A stretch of DNA of 64,000 nucleotides from Shinella pollutisoli (lineage in GTDB: Bacteria; Pseudomonadota; Alphaproteobacteria; Rhizobiales; Rhizobiaceae): positions 1-64,000 of the forward strand of contig NZ_JANFDG010000003.1 in NCBI RefSeq assembly GCF_024609765.1. Direction: 5' to 3'. The translations under genes were made by a program, and so were the position numbers. Position 1 is the first letter of the stretch, and every line of letters begins with the position of its first letter. Under the pieces are notes generated by a model, which ran no database searches, was not told the DNA's origin, and saw only the letters and a list, made by a program, of their open reading frames with translations. This document shows, piece by piece, positions 1 to 64,000 of the stretch.

Positions 1-186
1 CACGTTTCTCTTTCTTCTCAATCTTCAATTGTCAAATAACTAACGACACCAAATCGTCGTTCACCCGGACAAGGCAGCAAACCGACCCGGACCAAAGTCC
101 GGCCAAATTCTCCCAGCCCCTTCCGGAAACCTCAACGCAAAGTCAAATGCCGCCAGAAGCGCCACCGCCCTCGTCGATGAGCGGCG
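1..186 (-). other. rRNA operon leader region (16S gene lies outside the window)
   Basis: Read on the minus strand, this AT-richer stretch carries TTTGACAATTGAAG at 23-36 followed by a GAAGAAAGAGAAACGTG run at the window edge. That resembles the boxA-like antitermination sequence and 5' leader of rhizobial 16S rRNA transcripts, as I remember them. A strong promoter lies just upstream at 187-215. No 16S sequence is inside the window, so the assignment is inference from leader and promoter. No open reading frame fits the stretch. Confidence 0.6.
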
Positions 187-215
187 TTATAAGCCCACCA
201 AAAGGTAGACGTCAA
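187..215 (-). promoter_or_regulatory. Strong sigma-70 type promoter, probable rRNA operon promoter
   Basis: On the minus strand there is TTGACG (210-215), a 17-nt spacer and TTATAA (187-192). This is near the best possible housekeeping promoter and the best one I see in the window. It reads leftwards into the rRNA-type leader, away from hrpB. The remaining 216-473 stretch up to hrpB shows no clear gene or promoter. Confidence 0.65.
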
Positions 216-473
216 CAGGCAAGAGCGAGAAATGCGAAAATTCCTTTATCCTCTTGAAATCAAAAGACAATGCCTGCGGGTGATCCGGCTTCGGCGGGAA
301 AGAGTGCGAAAAATCTTGTCCAAACGGTAAAATCGGCCCGCCGTCTCCGGCGGCGGCCGCACCCCTTTTCGCGCCCGCCGCGGCGCGATATTCAGGCGGG
401 ACCTGAGACCGGAGCGACAGATGCCAGCCCTCGAACGATTCCCGTCCCGCCGCACGGGCCGCAGGCCGGCGGC

Positions 474-2945
474 ATGACCGGCCGGCCCGCCCTGCCGCAC
501 CTGCCCGTGAGCGCGGCGCTCGGCCCGCTCGGCGCCGCGCTCGCGGCAGGCGCCTGCGCGGTGCTGTCGGCGCCGCCGGGGGCGGGCAAGACGACGCTCG
601 TGCCGCTCTTCCTGCTCGACGCGCCCTGGCGCGGCGACGGCCGGATCATCCTGCTCGAGCCGCGGCGGCTCGCCGCGCGGGCGGCGGCGAACCGGATGGC
701 CGACCTGCTCGGCGAACGGGTCGGCGAGACGGTCGGCTACCGCATGCGGCTCGACAGCCGCGTCTCGGCGAGGACGCGGATCGAGGTGGTGACGGAGGGC
801 GTGTTCGCCCGCATGATCCTCGACGATCCGGAGCTTGCCGGCGTCGCGGCCGTGCTCTTCGACGAGTTCCACGAGCGGTCGCTCGACGCGGATTTCGGGC
901 TGGCGCTGGCGCTCGACGTGCAGGCGGCGCTGCGCGAGGACCTGCGCATCCTCGTCATGTCGGCGACGCTCGACGTCGAGCGGGTGGCGGCCTTGCTCGG
1001 CGATCCGCCGGTGATCGCGAGCGAGGGCCGCAGCTTCCCCGTCGAGATCGTCCACCGCGACCGGCCCGCCGGCGAGCGGATCGAGGAGAGCATGGCGCGC
1101 GCCATCCTGGAGGCGCATCGCGGCGAGACGGGATCGATCCTCGCCTTCCTGCCGGGACAGGGGGAGATCCTGCGCACGGCGGAGCGGCTCACGGGCCGGG
1201 TCGGCGCGGATACCGCCATCGTGCCGCTCTACGGCAATCTCGGCCAGCGCGAGCAGGACGCGGCGATCCGGCCGGCAGCACCCGGCACGCGCAAGATCGT
1301 GCTCGCCACGTCGATCGCCGAGACCTCGATCACCATCGACGGCGTGCGCATCGTCGTCGACAGCGGCCTGCAGCGCCTGCCCGTCTTCGAGGCGGCGACG
1401 GGGATCACCCGGCTGGAGACCGTGCGCGTCTCGCGCGCCTCGGCCGACCAGCGCGCCGGCCGCGCGGGGCGCACGGAGCCGGGCATCGCCATCCGCCTCT
1501 GGCATGCCGGGCAGACGGCGGCGCTTCCCGCCTTCACGCCGCCGCAGATCCTGTCCAGCGACCTGTCCGGCTTCCTGCTCGACCTCGCCCATTGGGGGGT
1601 GAGCGATCCGGCCGCACTCCGGCTTGTCGACCAGCCGCCGGCCGCCGCGGTGGAGGAGGCGCGCAACCTGCTGCGGCTCCTCGGCGCGCTCGACGGCGCG
1701 GGCGCGCTGACGCCGCTCGGCCGGCGCATCCGCGACCTGGCACTGCCGCCCCGGCTTGCCGCCATGGTGATCCGCGCGGCGGACGAGGGCGACGGCGGCG
1801 CGGCGGCGCGGCTTGCCGTGCTCTTGACCGAGCAGGGGCTCGGCGGCACCGCGATCGACCTGGAGGAGCGGCTGCGGCGGTTCGGATCGGAGCGGGGCGA
1901 GCGCGCGGAGGCGGCGCGGAGGCTCGCCGCACGCATGGCCGAGGGCGCCGGGCGAAGCGGCAAGCGGGGCGCGGGCGGGACGACGGCCGGGGCGCTGCTG
2001 CTCCACGCCTTTCCCGACCGCGTCGCCCTGCAGCGCGGCGGGCGCGGGCGGTTCGTGATGGCGAACGGACGCGGCGCGGAACTGCCTGAGACCGAGCGGC
2101 TTGCGGGCAGCGCGATGATCGTCGTCGCCGACCTCACCGGGCAGGCCGGGCGGCAGCGCATCCTCGCGGCGGCGGAGATCGACCGCGCCACGGTGGAGAA
2201 GGAGCTTGCCGGCGATATCGTGCGCGAGGAGCAATGCGTCTTCGACAGGGCGAGCCGCCAGGTCCGCGCCCGCCGGGTCGTGCGCCTCGGCGCGATGATC
2301 CTGGAGGAGACGCCCCTGCCGCGGCCGGCCGGGCCGGCGGCGGCGCGGGCGCTTGCCGAGGGCGTGCGCCAGCTCGGGCTGCAGGCGCTCTCCTTCGGCA
2401 AGGAGACAGCGCAGTTGCGCGACCGGATCGGCTTCCTCCACCGCTCGATCGGCGCACCCTGGCCGGACGTGAGCGACGAGGCGCTGCTGGCACGGCTTGC
2501 CGACTGGTTCGAGCCGTTCCAGGCGGAGACGCGCGGCCTGGACGACGTTTCCCAGGCGAGCCTGCGCGACGGGCTGATGGCGCTCGCCCCGCACGCGGCG
2601 CAGCGCGAGCTGGCGCGGCTCGCGCCCACCCATTTCGAGGCGCCGACCGGCCAGCGCCACCCGATCCGCTACGACGGCGACGAGCCGGTGCTGTCGATCC
2701 GCGTGCAGGAGCTGTATGGCCTCAAGAACCATCCGGCGATCGGCGGCGGACGGCTGCCGCTGCTGCTGGAACTCACCTCGCCCGCCCACCGCCCGATCCA
2801 GACCACTCGCGACCTGCCGAGCTTCTGGGCCGGCTCCTGGCGCGACGTGCGGGCGGACATGCGCGGGCGCTATCCGAAACATCCCTGGCCGGAGGACCCG
2901 GCCGCGGCAAGCCCCACGACGCGCGCCAAGCCGCGCGGCACCTGA
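474..2945 (+). CDS. hrpB: ATP-dependent helicase HrpB (DEAH/RHA type)
   Basis: A superfamily 2 DEAH-type helicase of 823 aa, cytoplasmic; its RNA substrate is not established. Walker A is APPGAGKTT at residues 33-41 and the Walker B box reads DEFH at 130-133, followed by the SAT motif (MSATLDVE) and the QRAGRAGR motif VI region. The HrpB C-terminal domain follows, to the PKHPWPEDP end typical of the family. E. coli HrpB is about 810 aa, so the length fits the ATG at 474. The frame stays open back to an ATG at 270, but those 68 residues are Arg/Pro-rich and unlike HrpB; no strong ribosome binding site is visible at either start. The gene stands alone between the rRNA promoter and actS. Confidence 0.9.
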   Translation: MTGRPALPHLPVSAALGPLGAALAAGACAVLSAPPGAGKTTLVPLFLLDAPWRGDGRIILLEPRRLAARAAANRMADLLGERVGETVGYRMRLDSRVSARTRIEVVTEGVFARMILDDPELAGVAAVLFDEFHERSLDADFGLALALDVQAALREDLRILVMSATLDVERVAALLGDPPVIASEGRSFPVEIVHRDRPAGERIEESMARAILEAHRGETGSILAFLPGQGEILRTAERLTGRVGADTAIVPLYGNLGQREQDAAIRPAAPGTRKIVLATSIAETSITIDGVRIVVDSGLQRLPVFEAATGITRLETVRVSRASADQRAGRAGRTEPGIAIRLWHAGQTAALPAFTPPQILSSDLSGFLLDLAHWGVSDPAALRLVDQPPAAAVEEARNLLRLLGALDGAGALTPLGRRIRDLALPPRLAAMVIRAADEGDGGAAARLAVLLTEQGLGGTAIDLEERLRRFGSERGERAEAARRLAARMAEGAGRSGKRGAGGTTAGALLLHAFPDRVALQRGGRGRFVMANGRGAELPETERLAGSAMIVVADLTGQAGRQRILAAAEIDRATVEKELAGDIVREEQCVFDRASRQVRARRVVRLGAMILEETPLPRPAGPAAARALAEGVRQLGLQALSFGKETAQLRDRIGFLHRSIGAPWPDVSDEALLARLADWFEPFQAETRGLDDVSQASLRDGLMALAPHAAQRELARLAPTHFEAPTGQRHPIRYDGDEPVLSIRVQELYGLKNHPAIGGGRLPLLLELTSPAHRPIQTTRDLPSFWAGSWRDVRADMRGRYPKHPWPEDPAAASPTTRAKPRGT

Positions 2946-2951
2946 CGGATG

Positions 2952-2988
2952 GAGCATTTCCGCTTTTCTCCGAATCGCGGAAGCGCTC
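2952..2988. repeat. Rhizobial intergenic palindrome (GAGC...GCTC hairpin)
   Basis: GAGCATTTCCGC (2952-2963) and GCGGAAGCGCTC (2977-2988) pair at 10 of 12 positions around a 13-nt loop. I recognise the unit as a short palindrome found often between rhizobial genes. It lies directly after the hrpB stop and before the actS ribosome binding site, so it may end or attenuate hrpB transcripts. There is no U-tract, so it is not a classical terminator. Confidence 0.6.
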
Positions 2989-3065
2989 TATCCTTGTCGC
3001 AGTCACGCAAGTCCCGCAAAGCCGCGTTCCGCGGCTTGCCGGAACTGCCCAGGAAAGGACGAACC

Positions 3066-4367
3066 ATGGCGGGCTACCATCCTATCGACCTCGAGGCTTC
3101 CGGCCGGCGCCTGCGCCTCGAGACGCTCATCCGCCTGCGCTGGCTCGCCGTCGCGGGCCAGTCGATCGCGGTCATCGTCGTCGCCTTCTGGCTCGACTTT
3201 CCGCTGCCGGTCGTGCCGGCCGCCGTGCTGATCGCGCTGCTGGCGGGCGTCAATTTCTTCCTCGCCGTGCGCTTCCCCCCTGCGCACCGGCTGACGCCGG
3301 CGGCCGCCTTCGCGCTGCTCGCCTTCGACCTCGGCCAGCTCGTGGCGCTGCTCTTCATCACGGGCGGGCTTGCCAATCCCTTCGCGCTGCTCGTCTGCGT
3401 GCCGGTGATCGTCTCCTCCTCGCTGCAGCCGGTACGCTACAGCCTGACGCTCGGCCTGCTCTCCTTCGCCGGCATCACGGCGCTCGCCTTCACGCCCTTC
3501 CCGCTGCCCTGGTTTCCCGGCGCCGTGCTCGTGGTGCCGCCGGTCCTGACGGCGGGGCTGTGGGTCGCGATCGTCTGCACCACGGCCTTCGCCGCCTTCT
3601 ATTCCTATCGCGTCTCGCAGGAGGCGGCGGAGCTTTCCGACGCGCTGGCGGCGACCGAGCTCGTGCTCCAGCGCGAGAAGCACCTCTCCCAGCTCGACGG
3701 CCTTGCGGCCGCCGCCGCGCACGAGCTCGGCACGCCGCTCGCGACGATCAGCGTCGTGGCGAAGGAGATGGAGCGCGACCTCGGCAACGACGAGCGCTTC
3801 GGCGAGGACGTGCAGCTCCTGCGCAGCCAGAGCGAGCGCTGCCGCGACATCCTGCGCCGGCTCACCACGCTGTCGACGGAGGACGAGGCGCACATGCGGC
3901 TCCTGCCGCTCTCCTCGCTGCTGGAGGAGGTGACGGCGCCGCACCGCGAGTTCGGCATCCGCATCCGCCTGGTGGAGACGGACGGGCGGGCGGGCGAGCC
4001 CGTCGGCAACCGCAATCCCGGCATCCTCTACGGCCTCGGCAATCTGCTCGAAAACGCCGTCGACCATGCCCGCGAGGAGGTGACCGTGACGGTGAGCCAT
4101 GCGGGCGAGCGGGTGCGGATCGTCATCGAGGACGACGGCGACGGCTACGCGCCCGACATCCTGCAGCGCATCGGCGATCCCTACGTCACCAAGCGCCAGC
4201 GCGACGACCGGGCGGGCGGGCTCGGCCTCGGCCTCTTCATCGCCAAGACACTGCTCGAGCGCTCCGGCGCCAAATTGACGTTCGCCAACCGCACCGGCGC
4301 CACGCCCGGCGCACGGGTCACGGTCGACTGGCCGCGCGCGCGGATGGAGGCGAAGGTGGCAAAATGA
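3066..4367 (+). CDS. actS: Redox-sensing histidine kinase ActS (RegB/PrrB family)
   Basis: Membrane sensor kinase of the global redox/acid-tolerance system, 433 aa. The N-terminal half has about six hydrophobic segments and carries the RegB quinone-site motif GGLANPF at residues 100-106. The phosphoacceptor is His219 in AHELGTPLATI. Cys259, exactly 40 residues later, corresponds to the redox-active Cys265 (His225 + 40) of Rhodobacter RegB. N-box and G-box (DDGDGYAP, GLGLGLF) follow. The start at 3066 has AGGAAAGGA about 7 nt upstream; an in-frame ATG at 2949 would run through the palindrome and is unlikely. actR follows after 68 bp. The senC/prrC gene that sits between regB and regA in Rhodobacter is absent here. 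Confidence 0.92.
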   Translation: MAGYHPIDLEASGRRLRLETLIRLRWLAVAGQSIAVIVVAFWLDFPLPVVPAAVLIALLAGVNFFLAVRFPPAHRLTPAAAFALLAFDLGQLVALLFITGGLANPFALLVCVPVIVSSSLQPVRYSLTLGLLSFAGITALAFTPFPLPWFPGAVLVVPPVLTAGLWVAIVCTTAFAAFYSYRVSQEAAELSDALAATELVLQREKHLSQLDGLAAAAAHELGTPLATISVVAKEMERDLGNDERFGEDVQLLRSQSERCRDILRRLTTLSTEDEAHMRLLPLSSLLEEVTAPHREFGIRIRLVETDGRAGEPVGNRNPGILYGLGNLLENAVDHAREEVTVTVSHAGERVRIVIEDDGDGYAPDILQRIGDPYVTKRQRDDRAGGLGLGLFIAKTLLERSGAKLTFANRTGATPGARVTVDWPRARMEAKVAK

Positions 4368-4435
4368 CTTTACCCGCCATAATTAACAGGCGATAAGCTG
4401 TCGCGAAGCGAAAACAGGAAAGATGGCGGGATACG

Positions 4436-5014
4436 ATGAGCGAAACCGGCACGGCAGCGGATGAAACGGACAACGGCGACGGCATCGGCCCGGACCGCTC
4501 GCTCCTGATCGTCGACGACGACGGGCCGTTCCTGCGACGGCTCGCCCGGGCGATGGAGACGCGGGGCTTTGCGGTGGACACGGCCGAATCGGCGGCCGAA
4601 GGCATCGCCAAGGCCAAGGCCAAGGCGCCGAAATATGCGGTGGTCGACCTCAGGCTCGGCGACGGCAGCGGGCTCGACGTGATCTCCGCCATCCGCCAGC
4701 GGCGCGACGACACGCGCATCATCATGCTGACGGGCTACGGCAACATCGCCACCGCCGTGACGGCCGTGAAGCTCGGCGCCGTCGACTATCTCGCCAAGCC
4801 CGCCGATGCCGACGACATCTTCGCCGCGCTGACGCAGCGGCCCGGCGAGAAGGTGGAGCTGCCGGAAAACCCGATGTCGGCGGACCGGGTGCGCTGGGAG
4901 CACATCCAGCGCGTCTACGAGATGTGCGAACGCAACGTCTCCGAGACCGCCCGCCGGCTCAACATGCACCGCCGCACGCTGCAGCGCATCCTCGCCAAGC
5001 GCGCGCCGAAATAA
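4436..5014 (+). CDS. actR: Response regulator ActR (RegA/PrrA family)
   Basis: DNA-binding partner of ActS, 192 aa, cytoplasmic. The receiver domain has the acidic triad VDDD near residues 27-29 and the phosphoacceptor Asp71 in VVDLRLGDGSG, with the switch Lys in YLAKPAD. A flexible linker leads to a C-terminal Fis-type helix-turn-helix (SETARRLNMHRRTLQRILAKR), the nearly invariant RegA DNA-binding segment. RegA-family proteins control respiration, nitrogen and carbon assimilation and acid tolerance in response to redox state. RegA is usually 180-190 aa; the extra length here is an acidic N-terminal tail. It is followed by a palindromic repeat, which probably ends the operon. Confidence 0.93.
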   Translation: MSETGTAADETDNGDGIGPDRSLLIVDDDGPFLRRLARAMETRGFAVDTAESAAEGIAKAKAKAPKYAVVDLRLGDGSGLDVISAIRQRRDDTRIIMLTGYGNIATAVTAVKLGAVDYLAKPADADDIFAALTQRPGEKVELPENPMSADRVRWEHIQRVYEMCERNVSETARRLNMHRRTLQRILAKRAPK

Positions 5015-5029
5015 AGCGCCACGCCTCAT

Positions 5030-5159
5030 TTCTCCTTCTCCCCGCCGGGAGAAGGTGGCCCGAAGGGTCGGATGAGGGGGTGGGATGTGCCGAGGCCTTG
5101 CCTGCGGCGTCCCCTCATCCCGCTGCCGCGACCTTCTCCCCGGCGGGGAGAAGGAGAAA
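5030..5159. repeat. RIME-like palindromic intergenic element, copy 1
   Basis: Two hairpin arms built on CTCCTTCTCCCCG / CGGGGAGAAGGAG flank an inner inverted pair GGATGAGGGG (5070-5079) and CCCCTCATCC (5111-5120). The ends TTTCTCCTTCTCC and GGAGAAGGAGAAA are mutually inverted. This is the architecture of the rhizobial intergenic mosaic elements (RIME). It separates the convergent genes actR and mmcB. Related copies lie at 6813-6864, 11901-11950 and 52355-52405. Confidence 0.75.
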
Positions 5160-5195
5160 AAGGCACGCTCCGCATTCCATAGCAATTGCCTCTCC

Positions 5196-5726
5196 TCATG
5201 CCGGCGCGTCGCGGCTGCCCGAGACGATCGAGGCGATGTCCGGGCCGTCGCGCCGCGGGTCCATGGCGAGCTCCGCCAGAAGCAGGCGGCCGGCGGAGAC
5301 CCGGGCGAAGGCGAAGGTCACGCTCTTGCGCGTCGGCGCGGCGAGCCTGTGTTCCGGCGCCTCGCGCAGGATATGCGCGCCGTAGCCGTCGGAGAGCATC
5401 AGCCCGCAATCCTCCGGGAAGATGTCGAGCGGCACGTCCCTGTGGGTGGCGAAGAACAGCCGGTCGCAATGGCGGCGATAGTCCGGCCATTTGCGGTCCA
5501 CCCGGAAATCCTCGATCGACGTCTTGATCTCGACGATCCAGATCTCCCCCTTGTCGGACAGGCTGATGAGGTCGGCGCGCCGGCCGCCCGCAAGCGTCAG
5601 CTCCGGCAGCACCGCATGGCGCATCTCGGCGAGCATGCGCTGCACGCCGCGGCGCACCAGCATGGCGCGGTCCGACTGGCGGCCGTCCAGAAGCGGGTTG
5701 TCGTTGTGGATCGAAACGATGGTCAT
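5196..5726 (-). CDS. mmcB: MmcB family DNA repair protein
   Basis: A 176-aa protein of the MmcB family, first described as a DNA-damage-related repair factor in Caulobacter and widespread in alphaproteobacteria. It has a PD-(D/E)xK nuclease-like core: Glu42, Asp52 in RRADLI and Glu66-x-Lys68 in WIVEIKTSIEDF, then KWPDY. The start MTIVSIHNDNPL at 5726 is chosen because translation upstream of it runs into unlikely sequence. It converges with actR across a RIME-like repeat. Catalytic activity is inferred from the motif spacing only. Confidence 0.8.
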   Translation of the reverse strand: MTIVSIHNDNPLLDGRQSDRAMLVRRGVQRMLAEMRHAVLPELTLAGGRRADLISLSDKGEIWIVEIKTSIEDFRVDRKWPDYRRHCDRLFFATHRDVPLDIFPEDCGLMLSDGYGAHILREAPEHRLAAPTRKSVTFAFARVSAGRLLLAELAMDPRRDGPDIASIVSGSRDAPA

Positions 5727-6046
5727 TCCGGCTGGTCTCCCCGAATCGCATTGTAAGGGATTCGTTAACCGTGCAACGCGGTTTCTGTGCGGCAGCCGCA
5801 AGACGGGCCGTCAAGACCGTTGAACGGCGGCGGACGGCGTGCTTGGCATGGGAGCGGACGGGTGCCAAGCGACTGGCTTTCGCGGATTGTTGTTGCAAAA
5901 AAACAATCCCCCCGCTTTTTGCTTCCGCGCACGCTCCCGCCATGGCGCGCGCACTTGCATTGCCCGGTTTAATCGAAAATAAACCATGATCGATGAAAGT
6001 TCTGCGTCACGGAACTTCTTAATCCCTTGATACCCAAGAGAACCCC
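5727..6046. other. 320-bp intergenic region with two stem-loops
   Basis: This gap between the divergent mmcB and ldt genes has no convincing ORF. It contains two exact stem-loops: GCTTGGCA (5841-5848) with TGCCAAGC (5863-5870), and GGATTGTT (5884-5891) with AACAATCC (5902-5909), the latter followed by a T-run at 5916-5920. A small RNA reading rightwards is possible but no promoter is clear. The rest should hold the divergent promoters. Confidence 0.4.
5997..6017. promoter_or_regulatory. Inverted repeat upstream of the L,D-transpeptidase
   Basis: AAGTTC (5997-6002) and GAACTT (6012-6017) form a perfect 6-bp inverted repeat with a 9-nt spacer, 29 bp before the start codon. It could be an operator or an mRNA leader hairpin. 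The regulator is unknown. Confidence 0.35.
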
Positions 6047-6709
6047 ATGCGCCTCCGCAATGCCCTCCTTCTGTGCGGCCTCGCAGCAGCCGTCACGCTC
6101 GCAGGCTGCTCGTCCTCCTCGACCGGTGCGCCCGGCGAGAAAGTCGCGACCAACGCGATCTTCACCTCGGAATATGGCGCCGTCGAGGACAACGGCTATG
6201 CCCTGCCGGCGATCCCGATCAACCGCGTGAACACCAAGTTCCACCGGCAGATCGTCGACTACAAGACCAAGGAAAGGCCGGGCACGATCATCGTCAACAC
6301 GCCGAACCGCTTCCTCTACTACGTGCTGCCCGGCGGCAAGGCCGTGCGCTATGGCATCGGCGTCGGCAAGCAGGGCTTTGCCTGGGAGGGCGAGGCCTAT
6401 ATCGCCTGGAAGCAGGAATGGCCGACCTGGCATCCGCCGGAAGAGATGGCCGCCCGCAAGCCGGAGGTCGCCCGCTACGTCAAGGAAGGCATGGGTCCGG
6501 GCCTGAAGAACCCGCTCGGCGCGCGCGCCCTCTATCTCTTCAACGAGAAGGGCCAGGACACGCTGTTCCGCCTGCACGGCACGCCGGAATGGTCCTCGAT
6601 CGGCACCGCCGCCTCCTCGGGCTGCATCCGCCTGATGAACCAGGACATCATCGACCTCTACAGCCGCGTGCGCCCGGGCAAGAACGCCCGCGTCATCGTC
6701 CAGCAGTAA
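6047..6709 (+). CDS. L,D-transpeptidase lipoprotein (YkuD domain)
   Basis: A 220-aa envelope enzyme expected to cross-link peptidoglycan (3-3 links) or attach proteins to it. It has a lipoprotein signal peptide with lipobox LAGC, lipidated Cys21, followed by a Ser-rich tether. The YkuD catalytic motif is present: HGTPEW then SSGCIRL with nucleophile Cys193, near the C terminus as usual. The start has an AAGAGA element about 5 nt upstream. It ends in a strong terminator at 6732-6764 and is probably monocistronic. Which of the several rhizobial paralogues it is cannot be told from sequence alone. Confidence 0.88.
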   Translation: MRLRNALLLCGLAAAVTLAGCSSSSTGAPGEKVATNAIFTSEYGAVEDNGYALPAIPINRVNTKFHRQIVDYKTKERPGTIIVNTPNRFLYYVLPGGKAVRYGIGVGKQGFAWEGEAYIAWKQEWPTWHPPEEMAARKPEVARYVKEGMGPGLKNPLGARALYLFNEKGQDTLFRLHGTPEWSSIGTAASSGCIRLMNQDIIDLYSRVRPGKNARVIVQQ

Positions 6710-6731
6710 GAGGCTCGCGAGGGAAAGATCC

Positions 6732-6764
6732 GAAGGGCCGCCGGATGGCTTCCGGCGGCCCTTC
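6732..6764 (+). terminator. Stem-loop terminator after the L,D-transpeptidase
   Basis: A perfect 14-bp stem, GAAGGGCCGCCGGA (6732-6745) with its complement at 6751-6764, around a 5-nt loop. The following bases (GTCGTT) are only mildly T-rich. Confidence 0.7.
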
Positions 6765-6812
6765 GTCGTTGATGCCGTTCCTCATCCCGCGATCCGAAGC
6801 CGGTGCGGCATA

Positions 6813-6864
6813 TCCCTTCTCCCCGCTTGCGGGGAGACGGTGCCGGCAGGCGGATGCGGGGCGG
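6813..6864. repeat. RIME-like palindromic element, copy 2 (half element)
   Basis: CTCCCCGC (6819-6826) and GCGGGGAG (6829-6836) form a tight hairpin, followed by GGTGCCGGCAGGCGGATGCGGGG, a degenerate version of the second arm. It lies between convergent ldt and glcB and probably also helps end the glcB message. Confidence 0.6.
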
Positions 6865-6874
6865 AAATGCCTCC

Positions 6875-9028
6875 TCAGCCCCTCGCCTTCAGTTCCAGGC
6901 GGCGGCGGTGCAGCACCGGCTCGGTATAGCCGTTCGGCTGCTCGCGGCCCTTGAGCACGAGATCGAGGGCGGCCTGGAAGGCGACGGAGCCGTCGAAATC
7001 GGCGGCCATCGGCCGGTAGGCCGGATCGCCCGCGTTCTGGCCGTCGACGACCGCGGCCATCCGCTTCATCGTCTCGACGACCTGCTCGCGCGTGACGACG
7101 CCGTGGTGCAGCCAGTTCGCCATGTGCTGGGCGGAGATGCGCAGCGTCGCGCGGTCCTCCATCAGGCCGACATCGTTGATGTCCGGCACCTTCGAGCAGC
7201 CGACGCCCTGGTCGATCCAGCGCACGACGTAGCCGAGGATGCCCTGGGCATTGTTGTCGAGCTCGCGCTGGATCTCCTCCGGCGTCCAGTTCGGCCTGAC
7301 CGCGACCGGCACGGAGAGGATGTCGGCGAGCTTCGCCCGCGCACGCGAGCGAAGCGAGGCCTGCACCGCGGCGACGTCGACCTTGTGATAGTGCGTCGCA
7401 TGCAGCGTCGCGGCCGTCGGCGAAGGCACCCAGGCGGTGTTGGCGCCGGCCTTCGGATGGACGATCTTCTGCTCCAGCATGGCCGCCATCAGGTCGGGCA
7501 TCGCCCACATGCCCTTGCCGATCTGCGCGTGGCCGGAAAGGCCGCATTCGAGGCCGATGTCGACGTTCCAGTTCTCGTAGGCCGAAATCCAGGCGGCCTG
7601 CTTCATGTCGCCCTTGCGGATCATCGGCCCCGCTTCCATCGAGGTGTGGATCTCGTCGCCGGTGCGGTCGAGGAAGCCGGTGTTGATGAAGACGACGCGC
7701 GCCTTCGCCGCGCGGATGCATTCCTTGAGGTTGACCGTGGTGCGGCGCTCCTCGTCCATGATGCCCATCTTCATCGTGTTTTCCGCCATGCCGAGCGCCT
7801 TCTCGACGCGGCCGAACAGTTTTGCCGCGAAGGCGACCTCCTCGGGACCGTGCATCTTCGGCTTGACGACATACATGGAGCCGGCGCGCGAGTTCTTCCG
7901 CCGGCCGTTCGGGCCGATGTCGTGCAGCGCGATCAGCGCCGTGACCATGGCGTCCATGATGCCTTCCGGCACCTCGGCGCCGTCGCGGTCGAGCACGGCC
8001 GGGTTGATCATCAGGTGGCCGACGTTGCGCACCAGCATCAGCGAGCGGCCCGGCAGCGAGACGGGCGACCCGTCCGGCCCGGTGAACGCCACGTCGCCGG
8101 AAAGCCTGCGGGTGAAGGTCTTGCCGTTCTTCGTGACCGCCTCGGTAAGGTCGCCCTTCATCAGGCCGAGCCAGTTGCGGTAGACCGCGACCTTGTCGGC
8201 CGCATCGACGGCGGCGACCGAATCCTCGCAGTCCATGATCGTGGTGATCGCCGCTTCGAGGCCGACATCGGCGATGCCCGCGGGATCGTCCTTGCCGATC
8301 AGGCTGTCCGGATCGACGAAGACCAGGGTGTGGAGGTTGTTCGTCCTGAAATAGAGACGGAAGGCGGTGTCGCTCTCGCGCCTGAACCCGGCATACTGGG
8401 CCGGATCGGCAAGACCGGTGCGGCCGGCCGCCGTCTCGACGAACAGGGCGCCGTTCTCGTAGTCGAAACCGGTCGCGTCGGCCCATTTGCCGGCGGCAAG
8501 CGGGATGCTGGTATCGAGGAAGTCCTTGGCGAAGGCGACCACGCGGGCGCCGCGCGCCGGATCGTAGCCGCTGCCGCCCGGCAGATCGCCGAGCGCGTCC
8601 GTGCCGTAGAGCGCGTCGTAGAGCGAGCCCCAGCGGGCGTTGGCGGCATTCAGCGCATAGCGTGCGTTCATGACGGGGACGACGAGCTGCGGGCCGGCGA
8701 TCTCGGCGATCTCCGGGTCGACATTGGCGGTGGTGACCGAGAAGGCCTCGCCCTCGGGCAGGATGTAGCCGATCTCGCGCAGGAAGGCCTCGTAGGCGGC
8801 AAGGTCCGTCGGCGCGCCGTTCTCGCGGTACCAGGCATCGAGCTGTTCCTGGAAACGGTCGCGCTTGTCGATGAGTGCCCGGTTCTCGGGGGAGAGGTCG
8901 TGCACGATCGCGGAGAATTCCCGGAAGAAGGTCCCGGCATCGACGCCGGTGCCCGGGAGGGCCTCGTCGACGATGAAATCGTGGAGCGCGCTGTCGACCC
9001 TGAGGCCGGCCTTGTCGAGATAGGTCAT
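6875..9028 (-). CDS. glcB: Malate synthase G
   Basis: Condenses glyoxylate with acetyl-CoA to malate in the cytoplasm, for growth on acetate, fatty acids or glycolate. At 717 aa it has the length of isoform G (about 723 aa) and not the shorter isoform A. Family blocks are visible in order: [66 protein letters not shown], and a C-terminal LHRRRLELK. The start [12 protein letters not shown] at 9028 is preferred over an in-frame upstream start because the extension is not malate-synthase-like. It is not in a glc operon; its neighbour upstream is the hydantoinase-like gene, 123 bp away, on the same strand. Confidence 0.95.
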
Positions 9029-9151
9029 TTTCAATGGACTCCGGATGTGGGGAGGGAGTGATCGCGGATAGTGCCACTTTCCAGAGCTTTCATACCCCGT
9101 CAATCCGGCAATGGTTCAAAGAATTTGTTCCGCCGCGAAGAAGATAGCGGA

Positions 9152-11158
9152 CTATGCATCGCTGGCTATGCGCGGCCGCCCGCTCGCCGTCGCGGTGAAG
9201 CGGGCCTCGATCAGCTTGCGCCGCCCCTCGATCTCCGGCGCATCCACCTCCTCGGCAAGGGTGACGACCGGCTCGTCGGCGCCATTGGCGCGCGCGGCAT
9301 GGAGGGCGGCGGAGAGCGCCCGTTCGCGGGCGAGCGAGAAGGCGGCCTCCTCCTCGGTCAGCCGCACGCTGTCGCCCGCCCCGCCGACGAAGAAGATGCC
9401 CTCCTCCGGCATGGTGACGAAGACGGTGACGGCGGCGCGCACCTGGCCGACGACGGCGCCGACGGCATTGGCGACGCCGGCGTCCTCCGGGATCACCGAG
9501 CGTGCGCCCAGCATCCCGGCGATATCGGGATAGTAGACCGGCGCCGAGGCGCCGAGGCCGACCAGCGGCCGGTCGAGGCTGACGCGGAACTGCACGATGC
9601 CGGGCAGGCGGTGAAGCGCATGGTCGACGAAGAGCGCATTGGCGGGGCCGGCCGCACCGATGCCGTCGTCGGCGAGACAGGCGGCGAGGATCACGTCGGA
9701 CGACTGGCGGGTGAGCCGGTCGACGATGCGGCGCGCGAGCCCTTCCGCGCCGTCGGCGATCGGCCGGCCGGAGCCGTCCTTCATGCGCGCGGCGAGTTCG
9801 AGGCCGAGGCGGGCGGCCTCGGCGTCCCACTGTTCCTGGCCGCCCAGCACGTGCAGCGCGTCGGAGGGGGTGATGGCGCAGATATGGACGAGGCCGCGGG
9901 CGACGAGACGGTCGAGCGTCGCCCGCTGCAGCGTGCTCATCAGCAGCCCGTCGAGCGGCAGCGGCACGGCGCCGATCCGCTCGTAGAGCGCCTGCTCCTG
10001 CGCCAGCAGGCCGCTCGCCAGCCGCTCCGGCACGCCGGTGCGCACCGCGAAGCGGCCGTCGTGGCGCCCGGCATGGGGCGAGCGGAGCTGGCGCTCCAGC
10101 ACCGGCACGATCGCGCCCGGATGCTGCGCGGAGGCGAGGCTCAGCGGCAGGAAGCGCCGGGGTCCGAGGTCGAGGCTCGCCTTCAGGCCGCGGTCGCCGA
10201 TGCGCACCTCCGAATCGCCGCCGAGCCCGTAGGTGCGCATGGCGACGGCCTCGACCATCGTGCGGTAGCCGCCGACCACGGCGCCCTCGGCGTCGAGCTT
10301 CGGCCGGCCGCCGTCGAGCACGGCGACGTCGGTGGTGGTACCGCCGATATCGGAGACGACGGCGTCGTCGAGGCCGGTCAGATGACGCGCGCCGACGAGG
10401 CTCGCCGCCGGTCCCGACAGGATGGTCTCGATCGGCCTCAGCCGCGCCTCGGCGGCGGCGATCAGCGCGCCGTCGCCGCGCACCACCATCATCGGCACAT
10501 GGATGCCGCGCCGGTCGAGATAGTCCTCGCAGGCGCCGATCAGCCGGTCGATCATCGAGACGAGCCGGGCGTTGAGCAGCGTCGTCAGCGCCCGGCGCGG
10601 GCCGCCGAGCTTCGAGGTGAGCTCATGGCTGCAGGTCACGGGGAGCTGCGAGACGGCGCGGATGCGCTCGCGCACCCGTTCCTCGTGGGCGGGGTTGCGC
10701 ACGGCGAAATAGCCGGCGACGGCGAAGGAGGAGACCGTGCGCGACAACTCCGGCAGCGCTTCGTCCAGCGCCGTCATGTCGAGCGTGCGCTCGTTGCCGT
10801 GGACGTCGTGGCCGCCGGGCAGGAACAGGACGGGGTCGTTGCCGAGCGCGTCGGCGAGCCCGTCGCGCTTCAGGTCCTCGGGGCCGAAGCCGACCATGAC
10901 GAGGCCGGCGCGGCCGCCCTGCCCCTCCACCAGCGCATTGGTGGCGAGCGTGGTGGAAAGCGAGACCAGCGCGATCGACGAGATCGCCGCCCCGGCCTCC
11001 TCCAGCACCGCCTCGACGGCGCCGGAAATGCCGACGGCGAGGTCGTATCGGGTGGTGAGAGCCTTGGCGCGGGCGACGACGCCCGCCGTTTCGCTGTAGA
11101 GAACGGCGTCCGTATAGGTTCCGCCGGTATCGATGCCGAGCAACAACTGATCCGTCAC
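9152..11158 (-). CDS. Hydantoinase/oxoprolinase family ATPase, HyuA-like
   Basis: A 668-aa protein of the HyuA/5-oxoprolinase-alpha family: N-terminal hydantoinase domain with the actin-like ATP-binding motif LGIDTGGTYTDAVL at residues 7-20, and the middle hydantoinase A domain with the second phosphate motif DIGGTTTDVAVLDGG. It opens cyclic amides such as hydantoins at the cost of ATP. The start is GTG at 11158 with GGAAG about 8 nt upstream. Such proteins usually act with a HyuB subunit from the adjacent gene; none is present here, so substrate and partner are unknown. The same gene order suggests possible cotranscription with glcB, but the 123-bp gap leaves that open. Confidence 0.82.
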   Translation of the reverse strand: MTDQLLLGIDTGGTYTDAVLYSETAGVVARAKALTTRYDLAVGISGAVEAVLEEAGAAISSIALVSLSTTLATNALVEGQGGRAGLVMVGFGPEDLKRDGLADALGNDPVLFLPGGHDVHGNERTLDMTALDEALPELSRTVSSFAVAGYFAVRNPAHEERVRERIRAVSQLPVTCSHELTSKLGGPRRALTTLLNARLVSMIDRLIGACEDYLDRRGIHVPMMVVRGDGALIAAAEARLRPIETILSGPAASLVGARHLTGLDDAVVSDIGGTTTDVAVLDGGRPKLDAEGAVVGGYRTMVEAVAMRTYGLGGDSEVRIGDRGLKASLDLGPRRFLPLSLASAQHPGAIVPVLERQLRSPHAGRHDGRFAVRTGVPERLASGLLAQEQALYERIGAVPLPLDGLLMSTLQRATLDRLVARGLVHICAITPSDALHVLGGQEQWDAEAARLGLELAARMKDGSGRPIADGAEGLARRIVDRLTRQSSDVILAACLADDGIGAAGPANALFVDHALHRLPGIVQFRVSLDRPLVGLGASAPVYYPDIAGMLGARSVIPEDAGVANAVGAVVGQVRAAVTVFVTMPEEGIFFVGGAGDSVRLTEEEAAFSLARERALSAALHAARANGADEPVVTLAEEVDAPEIEGRRKLIEARFTATASGRPRIASDA

Positions 11159-11280
11159 GATATGTCTTCCAACTTGCAGGCGGGCCTTTTCAAACCGGCC
11201 CGCCGATGGTGTTATTGCATGTCAGAGGCAAAGGCCATCGTTCCGCCGGCGACATCCGGCGTGGGATCGGGAGGATTTCG

Positions 11281-11823
11281 ATGGATTTCGGCGGAAAGCA
11301 TCGGCTCGCGCTCGTCCTCTTTCTCCTCCTCGCCGTCACCGGCCCGGCCGCCGCGCAGGAGGACGACGAGGAGGAATACCGGCCGCAGATCCCGGACGTC
11401 TCGATCTACAAGGCGATGCTCGACGCCAACAAGCAGACGGGCTGGATCCAGTTCCGCGATTTCGCCGGCAAGCAGCTCGTCTATTTCACGGCGCTGCAGA
11501 CCATGCACTGCCGGCTGTCGGAGGTGCGCTACTCGATCAATTCCGACGCGCTCGACCGGCGGCTGCCGCTCGGCACGTGCGACCCGCAGCTGCCCTTCAA
11601 CCTGCCGGCAGACGACACGAACGAATATATCTACATTTCGCTGAAGCCCGGCGAGGCCGAGACGGTCGCCGTGCAGGCCGTCTGGGACGACGGCAGCGGC
11701 AGCGAGATCGTCATCTACAAGCCCTGCGAGAACGCCGGCGAGGCCACCTGCGCGGCGATCAAGTCGATCAAGAAATCGAAGAAGCGCGCCGACGAGCCGG
11801 CGCCGTCCATGCCGGCGCGGTAG
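11281..11823 (+). CDS. Conserved hypothetical exported protein
   Basis: A 180-aa protein I cannot assign. It starts at ATG 11281 with GGGAGGA about 6 nt upstream and has a clear signal peptide (hydrophobic LALVLFLLLAVTG, cleavage after AAA-Q), then an acidic stretch. The mature part has four cysteines (MHCRL, GTCDP, KPCEN, ATCAA), which would suit two periplasmic disulfides, and ends in a Lys-rich tail (IKSIKKSKKR). No enzyme motif is visible. It is divergent from the HyuA-like gene and followed by a RIME-like repeat. Confidence 0.7.
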   Translation: MDFGGKHRLALVLFLLLAVTGPAAAQEDDEEEYRPQIPDVSIYKAMLDANKQTGWIQFRDFAGKQLVYFTALQTMHCRLSEVRYSINSDALDRRLPLGTCDPQLPFNLPADDTNEYIYISLKPGEAETVAVQAVWDDGSGSEIVIYKPCENAGEATCAAIKSIKKSKKRADEPAPSMPAR

Positions 11824-11900
11824 GGGTTTCGTTTTCGCGGCAGCGGGATGAGAGGGGGGACGCTCGCCAAGCGAAATCAGGGTCGAAAAGCTGTGTTCCA

Positions 11901-11950
11901 CCCCCTCATCCGGCCCTCCGGGCCACCTTCTCCCCGGCGGGGAGAAGGGG
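11901..11950. repeat. RIME-like palindromic element, copy 3
   Basis: CCCCTCATCCGGCC, then GGCCACCTTCTCCCCG and CGGGGAGAAGGGG, form two nested palindromic arms of the same family as copies 1 and 4. It separates the convergent exported-protein gene and the DUF1402 gene. Confidence 0.7.
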
Positions 11951-11979
11951 AAAGCGGCGGAGAGTTGCGCCTGATGCGC

Positions 11980-12927
11980 TCAGAGCAGGCCCTTCAGCTC
12001 GTCGAGCCGGTCGTTGACCAGCCAGCCGTAGTAGTTCTCCTCCGGCCAGGTCGCCTCGCCCGACGCGCGGCGGGCGGCGAAGGCGGCGGCGCGGGCGTCC
12101 GGATTGCCGAGATTGTAGAGCGTGGCGGTGATGCCGGGATTGCGGGAGATGTCAACGCCGGCGATCCTGCGGTAGGCGTCGATGGAGCGCTTGATCGAGG
12201 CGGCCATGTAGGCAAGCGAGATGTCCGGGTCCATGATCGCCTTGTAGACGCCGGCCGCGTCGTTCTCGTCGAGCCGATCGTAGCCGGAGACGCGCGCCAC
12301 GTCGTCGGTGAGCGTCAGCGCGGTCAGCGGGTTGATCTGGCCGAGGCCGAAGGTCTGCCCGGCATAGAAAGGCTGGAAGAAGACCGCGCTGAAACGGTTG
12401 TTCGGGAAGGCGGTGCCGCCGACGCTCTTGCCCTTGAACTGCCTGTTCCAGACGGTCTCGCGGCAGGTCCACAGCGCATAGGAGCCCGTCTTCTCCGCGC
12501 ATTTCGCAAATTCCGGCCGGCCGACGAAATCGCCGATCGATTCGCCGTCATAGGCGAAGCGGAAATTGCCGGCATAGGACGCGGCCTTGACGTAGTAGCT
12601 CTGCAGCCGGTCGTAGGCGTCGACATTGTAGGTGTGCTCGCCGACGATCGCGCCGACCATGTGGATCGGGTCGATGCCGTACTGGCCCGCGACCTTGCGG
12701 ATCTTGCCCATCAGCGCCCGGTCGGTGGCGAGCAGGTCGCGCACCTTCTCGTATTTCGCGTCGAAGGAGGTCTTGCCCGCCTTGGTGCGGCGCACGGAGG
12801 CGCCCGGAACCTGCGGCTGCTCGGCGTTGCGGTTGCCGGGCGGCACGAGCTCGGCGGCCGCCGCGAGGGTCTGGCCGTGAAGCAGGAGGGCCGCCGCGAG
12901 GGCAAGCATCAGGGAGAACTGTCGCAC
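11980..12927 (-). CDS. DUF1402 family exported protein
   Basis: A 315-aa protein of a family largely limited to Rhizobiales; function unknown. I chose the GTG at 12927 because it starts a good signal peptide (VRQFSLMLALAAALLLHGQTLAAAA); the frame stays open to an ATG at 13008 but those residues are not signal-like. The mature part includes MVGAIVGEHTYNVDAYDRLQSYYVK and QTFGLGQINPLTAL, the latter resembling the Gln-Ile-Asn core of lytic transglycosylase folds, so a peptidoglycan role is possible but not shown. Two cysteines (FAKCAEK, LWTCRET) could pair. It lies downstream of hslVU on the same strand, after a terminator. Confidence 0.75.
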   Translation of the reverse strand: MRQFSLMLALAAALLLHGQTLAAAAELVPPGNRNAEQPQVPGASVRRTKAGKTSFDAKYEKVRDLLATDRALMGKIRKVAGQYGIDPIHMVGAIVGEHTYNVDAYDRLQSYYVKAASYAGNFRFAYDGESIGDFVGRPEFAKCAEKTGSYALWTCRETVWNRQFKGKSVGGTAFPNNRFSAVFFQPFYAGQTFGLGQINPLTALTLTDDVARVSGYDRLDENDAAGVYKAIMDPDISLAYMAASIKRSIDAYRRIAGVDISRNPGITATLYNLGNPDARAAAFAARRASGEATWPEENYYGWLVNDRLDELKGLL

Positions 12928-13052
12928 GGTCTGCGTTCCCGTCTTAACGATATCGGCGAATCGCGCCGATCGATGCAATCCAATCGTGTCGGAATCATGC
13001 CGAAGCACGGCAGGGGCCGGCCTGTCGAGGGCGGGAAGGCGCGAAAACGGCG

Positions 13053-13080
13053 ACCGGCGGCCGCAAGCGCGGCCACCGGT
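13053..13080 (-). terminator. hslU terminator
   Basis: ACCGGCGGCCGC (13053-13064) pairs at 11 of 12 positions with 13069-13080 around a 4-nt loop, 10 nt beyond the hslU stop. On the minus strand it is followed by CGCCGTTTTCG, giving a short U-run. Confidence 0.6.
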
Positions 13081-13089
13081 GCCGAAACG

Positions 13090-14397
13090 TCACAGAATGT
13101 AGCGCGACAGGTCCGTGTTGGCGGCAAGCGCGCCGACATGCTTGCGGACATAGTCCGCATCGATGACGAGCCGGTCGCCGGACTTGTCCGGCGCCTCGAA
13201 GGAGATCTCGTCGAGCACCCGCTCCATCACCGTCTGCAGGCGCCGCGCACCGATGTTCTCGACGCTGGCGTTGAGCTGAACGGCGACGTCGGCGAGCGCG
13301 TCGATCGCGTCCTCGGTGAAGTCGAGCTCGACCTTCTCCGTCTCCATCAGCGCCTTGTACTGGCGGATGAGGCTCGCCTCGGTCTCCGTCAGGATGCGGC
13401 GGAAATCCTCCTTCGTCAGCGCGCGCAGCTCGACGCGGATCGGCAGGCGGCCCTGCAGCTCCGGCAGGAGGTCGGAGGGCTTGGAGACATGGAAGGCGCC
13501 GGAGGCGATGAAGAGGATATGGTCCGTCTTCACCGGCCCGTACTTGGTGGCGACCGTCGTGCCCTCGACCAGCGGCAGCAGGTCGCGCTGCACGCCCTCG
13601 CGCGAGACGCCGGCACCGAGCCCGCCGTCGCGGGCGGCGATCTTGTCGATCTCGTCGATGAAGACGATGCCGTCGTTCTCGGCCGAGCGGACGGCCTCGC
13701 GCTGGATCTGCTCATTGTCGAGGAGCTTGTCGGATTCGTCGTCGATCAGGATCTTGTAGCTGTCCTTGACCGTCGTCTTCACCTTCTTCGTGCGCCCGCC
13801 CATCGCCTTGCCGAACATCTCGGAGAGGTTCAGCACGCCGATATTGGCGCCCGGCATGCCGGGGATCTCGAAGCCGGGCATGCCGCCGCCGGTATCGGCG
13901 ACGTCGATCTCGATCTCCTTGTCGTCGAGCTCGTTGTTGCGCAGCTTCTTGCGGAAGCTGTCGCGCGTGGCGGGCGAGGCGGTGGCGCCGACCAGCGCGT
14001 CGAGCACCCGCTCCTCGGCATTCGCATGGGCCTTGGCCGTCACCTCGGCGCGCTTCCTGTCGCGCACCAGCGCGATGCCGACCTCGACGAGGTCGCGCAC
14101 GATCTGCTCGACGTCGCGGCCGACATAGCCGACCTCGGTGAACTTGGTCGCCTCGACCTTGACGAAGGGCGCGCCGGCGAGCTTGGCGAGGCGGCGCGAG
14201 ATCTCCGTCTTGCCGACGCCGGTCGGGCCGATCATCAGGATGTTCTTCGGCATCACCTCGTCGCGCAGGTCCGGCGACAGCTGGTGGCGGCGCCAGCGGT
14301 TGCGCAGCGCGATCGCCACGGCGCGCTTGGCGTCCTTCTGGCCGATGATGTAGCGGTCGAGCTCGGAGACGATCTCGCGGGGGGAGAAATTGGACAT
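13090..14397 (-). CDS. hslU: HslU, ATPase subunit of the HslUV protease
   Basis: AAA+ unfoldase that feeds proteins to the HslV peptidase; cytoplasmic hexamer, 435 aa. Walker A is GPTGVGKT at 57-64, with Walker [11 protein letters not shown], the GYVGRDVE pore motif and the C-terminal sensor region [18 protein letters not shown]; it ends in a hydrophobic tail (SRYIL), as HslU needs for activating HslV. The start has GGAAAG 4 nt upstream. It follows hslV after 111 bp; many rhizobia are annotated with an acetyltransferase gene in this gap, but here it holds only hairpin-prone GC-rich sequence. Confidence 0.97.
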
Positions 14398-14508
14398 GGG
14401 CTTTCCGTTTCTGGCAACGGTCCCGGGCCATCGTCGGCGCCGGGCCGTCCCGTATCAGTCCTTCATCTTGTCCGCGGCACCCGGCCGGACGGCCCGGGCA
14501 TCGCGGCG

Positions 14509-15069
14509 TCAGCGGTCGGCGTCGAGCGTTTCGACGACGACATTGTGATTGGTGTAGACGCAGATGTCGCCGGCGATCTGCATGGCGCGCCGGGCGATCT
14601 CCTCGGCCGACTTGTCCGTGTCCATCAGCGCGCGGGCGGCCGCATAGGCATAGTTGCCGCCGGAGCCGATCGCCATCGTGCCGTGCTCGGGCTCCAGCAC
14701 GTCGCCGTTGCCGGTGAGCGCCAGCGTGACGGACTTGTCGGCGACGAGCATCATCGCCTCCAGCCGGCGGAGATACCGGTCGGTGCGCCAGTCCTTGGCG
14801 AGCTCCACGGCCGCGCGCATGAGCTGGTCGGGATATTGCTCCAGTTTCGACTCCAGCCGTTCCAGCAGCGTGAAGGCGTCGGCCGTCGCGCCCGCGAAGC
14901 CGGCGATCACGTCGCCCTTGGCGAGGCGTCGGACCTTTCGCGCGTTGCCCTTCATGATCGTCTGGCCGAGGCTCACCTGGCCGTCGCCCGCCATCACCAC
15001 CTTGCCGTCCTTGCGGACCGTGATGATGGTCGTGGCATGCATCGTCGCATAGGGATCGTGTTCACTCAT
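14509..15069 (-). CDS. hslV: HslV, peptidase subunit of the HslUV protease
   Basis: Threonine protease of the proteasome beta-type, 186 aa. The nucleophile is Thr13, the first residue of [21 protein letters not shown], exposed after removal of a 12-residue propeptide; this is longer than the single Met removed in E. coli and usual for alphaproteobacteria. The Gly-rich [13 protein letters not shown] segment and [16 protein letters not shown]-terminal part are typical. It is first in the hslVU unit and divergent from hisB, the usual rhizobial arrangement. Confidence 0.97.
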
Positions 15070-15133
15070 GACATACCTTCAGGGCCCGTTGCCGGGCGGG
15101 ATGCCACCCCCGCGGGGCGGCTTCGTCGACCCC

Positions 15134-15161
15134 TATGTAGGCGGCCCGCCGGCAATTGCAA
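15134..15161 (-). promoter_or_regulatory. Possible hslV promoter
   Basis: On the minus strand TTGCAA (15156-15161), 16 nt, TACATA (15134-15139), about 65 bp before hslV. It fits a housekeeping promoter weakly. I do not see a clear heat-shock sigma-32 pattern in the gap. Confidence 0.3.
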
Positions 15162-15242
15162 AGGACCGCCGACACGCTGGCGTTTTGCGGCGCACCCTGT
15201 TATGGAGCGGCGTCAGCAGGCCGGAGAACCCCGGAGAAAACC

Positions 15243-15836
15243 ATGAGCCGCAAAGCCAGCGTTTCGCGCAAGACGAACGAGACCGCCGTTTCCGTCACCG
15301 TCGACATCGACGGCACCGGCACGTCGACGATCTCGACGGGCGTCGGCTTCTTCGACCATATGCTGGACCAGCTCTCGCGCCATTCGCTGATCGACATGGA
15401 GATCAGGACCGAGGGCGACCTCCACGTCGACGACCACCACACCGTCGAGGACACCGGCATCGCCATCGGCCAGGCCATTGCGAAAGCGCTCGGCGACCGG
15501 CGCGGCATCACCCGCTACGCCTCGCTCGATCTCGCCATGGACGAGACGATGACGCGGGCCGCCGTCGACGTCTCCGGCCGGCCGTTCCTCGTCTGGAACG
15601 TCGCGTTCTCCGCGCCGAAGATCGGCACCTTCGACACAGAGTTGGTGCGCGAGTTCTTCCAGGCTCTCGCCCAGCACGCCGGCATCACCCTGCACATCCA
15701 GAACATCTACGGCGCGAACAACCATCACATCGCCGAGACCTGCTTCAAGGCCGTCGCGCGCGTGCTGAGAACCGCGACCGAGATCGACCCCCGCCAGGCA
15801 GGCCGCGTTCCCTCGACGAAGGGCTCGCTGGCCTGA
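15243..15836 (+). CDS. hisB: Imidazoleglycerol-phosphate dehydratase
   Basis: Sixth step of histidine synthesis: removes water from imidazole glycerol phosphate. A monofunctional 197-aa enzyme (without the E. coli phosphatase domain). Metal-binding motifs are [13 protein letters not shown] near the start, [11 protein letters not shown], and the C-terminal [14 protein letters not shown]. The start at 15243 has GGAGA about 6 nt upstream; the frame is open further back without sequence resembling HisB. First gene of hisB-DUF2628-hisH-hisA-hisF-hisE. Confidence 0.97.
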
Positions 15837-15858
15837 CGGCCCATCCGGAGGCCAAACC

Positions 15859-16320
15859 ATGGCCACATTCCTCGTTCTGATCCCCCCGGGTGCGGCCGCG
15901 CACGACGAGAAGGCCCGCTTCCTGCGCGACCGCTTCTCCTGGATCGCCTTGCTGCTGCCGGTCCTCTGGCTGCTCTGGCACCGGGCTTTCGCCGCCGCGC
16001 TCCTCGCGCTCGCCGTGCAGGGCCTCGGCCTTGCGATCATCGGCCATGCGGGGCTCGGGGCCGCCGGCGCAGCACTTCTCCTTGCGACCGGCCTCATCGT
16101 CGCGCTCGAAGGCCCGTCGATGGTCGCCGCCGGCCTCGGATACAGGGGGTGGACGCAGGACGCCGTGATCGTCGCCGAGGACCGGGCGACGGCCGAGGAG
16201 ATCTATTATACGGAAACCGCCGGCACGCCGGAGCGCGTCGAGCCCAGCCTCACGGCATCGGATGCCGGGCGCAGGCACGGGCCGATGCTCGGCCTCGTCG
16301 GTTTCGGGGAAGGACGCTGA
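15859..16320 (+). CDS. DUF2628 family membrane protein
   Basis: A 153-aa protein with a short N-terminal segment, hydrophobic stretches around residues 30-50 ([29 protein letters not shown]) and 60-90, and a hydrophilic tail. It matches DUF2628, which regularly sits between hisB and hisH in rhizobia. Function is unknown; the position suggests cotranscription rather than a role in histidine synthesis. hisH starts 2 nt after its stop. Confidence 0.8.
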
Positions 16321-16322
16321 GA

Positions 16323-16964
16323 ATGCGCGTTGCGATCATCGACTACGGCTCGGGCAACCTGCGCTCGGCCACCAAGGCCTTCGAGCGGGCGGCCCGCGAG
16401 GCCGGGATTGCCGCCGAGATCGCGCTCACCGACAGGGCCGAGCGCGTCGCTTCCGCCGACCGGATCGTGCTGCCGGGCGTCGGCGCCTATGCCGATTGCC
16501 GCCGCGGCCTCGACGCCGTGCCCGGGATGGTAGAGGCGCTGCGCGAGGCGGTCGAGGCGAAGGGAAAACCCTTCCTCGGCATCTGCGTCGGCATGCAACT
16601 CATGTCCTCGCGCGGGCTGGAGAAGACCGTCACCGAGGGACTCGGCTGGATCAAGGGCGACGTCGTTCTCATGAAGCCTGCGGATCCCACGCTGAAGATC
16701 CCGCAGATCGGCTGGAACACGCTCGACCTGAAGCGTCCGCATCCGCTCTTCGACGGCATCCCGGCGGGGCTTCACGCCTATTTCGTCCATTCCTACCATC
16801 TCGCCGCGGCGGACGCGCAGGACGTGGTGGCGACCGTCGACTACGGCGGGCCGATGACCGCCTTCGTCGCCCGCGACAACAAGGCCGGCGCCCAGTTCCA
16901 TCCGGAGAAGAGCCAGGCGCTCGGCCTTTCCCTCATCACCAATTTCCTGCGCTGGAAGCCGTAA
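16323..16964 (+). CDS. hisH: Imidazole glycerol phosphate synthase, glutamine amidotransferase subunit
   Basis: Provides ammonia from glutamine to HisF. 213 aa, class I amidotransferase: starts [15 protein letters not shown], nucleophile Cys in [11 protein letters not shown], His/Glu pair in [10 protein letters not shown]. The start overlaps nothing and lies 2 nt after DUF2628; hisA begins 1 nt after the stop, so translation is probably coupled. Confidence 0.97.
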
Positions 16965-16965
16965 G

Positions 16966-17709
16966 ATGATCCTCTTTCCCGCCATCGACCTGAAGGACGG
17001 CCAGTGCGTTCGCCTGAAGCTCGGCGACATGGACCAGGCCACCGTCTACAATCCCGACCCCGCCGCCCAGGCGAAGGCCTTCGAGGACCAGGGTTTTAAG
17101 TGGCTGCATGTGGTCGACCTCAACGGCGCCTTCGCGGGGACAAGCGTCAACGGCGCCGCGGTCGACGCGATCCTCAAGGCGACGAGGAACCCGGTGCAGC
17201 TCGGCGGCGGCATCCGCACGCTCGACCATATCGAAAGCTGGCTTGCGCGCGGCCTCTCCCGCGTCATCCTCGGCACCGTCGCCGTGCGCGACCCGGCGCT
17301 CGTCATCGAGGCCTGCAAAAGGTTCCCCGGCAAGGTCGCCGTCGGCATCGACGCCAAGGGCGGCAAGGTGGCGGTCGAGGGCTGGGCGGAGGCCTCCGAG
17401 CTCGGCGTGATCGAGCTTGCGAAGAAGTTCGAGGGCGCGGGCGTGGCCGCGATCATCTATACCGACATCGACCGCGACGGCATCCTCGCCGGCATCAACT
17501 GGACCTCGACGCTGGAACTCGCCGATACAGTCTCGATCCCCGTCATCGCCTCCGGCGGGCTCGCCTCGATGGACGACATCCGCCGTCTCGTCGCCCCCGA
17601 GGCCCGCAAGCTGGAAGGCGCGATCTCCGGCCGCGCGCTCTACGACGGCCGGATCGATCCGGCGGAGGCCCTGGCCGTGATCCGTGAAGCGAAAGGACGT
17701 GCGGCGTGA
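16966..17709 (+). CDS. hisA: ProFAR isomerase
   Basis: Amadori isomerisation of N'-ProFAR in histidine synthesis. 247 aa (beta/alpha)8 barrel with catalytic Asp in [14 protein letters not shown] and the second Asp in [11 protein letters not shown], and phosphate-binding GGGIRT and ASGGL. Its stop codon overlaps the GTG of the small duplicated hisF fragment (GTGA), not that of hisF itself, which starts 107 bp later. Confidence 0.97.
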
Positions 17710-17819
17710 CCCTGAAAGCCCGCGTCATCCCATGCCTCGACGTCAAGGACAGCCCGCGACGCCCGCAGCCGCGGAGCGGCGAGGACGCGCAAAGCAAGAA
17801 AGAGGAGGCCGTCCTTTGA
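17706..17819 (+). pseudogene. Duplicated hisF start forming a 37-codon ORF
   Basis: The first 45 nt (17706-17750) repeat the first 45 nt of hisF (17816-17860) at 40 of 45 positions and encode the identical peptide [15 protein letters not shown]; apart from the first base of the start codon, all four differences are in third codon positions. After that the frame runs on in unrelated Pro/Arg/Glu-rich residues and ends at TGA 17817-17819. It starts with GTG overlapping the hisA stop and its own stop overlaps the TTG of hisF, so ribosomes could pass hisA to this ORF to hisF. It may be a decayed remnant of an older hisF, or a coupling leader. Confidence 0.75.
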
Positions 17820-18592
17820 CCCTCAAGGCCCGCGTCATCCCATGCCTGGACGTGAAGGACGGCCGTGTCGTCAAGGGCGTCAGCTTCGTCAACCTCATCG
17901 ATGCGGGCGATCCGGTGGAGTCGGCCAAGGCCTATGACGCGGCCGGCGCCGACGAGCTCTGCTTCCTCGACATCACCGCCTCCTCCGACAACCGCGAGAC
18001 GATCTTCGACGTGGTGGCGCGCACGGCCGAGCATTGCTTCATGCCGCTCACCGTCGGCGGCGGCGTGCGCGCGGTCGCCGACATCCGCAAGCTGCTGCTC
18101 GCCGGCGCCGACAAGGTGTCGATCAACTCGGCCGCCGTGGCGAACCCCGACTTCGTCGCCGAGGCCGCCGACAAGTTCGGCAACCAGTGCATCGTCGTCT
18201 CCATCGATTCCAAGAAGGTGTCGCAGGCAGGCGAGGAGGACCGCTGGGAAATCTTCACCCATGGCGGGCGCAAGCCGACCGGCATCGACGCCGTCGCCTT
18301 CGCCGAAAGGATGGTGGAGCGCGGCGCGGGCGAGCTGCTGCTCACCTCGATGGACCGCGACGGCAGCAAGAGCGGCTACGACATCGCGCTGACGCGCACC
18401 ATCGCCGACCGCGTCTCCGTGCCGGTGATCGCGTCGGGCGGCGTCGGCACGCTCGACCACCTGGTCGAGGGCGTGCGCGACGGGCATGCGACCGCCGTGC
18501 TCGCCGCCTCGATCTTTCATTTCGGCACCTATACGATCGGCGAGGCCAAGCGCTACATGGCCGAGCACGGCATTCCCATGCGGCTCGACTGA
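17816..18592 (+). CDS. hisF: Imidazole glycerol phosphate synthase, cyclase subunit
   Basis: Joins with HisH to make imidazole glycerol phosphate and AICAR. 258 aa barrel protein with catalytic Asp in [13 protein letters not shown] and the second in [21 protein letters not shown] and [10 protein letters not shown] bind phosphate. The start is a TTG at 17816, supported by a perfect AGGAGG (17803-17808) 7 nt upstream and by family length. Upstream is the duplicated fragment of its own start. hisE follows after 9 nt. Confidence 0.96.
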
Positions 18593-18601
18593 GGAGAGGC
18601 C

Positions 18602-18925
18602 ATGACCACCTTCACCCTTGCCGATCTCGAAGGCATCGTCGCGGAGCGCGCGAAAGCCGACCCATCGCAATCCTGGACGGCGAAGCTCGTTGCCGCCGGC
18701 CAGGGCAAAGCGGCGAAGAAACTCGGCGAGGAGGCGGTGGAAACGGTGATCGCCGCGATCGAGGGCGACCGGGCGGCACTCACCAGCGAGGCCGCCGACC
18801 TCCTCTATCACCTGATGGTCGTATTGAAAATCGGCGGCGTGGCGCTACAAGAGGTGCTGGAGGAGCTGGAGGGCCGTACGCGCCAGTCCGGCCTTGCGGA
18901 GAAGGCCGGCCGGCAGAACGGATGA
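18602..18925 (+). CDS. hisE: Phosphoribosyl-ATP pyrophosphatase
   Basis: Second step of histidine synthesis. 107 aa single-domain enzyme (not fused to HisI), with the metal-binding [18 protein letters not shown] and the helix [21 protein letters not shown] precedes the start. The stop overlaps the coaA start as ATGA, so coaA is probably translated from the same message. Confidence 0.95.
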
Positions 18926-19917
18926 TCCAGGCAGCGCGCGACAAGGACCAGGCGGATATTCCGGACGATTTCGGAAATCACGACTATTCGCCCTATCGCT
19001 TCTTCTCCGCCGAGGAATGGGCGCATTTCCGCGCCGATACGCCGCTGACGCTGACGGCCGACGAGGTGCGCCGGCTGCGCTCGCTGAACGACCCGGTCGA
19101 TCTCGACGAGGTCCGGCGCATCTACCTCTCGCTGTCGCGGCTTCTCTCGGCGCATGTCGAATCCTCGCAGATGCTGTTCGAGCAGCGCAAGCGCTTCCTC
19201 AGCCTCTCCAACGAATCGAAGACGCCCTTCGTCATCGGCATCGCCGGCTCGGTCGCGGTCGGAAAATCCACCACCGCCCGTATCCTCGCGGAACTGCTCT
19301 CGCGCTGGCCCTCCAGCCCCAAGGTCGATCTCGTGACGACCGACGGCTTCCTCCATCCGAACGCCGTGCTCCAGCGCGAGAACCTGATGGACCGGAAGGG
19401 CTTTCCGGAGAGCTACGACACCGGCGCGCTGCTCCGCTTCCTCTCGGCGATCAAGGCCGGCCTGCCGAACGTGCGCGCGCCGACCTATTCGCACCTCACC
19501 TACGACGTGCTGCCGAACACGTTCCGCACCATCGACCGCCCCGACATCCTGATCTTCGAGGGCATCAACGTGCTGCAGTCGCGCAACCTGCCGGCCGACG
19601 GCAAGATCGTGCCGATGGTCTCGGACTTCTTCGACTTCTCGATCTACATCCACGCCGAGGAGGCGCTGATCCACAACTGGTACGTGGAACGCTTCATGCG
19701 ACTGCGCGACACCGCCTTCCGCAGTCCCGATTCCTACTTCCACCGCTACGCGACGATCGGCGAGGACGAGGCGCTGTCGATCGCTGAAGGCCTCTGGCAC
19801 AACATCAACCTGAAGAACCTGCGCCAGAACATCCTGCCGACGCGCCCGCGCGCCGACCTGATCCTGCAGAAGGGTCCGAACCATCTCGTCGAGACGGTGG
19901 CGCTCCGCAAGCTCTGA
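18922..19917 (+). CDS. coaA: Pantothenate kinase, type I
   Basis: First and controlling step of coenzyme A synthesis. 331 aa, P-loop GSVAVGKST at 109-117, then [20 protein letters not shown] and the C-terminal [12 protein letters not shown] typical of CoaA. The ATG at 18922 overlaps the hisE stop by 4 nt. Last gene of the his operon; a palindromic repeat follows. Confidence 0.96.
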
Positions 19918-19926
19918 TCGCTTCAC

Positions 19927-19970
19927 GCAATTCCGGACGGAAAACCGCTCCGCACTTTTCCTGGAATTAC
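19927..19970. repeat. Rhizobial intergenic palindrome (GCAATTCC...GGAATTAC)
   Basis: GCAATTCC (19927-19934) and GGAATTAC (19963-19970) pair at 7 of 8, and inside them GGAAAA (19939-19944) and TTTTCC (19956-19961) pair fully. I recognise the unit as a frequent rhizobial intergenic repeat. It separates convergent coaA and alkB. Confidence 0.65.
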
Positions 19971-19979
19971 CTAAGCCGG

Positions 19980-20597
19980 CTAAGGATTCACCCGCCGTAA
20001 CGTCAGATTGATCCGCCCGCCGTTCTTCAACAGCGTCGAGGTGCCCGGATAGATGCGGTCGACCCCGTGGAAGACCAGCCGGCTTTCGCCGCCGAGCACC
20101 AGCACGTCGCCGCTCGACAGGCGGAAGGAGCGCGTGGGGTCGTCGCGCCTGAGCCCGCCGACGCGGAAGAGGCACTGGTCGCCGAGCGAGACCGAGACGA
20201 CGGGCGCGGCAAATTCGGCCTCGTCGCGATCCTGGTGCAGGCCCATCCGCGCCTCCCCGTCGTAGAAATTGACGAGACAGGCTTCCGGCGGAGCCTGGAA
20301 GCCGGCGACGGCCCGCCAGAGGTCGAGGAGAACGGCGGGAATCTCCGGCCAGGGTCTTCCCGTCTCGGGATGGGACGGCTGGTAGCGATAGCCGCGCTCG
20401 CGGTCCGTCACCCAGCCGAGCGGGCCGCAATTGGTCATGCGCACGGACATCGGCTTGCCGGTCCTCGGCATGCGCGGCACGAACAGCGGCGCATCCGCGA
20501 CCACGCGGCGGATCGCGGCGACGAGACCCTCCTGCGCCTCGCGATCGTAGTAGCCGGGCAGGTAGCGCAGGCCGGGCGGCAGCGACGGGTCAGCCAT
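19980..20597 (-). CDS. alkB: AlkB-type alpha-ketoglutarate-dependent dioxygenase
   Basis: Removes alkyl groups from DNA or RNA bases by Fe(II)/2-oxoglutarate oxidation. 205 aa with the iron triad His121, Asp123 (LHQDRDE) and His177 (FHGVDR), and the 2-oxoglutarate arginine in RINLTLRR near the C terminus; spacing matches E. coli AlkB. No Ada domain. Its start overlaps the arfB stop by 8 nt, so the two are cotranscribed. Substrate among AlkB subfamilies is not certain. Confidence 0.92.
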   Translation of the reverse strand: MADPSLPPGLRYLPGYYDREAQEGLVAAIRRVVADAPLFVPRMPRTGKPMSVRMTNCGPLGWVTDRERGYRYQPSHPETGRPWPEIPAVLLDLWRAVAGFQAPPEACLVNFYDGEARMGLHQDRDEAEFAAPVVSVSLGDQCLFRVGGLRRDDPTRSFRLSSGDVLVLGGESRLVFHGVDRIYPGTSTLLKNGGRINLTLRRVNP

Positions 20598-21030
20598 TCT
20601 CGGACCTCGGCCGGCCGCGCATCTTCTTGACGTCGGCGCGGCCCGCCTTCTCCTTGAGCCGGCGCTCGACCGAGCCCTTCGTCGGCTTCGTCTTCCTGCG
20701 CGGCGGCGGTGGCGGCTCGGCGGCGGCGAGGAGCAGCTCCTTCAGCCGCTCGCGCGCATCCTCGCGGTTGCGCTCCTGGCTGCGGAAACGGTTCGCCTCG
20801 ATCATCAGCACGCCGTCCTTCGACAGCCGCCGGCCGGCGAGCTTTTCCGCATTCGCCTTGATGCGGTCGGGAAGCGAGGGCGAGTTGCGCAGGTCGAAGA
20901 AGAGCTGGACGGCGGTCGAGACCTTGTTGACGTTCTGACCGCCCGGGCCGCTGGCCAGCACGAACTGCTCCGTCAGCTCCCAGCCGGCGATGGTGATGGA
21001 GCCCTTGATGTGGAGGGGGGCGCTGGCCAT
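20590..21030 (-). CDS. arfB: Alternative ribosome-rescue factor ArfB
   Basis: Peptidyl-tRNA hydrolase that frees stalled ribosomes. 146 aa: release-factor GGQ motif at residues 30-32 (SGPGGQNVNKVST), then a proline-rich hinge (PPPPPRRKTKPTK) and a basic C-terminal tail (KGSVERRLKEKAGRADVKKMRGR) that would sit in the mRNA channel. The start MASAPLHIKG at 21030 is chosen on family length, with GGAAAGGAAC.. just upstream (reverse strand). Confidence 0.92.
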   Translation of the reverse strand: MASAPLHIKGSITIAGWELTEQFVLASGPGGQNVNKVSTAVQLFFDLRNSPSLPDRIKANAEKLAGRRLSKDGVLMIEANRFRSQERNREDARERLKELLLAAAEPPPPPRRKTKPTKGSVERRLKEKAGRADVKKMRGRPRSENG

Positions 21031-21076
21031 GGCACGTTCCTTTCCACGCCCTTGTAGCCGCCCGCGCACAAAACGG

Positions 21077-21100
21077 AAACCCGGCCTTGCGGCCGGGTTT
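21077..21100 (-). terminator. pckA terminator
   Basis: A perfect 10-bp stem AAACCCGGCC / GGCCGGGTTT around a 4-nt loop, followed on the minus strand by CCGTTTTG. It lies 24 nt after the pckA stop and before arfB. Confidence 0.8.
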
Positions 21101-21123
21101 CACGTGAATCAGCCGGCCTTGCC

Positions 21124-22734
<1,611 letters not shown>

Positions 22735-22848
22735 GGTGCGGTTTTCCTCCATGGCGACAAAAGTCCCGCGTGAAATTTTCGTGAAACTAATCTGCGCATG
22801 ACGGAAAAACAAGCGGGCAGTTCGAAATTAACCAATGATATCAAATAA

Positions 22849-22904
22849 TTAATCGATTTAAAGAATTATCTTACTTTTTTAATCGGTTAAATAATCGATT
22901 TAAA
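22849..22904. promoter_or_regulatory. Phased repeats in the pckA-chvI divergent region
   Basis: The 13-mer TAATCGATTTAAA occurs at 22850-22862 and again at 22892-22904, start to start 42 bp, four helical turns. A related TTAATCGGTTAA lies between, at 22879-22890. Each has a CG-centred AATCGATT-like core, as LacI-family operators do. The surrounding 22790-22905 is the most AT-rich stretch of the inner window. The LacI-type repressor PckR, known to control pckA in Sinorhizobium, is a candidate ligand (inference). Confidence 0.55.
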
Positions 22905-23026
22905 TCCCCGGCGGCGGCCGCGTCGAAAACGCACCCTTTATCTTCGCCACAATTTGTTCCACCTTTATCCCCAAGGAGGCGCATCGGAAAAAACCGGAAA
23001 GGGCGCCCATGACGATGGAGAGCAGG

Positions 23027-23755
23027 ATGCAGACGATCGCACTCGTCGACGACGACCGGAATATTCTGACCTCCGTGTCGATCGCGCTGGAGGCGGAAGG
23101 CTACAAGGTCGAAACCTACACCGACGGCGCCTCCGCGCTCGACGGCCTTCTCGCCCGCCCGCCGCATCTCGCCATCTTCGACATCAAGATGCCGCGCATG
23201 GACGGGATGGAGCTCTTGCGCCGGCTGCGCCAGAAGTCGGACCTGCCGGTGATCTTCCTCACCTCCAAGGACGAGGAGATCGACGAGCTGTTCGGCCTGA
23301 AGATGGGCGCCGACGACTTCATCACCAAGCCGTTCTCGCAGCGCCTGCTGGTCGAGCGGGTGAAGGCGATCCTCAGGCGCGCCTCCAGCCGCGAGCAGGC
23401 CTCCGCCAATGCCGGCAGCGGCGCGGCCAAAAGCGGCGATACGCCGGCGCGCTCGCTGGAGCGCGGCCAGCTCGTCATGGACCAGGAGCGCCACACCTGC
23501 ACCTGGAAGGGCGAGCCGGTGACGCTGACCGTCACGGAATTCCTGATCCTGCATTCGCTCGCCCAGCGGCCCGGCGTGGTGAAGAGCCGCGATTCGCTGA
23601 TGGACGCCGCCTATGACGAACAGGTCTATGTCGACGACCGCACCATCGACAGCCACATCAAGCGGCTGCGCAAGAAGTTCAAGATGGTCGATGCCGATTT
23701 CGACATGATCGAGACGCTCTACGGCGTCGGCTACCGCTTCCGCGAGACCGCCTGA
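23027..23755 (+). CDS. chvI: Response regulator ChvI (BvrR)
   Basis: OmpR-type regulator for envelope integrity, acid response, exopolysaccharide and host interaction in Rhizobiales. 242 aa from [12 protein letters not shown]: receiver with Asp52 as phosphoacceptor ([10 protein letters not shown]), matching the known Asp52 of Sinorhizobium ChvI and supporting this start over the in-frame ATG at 23009; switch Lys in ITKPFS; C-terminal winged helix ([23 protein letters not shown]). GGAGAG precedes the start. A hairpin separates it from chvG. Confidence 0.96.
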
Positions 23756-23779
23756 GGCGCGATTTCGCTTGCATCGACG

Positions 23780-23804
23780 GCGGCGGCAGGGCATGCCGCC
23801 GCTT
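23780..23804 (+). terminator. Hairpin between chvI and chvG
   Basis: GCGGCGGCA (23780-23788) pairs perfectly with TGCCGCCGC (23794-23802), then TTT. It looks like a weak intrinsic terminator or processing hairpin, which would lower chvG relative to chvI. Confidence 0.5.
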
Positions 23805-23825
23805 TCGCATCGAGGATGACACCGC

Positions 23826-25631
23826 GTGTCGCAGACCGTTCTGGAGAGGGATGGAGAGGATATCGACGGCCGCCCCGCGCCGCGCTCGATCCGGCGACGC
23901 TGGACGCGGCCCTTCACGCTCGCCCGCCGCATCTTCGGCAACGCGGTCTTCTCCAGCCTCACGCGCCGCATCCTCTTCTTCAACCTCGTCGCCCTCCTCG
24001 TCCTCGTCGCCGGCATCCTCTATCTCAACCAGTTCCGCGAGGGGCTGATCGACGCCCGCGTCGAGAGCCTGCTGACGCAGGGCGAGATCATCGCCGGCGC
24101 GATCTCGGCATCCGCCTCCGTCGACACCAACTCGATCACCATCGATCCGGAGAAACTCCTGGAGTTGCAGGCCGGGCAGTCGATCACGCCGCTGCCGAAC
24201 GACGAGGACCTGGAATTCCCGATCAATCCGGAGCGCGTGGCGCCGGTGCTGCGCCGCCTGATCTCGCCGACGCGCACCCGCGCACGCATCTACGACACCG
24301 ACGCCAACCTGCTCCTCGATTCGCGCCATCTCTACACCCAGGGCCAGGTGCTGCGCTTCGACCTGCCGCCGGTCGAGCCCGAGAGCGTCGGCATCCTCGA
24401 TCGCTTCAACGCCTGGTTCAACCGGCTGCTGCAGCCGGCCAACCTGCCGCAATACAAGGAGGCGCCGGGCGGCGACGGCTCGATCTACCCGGAGGTGATG
24501 AACGCGCTGACCGGCGTGCGCGGCGCGGTCGTGCGCGTCAACGACAAGGGCGAGCTGATCGTCTCCGTCGCCGTGCCGGTGCAGCGGTTCCGCGCGGTGC
24601 TCGGCGTGCTGCTGCTCTCGACGCAGGCCGGCGACATCGACAAGATCGTCCATGCCGAGCGGCTCGCCATCATGCGGGTTGCGGGGGTGGCGGGCCTCGT
24701 CAACATCGCGCTGTCGCTCTTGCTCTCCAGCACCATCGCCAATCCGCTGCGACGCCTCGCGGCGGCGGCGATCCGCGTGCGCCGCGGCGCCAAGGAGCGC
24801 GAGGAGATCCCCGACTTCTCCTCGCGGCAGGACGAGATCGGCAATCTGTCCGTGGCGCTGCGCCAGATGACGACGGCGCTCTACGACCGCATCGACGCGA
24901 TCGAGAGCTTCGCCGCCGACGTGAGCCACGAGCTGAAGAACCCGCTGACCTCGCTCAGAAGCGCCGTCGAGACGCTGCCGCTCGCCCGCACGGACGAATC
25001 GAAGACGCGGCTCATGGACATCATCCAGCACGACGTGCGCCGCCTCGACCGGCTGATCAGCGACATTTCCGACGCCTCGCGCCTCGATGCGGAGCTCGCC
25101 CGCTCGGACGCGCGCACCGTCGATCTGGAAAAGCTGCTCGGCGACCTCATCGACATCTCCCGCCAGGTCAACAGCCGCAAGAAGCCGGTCACCCTCGATT
25201 TCGTCGTCGACCGCAGGGACAATCCCAAGGCCCGCTTCGAGATCTCCGGCTACGAGCTGCGCATCGGCCAGATCGTCACCAACCTCATCGACAATGCCCG
25301 CTCCTTCGTGCCGGAGAACGGCGGGCGGATCGTCGTACGCCTTTCGCGCGGGCGGAACGACCGCTGCCTGGTCCAGGTGGAGGACAACGGGCCGGGCATC
25401 CAGGCGGAAGACATCGACCGCATCTTCGAGCGCTTCTACACCGACCGCCCGGCGAGCGAAGGCTTCGGCCAGAATTCCGGCCTCGGCCTCTCCATCTCGC
25501 GCCAGATCGCCGAGGCGCACGGCGGCACGCTCAAGGCGGAGAACATCCTCGACAAGGCGACCGGTGCGGTCGCCGGCGCGCGCTTCACGCTGTCGCTGCC
25601 GACGAGCGGCGTGACGGGACCGCGGAAATGA
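23826..25631 (+). CDS. chvG: Sensor histidine kinase ChvG (ExoS/BvrS)
   Basis: Inner-membrane kinase paired with ChvI, 601 aa. TM1 is about 49-67 (ILFFNLVALLVLVAGILYL), followed by a periplasmic domain of roughly 210 residues, TM2 near 280-303, HAMP, and the kinase core: His368 in DVSHELKNPLTSL, N-box NLIDNARSFVP, G-box EDNGPGI and GLGLSISRQIAEAHGG. The periplasmic domain is where the ExoR repressor binds in Sinorhizobium. Start is GTG with GAGG upstream. hprK follows after a long repeat. Confidence 0.96.
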   Translation: MSQTVLERDGEDIDGRPAPRSIRRRWTRPFTLARRIFGNAVFSSLTRRILFFNLVALLVLVAGILYLNQFREGLIDARVESLLTQGEIIAGAISASASVDTNSITIDPEKLLELQAGQSITPLPNDEDLEFPINPERVAPVLRRLISPTRTRARIYDTDANLLLDSRHLYTQGQVLRFDLPPVEPESVGILDRFNAWFNRLLQPANLPQYKEAPGGDGSIYPEVMNALTGVRGAVVRVNDKGELIVSVAVPVQRFRAVLGVLLLSTQAGDIDKIVHAERLAIMRVAGVAGLVNIALSLLLSSTIANPLRRLAAAAIRVRRGAKEREEIPDFSSRQDEIGNLSVALRQMTTALYDRIDAIESFAADVSHELKNPLTSLRSAVETLPLARTDESKTRLMDIIQHDVRRLDRLISDISDASRLDAELARSDARTVDLEKLLGDLIDISRQVNSRKKPVTLDFVVDRRDNPKARFEISGYELRIGQIVTNLIDNARSFVPENGGRIVVRLSRGRNDRCLVQVEDNGPGIQAEDIDRIFERFYTDRPASEGFGQNSGLGLSISRQIAEAHGGTLKAENILDKATGAVAGARFTLSLPTSGVTGPRK

Positions 25632-25673
25632 TGACGGCGAGGTTGCCGCAAATACAAGGCAGTGCGCCGCCAT

Positions 25674-25828
25674 ACCCCCCTCTGCCCTGCCGGGCATCTC
25701 CCCCTCTGGGGGGGAGATCGGCAAGATGCGAAAACCTTGCTCAAACCGCAGGGTTCGAGTGGGGCGGGACGATGCTCCATCCGATCTCCCCCCTTGAGGG
25801 GGAGATGCCCGGCAGGGCAGAGGGGGGT
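25674..25828. repeat. Perfect 33-bp inverted repeat element
   Basis: Positions 25674-25706 and 25796-25828 are exact reverse complements over 33 bp (outer end ACCCCCCTCTGCCCTG). Each arm's inner end also starts a local CTCCCCC/GGGGGAG hairpin, so the 155-bp unit can fold as one long cruciform or as two small hairpins. It differs from the RIME-like copies. It fills nearly all the space between chvG and hprK, ending 5 bp before hprK. Confidence 0.85.
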
Positions 25829-25833
25829 CAAGA

Positions 25834-26331
25834 ATGACGCCGGTCCCCGCCAACGTGCACGGCACGGCGATCGTCGTCGGCACGACCGGCCTTCTCTTCA
25901 TCGGCCGCTCGGGCGCCGGCAAGAGCGCGGTCGCGCTCCATTGCCTGGAGCAGGCCCGGCTGCGCGGCCTGTTCTCCGCGCTGGTGAGCGACGACCAGGT
26001 GCTGATCTCCATTGAAGGCGGGCGGGCGGTCGCCCGCGCACCGCGGACGATCGCGGGGCTCCTGGAGGTGCGCGGCGCCGGCGTCGTCCGCATGCCGGCG
26101 ATCGAGGCGGCCGTCCTCGGCCGCGCCGTCGCGCCGCTTGCGCCCCCCTTCACCGAGCGGCTGCCGCCGGAGGAGGAGACCGCCGAGGTCCTGCCGCAGC
26201 TTTTTCTTCCGCTCACCCGGCTTCCGCTTTTTCCCGGCTGCTGCGCCTTTTCCACTCTTGTCGCGATTCATCCGGAAATCCTCCGGGGGTGGCGGTCAAA
26301 GGCTCGTGAAAAGGCGAAATCGGCCATTTAG
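25834..26331 (+). CDS. hprK: HPr kinase/phosphatase, short rhizobial form
   Basis: Phosphorylates HPr on serine, as part of a regulatory PTS. 165 aa: only the catalytic domain is present (the N-terminal domain of Firmicute HprK is missing, normal in alphaproteobacteria). P-loop GRSGAGKS at 24-31, then SDDQVLI and the capping RGAGVVRMP region matching the HprK signature. Between chvG and the EIIA gene, as in Brucella (bvrRS-hprK-ptsM-ptsH). Confidence 0.9.
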   Translation: MTPVPANVHGTAIVVGTTGLLFIGRSGAGKSAVALHCLEQARLRGLFSALVSDDQVLISIEGGRAVARAPRTIAGLLEVRGAGVVRMPAIEAAVLGRAVAPLAPPFTERLPPEEETAEVLPQLFLPLTRLPLFPGCCAFSTLVAIHPEILRGWRSKAREKAKSAI

Positions 26332-26442
26332 GGCTTGCGCTCAAGCGTTTCATTGACAAGATGGCGTCCCCGACGGTGGACGGAATTGCTGCATTGCGGT
26401 ATTCCGGCTCCGTTCTGTGCTGGGAAACTGGAGCGTCTGCAT

Positions 26443-26844
26443 ATGATCGGACTGGTGCTTGTCACCCATGGCAAGCTGGCGGAGGAATTTCGCCACGCCC
26501 TTGAACATGTCGTCGGTCCGCAAAAGGCGATCGAGACCGTGTGCATCGGCCCCGAGGACGACATGGACCAGCGCCGTCAGGACATCCTCGAGGCCGTCAA
26601 GCGCGCCGACGAGGGCAACGGCGTCATCATCCTCACCGACATGTTCGGCGGCACGCCCTCCAACCTCGCCATCTCCGTGATGACCGGCGCGGGCGTCGAG
26701 GTGATCGCCGGCGTCAACCTGCCCATGCTGATCAAGCTCGCCGGCGTGCGCGGCGAAAACGACATGGAGAAGGCGCTCGTCGACGCCTCGGAGGCCGGCC
26801 GCAAGTACATCAACGTGGCAAGCCGCGTGCTGAGCGGCAAGTAG
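26443..26844 (+). CDS. PTS EIIA component, mannose family (regulatory)
   Basis: 133 aa EIIA-Man domain with the phosphorylated His9 in LVLVTHGKLAEEF and GTPSNLAISVM. No EIIB/EIIC transport subunits are nearby, so it should be a phosphate acceptor in a signalling chain (EI-Ntr, HPr, EIIA) and not a sugar transporter. The start at 26443 follows GGAG about 13 nt upstream; residues upstream in frame do not look like EIIA. Often called ptsM or manX. Confidence 0.92.
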   Translation: MIGLVLVTHGKLAEEFRHALEHVVGPQKAIETVCIGPEDDMDQRRQDILEAVKRADEGNGVIILTDMFGGTPSNLAISVMTGAGVEVIAGVNLPMLIKLAGVRGENDMEKALVDASEAGRKYINVASRVLSGK

Positions 26845-26860
26845 AGGCGCGGCGCCGTCC

Positions 26861-27133
26861 ATGACCGTCTCGAAGGAGCTTCTCATCATCAACAAGCGCG
26901 GCCTGCACGCCCGCGCCTCGGCCAAGTTCGTGCAGACGGTCGACGGCTTCGACGCCGAGGTCACCGTCACCAAGGACGGCATGACCGTCGGCGGCACCTC
27001 GATCATGGGCCTGATGATGCTGGCGGCAAGCCCCGGCTGCAGCGTGCTCGTGACGGCAACGGGCGCCCAGGCCCAGGAAGCGCTCGCCGCCCTCGACCGG
27101 CTCGTCGCCGACCGCTTCGGCGAGGAGATGTAG
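26861..27133 (+). CDS. ptsH: HPr phosphocarrier protein
   Basis: 90 aa. His16 in KRGLHARASAKF is the EI phosphorylation site; Ser47 in GTSIMGLMMLAAS is the HprK site. With hprK and EIIA it forms the sensory PTS conserved beside chvGI. It sits 16 nt after the EIIA gene. Confidence 0.95.
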   Translation: MTVSKELLIINKRGLHARASAKFVQTVDGFDAEVTVTKDGMTVGGTSIMGLMMLAASPGCSVLVTATGAQAQEALAALDRLVADRFGEEM

Positions 27134-27153
27134 GCCCGCTGGGCCACATAAGG

Positions 27154-27173
27154 ATATAAAGACTTCTTTATGT
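27154..27173. promoter_or_regulatory. SahR-like operator upstream of ahcY
   Basis: ATATAAAGA (27154-27162), CT, TCTTTATGT (27165-27173): a 20-bp palindrome with one mismatched pair, 73 bp before ahcY. It resembles the palindromic sites described for ArsR-type SAM-cycle regulators (SahR) in proteobacteria, whose regulon includes ahcY. The regulator gene is not in this window. Confidence 0.55.
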
Positions 27174-27245
27174 TCGGTTGCTCCGACCGCCTTTTCCTGA
27201 TAGACGAGCGCCATAACGGAAAAGGCCAGACGGCTGGAGAAACCC

Positions 27246-28646
27246 ATGACCACCACGCATGACTACCACGTCGCCGACATCGGGCTTGCCGATTTCGGCC
27301 GCAAGGAAATCGCCATCGCCGAGACGGAAATGCCGGGCCTGATGGCCTGCCGCGAGGAATTCGGCGCTTCCAAGCCGCTGAAGGGCGCGCGCATCACCGG
27401 CTCGCTGCACATGACGATCCAGACCGCCGTGCTGATCGAGACGCTGGTGGCGCTCGGCGCCGAGGTCCGCTGGGCCTCCTGCAACATCTTCTCCACCCAG
27501 GACCACGCCGCAGCCGCCATCGCCGCCGCCGGCATCCCGGTCTATGCCGTCAAGGGCGAGACGCTCACCGAATACTGGCAATATACCGACAAGATCTTCC
27601 AGTGGGCCGACGGCGGCTTCTCCAACATGATCCTCGACGACGGCGGCGACGCCACCATGTACATCCTGCTCGGCGCGCGCGCGGAAGCGGGCGAGGACGT
27701 GCTGTCGAAGCCGGGCTCCGAGGAAGAGGAGATCCTCTTCGCGCAGATCAGGACGCGCCTTGCCGCCTCGCCGGGCTGGTTCACGAAGCAGCGCGACGCC
27801 ATCAGGGGCGTCACCGAGGAGACGACCACCGGCGTCAACCGCCTCTACCAGCTGCAGCAGAAGGGTTTGCTGCCCTTCCCGGCGATCAACGTCAACGACT
27901 CGGTCACCAAGTCGAAGTTCGACAACAAGTACGGCTGCAAGGAATCGCTGGTCGACGGCATCCGCCGCGGCACCGACGTGATGATGGCCGGCAAGGTCGC
28001 CGTCGTCTGCGGCTACGGCGACGTCGGCAAGGGCTCGGCCGCGTCGCTCAGCGGCGCCGGCGCCCGCGTCAAGGTCACGGAGGTCGACCCGATCTGCGCG
28101 CTGCAGGCCGCCATGGACGGCTTCGAGGTCGTGCAGCTGGAAGACGTCGCCGGCAGCGCCGACATCTTCATCACCACCACCGGCAACAAGGACGTCATCC
28201 GCCTCGAGCACATGCGGGCGATGAAGGACATGGCGATCGTCGGCAACATCGGCCACTTCGACAACGAGATCCAGGTCGCGGCGCTGCGCAATTTCAAGTG
28301 GACCAACATCAAGCCGCAGGTCGACATGATCGAGTTCCCGAAGGGCAACCGCATCATCCTGCTCTCGGAAGGCCGGCTCCTCAACCTCGGCAATGCGACC
28401 GGCCACCCGTCCTTCGTGATGTCGGCCTCCTTCTCCAACCAGGTGCTGGCCCAGATCGAGCTCTTCACCAAGGGCGAGGCCTACAAGAACGAGGTCTACG
28501 TGCTGCCGAAGCAGCTCGACGAGAAGGTCGCGCGCCTCCATCTCGCCAAGCTCGGCGCCAAGCTCACCGAGCTTTCCTCCGAGCAGGCCGACTATATCGG
28601 CGTCGGCCGTGAGGGTCCGTTCAAGGCGGAACACTACAGGTATTGA
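27246..28646 (+). CDS. ahcY: S-adenosylhomocysteine hydrolase
   Basis: Splits SAH into adenosine and homocysteine, keeping methylation reactions going. 466 aa with the substrate domain ([27 protein letters not shown]), the NAD-binding [11 protein letters not shown] and the C-terminal KAEHYRY that closes over the neighbouring subunit. Includes the roughly 40-residue insert typical of long bacterial forms. Followed by a strong terminator. Confidence 0.97.
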
Positions 28647-28674
28647 TCCTTACCCGACTTATCCACAACATGTG

Positions 28675-28712
28675 GAGGCCGCGTGCTTGACAAAGCGCGC
28701 GGCCTCTTTTTT
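28675..28712 (+). terminator. ahcY terminator
   Basis: GAGGCCGCG...CGCGGCCTC stem (28675-28686 with 28695-28706, one G-U pair, 8-nt loop) directly followed by six T residues (28707-28712): a textbook intrinsic terminator. A second small hairpin TCCACA/TGTGGA overlaps its left side. Confidence 0.93.
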
Positions 28713-28841
28713 GGGCGCGTCCCTTCCCGCCGATTCGGGAAACAAGTATCCTTCAATCTCCCGATTCGGCGCCGGATGCGGACCTGGCGCGCCGGACGGG
28801 GATGTCCGATCAGCGGCAAATTGGACGGAGACGGAACGGGG

Positions 28842-31364
28842 ATGATGGCGGAATTGGAACGAGGCCGTTCCGGGCAGGCGCACGCGCTGCCGGGATGCGG
28901 GACGACGCATGCGGACGGTGCGAACCCCGCCGGACGGCGGCGACGCCGCTTCTTCTCGCTGCTCGCCGCCGGCTCGGCGCTGACCATGGCGGCGGGCCCG
29001 GCGCAGGCCGCGCCCTATCTCGCCACCGGCGAGATCGTCACCGTCTCGATGCTGCTCGGCGTCCTGTCGGCCGCCGTGGTCTCGACGCTCTGGACGGTGC
29101 GCCTGCGCGGCCGGACGGAGACGACGAACCGCGACCTCAAGGCCCATCTCGCCGACGCCCGCCACACCGTTTCCCGCCTCCACGCGCTGATCGGCGACAA
29201 GAACCGGCGCATCGTCGTCTGGGACGGCCTGTCGCAGAAGCCGGAATTCCTGGGCGAACTGCCGCCGGAGACCGGCGCGCCCGCCGCCGACCGCGATTTC
29301 CTCGCCTTCGGCCGCTGGATGACGCCGGCATCGGCCGGGGCGATCGAGCGCGCCATCGAGACGCTGCGCGCGCAGGCGCAGAGCTTCGACCTCATTGTCG
29401 AGACGGCGCGCGGCGAGGTGCTGGAAGCGCAGGGCCGCGTCTCCGGCGGGCAGGCCTTCGTGCGCTTCATCGCCCTCAACAACCTGCGCGCCGAGGCGGC
29501 GGAATTGAAGCTGGAACGCGACCGGCTCGTCGCCGCGCTCGCCACGCTGCAGAACCTGCTCGACCAGATCGACCTGCCCGTCTGGCAGCGCGACGCGGGC
29601 GGCAAGCTCTCCTGGGTGAACGCCGCCTACGCGCAGGCCGTCGAGGCCGCCGACGCCGCGCGCGCCGTCAGCGAGGGCCGCGAGCTTCTTCCCACCATTG
29701 CGCGCGAGAAGATCCGGTCCGCGAGCACCTACGACACGCCGTTCCGCGACAAGGTCTCGACCGTCATCCGCGGCAACCGCGGCTTCCTCGACGTGGTCGA
29801 CGCCAAGAGCCCGACCGGCTCGGCCGGCATCGCCATCGACGTCTCCGACGCGGAAGCGGTGCGCGAGGAGCTGGCCCGCACGCTGAAGAGCCACGCCGAG
29901 ACGCTCGACCATCTCGCCACGCCCGTCGCGATCTTCGACGGCGAGCAGCGTCTGCAGTTCTACAACCAGGCCTTCCAGCAGGTCTGGGGCCTGGAGACCG
30001 CCTTCCTGGAGACCAAGCCCGGCAACGGCGAGCTCTTCGACCGGCTGCGCGCGGCGGGAAAACTGCCCGAGCAGCTCAACTGGCGGCAGTGGAAGGAGAA
30101 CGCCCTTTCCGTCTACCGCGCCATCGACACGCAGACGGACCTCTGGCACCTGCCGAACGGCCAGACGCTGCGCGTCTTCGCCACCGCCCGCCCGCAGGGC
30201 GGCGCCACCTGGGTGTTCGAGAACCTGACCGAGAAGGTCGCGCTCGAGGCCCGCTACAACACGCTGGTGCAGGTGCAGGACGAGACGATCGACCATCTCG
30301 CCGAAGGGGTCGCGGTGTTCAGCCCGGACGGGCGCATCCGCCTTTCCAACCCCGCCTTCCGGGCGCTCTGGGGCATCACCGAGGATGAGGCGAAGCCCGG
30401 CACCCACATCCGCGCCATCGAGCAGGCCTGCGCGGCTTCCTACGACAAGCCGGACGGCTGGAAGCGCTTCGCCCATATCATCACCAGCTTCGACGACGAG
30501 CGCCCGTCCTGCCAGGGCGTGCTGGAGCTTCGCACCGGGCTGGTGCTCGACTTCGCGGTCATCCCGCTTTCCAACGCGCAGACGATGCTCACCTTCGTCA
30601 ACATCACCGACAGCGTGCGCGTCAGCCGCGCGCTCACCGAGAAGAACGAGGCCCTGCGCAAGGCCGATGCGCTGAAGAACGACTTCGTCCAGCACGTCTC
30701 CTACGAGCTGCGCTCGCCGCTCACCAACATCATCGGCTTCGCCGAGCTCCTGAAGACGCCGACCATGGGCGACCTCACCGAGCGGCAGGCCGAATATGTC
30801 GACCATATCGCCACGTCCTCGGCGGTGCTGCTGACCATCGTCAACGACATCCTCGACCTTGCCACCGTCGACGCCGGCATCATGGAGCTCGACTACAGCG
30901 AGATCAACCTGACCGACCTCGTCGACGACGTCGCGCTGCAGTTCTCCGACCGGCTGCAGGAAGGCCGGCTGACGCTGGAGATCGTCGCGCCCGACGCGCT
31001 CGGCACCATCGTCGCCGACCCGCAGCGCCTCAAGCAGATCCTCGTCAAGCTGCTCAGCAACGCGGCCAACTTCGCCCCCGAGGGCTCCTCGATCCGCCTC
31101 GCCTGCCGGCGCGAGGGCACCGACTTCGTCTTCACCGTCTCCGACGCCGGCCCCGGCATTCCGCAGGACGTGCTGAAGACCGTGTTCGGCCGCTTCGAGA
31201 GCCACGGCCGCCACAGCGGCGCCGGCCTCGGCCTCTCGATCGTCGAGAGCTTCGTCAGCCTGCACAACGGCACCGTCACCATCGACAGCCGCGAGGGCGA
31301 GGGCACGGACGTGACCTGCCGCATTCCGACCGCGGCGATGCCGGCGGTCGCGGCGGCGGAATAG
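28842..31364 (+). CDS. divL: DivL, tyrosine-type cell-cycle histidine-kinase homologue
   Basis: Multi-PAS membrane protein of 840 aa that in Caulobacter binds phospho-free DivK and steers CckA and so CtrA. One N-terminal TM region (after a twin-Arg-like basic stretch, SLLAAGSALTMAAGPAQA and TGEIVTVSMLLGVLSAAVV), at least three PAS-like domains, then dimerisation helix HVSYELRSPLTNIIGF. The usual phosphoacceptor His is Tyr621, the DivL hallmark. A GHKL domain (LLSNAANFAPEG, SDAGPGI, GAGLGLSIV) is intact. The start at 28842 (ATGATG after GGAG) is the best choice; the frame is open from 28683 through the terminator. It lies next to ahcY, as in other Rhizobiales. Confidence 0.9.
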   Translation: MMAELERGRSGQAHALPGCGTTHADGANPAGRRRRRFFSLLAAGSALTMAAGPAQAAPYLATGEIVTVSMLLGVLSAAVVSTLWTVRLRGRTETTNRDLKAHLADARHTVSRLHALIGDKNRRIVVWDGLSQKPEFLGELPPETGAPAADRDFLAFGRWMTPASAGAIERAIETLRAQAQSFDLIVETARGEVLEAQGRVSGGQAFVRFIALNNLRAEAAELKLERDRLVAALATLQNLLDQIDLPVWQRDAGGKLSWVNAAYAQAVEAADAARAVSEGRELLPTIAREKIRSASTYDTPFRDKVSTVIRGNRGFLDVVDAKSPTGSAGIAIDVSDAEAVREELARTLKSHAETLDHLATPVAIFDGEQRLQFYNQAFQQVWGLETAFLETKPGNGELFDRLRAAGKLPEQLNWRQWKENALSVYRAIDTQTDLWHLPNGQTLRVFATARPQGGATWVFENLTEKVALEARYNTLVQVQDETIDHLAEGVAVFSPDGRIRLSNPAFRALWGITEDEAKPGTHIRAIEQACAASYDKPDGWKRFAHIITSFDDERPSCQGVLELRTGLVLDFAVIPLSNAQTMLTFVNITDSVRVSRALTEKNEALRKADALKNDFVQHVSYELRSPLTNIIGFAELLKTPTMGDLTERQAEYVDHIATSSAVLLTIVNDILDLATVDAGIMELDYSEINLTDLVDDVALQFSDRLQEGRLTLEIVAPDALGTIVADPQRLKQILVKLLSNAANFAPEGSSIRLACRREGTDFVFTVSDAGPGIPQDVLKTVFGRFESHGRHSGAGLGLSIVESFVSLHNGTVTIDSREGEGTDVTCRIPTAAMPAVAAAE

Positions 31365-31371
31365 GGCGCGG

Positions 31372-32874
31372 ATGCCCGGGGAAACGCTTTTCCTCGCCGA
31401 CGAGGCCGCGACGATCCGCTTCGGCGAGGACATGGCGCTGGCGCTGAAACGCGGCGACTATCTGGCGCTTTCCGGCGATCTCGGCGCCGGGAAATCGACC
31501 TTCGCCCGCGCCCTGATCCGCGCCGTCGCCGACGACGCCGGGCTGGAGGTGCCGAGCCCGACCTTCACGCTCGTCCAGACCTACGCGCTCCGGCTCCCCG
31601 TTGCCCATTTCGACCTCTACCGCATCGCCGACGCCGCCGAGATCGACGAGCTCGGCTTCGACGAGGCGCTTTCCGACGGCGTCTGCCTGGTCGAATGGCC
31701 GGAGAAGGGCGAAGGGGCGCTGCCCGAGGACGGCATCACGCTCCGCTTCCTGCACGAGGGCGCCGGCCGGCGCGTCGAGATCGCGGCACCCGAGGCGTCG
31801 CTCGCCCGCATCCGCCGCACGCTCGCCATCCGCCGCTTCCTCGACGAAGCCGGCTATGGAAATGCGGCGCGGCGGCACCTGACGGGCGACGCCTCCGTGC
31901 GCGCCTACGAGCGCGTCCATGCCGGCGGCGAACGCTTCGTGCTGATGGATGCGCCGCGGCACCCACCGGGGCCGATCCTCGCCGACGGCAAGTACTACCA
32001 GCAGATCGCCCATATCGCCGAGGACGTCCGCCCCTTCATCGCCGTCGCCCGGCACCTCGCCGCGCGCGGCCTGCGCGCGCCAGAAATCCATCGGGCAGAT
32101 ATCGGCGAGGGCATACTGCTGATCGAGGACCTCGGCGGCGAGGGCGTGCTCGACGCCGACGGCGGGCCGATCGCCGAGCGCTACCTCGAAAGCGCCGCAT
32201 GCCTCGCCCGCCTGCACGCGCAACCCTTCGCACGCGATCTTCCCGTCACCGGCGACATCGTCCACCGCGTGCCGGACTTCGACCGCGACGCGATGCAGAT
32301 CGAGGTGAGCCTGCTTGCCGACTGGTATGTCCCCTGGAAGCGCGGCGCGCCGCTGCCCGAGGCGAAGCGGCGGGCCTATGTCGCGATCTGGGACGGGCTG
32401 ATCGAAACGCTCGCCGACGGCGAGCGCAACCTGCTGCTCCGCGACTTCCATTCGCCGAACATCCTCTGGCAGGCGCAGGCGACAGGGATCGGCCGCGTCG
32501 GCCTCATCGATTTCCAGGATGCGATGATCGGCCCGACGGCCTACGACGTCGCCTCGCTCGCACAGGACGCCCGCGTCGACATGCCGGCCGGCCTTACCGA
32601 CGACGTGCTCGCCCGCTATCTGGCGCTGCGCGAAGAAAACAGTCCCGGCTTCGATCGCGACCGCTTCCTGCGCGACTGGCACATCATGGCGGCGCAGCGC
32701 AACTGCAAGCTCGTCGGCATCTGGGTGCGGCTGATGCGGCGCGACGGCAAGCCGGCCTACATGCGCCACATGCCGCGCACGCTCAGCAATCTCGACCGGG
32801 CGCTCTCCCATCCCGATCTCTCCCCCTTGCGCGACTGGTGCGGAAAGGCTGGAATCCTCGCGACCGAATCATGA
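31372..32874 (+). CDS. TsaE-AmgK fusion: t6A ATPase plus sugar/amino-sugar kinase
   Basis: 500 aa, two enzymes in one chain. Residues 1 to about 150 are TsaE, the ATPase needed for the t6A modification of tRNA (P-loop GDLGAGKST at 35-43, SPTFTLVQTY, HFDLYRI). From about 165 on it is an aminoglycoside-phosphotransferase-fold kinase with catalytic Asp358 in LLLRDFHSPNILW and IDFQDAMIGPTAYDVASL, corresponding to AmgK, which phosphorylates N-acetylmuramate at the anomeric position. murU follows 13 nt later, completing the AmgK-MurU cell-wall recycling pair. The fusion is found in other alphaproteobacteria; no frameshift is visible at the junction. Confidence 0.9.
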   Translation: MPGETLFLADEAATIRFGEDMALALKRGDYLALSGDLGAGKSTFARALIRAVADDAGLEVPSPTFTLVQTYALRLPVAHFDLYRIADAAEIDELGFDEALSDGVCLVEWPEKGEGALPEDGITLRFLHEGAGRRVEIAAPEASLARIRRTLAIRRFLDEAGYGNAARRHLTGDASVRAYERVHAGGERFVLMDAPRHPPGPILADGKYYQQIAHIAEDVRPFIAVARHLAARGLRAPEIHRADIGEGILLIEDLGGEGVLDADGGPIAERYLESAACLARLHAQPFARDLPVTGDIVHRVPDFDRDAMQIEVSLLADWYVPWKRGAPLPEAKRRAYVAIWDGLIETLADGERNLLLRDFHSPNILWQAQATGIGRVGLIDFQDAMIGPTAYDVASLAQDARVDMPAGLTDDVLARYLALREENSPGFDRDRFLRDWHIMAAQRNCKLVGIWVRLMRRDGKPAYMRHMPRTLSNLDRALSHPDLSPLRDWCGKAGILATES

Positions 32875-32887
32875 TCGCGGGACGGGA

Positions 32888-33613
32888 ATGACAATCGAAG
32901 ACGCCATGGTGCTGGCCGCCGGCCTCGGAACGCGGCTGAGGCCGATCACCGACAGGATGCCGAAGCCGCTCGTGCCGATCGCCGGCAAGCCGATGATCGA
33001 CTACGGGCTCGACGCGCTGGCGGCGGCCGGCGTGAAGCGCGCCGTCGTCAACGTCCACCATTTCGCCGAGCAAATGATCGCCCACCTTTCCGCGCGCCAA
33101 AAGCCGGAGATCCTGGTCTCCGACGAGACGGAGCAGCTGCTGGATTCCGGCGGCGGGCTGGCGAAAGGGTTGAAACGCCTCGGCCGCGGTCCGGTCCTGG
33201 TGATGAACGCCGACCTCTTCTGGATCGGCGAGAGACCCGGCAGGCCGACGAACCTCCAGCGCCTCGCCGAGGCCTTCGACCCGGAGCGCATGGACATCGC
33301 CATGCTCTGCGTGCGGCTCGAGGACACGACCGGCCACAACGGCCGCAACGACTTTTCCATGGATGCCGACGGCCGGCTCTCGCGCTACCGCGAGGGCGCG
33401 GGCACGCCCGTCGTCTATGCCGGCGCGCTCGCCCTGATGCCGGCGCTGCTCGACGACGCACCGGCCGAGCCCTTCAACCTCAACATCTATTTCGACCGGG
33501 CGATCGCCGCCGGCCGGCTGTTCGGCCTGATGCTGGAAGGCCACTGGATCACCGTCGGCACGCCGGAGGCGATCGGCGCGGCCGAAGCCGCCGTGGCGAG
33601 GATCGCAGCGTGA
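32888..33613 (+). CDS. murU: N-acetylmuramate-1-phosphate uridylyltransferase MurU
   Basis: Makes UDP-MurNAc from MurNAc-1-phosphate, bypassing MurA, so it can lower fosfomycin sensitivity. 241 aa nucleotidyltransferase with LAAGLGTRLRPITDRMPKPLVPI, the metal-binding VLVMNADLFW and GHWITVGTPEAIG. Annotated in many genomes simply as mannose-1-phosphate guanylyltransferase-like; the amgK-linked position argues for MurU. The stop overlaps the addB GTG start (GTGA). Confidence 0.87.
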   Translation: MTIEDAMVLAAGLGTRLRPITDRMPKPLVPIAGKPMIDYGLDALAAAGVKRAVVNVHHFAEQMIAHLSARQKPEILVSDETEQLLDSGGGLAKGLKRLGRGPVLVMNADLFWIGERPGRPTNLQRLAEAFDPERMDIAMLCVRLEDTTGHNGRNDFSMDADGRLSRYREGAGTPVVYAGALALMPALLDDAPAEPFNLNIYFDRAIAAGRLFGLMLEGHWITVGTPEAIGAAEAAVARIAA

Positions 33614-36600
33614 CGGCGCGGCGGGGCGGGCGCGTCTATTCGATCCCGGCGAGCCTGCCCTTCCTCAAGACGGTCGCCGAGGCGCTGCTCGACGGCCGCC
33701 TCGTCCCGGGCTTTTCCTACGATCCGGCGCGCCCGCTGGCGCTCGCCGACGCCACCATCTACGTGCCGACCCGCCGGTCCGCCCGCGTGCTGCGCTCGCA
33801 GTTCGTCGACCTCCTCGGCGGCCGCTCGGCGATCCTGCCGGTCATCCGCCCGCTCGGCGAGACCGACGACGACAGCGGCTTCTTCGACGAGGCCGCGCCC
33901 GCCCTCCTCGACATGGCCGAGCCGCTCTCCGGCCCCGTGCGGCTGATCGAGCTCGCCCGGCTGGTGCTCGCCTGGCGCAACCGGCTGCCGGCGGCGATCG
34001 CCGCCGTCCATGCCGAGAGCCCGCTGGTGGCGCCGGCGAGCCCCGCCGACGCGATCTGGCTCGCCCGCAACCTCGCCGAGATCATCGACGCGATGGAGAC
34101 GGAGGCGCTCGACTGGACGGCGCTCGACCGGCTCGGCACGTCCGGCCATGCGCTGTGGTGGCAGCTCACCGCCGAGTTCCTGAAGGTCGCGCACGAATTC
34201 TGGCCGGCGCGGCTCGCCGAGCTTGCCCGCTCCTCGCCGTCGCTGCGCCGCAACGCCACGCTGCACGCCGAGACGGAGCGCCACCGCACCGCACCGCCGG
34301 ACGGCCCCGTCGTCATCGCCGGCTCGACCGGCTCCATTCCTGCCACCGCCGGGCTGATCGCCGCCGTGGCGAAGCTGCCGAACGGCGCCGTCGTCCTGCC
34401 CGGCCTCGACCGCGTCATGACGGACGCCGACTGGCGGCTCGTCGGCCTGGAGGCGGTCGCGGACGGCCGCAGCGATTCCACCGCCCGCAGCCACCCGCAA
34501 TACGGCCTCAACCGGCTGCTCCACCGCATGGGCTGCGAACGCGACGATGTGGAGACGCTCGGGAGCCCGCCGGAGGACCTCGAATACCGCGCCGCGGTGC
34601 TCTCCAGCGCCTTCCTGCCCGCCGAGGCCACCGCCGGCTGGAGCGCCGTGCGCGAAAAGCTCTCCGCCGAGCGCATCCACGCGGCCTTCCGCGACGTGGC
34701 GCTGGTGGAGGCCGCGGGCGAGCGCGAGGAGGCGACGGCGATCGCCATCGCGCTGCGGCTGGCGCTGGAGGACGGGCCGGAAAGCCAGGCGGCGCTGATC
34801 ACGCCCGACCGCAAGCTCGCCCGGCGGGTCGCGGCCGAGCTTGCCCGCTTCGGCATCGAGGCGGACGATTCGGCCGGCACGCCGCTCCTCTCCACGCCGC
34901 AGGGCACGCTCACCCGGCTCCTCACCGACGCCGTGCTGCGGCCGGGCGATCCGGTGCCGCTCGCCGCCCTCCTCAAGCATCCCCTCGCCCGCTTCGGCCT
35001 CGACGCCGCATCCTTGCGCGAGGGTGCGGCGGCGCTGGAGCTGATCGCGCTGCGCGGCGGCACCACGGAGATCGACATCGCCGCGCTCGGCCCGCTCCTC
35101 GACGCGGCGCTGGAACGGCAGGCGGAGGACCGGCATCCGCCCGCCTGGCGCATGGCGATCCCGGCGGACAGCATCGCGCTCGCCCGCAAACTCGCGCGCC
35201 GGGTGGGCGAAGCGGTGGAGCCGCTTGCCGGCGTGCTGGTGCGCGAGGCCCGCACCGGCCGTCGCTTCACGACCAAGCGTACGCTTTCCGACTGGGCCGA
35301 GCGGACCGGCCGCGCGCTGGAAGCGGTCGCAATGGACGAGCGCGGCAATCTCGCGGCGCTGTGGTCGGGCGAGGCGGGCGACGGGCTCGCCGCCCTCCTC
35401 AGGGGCGTGATCGAGGCCGACGGCCAGATCGAGGCCGACGGGCCGCAGTGGTGCGACATCATCGAGGCGCTGGCGGCGAACGAGAGCGTGAAGCCGCGGG
35501 CGATGCGCCATCCGCGCGTCTTCATCTTCGGCGCACTCGAATCGCGCCTGCAGAGCGTCGACACGGTGGTGATCGGCGGGCTCAACGAGGGCACCTGGCC
35601 GGGGCAGACGAGGAACGACGCGTTCCTCTCCCGCGTCATGAAGGTGGACATCGGCCTCGAGCCGCCGGAGCGGCGCATCGGCCAGCTCGGCCACGACCTG
35701 CAGATGGCTGCCGGCACGCGCAAGCTGATCCTGACCCGGGCGCTGCGCAACGGCACCGCCCCCACCGTCGCCTCGCGCTGGCTGCAGCGGCTGCTGGCCG
35801 TCGGCGGCCCGGCGCTCGCCGCGGATCTGCGCGCGCGCGGCCGCGACCTGATCGCCTGGGCGGCCGCCATCGACACCGCGCCGCCGGTACCTTCCGTCAC
35901 GCAGCCCGCGCCAAAGCCGCCGGCGGAGCTGCAACCGAGAAAATACTCCTTCAGCGAGATCGGCCGGCTGCGCCGCGACCCCTACGCGATCCACGCGCGG
36001 CACATTCTCCGCCTCCATCCCGTCGCCCCGTTCAACCTCGATCCCGGCCCGGCCGAGCGCGGCTCGCTCTACCACCGCATCGTCGACCGCTTCGTGCGCG
36101 AGGAAGGAACGGCCGAGCCGCTGACGCTCGTCCGCCGCATCCTTAACGAGGAATTCGACGCGGTCGGCCTGCCGCTCCATGTCGACGCCGTCTGGCGGCC
36201 GCGCTTCGCCGCCGTTGCCCGCACCTTCGTGGACTGGCACCTGAAGCGCCGGCCGGCGATCCGCGAGGTACTGACGGAGGTCGGCGCCGCGCTCGACCTT
36301 TCCGCCGGCATCCGGCTCACCGGCACGGCCGACCGCATCGACATCCTGCCGGACGGCACGGCCGACATCATCGACTACAAGACCGGCAGCAGCCCGTCGC
36401 TCAAGGTCGCCCGTGCACTGCTCGACCCGCAGCTCGCGCTGGAGGCGGCGGCGCTGCGCCGCGGCGCCTTCCGCAAGGCGGGAATCCGTGAGCCGGCTAA
36501 CCTTCTTTATGTCCGCCTGAAGCCCGGCGAGCGCTTCAAGCCGGAGCAGGTAGACAATAAGGACAAATCCGCGCTCATGCTGGCGGAGGACGCGCTTACC

Positions 36601-36759
36601 GAGCTGGAGAAGCTGCTCGCCGGCCTGATCGAGGGCCGCTACGGCTTCGCCTCCCGGCTGATCCCCGAGCAGGAGCGCGCCTGGGGCGGCGAATACGACC
36701 ATCTGGCCCGCGTCGCCGAATGGGCCTCGGCGGAGAACGGGGAGGGCGAGGATGCGTGA
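33610..36759 (+). CDS. addB: AddB subunit of the AddAB helicase-nuclease
   Basis: Partner of AddA in resecting double-strand breaks for RecA. 1049 aa, alphaproteobacterial AddB type. The C-terminal PD-(D/E)xK nuclease is visible: RLTGTADRID and DIIDYKTG with Asp919/Asp922 and Lys924. The N-terminal part has helicase-like sequence but no convincing Walker A, as expected for AddB. Start is GTG at 33610, overlapping the murU stop; addA overlaps its end by 8 nt. Confidence 0.93.
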   Translation: MTARRGGRVYSIPASLPFLKTVAEALLDGRLVPGFSYDPARPLALADATIYVPTRRSARVLRSQFVDLLGGRSAILPVIRPLGETDDDSGFFDEAAPALLDMAEPLSGPVRLIELARLVLAWRNRLPAAIAAVHAESPLVAPASPADAIWLARNLAEIIDAMETEALDWTALDRLGTSGHALWWQLTAEFLKVAHEFWPARLAELARSSPSLRRNATLHAETERHRTAPPDGPVVIAGSTGSIPATAGLIAAVAKLPNGAVVLPGLDRVMTDADWRLVGLEAVADGRSDSTARSHPQYGLNRLLHRMGCERDDVETLGSPPEDLEYRAAVLSSAFLPAEATAGWSAVREKLSAERIHAAFRDVALVEAAGEREEATAIAIALRLALEDGPESQAALITPDRKLARRVAAELARFGIEADDSAGTPLLSTPQGTLTRLLTDAVLRPGDPVPLAALLKHPLARFGLDAASLREGAAALELIALRGGTTEIDIAALGPLLDAALERQAEDRHPPAWRMAIPADSIALARKLARRVGEAVEPLAGVLVREARTGRRFTTKRTLSDWAERTGRALEAVAMDERGNLAALWSGEAGDGLAALLRGVIEADGQIEADGPQWCDIIEALAANESVKPRAMRHPRVFIFGALESRLQSVDTVVIGGLNEGTWPGQTRNDAFLSRVMKVDIGLEPPERRIGQLGHDLQMAAGTRKLILTRALRNGTAPTVASRWLQRLLAVGGPALAADLRARGRDLIAWAAAIDTAPPVPSVTQPAPKPPAELQPRKYSFSEIGRLRRDPYAIHARHILRLHPVAPFNLDPGPAERGSLYHRIVDRFVREEGTAEPLTLVRRILNEEFDAVGLPLHVDAVWRPRFAAVARTFVDWHLKRRPAIREVLTEVGAALDLSAGIRLTGTADRIDILPDGTADIIDYKTGSSPSLKVARALLDPQLALEAAALRRGAFRKAGIREPANLLYVRLKPGERFKPEQVDNKDKSALMLAEDALTELEKLLAGLIEGRYGFASRLIPEQERAWGGEYDHLARVAEWASAENGEGEDA

Positions 36760-39700
36760 CGAGGACAGGCCACTCTCCGACGATCCCGCCGAATGGCTCG
36801 GCTGGACCGCGCTCCGCCAGGCGGATGCCTCCGATCCCGTCCGCTCCGCCTGGGTCTCGGCCAATGCCGGCTCGGGCAAGACCCATGTGCTGACGCAGCG
36901 CGTCATCCGGCTGCTGCTCGCCGGCTGCCGGCCGTCCGCCATCCTCTGCCTCACCTATACCAAGGCGGCCGCCTCGGAGATGTCGAACCGCGTCTTCCAG
37001 CGGCTTGCCGAATGGGCGACGCTGCCGGACGAGACGCTTTCGCAGAAGGTGGCCGAGATCGAGGGCCGGCAGCCGGACGCCCTCAAGCTCGCCGAGGCGC
37101 GCCGGCTCTTCGCCCGTGCGCTGGAAACGCCGGGCGGCCTGAAGATCCAGACCATCCACGCCTTCTGCGAGGCGCTGCTGCACCAGTTCCCGCTGGAGGC
37201 CAACGTCGCCGGCCATTTCTCGGTGCTCGACGACCGCGCCGCCGCCGTGCTGCTCGCCGACGCGCGCCGCACGCTGCTCACCGCCACGGCCGCCGAGGAC
37301 GACCGCCCGCTCGCCGCCGCCTTCGCCACCGTGCTCGACATCGCCGACGACACCGGCCTCGACCGGCTGATCTCGGAGATCGTCGCCGCGCGCGGGCCGC
37401 TGCGCGCCTTCCTCGACACGGCCGCCGCGACGGGCGGCGTCGACGGCGTCCTCCGGCGCGGCATGGCGATCGGCGCGGACGAAAGCGCTGCGGATATCGT
37501 CGCCGCCTTCTGGCCGCTCGACGGCCTTCAGGGCCCCGTGCTCGACGGCTACCTGTCGCTTGCCGAGACGCTCGGCAGCGAGACGGTGAAAACCTCGGCG
37601 GCCGTCCTCAGGGCGGCAAGCCGGCTCGCGGACGACGAGGCGCGCCGCGCCGCACTCGCCGATCTCTTCTTCACCGCCGGCGGCGCGCCGAAGAACCTCG
37701 ACCGCGCCTTCCTGTCGAAGAAGGTGAAGGAGGCGGCGCCGCATCTGGAAGAGGCGCTTGCGGCGGCGCAGGCGCATATCGTCGCCTGCACCGACCGGCT
37801 CCGGCGCTTCCGTCTCTACGAGGCGACGGCGGCGGCGCTCGTCATCGCCGAGCGGCTGATCGGCGACTACGAGGACTTGAAGCGCGGCCGCAGCCTGCTC
37901 GACTTCGACGACCTGATCGACCGCACGGCGGCCCTTCTCACCCGCGACGGCGTGAGCGCCTGGGTGCACTACAAGCTCGACCAGGGCATCGACCACATCC
38001 TCGTCGACGAGGCGCAGGACACGAGCCCGCGGCAATGGCAGATCGTCACCGCGCTGACGGACGATTTCTTCGCCGGCGAGACGGCGCGCGCCGCCCGGCG
38101 CACGATGTTCGCCGTCGGCGACGAGAAGCAGTCGATCTATTCCTTCCAGGGCGCGCGGCCGGAACGATTTGCGGAGGAAGGCCGGGTCCTCGCCCGGCGC
38201 ACGCAGGCCGCCGAGGCGTCCTTCAGCCAGATCAGGCTGCTCCTCTCCTTCCGCTCGACGCGCGAGGTGCTCTCGGCCGTCGACCGGGTCTTTTCCGACC
38301 CCGCCAATGCACGCGGCCTCACGCCCGACGACAACGTCATCGTGCATGCCTCCAACCGCGGCCGGGAGCCGGGCGCCGTCGACATCTGGGAGCCGATCGC
38401 CGCCCCGCCCGGCCTCGACGAGGAGGACTGGACCGCGCCCTTCGACGCGGTGGCGGAAGAGGCGCCGATCAACGTGCTCGCCCGGCGCATCGCCGACACG
38501 CTTCACGGCCGGATCGGCCGAGAGACCGTGACGGAAAAGGGCAAGGCCCGGCCGATGGAGCCCGGCGACGTCATCGTGCTGGTGCGCAAGCGCGACGCCT
38601 TCGTCAACGCGCTGACCCGGACGCTGAAGCAGCGGCATCGGCTGCCGGTGGCAGGCGCCGACCGGCTGGTGCTGACGAAGCACATCGCCGTGCAGGACCT
38701 GATGGCGCTCGGCCGCTTCGCCGTGCTGCCGGAGGACGACCTGTCGCTGGCGGCGCTCCTGAAAAGCCCGCTCTTCGGCCTCGACGACGACCGGCTCATC
38801 GACCTCGCCGGCTATCGCGGCGAGCGGCAGAGCCTCTGGGCGCGGCTGAAGGAAGACGCGGCACTCGGCGATATCGTCCGCCGGCTCGAAACCGCGATCG
38901 CCGAGGCGCGCGTGCTGCCGGTGCACGACTTCTATGCCCGCATCCTCGGGGCGGGCGGCGGCAGGCGGGCCTTCCTCGCCCGGCTCGGCAGCGAGGCCGG
39001 CGAGATCATCGACGAGTTCCTGACCTTCGCGCTCGACCAGGAGGAGAACGGCCTGCCGGGCCTGCAGGCCTTCGTCTCGACGCTGGAGCTGGAGGCGCCG
39101 ACCGTCAAGCGCGAGCAGGACAAGGCGCGCGGCGAGATCCGCATCATGACCGTGCACGCCGCCAAGGGGCTGGAGGCGCCGGTGGTCTTCCTCGTCGACG
39201 GCGGGTCGAAGCCCTTCAGCCACAGCCACATGCCGCAGCTCCGCTTCCTCGCCGCGCCCGGCCTGCCGGAGGGCCTTCCCGCCTGGCTGCCGCTCAAGGA
39301 CCTTTCCAACACGCTGACCGAGGCCGACGCGGCGCGCATCCGCGCGGGCGCGGAGGAGGAATACCGGCGGCTCCTCTACGTGGCGATGACGCGGGCCGCG
39401 GACAGGCTCGTCGTCTGCGGCTATCGCGGCAAGACCGAGAACGAGGGCACTTGGCACGGGATGGTCGCGGGCGCGCTTGCCGGCGACGCGCGCTGCAGCG
39501 AAGCGACCTTCTCCACGCCGGGCGAGACCTGGCAGGGTTTTCGCTGGCGCGAGGATGGGGCACGGACCGCCGAGCCGGAGCCCGTGGCAGCACCGGAGAC
39601 GGCGGAAGCGCCGCCCCTGCCGGAGGCGCTCTCCCGCCCGCTGCCGCCGCAGGCGACGCTGCCGCGGCCGCTCAGCCCCTCGGGAGCCGCGGCCGTCATC

Positions 39701-40291
39701 GAGACGGACGCCGCCGACCTCATGGTGCCCTCCGCCCTCTTTTCCCGCAAGGGCGTGCCCGGCGGCGCGCACGCGCTGGAGCGCGGGCGCATCCTGCACC
39801 GCTTCGTGCAGGTGCTGCCCTCCCTCGACCCGTCCGACCGCGCGGCGGCCGCCCGGCGCTACCTGGAACGGGCGGCCGGCGGCTGGCCGGAGACCGAGCG
39901 CGCCGCGCTGGTCGAGGCGGCGCTCGCGGTGATCGCCGACGACAGCCTCGCCACGCTCTTCTCGGCGGAGGCGCGGGCGGAGGTCTCGATCATGGGGACG
40001 CTCACGCTCGGCGGCCGCGACTATGCCGTCTCGGGCCGGGTCGACCGGATGGCGGTCGGCGCGGAGACCGTCGAGATCGTCGATTTCAAGACCAACCGCG
40101 TGCCGCCCTCCACCCCGGCGGACATTCCCTTCGAGCACAGGGCGCAGCTTGCGATCTACCGCGAGATCCTGCGGCCGCTCTATCCGGCCCGCGATATCCG
40201 TTGCGGCCTGATCTACACGGAGGGCCCGACGGTCTGGTGGCTCGACGGCGGGCTGCTCGACGCGAGCCTTGCCGAACTGGGCACAAAGTGA
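36752..40291 (+). CDS. addA: AddA helicase-nuclease subunit
   Basis: UvrD-type helicase plus nuclease, 1179 aa. Walker A ANAGSGKT at 37-44, motif [16 protein letters not shown], motif IV-VI region with [16 protein letters not shown] and [15 protein letters not shown], and the C-terminal PD-(D/E)xK nuclease ([17 protein letters not shown]). Works with AddB in place of RecBCD. The start overlaps addB by 8 nt; transcription probably runs on from the murU-addB unit. Confidence 0.96.
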
Positions 40292-40380
40292 GATACCGGC
40301 CGCAAACATCCGCGCCGCCCCTTGAACCCCGCGGCCTCATGCATCACATCTTGAGCAACGTTCACCATCAGGAGAGCCCC

Positions 40381-40701
40381 ATGGCTACCGTCAAAGTCGA
40401 CAAGTCCAATTTCCAGGCCGAAGTGCTGAATTCCGCCGAGCCGGTGGTCGTGGACTTCTGGGCGGAATGGTGCGGCCCGTGCAAGATGATCGCGCCGGCT
40501 CTGGAAGAGATCTCGGCCGAGCTCGCCGGCAAGGTGAAGGTCGCCAAGCTCAACATCGACGAGAATCCGGAGCTCGCCGCCCAGTTCGGCGTCCGCTCGA
40601 TCCCGACGCTTGCGCTCTTCAAGGGCGGCGAAGTGGCCGACATCAAGGTGGGTGCCGCCCCGAAGACGGCGCTGTCCTCCTGGATTTCCAGCGCCGCCTG
40701 A
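40381..40701 (+). CDS. trxA: Thioredoxin 1
   Basis: 106 aa general disulfide reductase with active site WCGPC (Cys31, Cys34), cis-Pro in SIPTLALF and the usual length. AGGAG lies 6-7 nt upstream of the start. There are 89 bp between addA and trxA, enough for its own promoter; a bidirectional terminator follows. Confidence 0.97.
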
Positions 40702-40724
40702 CGCGGTCTCACGGAAAACGGACG

Positions 40725-40750
40725 AAGCCCGGCCTCGCGCCGGGCTTTTT
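40725..40750. terminator. Bidirectional terminator between trxA and folC
   Basis: AAGCCCGGC (40725-40733) and GCCGGGCTT (40739-40747) form a 9-bp perfect stem; TTTTT follows on the plus strand and CGTCCGTTTTCC on the minus strand. It serves trxA and could also serve folC, which ends 8 nt away. Confidence 0.88.
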
Positions 40751-40754
40751 CGTT

Positions 40755-42071
40755 TCAGGCGGGCGGCGTGCCGTTGTCGGCGAGCACGTCGCCGACGAGA
40801 TAGAGCGACCCGCCGATCAGGATGCGCGGGCGCGTCGTGATGCGGCCGATCGCAGCGAGCGCATCGGCGACGGTCGAGAGCGGTTCGGCGGCAAGGCCGG
40901 CGCGGGCGGCGTCGGTCGCCAGCGCCACCGGGTCGAGGCCGGCGTCGGAGCCGCGGATCGGCACGGTGAAGACGCGCTCGGCAAGGCCGCGGAACGGCTC
41001 GAAATAGCCGACCGGGTCCTTGGTGTTGATCATGCCGGTGACGAGGAAGAGCGGGCGCGGATCGCGCTCCTCGAAGCTCGTCATCGTCTCGGCGATCACC
41101 TGGCCGGCACCGGGGTTGTGGCCGCCGTCGACCCAGATCTCGCTCCCCTCCGGCGCAAGGCGCGCGAGCGTCCCGTCCGTCAGCCGCTGCAGCCGGCCCG
41201 GCCACTCGACCTCAGTCAGCCCCCGTTCCAGCGCCCGGTCGCCGACCGTAAAGCCCGCCGCCTTGACGGCGCGGATGGCGGCGGCGGCATTGGCATATTG
41301 ATGCCGGCCCGGCAGGCGCGGCAGCGGCAGGTCGGCAAGGCCGGTCTCGTCCTGGTAGACGAGGCGGCCGTGCTCCTCGTAGGCGAAGAAATCCTGGCCG
41401 TAGACGCTGTGCGGGCAACCCAGCCGCTCGGCCGTCGCGACCAGCACGTCGCGGGCGGCCGCCTCCGGCTGGTAGCCGACGACGACGGGCGCGCCGCGCT
41501 TCATGATGCCGGCCTTCTCCGCCGCGATCAGCTCGACCCGGTCGCCGAGATAGGCCTGGTGGTCGAGCGAGACCGGCATGATCACGGAGACGGCCGGGCG
41601 CGGGATGACGTTGGTGGCGTCGAAGCGGCCGCCGAGGCCGACCTCCAGGATCGCCACATCCGCCGGATGCTCGGAGAAGAGCAGGAAGGTGACGGCGGTC
41701 AGGATCTCGAAGACCGTGATCATCTGGCCGCCATTGGCGGCGGCGACCCGGCGCACGGCATCGGCCAGCACGCCGTCCTCCACCAGCCGGCCGCGCCCGC
41801 CTTCGACGCCGAGCCGGTAGCGCTCGTGCCAGTTGACGAGATGCGGCGAGGTGTGGACGTGGACGGAAAGGCCTTCCGCTTCCAGGATCGACCGGCAGAA
41901 GGCGGAGACGGAGCCCTTGCCGTTGGTGCCGGCGGCATGGATCACCGGCGGCAGGCGGAGGTGGGGGTCTCCCAGGGTGGAAAGCAGCCGCGCGATGCGG
42001 TCGAGCGACAGGTCGAAGCCCTTGGGGTGGAGACCGAGAAGCGCCTCGATCTCCCGCGCGGCCTCGCTCAT
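40755..42071 (-). CDS. folC: Bifunctional folylpolyglutamate/dihydrofolate synthase
   Basis: Adds glutamate to dihydropteroate and folates. 438 aa Mur-ligase-fold enzyme: P-loop [39 protein letters not shown], and [11 protein letters not shown]. Start at 42071 overlaps the accD stop as ATGA, the common trpFBA-accD-folC order of alphaproteobacteria. Confidence 0.95.
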
Positions 42072-42976
42072 GCTTCGGCGACGGCCGGCAGGGCGCCGTT
42101 GGTGATCGCCTTCTGCGGCCTGGCGGCGGGCTGCTTCGTCAGGATCTTCAGGAGCCGGGCGAGCGTGTCGGGAATGTCGTGGCGCTTCACCACCATGTCG
42201 ACCATGCCGTGCTCCAGCAGGTATTCCGAGGTCTGGAAGCCTTCCGGCAGCTTCTCGCGGATCGTCTGCTCGATCACCCGCTTGCCGGCAAAGCAGATCT
42301 CCGCGCCGGGCTCGGCCAGATGCACGTCGCCGAGCATGGCGTAGGAGGCGGTCACGCCGCCGGTCGTCGGGTTGGTCAGCACGACGATATAGGGCAGGCC
42401 CGCTTCCTTCAGCATCTCCACCGCGACCGTGGTGCGGGGAAGCTGCATCAGCGAGAGGATGCCCTCCTGCATGCGCGCGCCGCCCGAGGCGGGGAACATG
42501 ACGAGCGGGCACTTTTCGGCGATCGCCCGCTCGAAGGCCTTGATGATGGCCTCGCCCGCGGCAATGCCGAGCGAGCCGCCCATGAAGGCGAATTCATGGA
42601 CGACGGCGACCAGCTTGACGCCGCGCACGCGGCCGACGCCGGCGAGGATCGTGTCCTCCAGCTCGGTCTTGGCGCGGCTGTCGCGCAGGCGGTCGGTGTA
42701 TTTCTTGGAATCGCGGAACTTCAGCGGGTCCTGCGCCACCTTCGGCTGCGGCAGCTGCTCGTAGACGCCCTCGTCGAACAGGTCCCGGAGCCGCGCCTTG
42801 GCCGGCATCTTCATGTGATAGCCGGAGGCGGGGATGACCCACTTGTTCTCCTCGAGATCGCGGTGGAACACCATCTCGCCGGTCTCGGGGCACTTTATCC
42901 AGAGGTTCTCCGGAACTTCCCTGCGGCCGAGCATCGAGTTGATCTTCGGCCGAACGTAATTGGTGATCCAGTTCAC
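42068..42976 (-). CDS. accD: Acetyl-CoA carboxylase carboxyltransferase subunit beta
   Basis: With AccA transfers the carboxyl group from biotin to acetyl-CoA, starting fatty acid synthesis. 302 aa; carboxyltransferase signatures [17 protein letters not shown] and [14 protein letters not shown] are intact. The N-terminal zinc ribbon found in E. coli (CxxC, CxxC) is degenerate: Cys29 remains (WIKCPETG) but the other three positions read Gly/Ile/Ser-type residues (VIPASGYH). I recall the same in other rhizobial AccD. Between trpA and folC. Confidence 0.95.
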
Positions 42977-43014
42977 GTGCTAAACTCCGATTGTCCGCCC
43001 CAAATCTGGGTATT

Positions 43015-43854
43015 CTATTCCGCCGCCGCAAGGCGCGCGGCGCGCACGCCCGAGGCGAGGCTCATCACCAGCGTCTCGACGCCGGCGACGGTGGCGGCAC
43101 TCGCCTTGCCGTCCTCGGTCAGGCTGGAGGCGATCTGGTTGACGATGGCCGTGCCGACGACGACGCCGTCCGCCGAGGCGCCGATGGCGCGCGCATGCTC
43201 GGCCGTCTTGACGCCGAAGCCGACGCAGACCGGCAGGCGCGTATGCGCCTTGATGCGGCCGACCGCGCCGGAGATCAGCGACGGATCGGGCAGCGCCGAG
43301 CCGGTGATGCCGTTCATCGACACGTAATAGACGAAGCCGGAGGTGTTGCGCAGGACCGTCGGCAGGCGCTTGTCGTCCGTGGTGGGCGTGGCGAGCCGGA
43401 TGAAGTTGACGCCCTTGGCGACGGCCGGCAGGCACAGCTCGTCGTCCATCTCCGGCGGCAGGTCGACGACGATCAGGCCGTCGATGCCGGCGGAGATCGC
43501 ATCGTCCAGGAAGCGGTCGACGCCGTAGATGTAGATCGGGTTGTAGTAGCCCATCAGCACGATCGGCGTGGCGTCGTCGGTGCGGCGGAAGTCGCGGGCC
43601 ATCTGCAGGGTCTTGGCCAGCGTCTGCCCGCCCTTCAGCGCGCGCTGGCCGGCCATCTGGATCGCCGGGCCGTCGGCCATCGGGTCGGAGAAGGGCATGC
43701 CGAGCTCGATGACGTCGGCGCCGGCCTTGGGCAGCGCCGTCATGATCTCCAGCGAGCTCGCATAGTCCGGGTCGCCGGCCATGAAATAGGTGACGAGTGC
43801 CGGGCGGCCTTGCGCGGCGAGATCCGCGAAGCGTTTGTCCATGCGTGCGGTCAT
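43015..43854 (-). CDS. trpA: Tryptophan synthase alpha chain
   Basis: Cleaves indole-3-glycerol phosphate and passes indole to TrpB. 279 aa barrel with catalytic Glu in [16 protein letters not shown] and Asp in [11 protein letters not shown], phosphate loop [10 protein letters not shown]. 15 nt downstream of trpB. Confidence 0.96.
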
Positions 43855-43869
43855 CTCAAAGCTCCCATC

Positions 43870-45090
43870 TCACAGTTCCATGCCCAGGATCTTGCCGACG
43901 GTGAAGATATCCTTGTCGCCGCGGCCGCAGAGGTTCATGACGACGATCTCGTCCTTGCCCATCTTCGGCGCACGCTTGACGACCTCGGCGAGCGCATGGC
44001 TCGGCTCCAGCGCCGGGATGATGCCCTCGACGCGGGTCAAGAGCTGGAAGGCGGCGAGCGCCTCTTCGTCCATGATCGGCACATATTCGACGCGGCCCAT
44101 GTCCTTCAGCCACGAATGTTCCGGACCGATGCCCGGATAGTCGAGGCCGGCGGAGATCGAATGGCCTTCCTTGATCTGGCCGTCGCCGTCCTGCAGCAGA
44201 TAGGTGCGGTTGCCGTGCAGCACGCCGGGCGAGCCGGCCGTGAGCGAGGCACAGTGCTCCTCGCCGTCGAGCCCCTTGCCGCCGGCTTCCACGCCGACGA
44301 TCTTCACGCCCTTGTCGTCGAGGAAGGGGTGGAACAGGCCGATGGCGTTCGAGCCGCCGCCGACGGCGGCGACGATCAGGTCGGGCAGCCGCCCTTCGGC
44401 GGCGAGGATCTGCTCCTTCGCCTCCTTGCCGATCACCGACTGGAACTCGCGCACCATCTCCGGATAGGGATGCGGGCCCGCGGCGGTGCCGATCATGTAA
44501 TAGGTGTCGTCGACGTTGGTCACCCAGTCGCGCAGCGCCTCGTTCATGGCGTCCTTCAGCGTGCCGTGGCCGGCCGTGACGGGCTTCACCTCGGCGCCGA
44601 GGAGCTTCATGCGGAAGACGTTCGGCGCCTGGCGCTCGACGTCGGTCGCGCCCATGTAGACGACGCAGGGCAGGCCGAAGCGGGCGGCGACCGTCGCGGA
44701 GGCGACGCCGTGCTGGCCGGCACCGGTCTCGGCGATGATGCGGGTCTTGCCCATGCGCTTTGCCAGCAGGATCTGGCCGAGGCAGTTGTTGATCTTGTGC
44801 GAGCCGGTGTGGTTGAGCTCGTCGCGCTTGAAATAGATCTTCGCGCCGCCGAGCTCCTCCGTCAGCCGCTCGGCGAAATAGAGCGGGCTGGGGCGGCCGG
44901 TGTAATGGGTGTTGAGGTTCTGGAGCTCGGCCTGGAAGGCCGGGTCGGTCTTGGCCGCGTTCCACTTCTCCTGCAGGTCGAGGATGAGCGGCATCAGCGT
45001 CTCGGCGACGAAACGGCCGCCGAAGATGCCGAAGCGGCCCTCCTCGTCGGGTCCCTCGCGGAACGAATTCAGGTTCGGTGACTGGTTCAC
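43870..45090 (-). CDS. trpB: Tryptophan synthase beta chain
   Basis: PLP enzyme joining indole and serine. 406 aa; PLP Lys99 in [12 protein letters not shown], phosphate-binding GGGSNAIG, and NLCGRGDKD near the C terminus. It starts with GTG at 45090, overlapping the trpF stop (GTGA), so translation is coupled. Confidence 0.97.
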
Positions 45091-45761
45091 ATGCCTCTCC
45101 TCGCGTGCGCGATGTCGCCTTGCGCCGTCCGCACCGCTGCAAAAAAATCGTCCATCAGGCCGAGGTCCTTGACGCCCGGCCGGGACTCGACGCCCGAGCT
45201 GACATCGATGCCCGGCGCGCCGGTGACCGCCAGGGCCTCGGCGACGTTGTCCCTGTTCAACCCTCCCGAAAGCATGTAATCGACGCCGCCGTCAAGCGAA
45301 TGCATCAGCCGCCAGTCGAAGGCGACGCCGTTGCCGCCGGGAAGCTCGGAGCCCGCCGGCGGCTTGGCGTCGAAGAGGAAGCGGTCGGCGATGCCGAGAT
45401 AGGGCTCGATCTTCTTCAGGTCGTCGGCCTCGCGCACCGAAAAGGCCTTCATCGCCGGCAGGCCGTAGACCGCCTTGACGGTCAGCACGCGCTCCGGGCT
45501 CTCGCCGCCGTGCAGCTGCAGGATGTCGGGCGACAGTAGGGCCACGATCTCGTCGAGGTCGTCGTTGTCGGCATCGACCGTCACCGCGACGATCCTCGCC
45601 TTGCCGCGCACACGATCCGCCAGCCGGCCGGCATCGGCGGGATCGACGTTGCGCGGGCTTTTGGCAAAGAAGATGAAGCCGACATGGGTCGCGCCGAGGG
45701 CCACGGCCCGGTCGACGGCCTCTTCGGTCTTCAGCCCGCAGATCTTGATGTCGAGTGTCAT
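45087..45761 (-). CDS. trpF: Phosphoribosylanthranilate isomerase
   Basis: Third dedicated step of tryptophan synthesis. 224 aa with [14 protein letters not shown] (catalytic Cys), [10 protein letters not shown] and the C-terminal [16 protein letters not shown]. Start MTLDIKICG at 45761 chosen on family alignment, with GGAG upstream. Heads trpF-trpB-trpA-accD-folC. Confidence 0.96.
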
Positions 45762-45813
45762 GCTACGCTCCATGGGGCACGGGACTCGCACGAATCACCG
45801 GAAGAGTCGAGCC

Positions 45814-46575
45814 TCAGGCGAAATCGACGGCGTGCAGGAGGCTGCCGTTGCGCTTCAGCCAGCGCTTCGCCTCGTCCATGCCGGGGCAGAGCTCGCCGCA
45901 GAGCGCCCAGAAGGCCGGGCCGTGGTTCATCTCGCGAAGATGCGCCACCTCGTGGGCGGCGAGATAGTCGATGACGGCGGGCGGCGCCATGGCGATGCGC
46001 CAGGAGAAGCTGAGCGCGCCGTCGGCCGAGCAGGAACCCCAGCGGCTGCGCGTGTCGCGCAGCGTCAGCGACTTCGCCCGCCTGCCGATCCGCCCGGCAT
46101 GGACGGCGACGAGCCGTTCGAGCTCGATGCGCGCCTCCTTTTTCAGGAAATCGGCGATGCGGCGCGGCAGGCTCTCCTCCATGCCGCCGACCCGCAGCAC
46201 GGCCTCGCCGTCGACGACGAGCGCTTCCGTCAGGCCGCGCAGCCGGCCGGTCGCCTCGATGCGGTGCGAGACGCCGCGCAGCATGACGTAGCCGCCGTCG
46301 ACGAGCGCATTGCTGGTGCGGAAGCGGGCGAGCCGGGTCATCAGCCAGCCCTGATGGCGGTCGAGGAAGTCGCGGATCTCGCGCTCGGGCAGGCGCACCG
46401 GCACGGTCAGCCTGAGCGCCCGGCCGCCGGGCTCGATGCGCAGCGTCAGCCGCGTCGCGCGCCGGTCGCGCCGGACGACGAGCGGCATCCGGCGGCCGTT
46501 GACCTCGATCTCGCGCGTCTCCGGCTGAGGCGGCGCCTTCAAGGGCCGGCGGGGCTTGCCGAACGATGGAAACAT
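45814..46575 (-). CDS. YgjP-type (M48-like, DUF45) metallopeptidase
   Basis: 253 aa zinc-metallopeptidase-like protein: HEVAHLREMNH has the HExxH core and the third ligand region (GPAFW), preceded by RDTRSRWGSCSADGALSFSW, the hallmark of the DUF45/YgjP family. No signal peptide. Start at 46575 has AAAGG about 5 nt upstream; an ATG 12 nt up is the alternative. 52 bp before trpF, same strand. Physiological substrate unknown. Confidence 0.85.
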   Translation of the reverse strand: MFPSFGKPRRPLKAPPQPETREIEVNGRRMPLVVRRDRRATRLTLRIEPGGRALRLTVPVRLPEREIRDFLDRHQGWLMTRLARFRTSNALVDGGYVMLRGVSHRIEATGRLRGLTEALVVDGEAVLRVGGMEESLPRRIADFLKKEARIELERLVAVHAGRIGRRAKSLTLRDTRSRWGSCSADGALSFSWRIAMAPPAVIDYLAAHEVAHLREMNHGPAFWALCGELCPGMDEAKRWLKRNGSLLHAVDFA

Positions 46576-46628
46576 GGAGCCTTTCATAGCCGATTCGACG
46601 CCGGCTGAAACCTTGCCGGAAAAGAGAA

Positions 46629-46654
46629 ACCGGCGCCCGTGGCGGGGCGCCGGT
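46629..46654 (-). terminator. Terminator after the DUF2852 gene
   Basis: ACCGGCGCCC (46629-46638) pairs with GGGCGCCGGT (46645-46654); on the minus strand TTTCTCTTTTCC follows. Confidence 0.75.
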
Positions 46655-46681
46655 CCATGCTGCGGTCGGTCTGTCCGGGCG

Positions 46682-47122
46682 TCAAGTCGCCGGGAAGCCG
46701 GGGACGTCGCCCTGGCCGGCGGCGCGGCGTTCGCGCATGAAGCGGTCGAACTCCTCCTGGTCCTTGGCGCGGCGCAGCTCGCGGACATAGGCGTCGAACT
46801 CCTCGCGCATCTCGTCGAGCTTGCGGCGTTCCTCGTCGAGGCGGGCAAGCTCGGCTTCGCGCCAGTCGTCGAAGGCGACGTTGCCGGTGGCGCTGCGGAA
46901 GGACGGGCCACGACCGCGACGGCCGCCGCATTTTCCGCGCCAGGAGGCGAAGGCGCCGTCGACGGCCTCGTTGGCATCCTTCTTGAAGGTCTTCAGGCGA
47001 TCGCCGAAGACGATGTAGGCGAGCATGGCGAGGCCGAGCGGCCAGAACACCACGAAGCCGAGCACCATCAGCGCGATGGTGGCGGGCGTCCAGTCCGGAC
47101 GAATCAGGGCTGACTGGTTCAT
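46682..47122 (-). CDS. DUF2852 family membrane protein
   Basis: 146 aa. One hydrophobic segment near 16-38 (IALMVLGFVVFWPLGLAMLAYIVF), then a Gly/Arg-rich linker and a charged, probably coiled-coil stretch (DEERRKLDEMREEFDAYVRELRRAKDQEEFDRFMRERR). It matches DUF2852, common in Rhizobiales; function unknown. It has its own terminator and stands alone. Confidence 0.82.
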   Translation of the reverse strand: MNQSALIRPDWTPATIALMVLGFVVFWPLGLAMLAYIVFGDRLKTFKKDANEAVDGAFASWRGKCGGRRGRGPSFRSATGNVAFDDWREAELARLDEERRKLDEMREEFDAYVRELRRAKDQEEFDRFMRERRAAGQGDVPGFPAT

Positions 47123-47262
47123 GTGCTTTCTTCCTCACGATCGGCGGCGGCCACCCTGGCCTCCGTTGTCTCCGATGTGGGCAGCGGCGTTTCGCCGTTC
47201 AAGGCGAACGCCCGCAAATTCGGGCAAGTGCCTGAAAGCGACCCCGAAAATCGGTCCGTAAT

Positions 47263-48552
47263 TCAGGCCGCGTCCCCGGCCTTGCCGCCGCGGATGACGC
47301 GCGGGCGGGGCTTCGCCCTGTCCGTCTTGCCGTGCTCGCCGATGAAGGCGAGGATGCGGGGCGCGATCTCCTTGCGGAAGCGCGAGCCGTTGAAGACGCC
47401 GTAGTGGCCGACGTCCGGCTGGACATAGTGCATGCGCATCTGGTCGGGGATGGCGGTGCAGATCGTCTGCGCCGCGCGGGTCTGGCCGACGCCGGAGATG
47501 TCGTCGTTCTCGCCTTCGACCGTCAGGAGCGCCACCTTGCGGATCGCCGTCGTGTCGACCGGGCGGGTGCGGTGCATCATCTCGCCCTTCGGCAGGGCAT
47601 GGCGCATGAACACCGTCTCGACGGTCTGGAGGTAGAACTCGGCCGTGAGATCCATGACGGCGAGATATTCGTCGTAGAACTCGCGGTGCTTCTCGGCCGC
47701 GTCGCCGTCGTTCTTCACCAGATGCGCGAAGAACTCCTTGTGGGCGATGACGTGCCGGTCGAGGTTCATCGACATGAAGCCGGAGAGCTGCAGGAATCCC
47801 GGATAGACGAGGCGCATCACGCCCGGCTGCGGCCACGGCACCGGCATGATGACGTTGTCCTGGAACCACTCGATCGGCTTCTCCTCCGCCAGCTTGTTGA
47901 CGGCGGTGGGGTTGATGCGCGTGTCGATCGGTCCGCCCATCAGCGTCATGGTGGAGGGCGAGAGCGGATCGTCGTCGGCCTCCATCAGCGCGACGGCGGC
48001 GAGAACCGGCACCGCCGGCTGGCAGACCGCCATCACATGCGTGTCCGGCCCGAGCGTGTGGATCATCTGGATGACGTAGTCGATATAGTCGTCGAGGTCG
48101 AAGCTGCCGTCCGAGGCCGGCACCATGCGCGCGTCCACCCAGTCGGTGATGTAGACCTCCGCCGCCGGCAGGAGCGCCTCGACGGTGCCGCGGAGCAGCG
48201 TCGCGTAGTGGCCGGACATCGGCGCCACGACCAGCACCTTGGGATCGCGGCGGTGGCCGGCCGGCAGACAGCGCTCGAAATGGATGAGGTTGCAGAACGG
48301 CGCCTGCCAGACGATCTTCTCGTGCACGGAGACGGGCTTGCCGTCGATCAGCGTCTCGCCGAGGCCGAAGGCCGGCTTGCCGTAGCGGCGCGTCGTGCGC
48401 TCCAGAACCTCCATGCTCGCAGCGACGGTGCGGCCGAAATAGGTGTGCGCCAGCGGATTGAACGGGTTGCGGAAGGCGAGCCGCATCTGGTCGGCGGCGG
48501 CCCGCCAGGGCGCCATCATCGCATGGTTCATTTCATAGAGGTGATAGTACAT
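47263..48552 (-). CDS. phaZ: Intracellular polyhydroxybutyrate depolymerase
   Basis: Mobilises stored PHB granules. 429 aa alpha/beta hydrolase of the PhaZa1 type, in which the nucleophile is Cys: here Cys177 in VMAVCQPAVP, with Asp in LTVEGENDDISG and His in PDVGHYGVFNG. No signal peptide. Start MYYHLYEMNHAMMAPWR at 48552 matches the family N terminus; the frame is open further up but without family similarity. Preceded by a possible promoter and a palindrome. Confidence 0.93.
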   Translation of the reverse strand: MYYHLYEMNHAMMAPWRAAADQMRLAFRNPFNPLAHTYFGRTVAASMEVLERTTRRYGKPAFGLGETLIDGKPVSVHEKIVWQAPFCNLIHFERCLPAGHRRDPKVLVVAPMSGHYATLLRGTVEALLPAAEVYITDWVDARMVPASDGSFDLDDYIDYVIQMIHTLGPDTHVMAVCQPAVPVLAAVALMEADDDPLSPSTMTLMGGPIDTRINPTAVNKLAEEKPIEWFQDNVIMPVPWPQPGVMRLVYPGFLQLSGFMSMNLDRHVIAHKEFFAHLVKNDGDAAEKHREFYDEYLAVMDLTAEFYLQTVETVFMRHALPKGEMMHRTRPVDTTAIRKVALLTVEGENDDISGVGQTRAAQTICTAIPDQMRMHYVQPDVGHYGVFNGSRFRKEIAPRILAFIGEHGKTDRAKPRPRVIRGGKAGDAA

Positions 48553-48616
48553 CGGCCGCGTTATCCCGTTCCGGACGCGGGAACGTCCTGCGCCCGCGCC
48601 GCTTTCTTCTGGTTTC

Positions 48617-48657
48617 CGCAATTGCGAAAAGACTAGCATGTTTTCGCTGCGTGGCAA
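48617..48657 (-). promoter_or_regulatory. Possible phaZ promoter with overlapping palindrome
   Basis: Minus strand: TTGCCA (48652-48657), 16 nt, TAGTCT (48630-48635). Just downstream of the -10 lies the perfect palindrome CGCAATTGCG (48617-48626), within a longer TTCCGCAATTGCGAAA. A repressor binding there would block the promoter. Confidence 0.35.
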
Positions 48658-48730
48658 CAGATCGTGGAACACGGCTGTCGTCACGACGCCATGGTGCAGC
48701 AAAGACCTTTCGCGGGGATGAACGGAGGGG

Positions 48731-49177
48731 CTAGACGCGGAAGACTTCGTGCGGAAGCACAACGCCCTTCTTCAGGATAATGTTTCCGTAAAGACGGAAT
48801 TCGGTCGTCGCCACGATGCAGGCGGCCTTCTTCGCCATCTCGTAGAAGGCGAAGCGCTCGACCGAATGGACCGTGAAATCGCCGGCAAGGCGATGGACGA
48901 CCTCCTGGAAGGTGGCGCAGACCTCCGGCACCGCCGTCGGATCGCCCACCACCTCCATGCGCCAGGCGGCTTCGGGCACGAAGGTGTCGAGCGGCATGTG
49001 GGCGAGGATCGCCTCGGTCATCGCCACGGCGTCGACGCCGTCGGCGCGGACCACCTTCGGCCCCATGAAGCCCGCCGGGAAATTGGCGTCGGCGATGACG
49101 ATGTCGTCGCCGTGGCCCATGGTGCGGATCGCGTGCAGGAGCTCCGGTCCGAGCAGCGGGTGAATACCTTTCAGCAT
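48731..49177 (-). CDS. fucU: RbsD/FucU family sugar mutarotase
   Basis: 148 aa, full-length FucU-type protein (MLKGIHPLLGPELLHAIRTMGHGDDIVIADANFP), which interconverts sugar anomers, in E. coli of L-fucose. GGAGGAGGAT lies about 9 nt before the start. It is the last gene of gabD-hpaI-fucU; no fucose isomerase or kinase is near, so the sugar is uncertain. Confidence 0.87.
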   Translation of the reverse strand: MLKGIHPLLGPELLHAIRTMGHGDDIVIADANFPAGFMGPKVVRADGVDAVAMTEAILAHMPLDTFVPEAAWRMEVVGDPTAVPEVCATFQEVVHRLAGDFTVHSVERFAFYEMAKKAACIVATTEFRLYGNIILKKGVVLPHEVFRV

Positions 49178-49238
49178 GGGCGACGATCCTCCTCCGGTCG
49201 ATGCTTTTGCGTCTTTATCGGCATTCGCCGCGAGCGAA

Positions 49239-50036
49239 TCAATAGCCGCCGCCGCGTTCCGCCTGGTCGAGCCCGAGGAAGCGGCGGCGCAGCCCGTCCG
49301 CCGCCTCGACGAGGCAGCCGACATCCGTGCCGATGGCCATGAAATCGGCGCCGAGCGCGCGGTACTGCTCGGCCTGCGCAAGCGAGACCGTCATGATGCC
49401 GCGCGCCTTGCCATGCGCCTCGATCCGCCGGAAGGCGTCGGTGATCATCGCCAGCACCTCCGGGGCGCCCGGATTGCCGAGGAGGCCCATGTCGGCGGCG
49501 AGATCGGACGGGCCGATGAAGAGGCCGTCGACCCCCTCCACCGCGGCGATGTCGTCGAGCGCGGCGAGGCCCGCCCGGCTTTCGATCTGCACCAGCAGGC
49601 AGATCTCGGCGTTGGCGGTCGCGAGGTAATCCGGCGTGCGGTTGAAATCGCTCGCCCGGCCGAGGCCGGCGCCGACGCCGCGGATGCCGTGCGGCGGATA
49701 GCGCACGGCGCGCACCAGCGCGCGGGCCTGCTCGGCCGATTCGACCATGGGGATGAGGAAGGTCTGCGCGCCCTGGTCGAGGAGCTGCTTCATGAGCCAG
49801 GCCTCGCCCATCGGCGGGCGCACGATGGCGTGGCTTTGCGAATGGCGAAGCGCCCCGAGCTGCGCGCCGATCAGCGGCATGTCGTTCGGTCCGTGCTCGC
49901 CGTCGATCAGCAGCCAGTCGTAGCCGCTTCCCGACAGGATCTCCGCGACGTAGGGGCTGCCGAGCGCCACCCAGAGGCCGAGCTGGAAGCGGCGCTCGGC
50001 GAGCGCCGCCTTGAAGGGGTTCTTCGGAGCCGCCAT
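49239..50036 (-). CDS. hpaI: HpcH/HpaI family aldolase
   Basis: 265 aa class II pyruvate aldolase; the type enzyme splits 4-hydroxy-2-oxoheptanedioate into pyruvate and succinate semialdehyde. Visible: WLLIDGEHGPND, the catalytic LVQIESRAGLAALDDIAAVEGVDGLFIGPSDLAADMG metal-binding region read as motif blocks around LVQIES and IGPSDL. gabD lies 3 nt upstream and would oxidise succinate semialdehyde, a matching next step. A related 2-keto-3-deoxy-sugar-acid aldolase activity is equally possible. Confidence 0.85.
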   Translation of the reverse strand: MAAPKNPFKAALAERRFQLGLWVALGSPYVAEILSGSGYDWLLIDGEHGPNDMPLIGAQLGALRHSQSHAIVRPPMGEAWLMKQLLDQGAQTFLIPMVESAEQARALVRAVRYPPHGIRGVGAGLGRASDFNRTPDYLATANAEICLLVQIESRAGLAALDDIAAVEGVDGLFIGPSDLAADMGLLGNPGAPEVLAMITDAFRRIEAHGKARGIMTVSLAQAEQYRALGADFMAIGTDVGCLVEAADGLRRRFLGLDQAERGGGY

Positions 50037-50039
50037 GGA

Positions 50040-51494
50040 TCAGCCGATGCCGCCGAGGCAGACGTACTTCATCTCGGTGAATTCCTCGATGCCGTATTTC
50101 GAGCCCTCGCGGCCGAGGCCGGAGAGCTTGACGCCGCCGAAGGGCGCTTCCGCCGTCGAGATCAGGCCGGTGTTGACGCCGACCATGCCGTATTCCAGCG
50201 CCTCGGCGACGCGGAAGACGCGCGACAGGTCCTTGGCGTAGAAATAGGAGGCGAGGCCGAATTCCGTGTCGTTGGCCTGGGTGACGACGTCGTCCTCGTC
50301 CGTGAAGCGGAAGAGCGGCGCGACCGGGCCGAAGGTTTCTTCCCGCGCCACGGCCATCTCGGGCGTGACGTCGGCGATCACGGTCGGCTCGTAGAAGGTG
50401 CCGCCGAGCGCATGGCGCTTGCCGCCCGAGACGACGCGACCGCCCTTCTTCAACGCATCGGAGACATGCTCCTCGACCTTCTCCAGCGCCGCCTGGTCGA
50501 TCAGCGGGCCGAGCGTCACGCCCTCGTCGAAGCCGTTGCCGGTCCTGAGCTTGCCGACGGCGGCGGCGAGCTTTTCGGAGAAGGCGTCGTAGACGGCGTC
50601 CTGCACGTAGATGCGGTTGGCGCACACGCAGGTCTGGCCGTTGTTGCGGAATTTTGCGATCAGCGCGCCCTCGACGGCGGCGTCGAGATCGGCATCGTCG
50701 AAGACGATGAAGGGCGCGTTGCCGCCGAGCTCGAGGCCGAGCTTCTTGATGGTCGGCGCGCACTGCCTGTAGAGCTCGGCGCCGATCTCCGTCGAGCCGG
50801 TGAAGGTGAGCTTGCGCACGATCGGGTTCGACGTCAGCTCGGCGCCGATCTCGCGGGCCGAGCCGGTGATCACGCTGAAGAGGCCGGCGGGCAGGCCCGC
50901 GCGTTCGCCGAGAACGGCGATGGCGATGGCGGAAAAGGGCGTCTGCGAGGCGGGCTTCAAGACCATTGCGCAGCCGGCGGCGAAGGCCGGGCCGGCCTTG
51001 CGGGTGATCATGGCGTTCGGGAAGTTCCAGGGCGTGATCGCCGCGACGACGCCGATCGGCTGCTTCATCACCAGGATGCGCTTGTCCTTCTGGTGGCCGG
51101 GAACGATGTCGCCGTAGAGGCGGCGGGCTTCCTCGGCGAACCACTCGACGAAGCTCGCGCCGTAGACGATCTCGCCGGTCGCCTCCGGCAGCGGCTTGCC
51201 CTGCTCCATGGTGAGGATGCGGCCGAGATCGTCCTTGTTCTCGATCATCAGCTCGAACCACTTGCGCAGCACCGCCGAGCGCTCCTTGGCGGTCCTGGCG
51301 GCCCAGGCCTTCTGGGCGACGGCGGCCGCGTCGATCGCTTCCTTCGTCTCGCTTGCGCCGAGCTTCGGCACGTGGCCGATGAGCTCTCCCGTCGCCGGGT
51401 TCTTCACGGCGATCCCGGTCGAAGCGTCGGCTTCGATCCAGCGCGTGCCCACAAGGGCTGCCTGGCGCAGCAGGCTCGGGTCTTTCAGGCTCAT
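50040..51494 (-). CDS. gabD: NAD(P)-dependent succinate-semialdehyde dehydrogenase
   Basis: 484 aa aldehyde dehydrogenase: NFPNAMITRKAGPA, catalytic Glu in LELGGNAPFIVFDDADLD, catalytic Cys in NNGQTCVCANRI, and PFGGVKLSGLGREGSKYG. The closest match by motif and length is GabD (482 aa). Start MSLKDPSLLRQ at 51494 with GGGAGA upstream. First gene of the gabD-hpaI-fucU operon, divergent from the nitroreductase. Confidence 0.92.
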   Translation of the reverse strand: MSLKDPSLLRQAALVGTRWIEADASTGIAVKNPATGELIGHVPKLGASETKEAIDAAAVAQKAWAARTAKERSAVLRKWFELMIENKDDLGRILTMEQGKPLPEATGEIVYGASFVEWFAEEARRLYGDIVPGHQKDKRILVMKQPIGVVAAITPWNFPNAMITRKAGPAFAAGCAMVLKPASQTPFSAIAIAVLGERAGLPAGLFSVITGSAREIGAELTSNPIVRKLTFTGSTEIGAELYRQCAPTIKKLGLELGGNAPFIVFDDADLDAAVEGALIAKFRNNGQTCVCANRIYVQDAVYDAFSEKLAAAVGKLRTGNGFDEGVTLGPLIDQAALEKVEEHVSDALKKGGRVVSGGKRHALGGTFYEPTVIADVTPEMAVAREETFGPVAPLFRFTDEDDVVTQANDTEFGLASYFYAKDLSRVFRVAEALEYGMVGVNTGLISTAEAPFGGVKLSGLGREGSKYGIEEFTEMKYVCLGGIG

Positions 51495-51662
51495 CGGACG
51501 GTCTCCCAATTGTCGATGCTGTCGGTCGTGGTGCCGTTATATTGCCTCGCCCGCCGCTCGGGCAATGCGGCAGACCGTCGTTTTCACAAAGCGGAGCGAA
51601 TCTCTTTTCCCGAAGGGCGGGAATCGCTACTTGGAGGAAACCGACAGAACAGGACACCCAGG

Positions 51663-52256
51663 ATGACACACGATACCGGACGCACCGCAGACCATCCCGT
51701 CGACGGGCTCTTCCTCGACCGATGGTCGCCGCGCGCCTTCACCGGCGAGGCCATGCCGCACGAGACGCTCCTCACCCTCTTCGAGGCCGCGCGCTGGGCG
51801 CCCTCGGCCGCCAACGGCCAGCCCTGGCGCTTCGTCTACGGCCACCGCGGCACCGAGGCCTTCGAACGCATCCTCGCGACGCTCGACGACGGCAACCGGC
51901 GCTGGGCGCCGAATGCGTCGGTGCTCGCCGTCATCGTCTCGCAGACCCACCGGACGAATGCGGGCGGCGAGCTGCGGCCGGCCTACACCCACGCCTTCGA
52001 CACCGGCGCGGCCTGGGGCTACCTCGCCCTGCAGGCCCGGCTCAGCGGCTACCATGCCCATGCGATGGGCGGCATCGACCGCACGAAGGCGACGGCCGAT
52101 CTCGGCATTCCGGAAGGTTTCCGGGTGGAAGCGGGCCTGGCGATCGGCAAGCTGGCGGCGAAGGAAACCCTGCCGGAGGACCTCATGAAGCGCGAGGTCC
52201 CGAGCGGGCGCAAGCCGGTCGCCGAGTTCGTCTCCGAGGGCCGGTTCGCGCCCTGA
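51663..52256 (+). CDS. Nitroreductase family flavoprotein
   Basis: 197 aa FMN-binding oxidoreductase: starts with FLDRWSPRAFTGEAMP (the R-S/P-R-F motif), then ARWAPSAANGQPWRF and the C-terminal KREVPSGRKPVAEFV. Substrates of such enzymes range from nitroaromatics to quinones and cannot be guessed here. Followed by a RIME-like repeat and convergent gyrB. Confidence 0.88.
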   Translation: MTHDTGRTADHPVDGLFLDRWSPRAFTGEAMPHETLLTLFEAARWAPSAANGQPWRFVYGHRGTEAFERILATLDDGNRRWAPNASVLAVIVSQTHRTNAGGELRPAYTHAFDTGAAWGYLALQARLSGYHAHAMGGIDRTKATADLGIPEGFRVEAGLAIGKLAAKETLPEDLMKREVPSGRKPVAEFVSEGRFAP

Positions 52257-52354
52257 TCCGGCTGACGGACCCCGCGAAGATCGTGCCGGGCGCTCGGCCC
52301 GCCCTCACCCTAGCGCGCGAGACGACGATGGTTCGGGAAAACGGTGCGTCCCGT

Positions 52355-52405
52355 CTCCTTCTCCCCGCTTGCGGGGAGAAGGTGGCCGGCAGGCCGGATG
52401 AGGGG
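52355..52405. repeat. RIME-like palindromic element, copy 4
   Basis: CTCCTTCTCCCCGC, GCGGGGAGAAGG, then GGCCGGCAGGCC and GGATGAGGGG: the two-arm unit of copies 1-3, here in the 176-bp gap between the nitroreductase gene and gyrB. Confidence 0.7.
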
Positions 52406-52432
52406 CCATATCCGGAAGAGAGGGCGGCCGGG

Positions 52433-54868
<2,436 letters not shown>

Positions 54869-54939
54869 TCAGAGGGTCTTTCCAAAGTTCTTGCGAAAGG
54901 CGGAAAACAAGGGGCGAATCACGGTTTTCCAGCAGGCGG

Positions 54940-54968
54940 ACTATAGGGATTTTGCCGGCAAGTTCCAA
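54940..54968 (-). promoter_or_regulatory. gyrB: gyrB promoter
   Basis: Minus strand: TTGGAA (54963-54968), 17-nt spacer, TATAGT (54940-54945), about 72 bp before the gyrB start. It matches the rhizobial housekeeping pattern with a CTATA-type -10. Confidence 0.55.
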
Positions 54969-55003
54969 ACCGATGGCAGGGAATCGGGGCAGAAATCAGG
55001 GGA

Positions 55004-55384
55004 TCACCGCGCTTTTTCCCGGCTATTGCACGCCTTTTCGAGAATGCCGGCGAGGCGGCGCACGGTCTCGGGCGAAAGCCCCCGGATTTCCGCCGAAAGC
55101 CGGTTGGCGAAAGCGGTGTATTCGGGCGGCAGGCCGGCCGTGTCGACCACCACGCGCGGGTCGGAGATCCGGGCGAGGCGCAGGAGTTCCTCCGCCTCGT
55201 CCCAGATCACGTTGAAGTAGCCCGCCACGCGCTGCAGGAAGTCGAAGCTCGGCACGCCGCGCCTGCCGTGCTCCAGCGCCGAGAGATAGGCGGGCGTGAC
55301 GCCGAGCGCCGCGGCCATCTCCTTCTGCGAGACGCCCTTGCGGGCGCGCAGGTGCCGCACGGCCTTGCCGAAGGGCGTCGTCAT
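55004..55384 (-). CDS. XRE family transcriptional regulator
   Basis: 126 aa. Helix-turn-helix at about 10-65 (RKGVSQKEMAAALGVTPAYLSALEHGRRG); the rest is helical with no ligand domain. Start MTTPFGKAVRHLRA at 55384 overlaps the smr stop (ATGA). It is last in the timA-mltA-smr-xre unit; target genes unknown. Confidence 0.85.
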   Translation of the reverse strand: MTTPFGKAVRHLRARKGVSQKEMAAALGVTPAYLSALEHGRRGVPSFDFLQRVAGYFNVIWDEAEELLRLARISDPRVVVDTAGLPPEYTAFANRLSAEIRGLSPETVRRLAGILEKACNSREKAR

Positions 55385-55947
55385 CGCTTCTCTCCCGGCT
55401 GGCGGGCGAGCCGCACGTAGAGCGCGCCCTCGCCGCCGTGATTGCGCGCCGCCGGCTCCCAGGAGGAGATCAACGGCCGGAACTCCGGCAGCGAGAACCA
55501 CAGCGGCACCGCCCGCTTCAGCGCGCCGTCGCTGCCGAGCGAGGTGCCCTTGCCGGTGATGACGAGGACGTGGCGCAGCCCGCGCTCGTGCGCATGGATG
55601 AGGAAGCCGAGCAGGAAGCCGTGCGCCTCGCTCTGGATCATGCCGTGCAGGTCGATGCGGGCTTCGAGCGGCAGGCGGCCGCGGGCGATCTTGCGCTTGA
55701 CCGGCCGCTCGAGCGGATGGTGGCGCGCCTCCTTCCTGCCGCCGAGAACGAGGGGGATGTCGCCGGACGGCCTGCCGGCGGCCTCCTTCGCCGCGGCGGG
55801 CGCGGCCTTCGGCTCCGCCGGCTTTTCGGCGAAGGCCTCCTCGAATTCGGTGAGCGCGTCGAGCCGGCCCGGCAGCGCCCGCGTCGAGCGGGCGACCTTG
55901 CCCCAGAGGATGCGGTCCTCGCTCGACAGCGTCTTATCCTTCGGCAT
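55381..55947 (-). CDS. Smr domain protein
   Basis: 188 aa. After an Ala/Pro-rich N-terminal half, the Smr (MutS2 C-terminal-like) nuclease domain: RIDLHGMIQSEAHGFLLGFL, the nucleic-acid-binding VLVITGKGT, and GGEGALYVRL. Stand-alone Smr proteins bind or cut RNA at stalled ribosomes or branched DNA. Overlaps mltA by 14 nt at its start and xre by 4 nt at its end. Confidence 0.85.
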   Translation of the reverse strand: MPKDKTLSSEDRILWGKVARSTRALPGRLDALTEFEEAFAEKPAEPKAAPAAAKEAAGRPSGDIPLVLGGRKEARHHPLERPVKRKIARGRLPLEARIDLHGMIQSEAHGFLLGFLIHAHERGLRHVLVITGKGTSLGSDGALKRAVPLWFSLPEFRPLISSWEPAARNHGGEGALYVRLARQPGEKR

Positions 55948-57052
55948 GGAGGTATCTCGCCGCCGCCGCCTTCGGGATGAGCAGGAAGAAATCCGCCGCG
56001 TTGCGGACGGAGCCGGCAAGCGCGCCGGCGGCATCGCCCGAGCCGGTGAAGATGTCGCCGCGCGCCGGGCCGACGATCGCCGTGCCGGTATCGAGCGCCA
56101 GCATCAGCCGGCGGAAGGGCTTGTCCCCGTCCATGTGCGTGAGGCTGTCGCTCGCCACGAAGAAGGGCAGGCCGAAGGTGTGGATCGCACGATCGACGGC
56201 GAGCGACCGACCGGCGACGAGCGGCACCTTGGCCGCGGCGACGGGGCCGAGTGCCGGATCGTCCACCGCCGCCTCGCGGAAGAAGATGAAGGAGCGGTTG
56301 TGCCGGAGCACCGCGTCCGCCTCGTCCGGATGGCGGGCGAGCCAGTCGCGGATCGACGCCATCGACACCGTCGCCGCGTCGATCTCGCCGCGCTCGATCA
56401 GGAGCTTGCCGATCGCCGAGAAGGGATGGCCGGACTTGGCCGCATAGGTTATCCGCTGCATGCGCCCGTCGGGATGGACGAGCCGGGCCGCACCCTGCAC
56501 ATGGGCGAAGAAGACGTCGACCTTCGAGCGCGCCCAGGCGATTTCCAATCCGCGCCCCGCGAGGAAGCCGTCCTCGATTGCGCCGCGGTCCGGATATTCG
56601 GCGATGCTGCCGTCCTCCAGGCGACGGGCGAAGGCGAAGGAGGGATCGAGGCCTGCCGGACGGTTGCCGTCGTCGAGATCGACCAGGTCGTCGGGCCGGC
56701 GGTAGAAGGGATGGCGGTATTCCGCGTCGGGCTCGGCCCGCACCGCCACCTCCGGCTCGTAGAAGGCGGTGACGAAGCCGGCCGAGCCGTCCGCCTTCTC
56801 GATGCGGAAGGGCACGCATTCGGCCTCGAAGAAGGCTCGGGTCGCGGCTGCGCCTTCCGGCCTCGCCTCAGCCGCCGCGTCGAGCAGCGCCAGAAGCTCC
56901 TGCGCCGTCACGCCGAGCGCGCCGGTGCGGTAGGGCTTCACCGTGCGGACATGGCGGCGACAGCGCTTCATCGCCGCGATCAGCGGCGAGGGATCGTCCT
57001 CGTCCCAGCCGGGAAGCGCCGCGAAGCCGACCGGGACGAGACGGTAGTCCAT
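55934..57052 (-). CDS. mltA: Membrane-bound lytic murein transglycosylase A family protein
   Basis: 372 aa. MltA barrel with FVTAFYEPEV, TYAAKSGHPFSAIGKLLIERGEI and the 3D domain at the end (LMLALDTGTAIVGPARGDIFTGSGDAAG), in which the catalytic Asp lies. No signal peptide or lipobox is seen: the protein begins MDYRLVPVGFAALPGWDEDD and the timA stop is only 14 nt upstream, leaving no room for one. The family is periplasmic, so export route or true start is in question. Confidence 0.85.
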   Translation of the reverse strand: MDYRLVPVGFAALPGWDEDDPSPLIAAMKRCRRHVRTVKPYRTGALGVTAQELLALLDAAAEARPEGAAATRAFFEAECVPFRIEKADGSAGFVTAFYEPEVAVRAEPDAEYRHPFYRRPDDLVDLDDGNRPAGLDPSFAFARRLEDGSIAEYPDRGAIEDGFLAGRGLEIAWARSKVDVFFAHVQGAARLVHPDGRMQRITYAAKSGHPFSAIGKLLIERGEIDAATVSMASIRDWLARHPDEADAVLRHNRSFIFFREAAVDDPALGPVAAAKVPLVAGRSLAVDRAIHTFGLPFFVASDSLTHMDGDKPFRRLMLALDTGTAIVGPARGDIFTGSGDAAGALAGSVRNAADFFLLIPKAAAARYLHAEG

Positions 57053-57066
57053 CGTTCAGGCCCCGC

Positions 57067-57771
57067 TCAGCCTTCCGACTCGGTGGCGATCAGCTTCCAG
57101 TTCGGGTCGCGGGAACGGATGTCGCGGGCGAAGGTCCACAGATCGTTGACCTCGGCCACGCTCTCGGCGTCGCCCTCGATCAGCGCGCCGGCCTTGTCGT
57201 AAGTCGCCGAGATGAGCTGGCTGACGATGCGCAGCGTCACGTTCGCCTCGTCGCCCTTGACCTCGGCGGCGACGATGTCGGCCTTCTCGATGCCGACGAA
57301 GGTGGAGCGGACGACCTCGCCCTTCGCCTCGCGTTCGGAGATCGCCGCGTCAAAGCCTTCGTAGACCTCGCGCGAGAGCAGGTTCTTCAGCGTCTTGCGG
57401 TCGCCGTCGGCAAAGGCGACGACGATCATCTCGTAGGCCATGCGGGCGCCAGCGACGAACTCCTTCGGATCGAAGGAGGGATCGGCGCGCACGATCGCGC
57501 GCAGCTGCTCGTTGAGCGGCGAGCCGGGCGGCGTGAAGGCGTCGACGGAGGCGTAGGGGCTTGCTTCCTCGTCCGTCCCGTCGCGGCGCGGCAGCGTCAC
57601 CACCTTGCCGCGGTCGGGCGATTCGGCCTGGTCGGCAGCCTCCCGCCGCGAGTACGGATCGAAGGGCGGCCGTTCATGCCCGGTCCGGCGTCCGAGCACG
57701 TTGCGCAGCTGCAGGAAGATGACGACCGCAGCCACGAGGAAGAAAATCGTTACAAAATCGAATGAGCCCAT
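57067..57771 (-). CDS. Tim44/TimA family membrane-associated protein
   Basis: 234 aa: N-terminal TM segment (FDFVTIFFLVAAVVIFLQL), a hydrophilic linker with PFDPYSRR, and a Tim44-like domain (FLAGARMAYEMIVVAFADGDRKTLKNLLSREVYEGF-type blocks, DLWTFARD). The bacterial relative of the mitochondrial import factor Tim44; common beside fxsA and secB in alphaproteobacteria. Start at 57771, with a good promoter at 57811-57839. First gene of timA-mltA-smr-xre. Confidence 0.88.
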   Translation of the reverse strand: MGSFDFVTIFFLVAAVVIFLQLRNVLGRRTGHERPPFDPYSRREAADQAESPDRGKVVTLPRRDGTDEEASPYASVDAFTPPGSPLNEQLRAIVRADPSFDPKEFVAGARMAYEMIVVAFADGDRKTLKNLLSREVYEGFDAAISEREAKGEVVRSTFVGIEKADIVAAEVKGDEANVTLRIVSQLISATYDKAGALIEGDAESVAEVNDLWTFARDIRSRDPNWKLIATESEG

Positions 57772-57810
57772 TATCCGCGCAGCCAATGTTCCTATTTTTC
57801 GTGTCCTTCC

Positions 57811-57839
57811 CATATAGTCCGCAACGGCGCATCATTCAA
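57811..57839 (-). promoter_or_regulatory. Promoter of the timA operon
   Basis: Minus strand: TTGAAT (57834-57839), 17-nt spacer, TATATG (57811-57816), the CTATAT-type -10 of rhizobial housekeeping promoters. About 40 bp before the timA start. Confidence 0.5.
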
Positions 57840-57902
57840 ATGGCGATGGCGTGAACGGACACGGCCTCGCAAGAACCGAAAACCCTGCGCTCCCGGGAAG
57901 CC

Positions 57903-58376
57903 ATGCCGAGACTTCTTCTGCCGCTCTTCTTCCTCCTGCTGCCGCTTGCGGAAATCGCCGGCTTCATCCTCGTCGGGCGGCGCATCGGCGTCTGGCCGAC
58001 GCTCGGCCTCGTCGTGCTTTCGGCGGTCGCCGGCGTCGTCCTGATCCGCGTCCAGGGCTTCGGTGCGCTCGCCCGCCTGCGCCAGGCGGCGGCGGGCGGC
58101 GACGAGCCCGGCCGGGCGCTGCTCGACACGGCGATGATCGTGCTCGCGGGCTTCCTCCTGCTCATCCCCGGCTTCCTCACCGACATCATCGGTCTCCTCC
58201 TGTTCCTGCCGCCGTTCCGGCGCTGGCTGTGGAACCGGATCCGGCGCAATTTCGTCGTGGTCGACATCTCCGCCGGACCGCGCCGCAGCCCGCCGGACGA
58301 CGGCCCGCAACGCACCATCGAGCTTGGCGAGGACGAGTTCCGCCGCGACGAGCGGGACGGAGGCCGAGGGTTGTAA
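57903..58376 (+). CDS. fxsA: FxsA family membrane protein
   Basis: 157 aa with three or four TM segments (LLLPLFFLLLPLAEIAGFILV, TLGLVVLSAVAGVVLI, MIVLAGFLLLIPGFLTDIIGLLLFLP) and the FxsA core GVWPTLGLV and GFLTDIIG; a hydrophilic tail follows. FxsA overproduction blocks phage T7 exclusion by plasmid F in E. coli, and the normal role is unknown. secB starts 56 nt after its stop. Confidence 0.9.
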   Translation: MPRLLLPLFFLLLPLAEIAGFILVGRRIGVWPTLGLVVLSAVAGVVLIRVQGFGALARLRQAAAGGDEPGRALLDTAMIVLAGFLLLIPGFLTDIIGLLLFLPPFRRWLWNRIRRNFVVVDISAGPRRSPPDDGPQRTIELGEDEFRRDERDGGRGL

Positions 58377-58432
58377 GGCCGGGACCGAAATGCTAGATGG
58401 CCTCACTTTCCGGAACCCTCGAGGACCAATCG

Positions 58433-58921
58433 ATGACCACCGACGCAGCAGCAACCGAGAAGCCCGCGGCGAGCCCCTCGCTCAACATCCTGGCGCAGTA
58501 CGTGAAGGACTTCTCCTTCGAGAACCCGGGTGCGCCGCGCTCGCTCCAGGCCCGCGACAAGGCGCCGGCGATCAACATCAGCGTCAACGTCAACGCCAAT
58601 CCGCTCGCCGAGAACGATTTCGACGTCGTGCTCTCGATGAACGCCGAAGCCAAGGACGGCGACAAGGTCCTCTTCAACGCCGAGCTCGCCTATGGCGGCG
58701 TCTTCCGCGTCTCCGGCTTCCCGCAGGAGCACATGCTGCCGCTTCTCTTCATCGAGTGCCCCCGGCTGCTCTTCCCCTTCGCCCGGCAGATCATCGCCGA
58801 CGCCACCCGCAACGGCGGCTTCCCGCCGCTGATGATCGACCCGATCGACTTCGCGCAGATGTTCGCCCAGCGCATGGCCGAGGAGCAGGTCAAGGCCAAG
58901 GTCAACTCGGCCGCCAACTAG
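58433..58921 (+). CDS. secB: Protein export chaperone SecB
   Basis: 162 aa; keeps precursor proteins unfolded and hands them to SecA. Typical core: [87 protein letters not shown] region by blocks, ending in the SecA-binding Met-rich helix. Start [12 protein letters not shown] at 58433 with GAGGA upstream; an ATG 36 nt earlier is the alternative. Confidence 0.97.
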
Positions 58922-58944
58922 GGACTCGTTCCTGGAAATCGAAG

Positions 58945-58981
58945 ACGCCCGGTTCGGAAAGGAAAGGACCGGGCGTTTTTT
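58945..58981 (+). terminator. secB terminator
   Basis: ACGCCCGGT (58945-58953) pairs with ACCGGGCGT (58968-58976), then a T-run to 58981: a good intrinsic terminator between convergent secB and dnaQ. Confidence 0.9.
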
Positions 58982-59005
58982 GTTCGAGCATGTCTCCGGA
59001 TCGCG

Positions 59006-59710
59006 TCAGGCGCCGTATTTCGCCCAGATCGCCTTGGCGCCGATCTTTTCCACCATCGCCCGGTGGGCGGCCTCCTCTTCCGCCGTCAGGCGGGGGGCGA
59101 GCGGCCGCGGGCGGATGCCGAGGGGTACGACCACGTCGTCCTCCATCTCGACCAGGGTCTGGCGCCCGGCTTCCGCGGTGCCGAGGCCGAGGGCCGCCTG
59201 CCGGCCGCCGATCATCTCGATATAGACTTCGGCCAGAAGCTCGGAGTCGAGCAGCGCGCCGTGCTTGGTGCGGTGCGAATTGTCGATGCCGTAGCGCCGG
59301 CAGAGCGCGTCGAGCGAGTTCGGCCCCATCGGATGCTTGCGGCGGGCGAGCGCCAGCGTGTCCGTCACCCGGTCGGCGGCGACCGGAGGCAGGTCGAGCC
59401 GGGCGAGCTCAGCATTGATGAAGCCCATGTCGAAGGTGGCGTTGTGGGCGACCCAGCGGGCGTCGCCGAAGAATCCGAGGATCCTCTCCACCACGTCGGC
59501 GAAGGGCGGATGGTCCTTCAGGAACTCGTCGGTGATGCCGTGCACGGCGAGCGCGTCCGGATGGACCTTGCGGTCGCCCGGGTTGATGAAGAGATGCAGC
59601 GTCCTGCCGGTCGGGAAATGGTTCTCCAGCTCCACGCCGCCGATCTCGATCACGCGGTCGAGCTTGTTGTCGAGACCGGTCGTTTCCGTATCGAAGATGA
59701 TTTCACGCAT
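59006..59710 (-). CDS. dnaQ: DNA polymerase III epsilon subunit (proofreading exonuclease)
   Basis: 234 aa DEDDh exonuclease: FDTETTGLD (Asp7, Glu9), VAHNATFDMGF, and HGALLDSELLAEVYIEM. The C-terminal part carries the alpha-subunit-binding tail. Overlaps coaE by 8 nt; co-oriented with replication leaving oriC leftwards. Confidence 0.96.
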   Translation of the reverse strand: MREIIFDTETTGLDNKLDRVIEIGGVELENHFPTGRTLHLFINPGDRKVHPDALAVHGITDEFLKDHPPFADVVERILGFFGDARWVAHNATFDMGFINAELARLDLPPVAADRVTDTLALARRKHPMGPNSLDALCRRYGIDNSHRTKHGALLDSELLAEVYIEMIGGRQAALGLGTAEAGRQTLVEMEDDVVVPLGIRPRPLAPRLTAEEEAAHRAMVEKIGAKAIWAKYGA

Positions 59711-60299
59711 CGGCCGCAGGCTCCCTCAATCGTCGAATCACCTCTTCCACCTGTTTGCGCGCCGCTTCAAGTCCCCTGCCCGTATCGATCACGAAATCGG
59801 CCCGGCGGCGCTTTTCCGCATCCGGCACCTGGCGCGACAGGATCAGGGCGAACTTCTCCTCCGTCATGCCCGGGCGCGACAGCACGCGCTCGCGCTGGAT
59901 CTCCGGAGCGCAGGAGACGACGACGATCCTGTCCATCCGGCTCTCGCCGCCGACCTCGAAGAGGAGCGGGATGTCGAGCACGACGAGGTCCGTCCCCTTC
60001 GCGCGCTCGGCCGCGACGAACTCCGCTTCGCGGCGGCGCACGAGCGGGTGGATGACCGCCTCCAGCTCGGCGAAGCGCTCCGGGCTCTTCGCGAGCGTCG
60101 CCGAAAGGGCGGCCCGGTCGATGACGCCGTCGCGCAGCGCCTCGGGAAAGCGTTCGGCCACCGGTGCCACGGCCTCGGCGCGGTAGAGATCGTGCACCGT
60201 CGCGTCGGCGTCGTGCACCGGCACGCCGAATTCGCGGAACAGCTCGGCCGTCGTCGACTTGCCCATGCCGATCGATCCGGTGAGGCCGACGACCAGCAT
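59703..60299 (-). CDS. coaE: Dephospho-CoA kinase
   Basis: Last step of CoA synthesis. 198 aa with P-loop GLTGSIGMGKST, DADATVHDLY, and VVLDIPLLFEVGGE. Start at 60299 overlaps the aroE stop by one nucleotide (TGATG). Note that coaA, the first enzyme, is 40 kb away in the same window. Confidence 0.95.
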   Translation of the reverse strand: MLVVGLTGSIGMGKSTTAELFREFGVPVHDADATVHDLYRAEAVAPVAERFPEALRDGVIDRAALSATLAKSPERFAELEAVIHPLVRRREAEFVAAERAKGTDLVVLDIPLLFEVGGESRMDRIVVVSCAPEIQRERVLSRPGMTEEKFALILSRQVPDAEKRRRADFVIDTGRGLEAARKQVEEVIRRLREPAADA

Positions 60300-61156
60300 C
60301 AATGCCTCTCCATGTCCGCGAGGATCAGGCGGCGCAGCGTCTCGTCGACGACCGGACGGACGCCGAACCATTTCTCGAAGCCCGGCACCGCCTGGTGCAG
60401 CAGCATGCCGAGCCCGTCGACGGTGGCAAAACCCTGTTTGGCCGCCTGTCTCAGGATCGGCGTCACCAGCGGCACGTAGACGATGTCGGTCACGACGGCA
60501 TCTTCGGCCAGCGGCAAGAAGTCGAAGTCGGGCGCCGCCTCGCCGTCCATGCCGAGCGAGGTCGTGTTGACGAAGAGCCCCGCCCCTTTCGAGACCTCGG
60601 CGAGCGCTTCCATCGGATGGGCGTGCACCCGCGCGCCGAACCGGTCGGCGAGCTCCCGCGCCCGCGCCACGGTGCGGTTGACGACGTGGATTTCGCCGAC
60701 GCCGCGATCGCGCACGGCCTGGATGACGGCGCGGCTCGCCCCGCCGGCGCCGAGGATGACGGCGCTGCCGATGCCGTTCCAGCCGGGGACGGCTGCATCG
60801 AGATTGGCGAGGAAGCCGCGGCCGTCGGTGTTGGTGGCGTGGATGAGCCCGTCCTCCAGCCAGAGCGTGTTGGCCGCGCCCAGCTCCTCGCTCAGCGCGT
60901 CGGGCCTGTCGGCGAGGCGGAAGGCCGCCTCCTTGTGCGGGAGGGTGACGTTGCCGCCGCAGAAGCCGGATTCGCCGCTCTTGAGCGCGGCGATGAAGCC
61001 GGCGAAGTTTTCCGGCGCCACTTCCTCACGGGTGTAGCTGCCCGGAATTCCGAGCGTTTCCAGCCAGTGGCCGTGGATCAGCGGCGAGCGCGAATGCCGG
61101 ACCGGAAAGCCGGTGACGAAGGCGCGGCGGAAGGATGTTTCACGTGAATCATGCAT
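60299..61156 (-). CDS. aroE: Shikimate dehydrogenase
   Basis: Reduces dehydroshikimate to shikimate with NADPH. 285 aa: [18 protein letters not shown] (substrate), catalytic Lys in [15 protein letters not shown] motif [10 protein letters not shown], and [18 protein letters not shown]. The ATG at 61156 (MHDSRE) is preferred on family grounds; the GTG at 61165 has the better-spaced AGGGAG, so the start is not settled. Overlaps maf by 8 nt. Confidence 0.94.
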
Positions 61157-61748
61157 CGATGGCACCGAGCTCCCTCAGTTTGGCCAGCAGCGGCAGCAGC
61201 GGCAGGCCGAGAATGGTGAAATAGTCGCCGTCGATCGCCTCGAAGAGCTGCACGCCCTCCCCTTCGAGCTGGTAGGCGCCGACGCTCGCCAGCACCTTGC
61301 TGCCCACCCGCGCCAGATGCCGATCGATGAAGGCCTCCGACAGCGGCCGCATGGTGAGCCGGGCAATGGAGACGTGGCGCCAGAGGACGGTGCCGTCGCG
61401 CGCAAGCGCGATGCCGCAGTTGAGCGCATGGGTGCGGCCGGACATCGCCGTCAGGTGCGACTTCGCCTCCGCCATATCGCCGGGCTTGTGGAAGACGCGT
61501 CCGTCGAGCGACAGCGTCTGGTCCGAGCCGATGACGAGCGCGCCCGGCACCGCCCGCGACACGTCGAGCGCCTTGGCGGCCGCCAGTTCGCCGGCAAGCT
61601 CCGGCGGGCTCGGGTCGCGCGTGGCGAGCCTAGCCTCCACCGCCCGCTCGTCGATCGACGCCGGTCGGGCCTCGAAGGAGAGGCCGGCATTTTCCATCAG
61701 CATGCGCCGGAACGGGCTTTGCGAGGCGAGGATCAGGGGGGTCGTCAT
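61149..61748 (-). CDS. maf: Maf-like nucleotide pyrophosphatase
   Basis: 199 aa with [16 protein letters not shown], the metal/phosphate site SDQTL and [22 protein letters not shown]. Family enzymes remove non-canonical nucleotides (UTP/dTTP or m7GTP subtypes). Second gene of ppsR-maf-aroE-coaE-dnaQ. Confidence 0.92.
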
Positions 61749-61775
61749 GCATATCTCCGGTGGTGCCCCTCCGCG

Positions 61776-62588
61776 TTAGCGGAGCCTCGGGCGAAGGGCA
61801 ACGATTGCCGCGGCGGTTTCCTCGATCGAGCGGCGGGTGACGTCGATCATCGGCCAGTTGTTGCGCGCGCAGATCGCGCGCGCATATTTCAGCTCCTCGG
61901 CGATCTGCGCGCGGTCCGTGTAGTCGTCGCCGCGGAAATCCTGGGTCTGGCCGAGAATGCGGTTCTCCCGCACCTGGGAGATCCGGTCGGTGGTGGCGAT
62001 CAACCCGACGATCAGCGGCCGGGTGGCCTGCGCCAGCCGCTCGGGCAGCGGCACGCCGAGCACGATGGGCACATTGGCCGTCTTGATGCCGCGATTGGCG
62101 AGATAGATGCTCGTCGGCGTCTTCGAGGTGCGGCTGATGCCGACGAGGATCACGTCCGCCTCGTCGATATCGGCGGGCAGCTGCCCGTCGTCATGGTCCA
62201 TCGTGAAATTCAGCGCGTCGATGCGGGCGAAATAGTCGGCGTCCATCACGTGCTGCGCGCCGACGCGGCGGCGCGACGGCGCGCCGAGATAGGACTGGAA
62301 GAGGTCGATGATCGGCTCGAGCACGGAGACGCAGGGAAGCCCCATCTCCCGGCAGCGCTGGTCGATGATCTCGGAGAGCTCGCGGTCGACGATCGTGTAG
62401 AGGACGATGCCGGGCGCGCCGTCGATGGCGTCGAGCACCGCCATCAGCTGCTTGCGGTTTCGCACCAGCGGATAGACGTGCTCCAGCGCCTGCGAGGACT
62501 GGAACTGGGCGGCGGCGGCCCGGCCGGCGGCGATCAGCGTCTCGCCCGTCGAGTCCGAAATCAGATGGAGATGGAAGTAGTTTTTCAT
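61776..62588 (-). CDS. ppsR: PEP synthase / PPDK regulatory protein (kinase-phosphorylase)
   Basis: 270 aa, DUF299 family. [14 protein letters not shown] at the start, the P-loop [15 protein letters not shown], and [14 protein letters not shown]. It controls pyruvate phosphate dikinase or PEP synthase by ADP-dependent phosphorylation of a Thr; rhizobia have PPDK, so that is the likely target (inference). Start at 62588 with GGAGAG upstream. Flanks the probable replication origin. Confidence 0.94.
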
Positions 62589-62682
62589 GCTCTCCACAAT
62601 ATCCTCCGCTGCCTGTTGATAGGCCGGGACGGCCAAGAGCTAATGACGGCGGCGGCCCCGAGGCAAGGGGACAACGTCCGAT

Positions 62683-62691
62683 TTATCCACA
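62683..62691 (+). promoter_or_regulatory. DnaA box, perfect
   Basis: TTATCCACA, 9 of 9 to the consensus, in the probable origin. Confidence 0.85.
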
Positions 62692-62725
62692 AAGGCGGGT
62701 GACGCCCGGCCGCTTGTCCCGCGGC

Positions 62726-62734
62726 TGTGGACAA
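62726..62734 (-). promoter_or_regulatory. DnaA box, 8 of 9
   Basis: TTGTCCACA on the minus strand; part of an inverted CTTGTCC / GGACAAG pair (62713-62719, 62729-62735). Confidence 0.7.
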
Positions 62735-63002
62735 GACTCGCGGAACGGCAAAGTGTCGCGTCCATCCACAGCCGGCCCACAGGAACGGCATTTTCCAAGA
62801 CCGGCGTAATCTCCTGATTCGAAAGCCGGAATCCGAATGATCCCCGATCTTCTGGAAAAGCATCCGAATCCATCCTCCGGATTCGGGCGCCGCGGCGCAT
62901 CAAGGGTTCCCTGTGGAGCGGATTTAATCCTTGATAGTCACCGACTCTAAGAAATAGAAACCTCTTCAAAGAGATTTTTTCATTGTTTGGGAGAGTTCCG
63001 CG

Positions 63003-64000
63003 GTGTCTCGGAAAAGCCGGAAGATCGTCGATGTTTTGAATGGCAAGACGGTTTCTCCCCCTCCCCTGTGGCTGATGCGGCAGGCGGGACGCTACCTGCC
63101 GGAATACCGCCGGACGCGGGAGCAGGCGGGCGGCTTCCTCGATCTCTGTTATTCGCCGGAGCTCGCGACGGAGGTGACGCTGCAGCCGATCCGGCGCTAC
63201 GGCTTCGACGCGGCGATCCTGTTCTCCGACATCCTCGTCATCCCCGATGCGCTGAGGCGCAATGTCCGCTTCGAGGAGGGCCATGGACCGAGGCTCGACC
63301 CGATCGACGCCGACGGCATTCGCGCGCTGAAGCCCGATGCGGTCGCCGACCACCTGCGGCCGGTGATCGAGACGGTCGGCCGCATCCGCGCGGCCCTTCC
63401 GGAAGAGACCGCCCTTCTCGGCTTCTGCGGCGCGCCCTGGACGGTCGCCACCTACATGATCGCCGGCCACGGCACGCCGGACCAGGCGCCGGCCCGGCTC
63501 TTCGCCTATCGCGACCGGGCGACGTTCTCCTATCTCCTCGATTTCCTCGCCGACGTCTCGGCCGATTATCTCGTCGCGCAGATCGATGCCGGCGCCGATG
63601 CCGTGCAGATCTTCGATTCGTGGGCGGGGGTTCTCGGCGAGCGGGAATTTGCCGATTTCGCGGCGCGTCCCGTCCGGCGCATGATCGATTCGGTGCGCGC
63701 GCGCCGCCCGGCCGCGAAGGTCATCGCCTTCGCCAAGGGGGCCGGCCTGCTCCTGAAGACCTACCGCCAGGAGACGCGGGCCGACGCGATCGGCCTCGAC
63801 TGGTCCGTGCCCCTCTCCTTCGCCGCCGAGCTGCAGAAGGACGGTCCGGTGCAGGGCAATCTCGACCCGATGCGCGTCGTCGCCGGCGGTGCGGCGCTCG
63901 ACGAGGGCGTCGACGCGATCCTCACGGCGCTCGGCAACGGCCCGCTGATCTTCAATCTCGGCCACGGCATCACGCCGCAGGCCGATCCGGAGAACGTGGC
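63003..64000 (+). CDS. hemE: Uroporphyrinogen decarboxylase (3' end outside the window)
   Basis: Heme synthesis: uroporphyrinogen III to coproporphyrinogen III. Starts with GTG at 63003, 5-7 nt after GGGAGAG. Signatures [17 protein letters not shown] and [17 protein letters not shown], then [11 protein letters not shown] and QGNLDPM. 332 codons lie in the window; the family is about 340, so only the last few residues are missing. The frame is open to the window end. Next to oriC, reading away from it. Confidence 0.97.

Follow-up and report, generated by a model that had tools for sequence, protein, structure and literature searches.

Where does the main chromosome of Shinella begin to replicate? 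The question is raised by a gene-free interval of 414 bp (62589..63002) between ppsR and hemE, near the right end of a window of 64 kb; the window is the whole stretch of DNA analysed, and it forms the start of a 276-kb contig (C23) of a Shinella genome of 5.2 Mb in 79 contigs (G000). The interval had been predicted, from its letters alone, to be the chromosomal origin of replication. Comparison with the homologous gaps of relatives indicates that it is almost certainly the DnaA-dependent oriC of the main chromosome, a prediction that places the Shinella origin within 414 bp. It also brings out a near-invariant element of 43 bp, which the original prediction did not mention, and assigns the repeated GATTCG motifs of the gap to a methylation site.

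The ppsR-hemE gap and the loci compared

Pfam matches give the gene order fxsA, secB, an exonuclease (dnaQ-like), coaE, aroE, maf, ppsR, the gap and hemE. On the minus strand, ppsR (kinase/pyrophosphorylase, Kinase-PPPase, PF03618; 61776..62588) starts at a conserved ATG at 62588; on the plus strand, hemE (URO-D, PF01208; 63003..64000) starts at a GTG at 63003 and is cut by the window end. The gap was thus rightly described as free of genes, both by Pfam and by the open reading frame positions (62588 and 63003); like the other features given below without a strand, it has none. To the right of the window, C23 continues with rho, mnmE, mnmG, rsmG, a parA-type gene and a parB gene. A structured RNA between 61500 and 64000 was considered and rejected, the sole Rfam match scoring 17.2 against a cut-off of 40.

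The stretches upstream of hemE were compared at 110 loci, 109 of which were fetched as stretches of 3-7 kb (1.33 million strand-bases in all). A set of 100 gaps omits the ten loci at which the fetched DNA does not contain ppsR, these being restored for the 110; three Shinella loci (L032-L034) come from the same genomes as G006, G007 and G009 and are double-counted in the 110, in the 100 and in the 90 element-bearing gaps considered below. For other orders, the set consists of the 29 best-scoring hemE loci other than the own, 50 of the 57 genomes searched having a match. Finally, 35 loci of Hyphomicrobiales were picked by hand from the 100 gaps, the order of one of them (L102) not being known.

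DnaA boxes and the A/T-rich run

As in the hemE-type origins of alphaproteobacteria, the gene-free region beside hemE holds a cluster of DnaA boxes. The perfect and the near-perfect box of the original prediction are both there: B1 (TTATCCACA, 62683..62691, plus strand) has no mismatch, B2 (TTGTCCACA, 62726..62734, minus strand) has one, and in an alignment of 21 Shinella genomes, the comparison that had been proposed as a check, each is kept with 0-1 mismatch in 21/21. At this level (at most one mismatch) the 64-kb window contains 7 boxes against 1.48 expected, and C23 contains 10 over its 276 kb, among which only B1 and B2 lie within 100 bp of each other. Weaker boxes, also predicted, are found with two mismatches at 62590, 62614, 62762 and 62851. 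That at 62762 (B3, CCATCCACA, 62762..62770, plus strand), which has 2 mismatches in the window genome, has 1 mismatch in 11/21 Shinella and 2-3 in the remaining 10/21; a weak DnaA-like half box, TGTGGA (62912..62920, minus strand), has 2 mismatches in 17/21 and 3 in 4/21, the window genome included.

B2 runs directly into a GACTC site (62735), and the combination TGTGGA-N-AAGACTC is found in 30 of the 100 gaps and missing from 70. Beside B2, AGTGTCGCG (62752..62760) is near-invariant in the 21-genome alignment; it seems confined to the genus Shinella, and is not known to be bound by any protein. The related count, AGTGTCGC in 24/100 gaps, is accounted for by the Shinella rows.

Seven perfect DnaA boxes occur in the 5.2-Mb genome, and a second one falls within the window (28659-28667), about 12 bases past the stop of a gene that looks by eye like one for adenosylhomocysteinase; two GATTCG motifs lie within about 110 bp of it. 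It is possibly a DnaA-titrating or regulatory site.

The predicted A/T-rich run is likewise present at 62948..62997, with 70% A+T. Whether stability is computed over 40, 60 or 80 bp, only one place in the window is less stable, and on composition and stacking energy alone the run is the putative DNA unwinding element. That least stable place is 22825-22905, an A/T-rich stretch with inverted repeats (by eye) between genes that resemble, also by eye, those of PEP carboxykinase and of a ChvI-like response regulator.

Skew minima and parS-like sites

It could be argued that the true origin lies elsewhere, for instance beside dnaA, and that what separates ppsR from hemE is merely a promoter region under DnaA regulation. 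In four relatives (G001, G009, G012 and G017) dnaA is found 0.25-0.42 Mb away, and the cumulative GC skew of C23 itself is noisy, with a minimum at 40,414, 22 kb away from the gap. In two relatives the cumulative minimum falls not at dnaA but close to hemE, 3 kb and 25 kb from it within the stretches summed. In Shinella sp. H4-D48 (G009), a contiguous 334-kb stretch has its minimum at 35,445, with hemE at 32,390, and if hemE marks the origin, the sign is as expected in 18 of 20 samples of 20 kb spread around the 3.48-Mb chromosome, skew being positive up to 1.76 Mb and negative between 1.91 and 3.33 Mb; exceptions in sign are a value of +0.011 at 2.784 Mb and the sample 1-20,000 just left of hemE, which is also positive. 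In G012 the expected sign is seen in 16/20 spread samples and the wrong one in 4/20. Because two wrong-sign samples fell near dnaA and between dnaA and hemE, skew was summed there over 41 stretches that together leave little of 0.8 Mb uncovered; some stretches between the two genes have positive skew, yet the cumulative minimum lies at 1,801,601, with hemE at 1,776,677, and the sum reads -2607 at hemE against -743 at dnaA, 338 kb away.

The parS-like sites, scored against the parS consensus, speak for the same place. One site with 1 mismatch lies at 61136..61151 and five more at 67473, 67515, 69465, 78622 and 82246, so that all six such sites of C23 are within 61,136-82,246 and none is elsewhere in the contig at that level (a two-mismatch site is found at 21096); parA- and parB-type genes are located at about 70-72 kb. 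Six 1-mismatch sites were also found in the 0.8 Mb scanned in G012, all at most 20 kb from hemE. An origin away from the gap is further at odds with the hemE-side origin of Sinorhizobium meliloti. A marker-frequency peak near hemE is described for Hyphomonas in PMC6650430. On this evidence an origin beside dnaA or elsewhere is highly improbable. The reading of the gap as oriC is preferred since skew minima in two relatives, a parS-like cluster near parAB, and B1 and B2 kept in 21/21 Shinella agree with one another, and the original prediction is upheld in its main point. The Shinella oriC is itself ordinary; an oriC between ppsR and hemE is what is expected for Rhizobiaceae.

A near-invariant element of 43 bp

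The most conserved stretch of the gap is an element of 43 bp (GGATTTAATCCTTGATAGTCACCGACTCTAAGAAATAGAAACC, 62920..62962, plus strand), identical in 20/21 Shinella and with one change in the remaining one. It consists of a degenerate DnaA-box-like sequence (62934-62942), a GACTC (62943-62947) and an A-rich tract. Its 15-base core, CACMGACTCTAAGAA, was found by genome search exactly once per genome in 21/21 Shinella; of 20 further genomes searched, one has it as well. Upstream of hemE, a regular expression for the core that keeps the GANTC matches at 97/110 loci, and the 1.33 million strand-bases of the 109 fetched loci contain no second match. An exact 13-base core is present in 6 genomes of a 199-genome sample of the order: three of the seven family genomes sampled, namely that of the window and two others, which carry it beside their hemE, and three outside the family, in one of which it is on a different contig from that of hemE. 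In Sinorhizobium sp. (L046) the element has 3 differences in 43.

Thirteen of the 110 loci are without the GANTC element as such: five of other families of the order (L027-L031), three of Cohaesibacter (L109-L111), and L078, L102, L103, L075 and L086, the genomes of the last two carrying the element or a diverged copy at their ppsR locus instead. In L027, L102 and L109-L111 this position is taken by AATCCACG, a sequence like a DnaA box, which in L027 and the three Cohaesibacter loci is followed by a CTAA-containing A-rich tract. Among 30 registers tested at 88 loci, the nine bases before the GANTC are the best for a DnaA box, though in absolute terms the register is poor (mean 3.8 mismatches, next best 4.2; 4 in Shinella). 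No description of a GANTC-bearing element was found in what could be seen of the open literature, the main subscription papers lying outside reach, which is thin ground for calling it unpublished.

Two further observations concern its distribution. Aurantimonas, Aureimonas and one further family member (L024, L064, L069, L074, L077) keep the element upstream of hemE, and ppsR is not detectable in the genomes of this group (0/5). A record titled Bacillus subtilis strain SK6B4 (L066) contains an alphaproteobacterial ppsR-oriC-hemE region, with a hemE 68% identical to that of Shinella and an element resembling that of Brucella; it is probably mislabelled or contaminated.

Origin element or hemE promoter

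The position of the element invites another explanation, namely that it is mainly the promoter and leader of hemE, possibly controlled by GcrA and CcrM with the GANTC in the spacer, and that only the left boxes constitute oriC. Between the end of the element and hemE lie 39-41 bp in the 21 Shinella and, for the most part, 31-85 bp in those other relatives in which the element can be recognised; TTGATA stands at a -35-like place in Shinella, and the genome has GcrA and CcrM-type genes. Against this, TTGATA is lost in the relatives from Brucella, Mesorhizobium and Bartonella, where CAGACTC-AGAA stays, and a simple scan for sigma-70 promoters returns no promoter pair in 62500-63060, so that a sigma-70 promoter in the gap was rejected at the level of that scan.

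More telling is the arrangement in Pseudaminobacter soli, a natural case in which origin and hemE have become separated. Its ppsR locus (G223) reads ppsR, boxes, a diverged element (ACAGAGTCGTAGAATCAGAA), hemJ and a rho-like gene, hemJ being assigned by NCBIfam and the downstream rho and mnmE look-alikes by eye; there is no hemE match at this locus, and the copy, with 2 mismatches, was missed by the pattern search for the element. Its hemE (L075) is found away from ppsR and without the element. The element thus remains at the origin after the departure of hemE, while the relocated gene does without it, although the diverged copy could still drive hemJ. In a metagenome-derived genome (G224) with two hemE genes, the element is found only with the one located at ppsR. 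The arrangements in G223 and G224 therefore favour an origin element over a hemE promoter, and the latter is unlikely to be the main function of the 43 bp.

GATTCG repeats and GANTC sites

Repeated GATTCG motifs, with an 8-bp inverted pair, had been noted in the gap and do occur there, at 62816, 62865 and 62880, with the pair at 62864-62871 and 62879-62886; in the 64-kb window the motif is rare (35 against 82 expected). Their attribution to a cluster without an assigned protein does not hold, because GATTCG is GANTC, the methylation site of CcrM, plus a G, and the identity of the motif is corrected accordingly. That CcrM recognises GANTC is stated in PMC3973325 and PMC2877005, and the window genome encodes a CcrM-type RAMA domain and GcrA. 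A binding site of an unknown protein was thus rejected, the inverted pair not being conserved either.

Six GANTC sites are found in the gap (62735, 62816, 62829, 62866, 62880 and 62943). Four of them occupy fixed places in Shinella: GACTC beside B2 (62735..62739) in 21/21, GATTC of the first GATTCG (62816..62820) in 19/21, GAATC (62829..62833) in 20/21, and the GACTC of the element at 62943 in 21/21 by alignment. The two sites of the inverted pair CCGAATCC/GGATTCGG (62864..62886; GANTC at 62866 and 62880) are each found in 1/21, the window genome only. On the minus strand the pair forms a terminator-like stem; one such stem was found, where shuffles lead to an expectation of 0.6. Four conserved sites together with the CcrM-type RAMA domain are what a CcrM-methylated origin should display.

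The sites might nonetheless be a by-product of intergenic composition, GANTC being depleted in coding DNA of these bacteria, with no role at the origin. Dinucleotide shuffles of the gap give 2.7 of the 6 sites seen, 85/2000 shuffles reaching 6, and in the window gap alone GCNGC is more extreme (9/2000 shuffles). Conservation is lacking for two of the six sites, and GANTC is over-represented in intergenic DNA generally (PMC3973325, PMC8725594). Within the 64 kb, the 414-bp intervals richest in GANTC (7 sites, start near 62547) overlap the gap and no other 414-bp place on C23 exceeds 5, whereas one relative (G009) has only 4 sites in its gap and denser clusters elsewhere. Over the relatives, 110 sites are observed where shuffles give 45 (21 Shinella); the 71 named loci have 292 against 142, and a set of 23 loci, roughly one for each genus, has 99 against 44. 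Among the 16 palindromic XYNyx motifs, GANTC ranks first by this ratio in each of the three sets. The excess over local composition is modest (2.0-2.4 fold) and, taken alone, weak evidence. Conservation of position is more telling than the count: besides the four sites fixed in 19-21 of the 21 Shinella, the GANTC of the element reads GACTC in 83, GAGTC in 6 and GATTC in 1 of the 90 element-bearing gaps, in which only a change of the middle base is informative, since the search pattern required GANTC. A mere by-product of composition is therefore possible, if somewhat doubtful.

A putative unwinding module and its possible control by methylation

Considered with its neighbours, the 43-bp element is, on its sequence, somewhat more likely than not part of an unwinding module. 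DnaA would bind the array B1-B3, be guided from B1 and B2 to the weak box in the element, and open the A/T-rich tract at 62948-62997. In the oriC of E. coli, the methylation state of Dam sites affects re-opening, and the GACTC in the element might let methylation act on re-opening in the same manner. Newly copied origins would stay hemimethylated for a time at their GANTC sites, because CcrM acts late in the cell cycle, as known for Caulobacter (PMC6090056, PMC3973325). This gate is the weakest step of the mechanism. According to PMC11514494, overexpression of CcrM in A. tumefaciens changed ori2 and not, significantly, ori1, and cells with two ori1 foci made up essentially the same proportion after depletion of CcrM, which argues against strong methylation control at such origins. 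An effect of methylation of the element's GACTC on initiation is predicted only tentatively, and is rather unlikely. The GACTC (62943-62947) nevertheless offers a five-base spot for testing whether CcrM methylation times DnaA-dependent initiation in alphaproteobacteria.

Runs of three or more CNA (complementary to 3'-GNT-5' and resembling DnaA-trios) occur at 16 of the 29 hemE-upstream loci of other alphaproteobacterial orders (L192-L220), against a shuffle rate of 0.028, the reversed control ANC being found at 7/29 with a shuffle rate of 0.046. No such run of CNA occurs at any of the 35 loci chosen across Hyphomicrobiales. It may be speculated, at rather long odds, that in Rhizobiaceae (in the wide GTDB sense) the CNA-type module has given way to a fixed arrangement (degenerate DnaA box, GANTC and A-rich tract), in which CcrM would write on the opening site and hemimethylation would gate re-initiation. 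If true, an E. coli-like logic of re-initiation would have been reached with a different methylase.

A canonical DnaA-box/DnaA-trio unwinding system (BUS) was also sought with the rule of PMC8287927, its second-box step being omitted: a box with at most 2 mismatches, a spacer of 0-16 bp and three or more 3'-NAN-5' trios, in a position that is conserved. The rule matches 9/21 Shinella gaps, the window included (62590), at places that differ, and in none of the 21 does it match at the 43-bp element. The element resembles a BUS in having a box-like sequence, a short spacer and an A in every third position of the box strand. It differs in that the published trio bases are on the other strand, the tract of the element being A-rich on the box strand and hence T-rich on the opposite one, and in a box that is too degenerate (4 mismatches). 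A canonical BUS was rejected because of this polarity and for want of a common place in Shinella. In the wider sets the rule matches 12/29 and 17/35 loci, and the mean BUS score is 1.90 against 0.67 in shuffles (29 loci) and 2.69 against 0.84 (35 loci); some trio-like signal is thus somewhat more frequent there than in shuffles.

Comparison with known origins

The closest counterpart is the chromosomal oriC of Sinorhizobium meliloti, which Sibley, MacLellan and Finan reportedly demonstrated by experiment in 2006 beside hemE, with DnaA boxes. The Shinella gap, from the same family, has DnaA boxes at the same place beside hemE as this origin; the one is reported to have been shown experimentally, the other is predicted.

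The Cori of Caulobacter crescentus and the Shinella gap both lie beside hemE and both contain GANTC sites, several being reported for Caulobacter origins in PMC3973325; the presence of GANTC in an origin is thus, alone, not new. The two differ in their relation to CtrA, which binds the Caulobacter origin (PMC1914354). The Shinella gap has a single TTAA (62924) and no TTAA-N7-TTAA, as the original prediction had already remarked, so that control of the type that silences Cori through CtrA was rejected for this gap.

With the unwinding region of the E. coli oriC, of the Dam/SeqA type, the Shinella element shares a layout: a box, a methylation site and a CTAA-type A/T-rich tract. In the E. coli stretch TTATCCACAGGGCAGTGCGATCCTAATAAGAGATC, which is, reversed, a portion of a longer sequence found in 4792/5426 E. 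coli genomes, the Dam site and CTAATAA stand in the same order as in the element, and three relatives (L025, L059, L088) read GACTCTAATAA where E. coli reads GATCCTAATAA. The methylation site is GATC, for Dam, in E. coli and GANTC, for CcrM, in Shinella, two different methylases; the likeness in layout may be convergent or due to chance.
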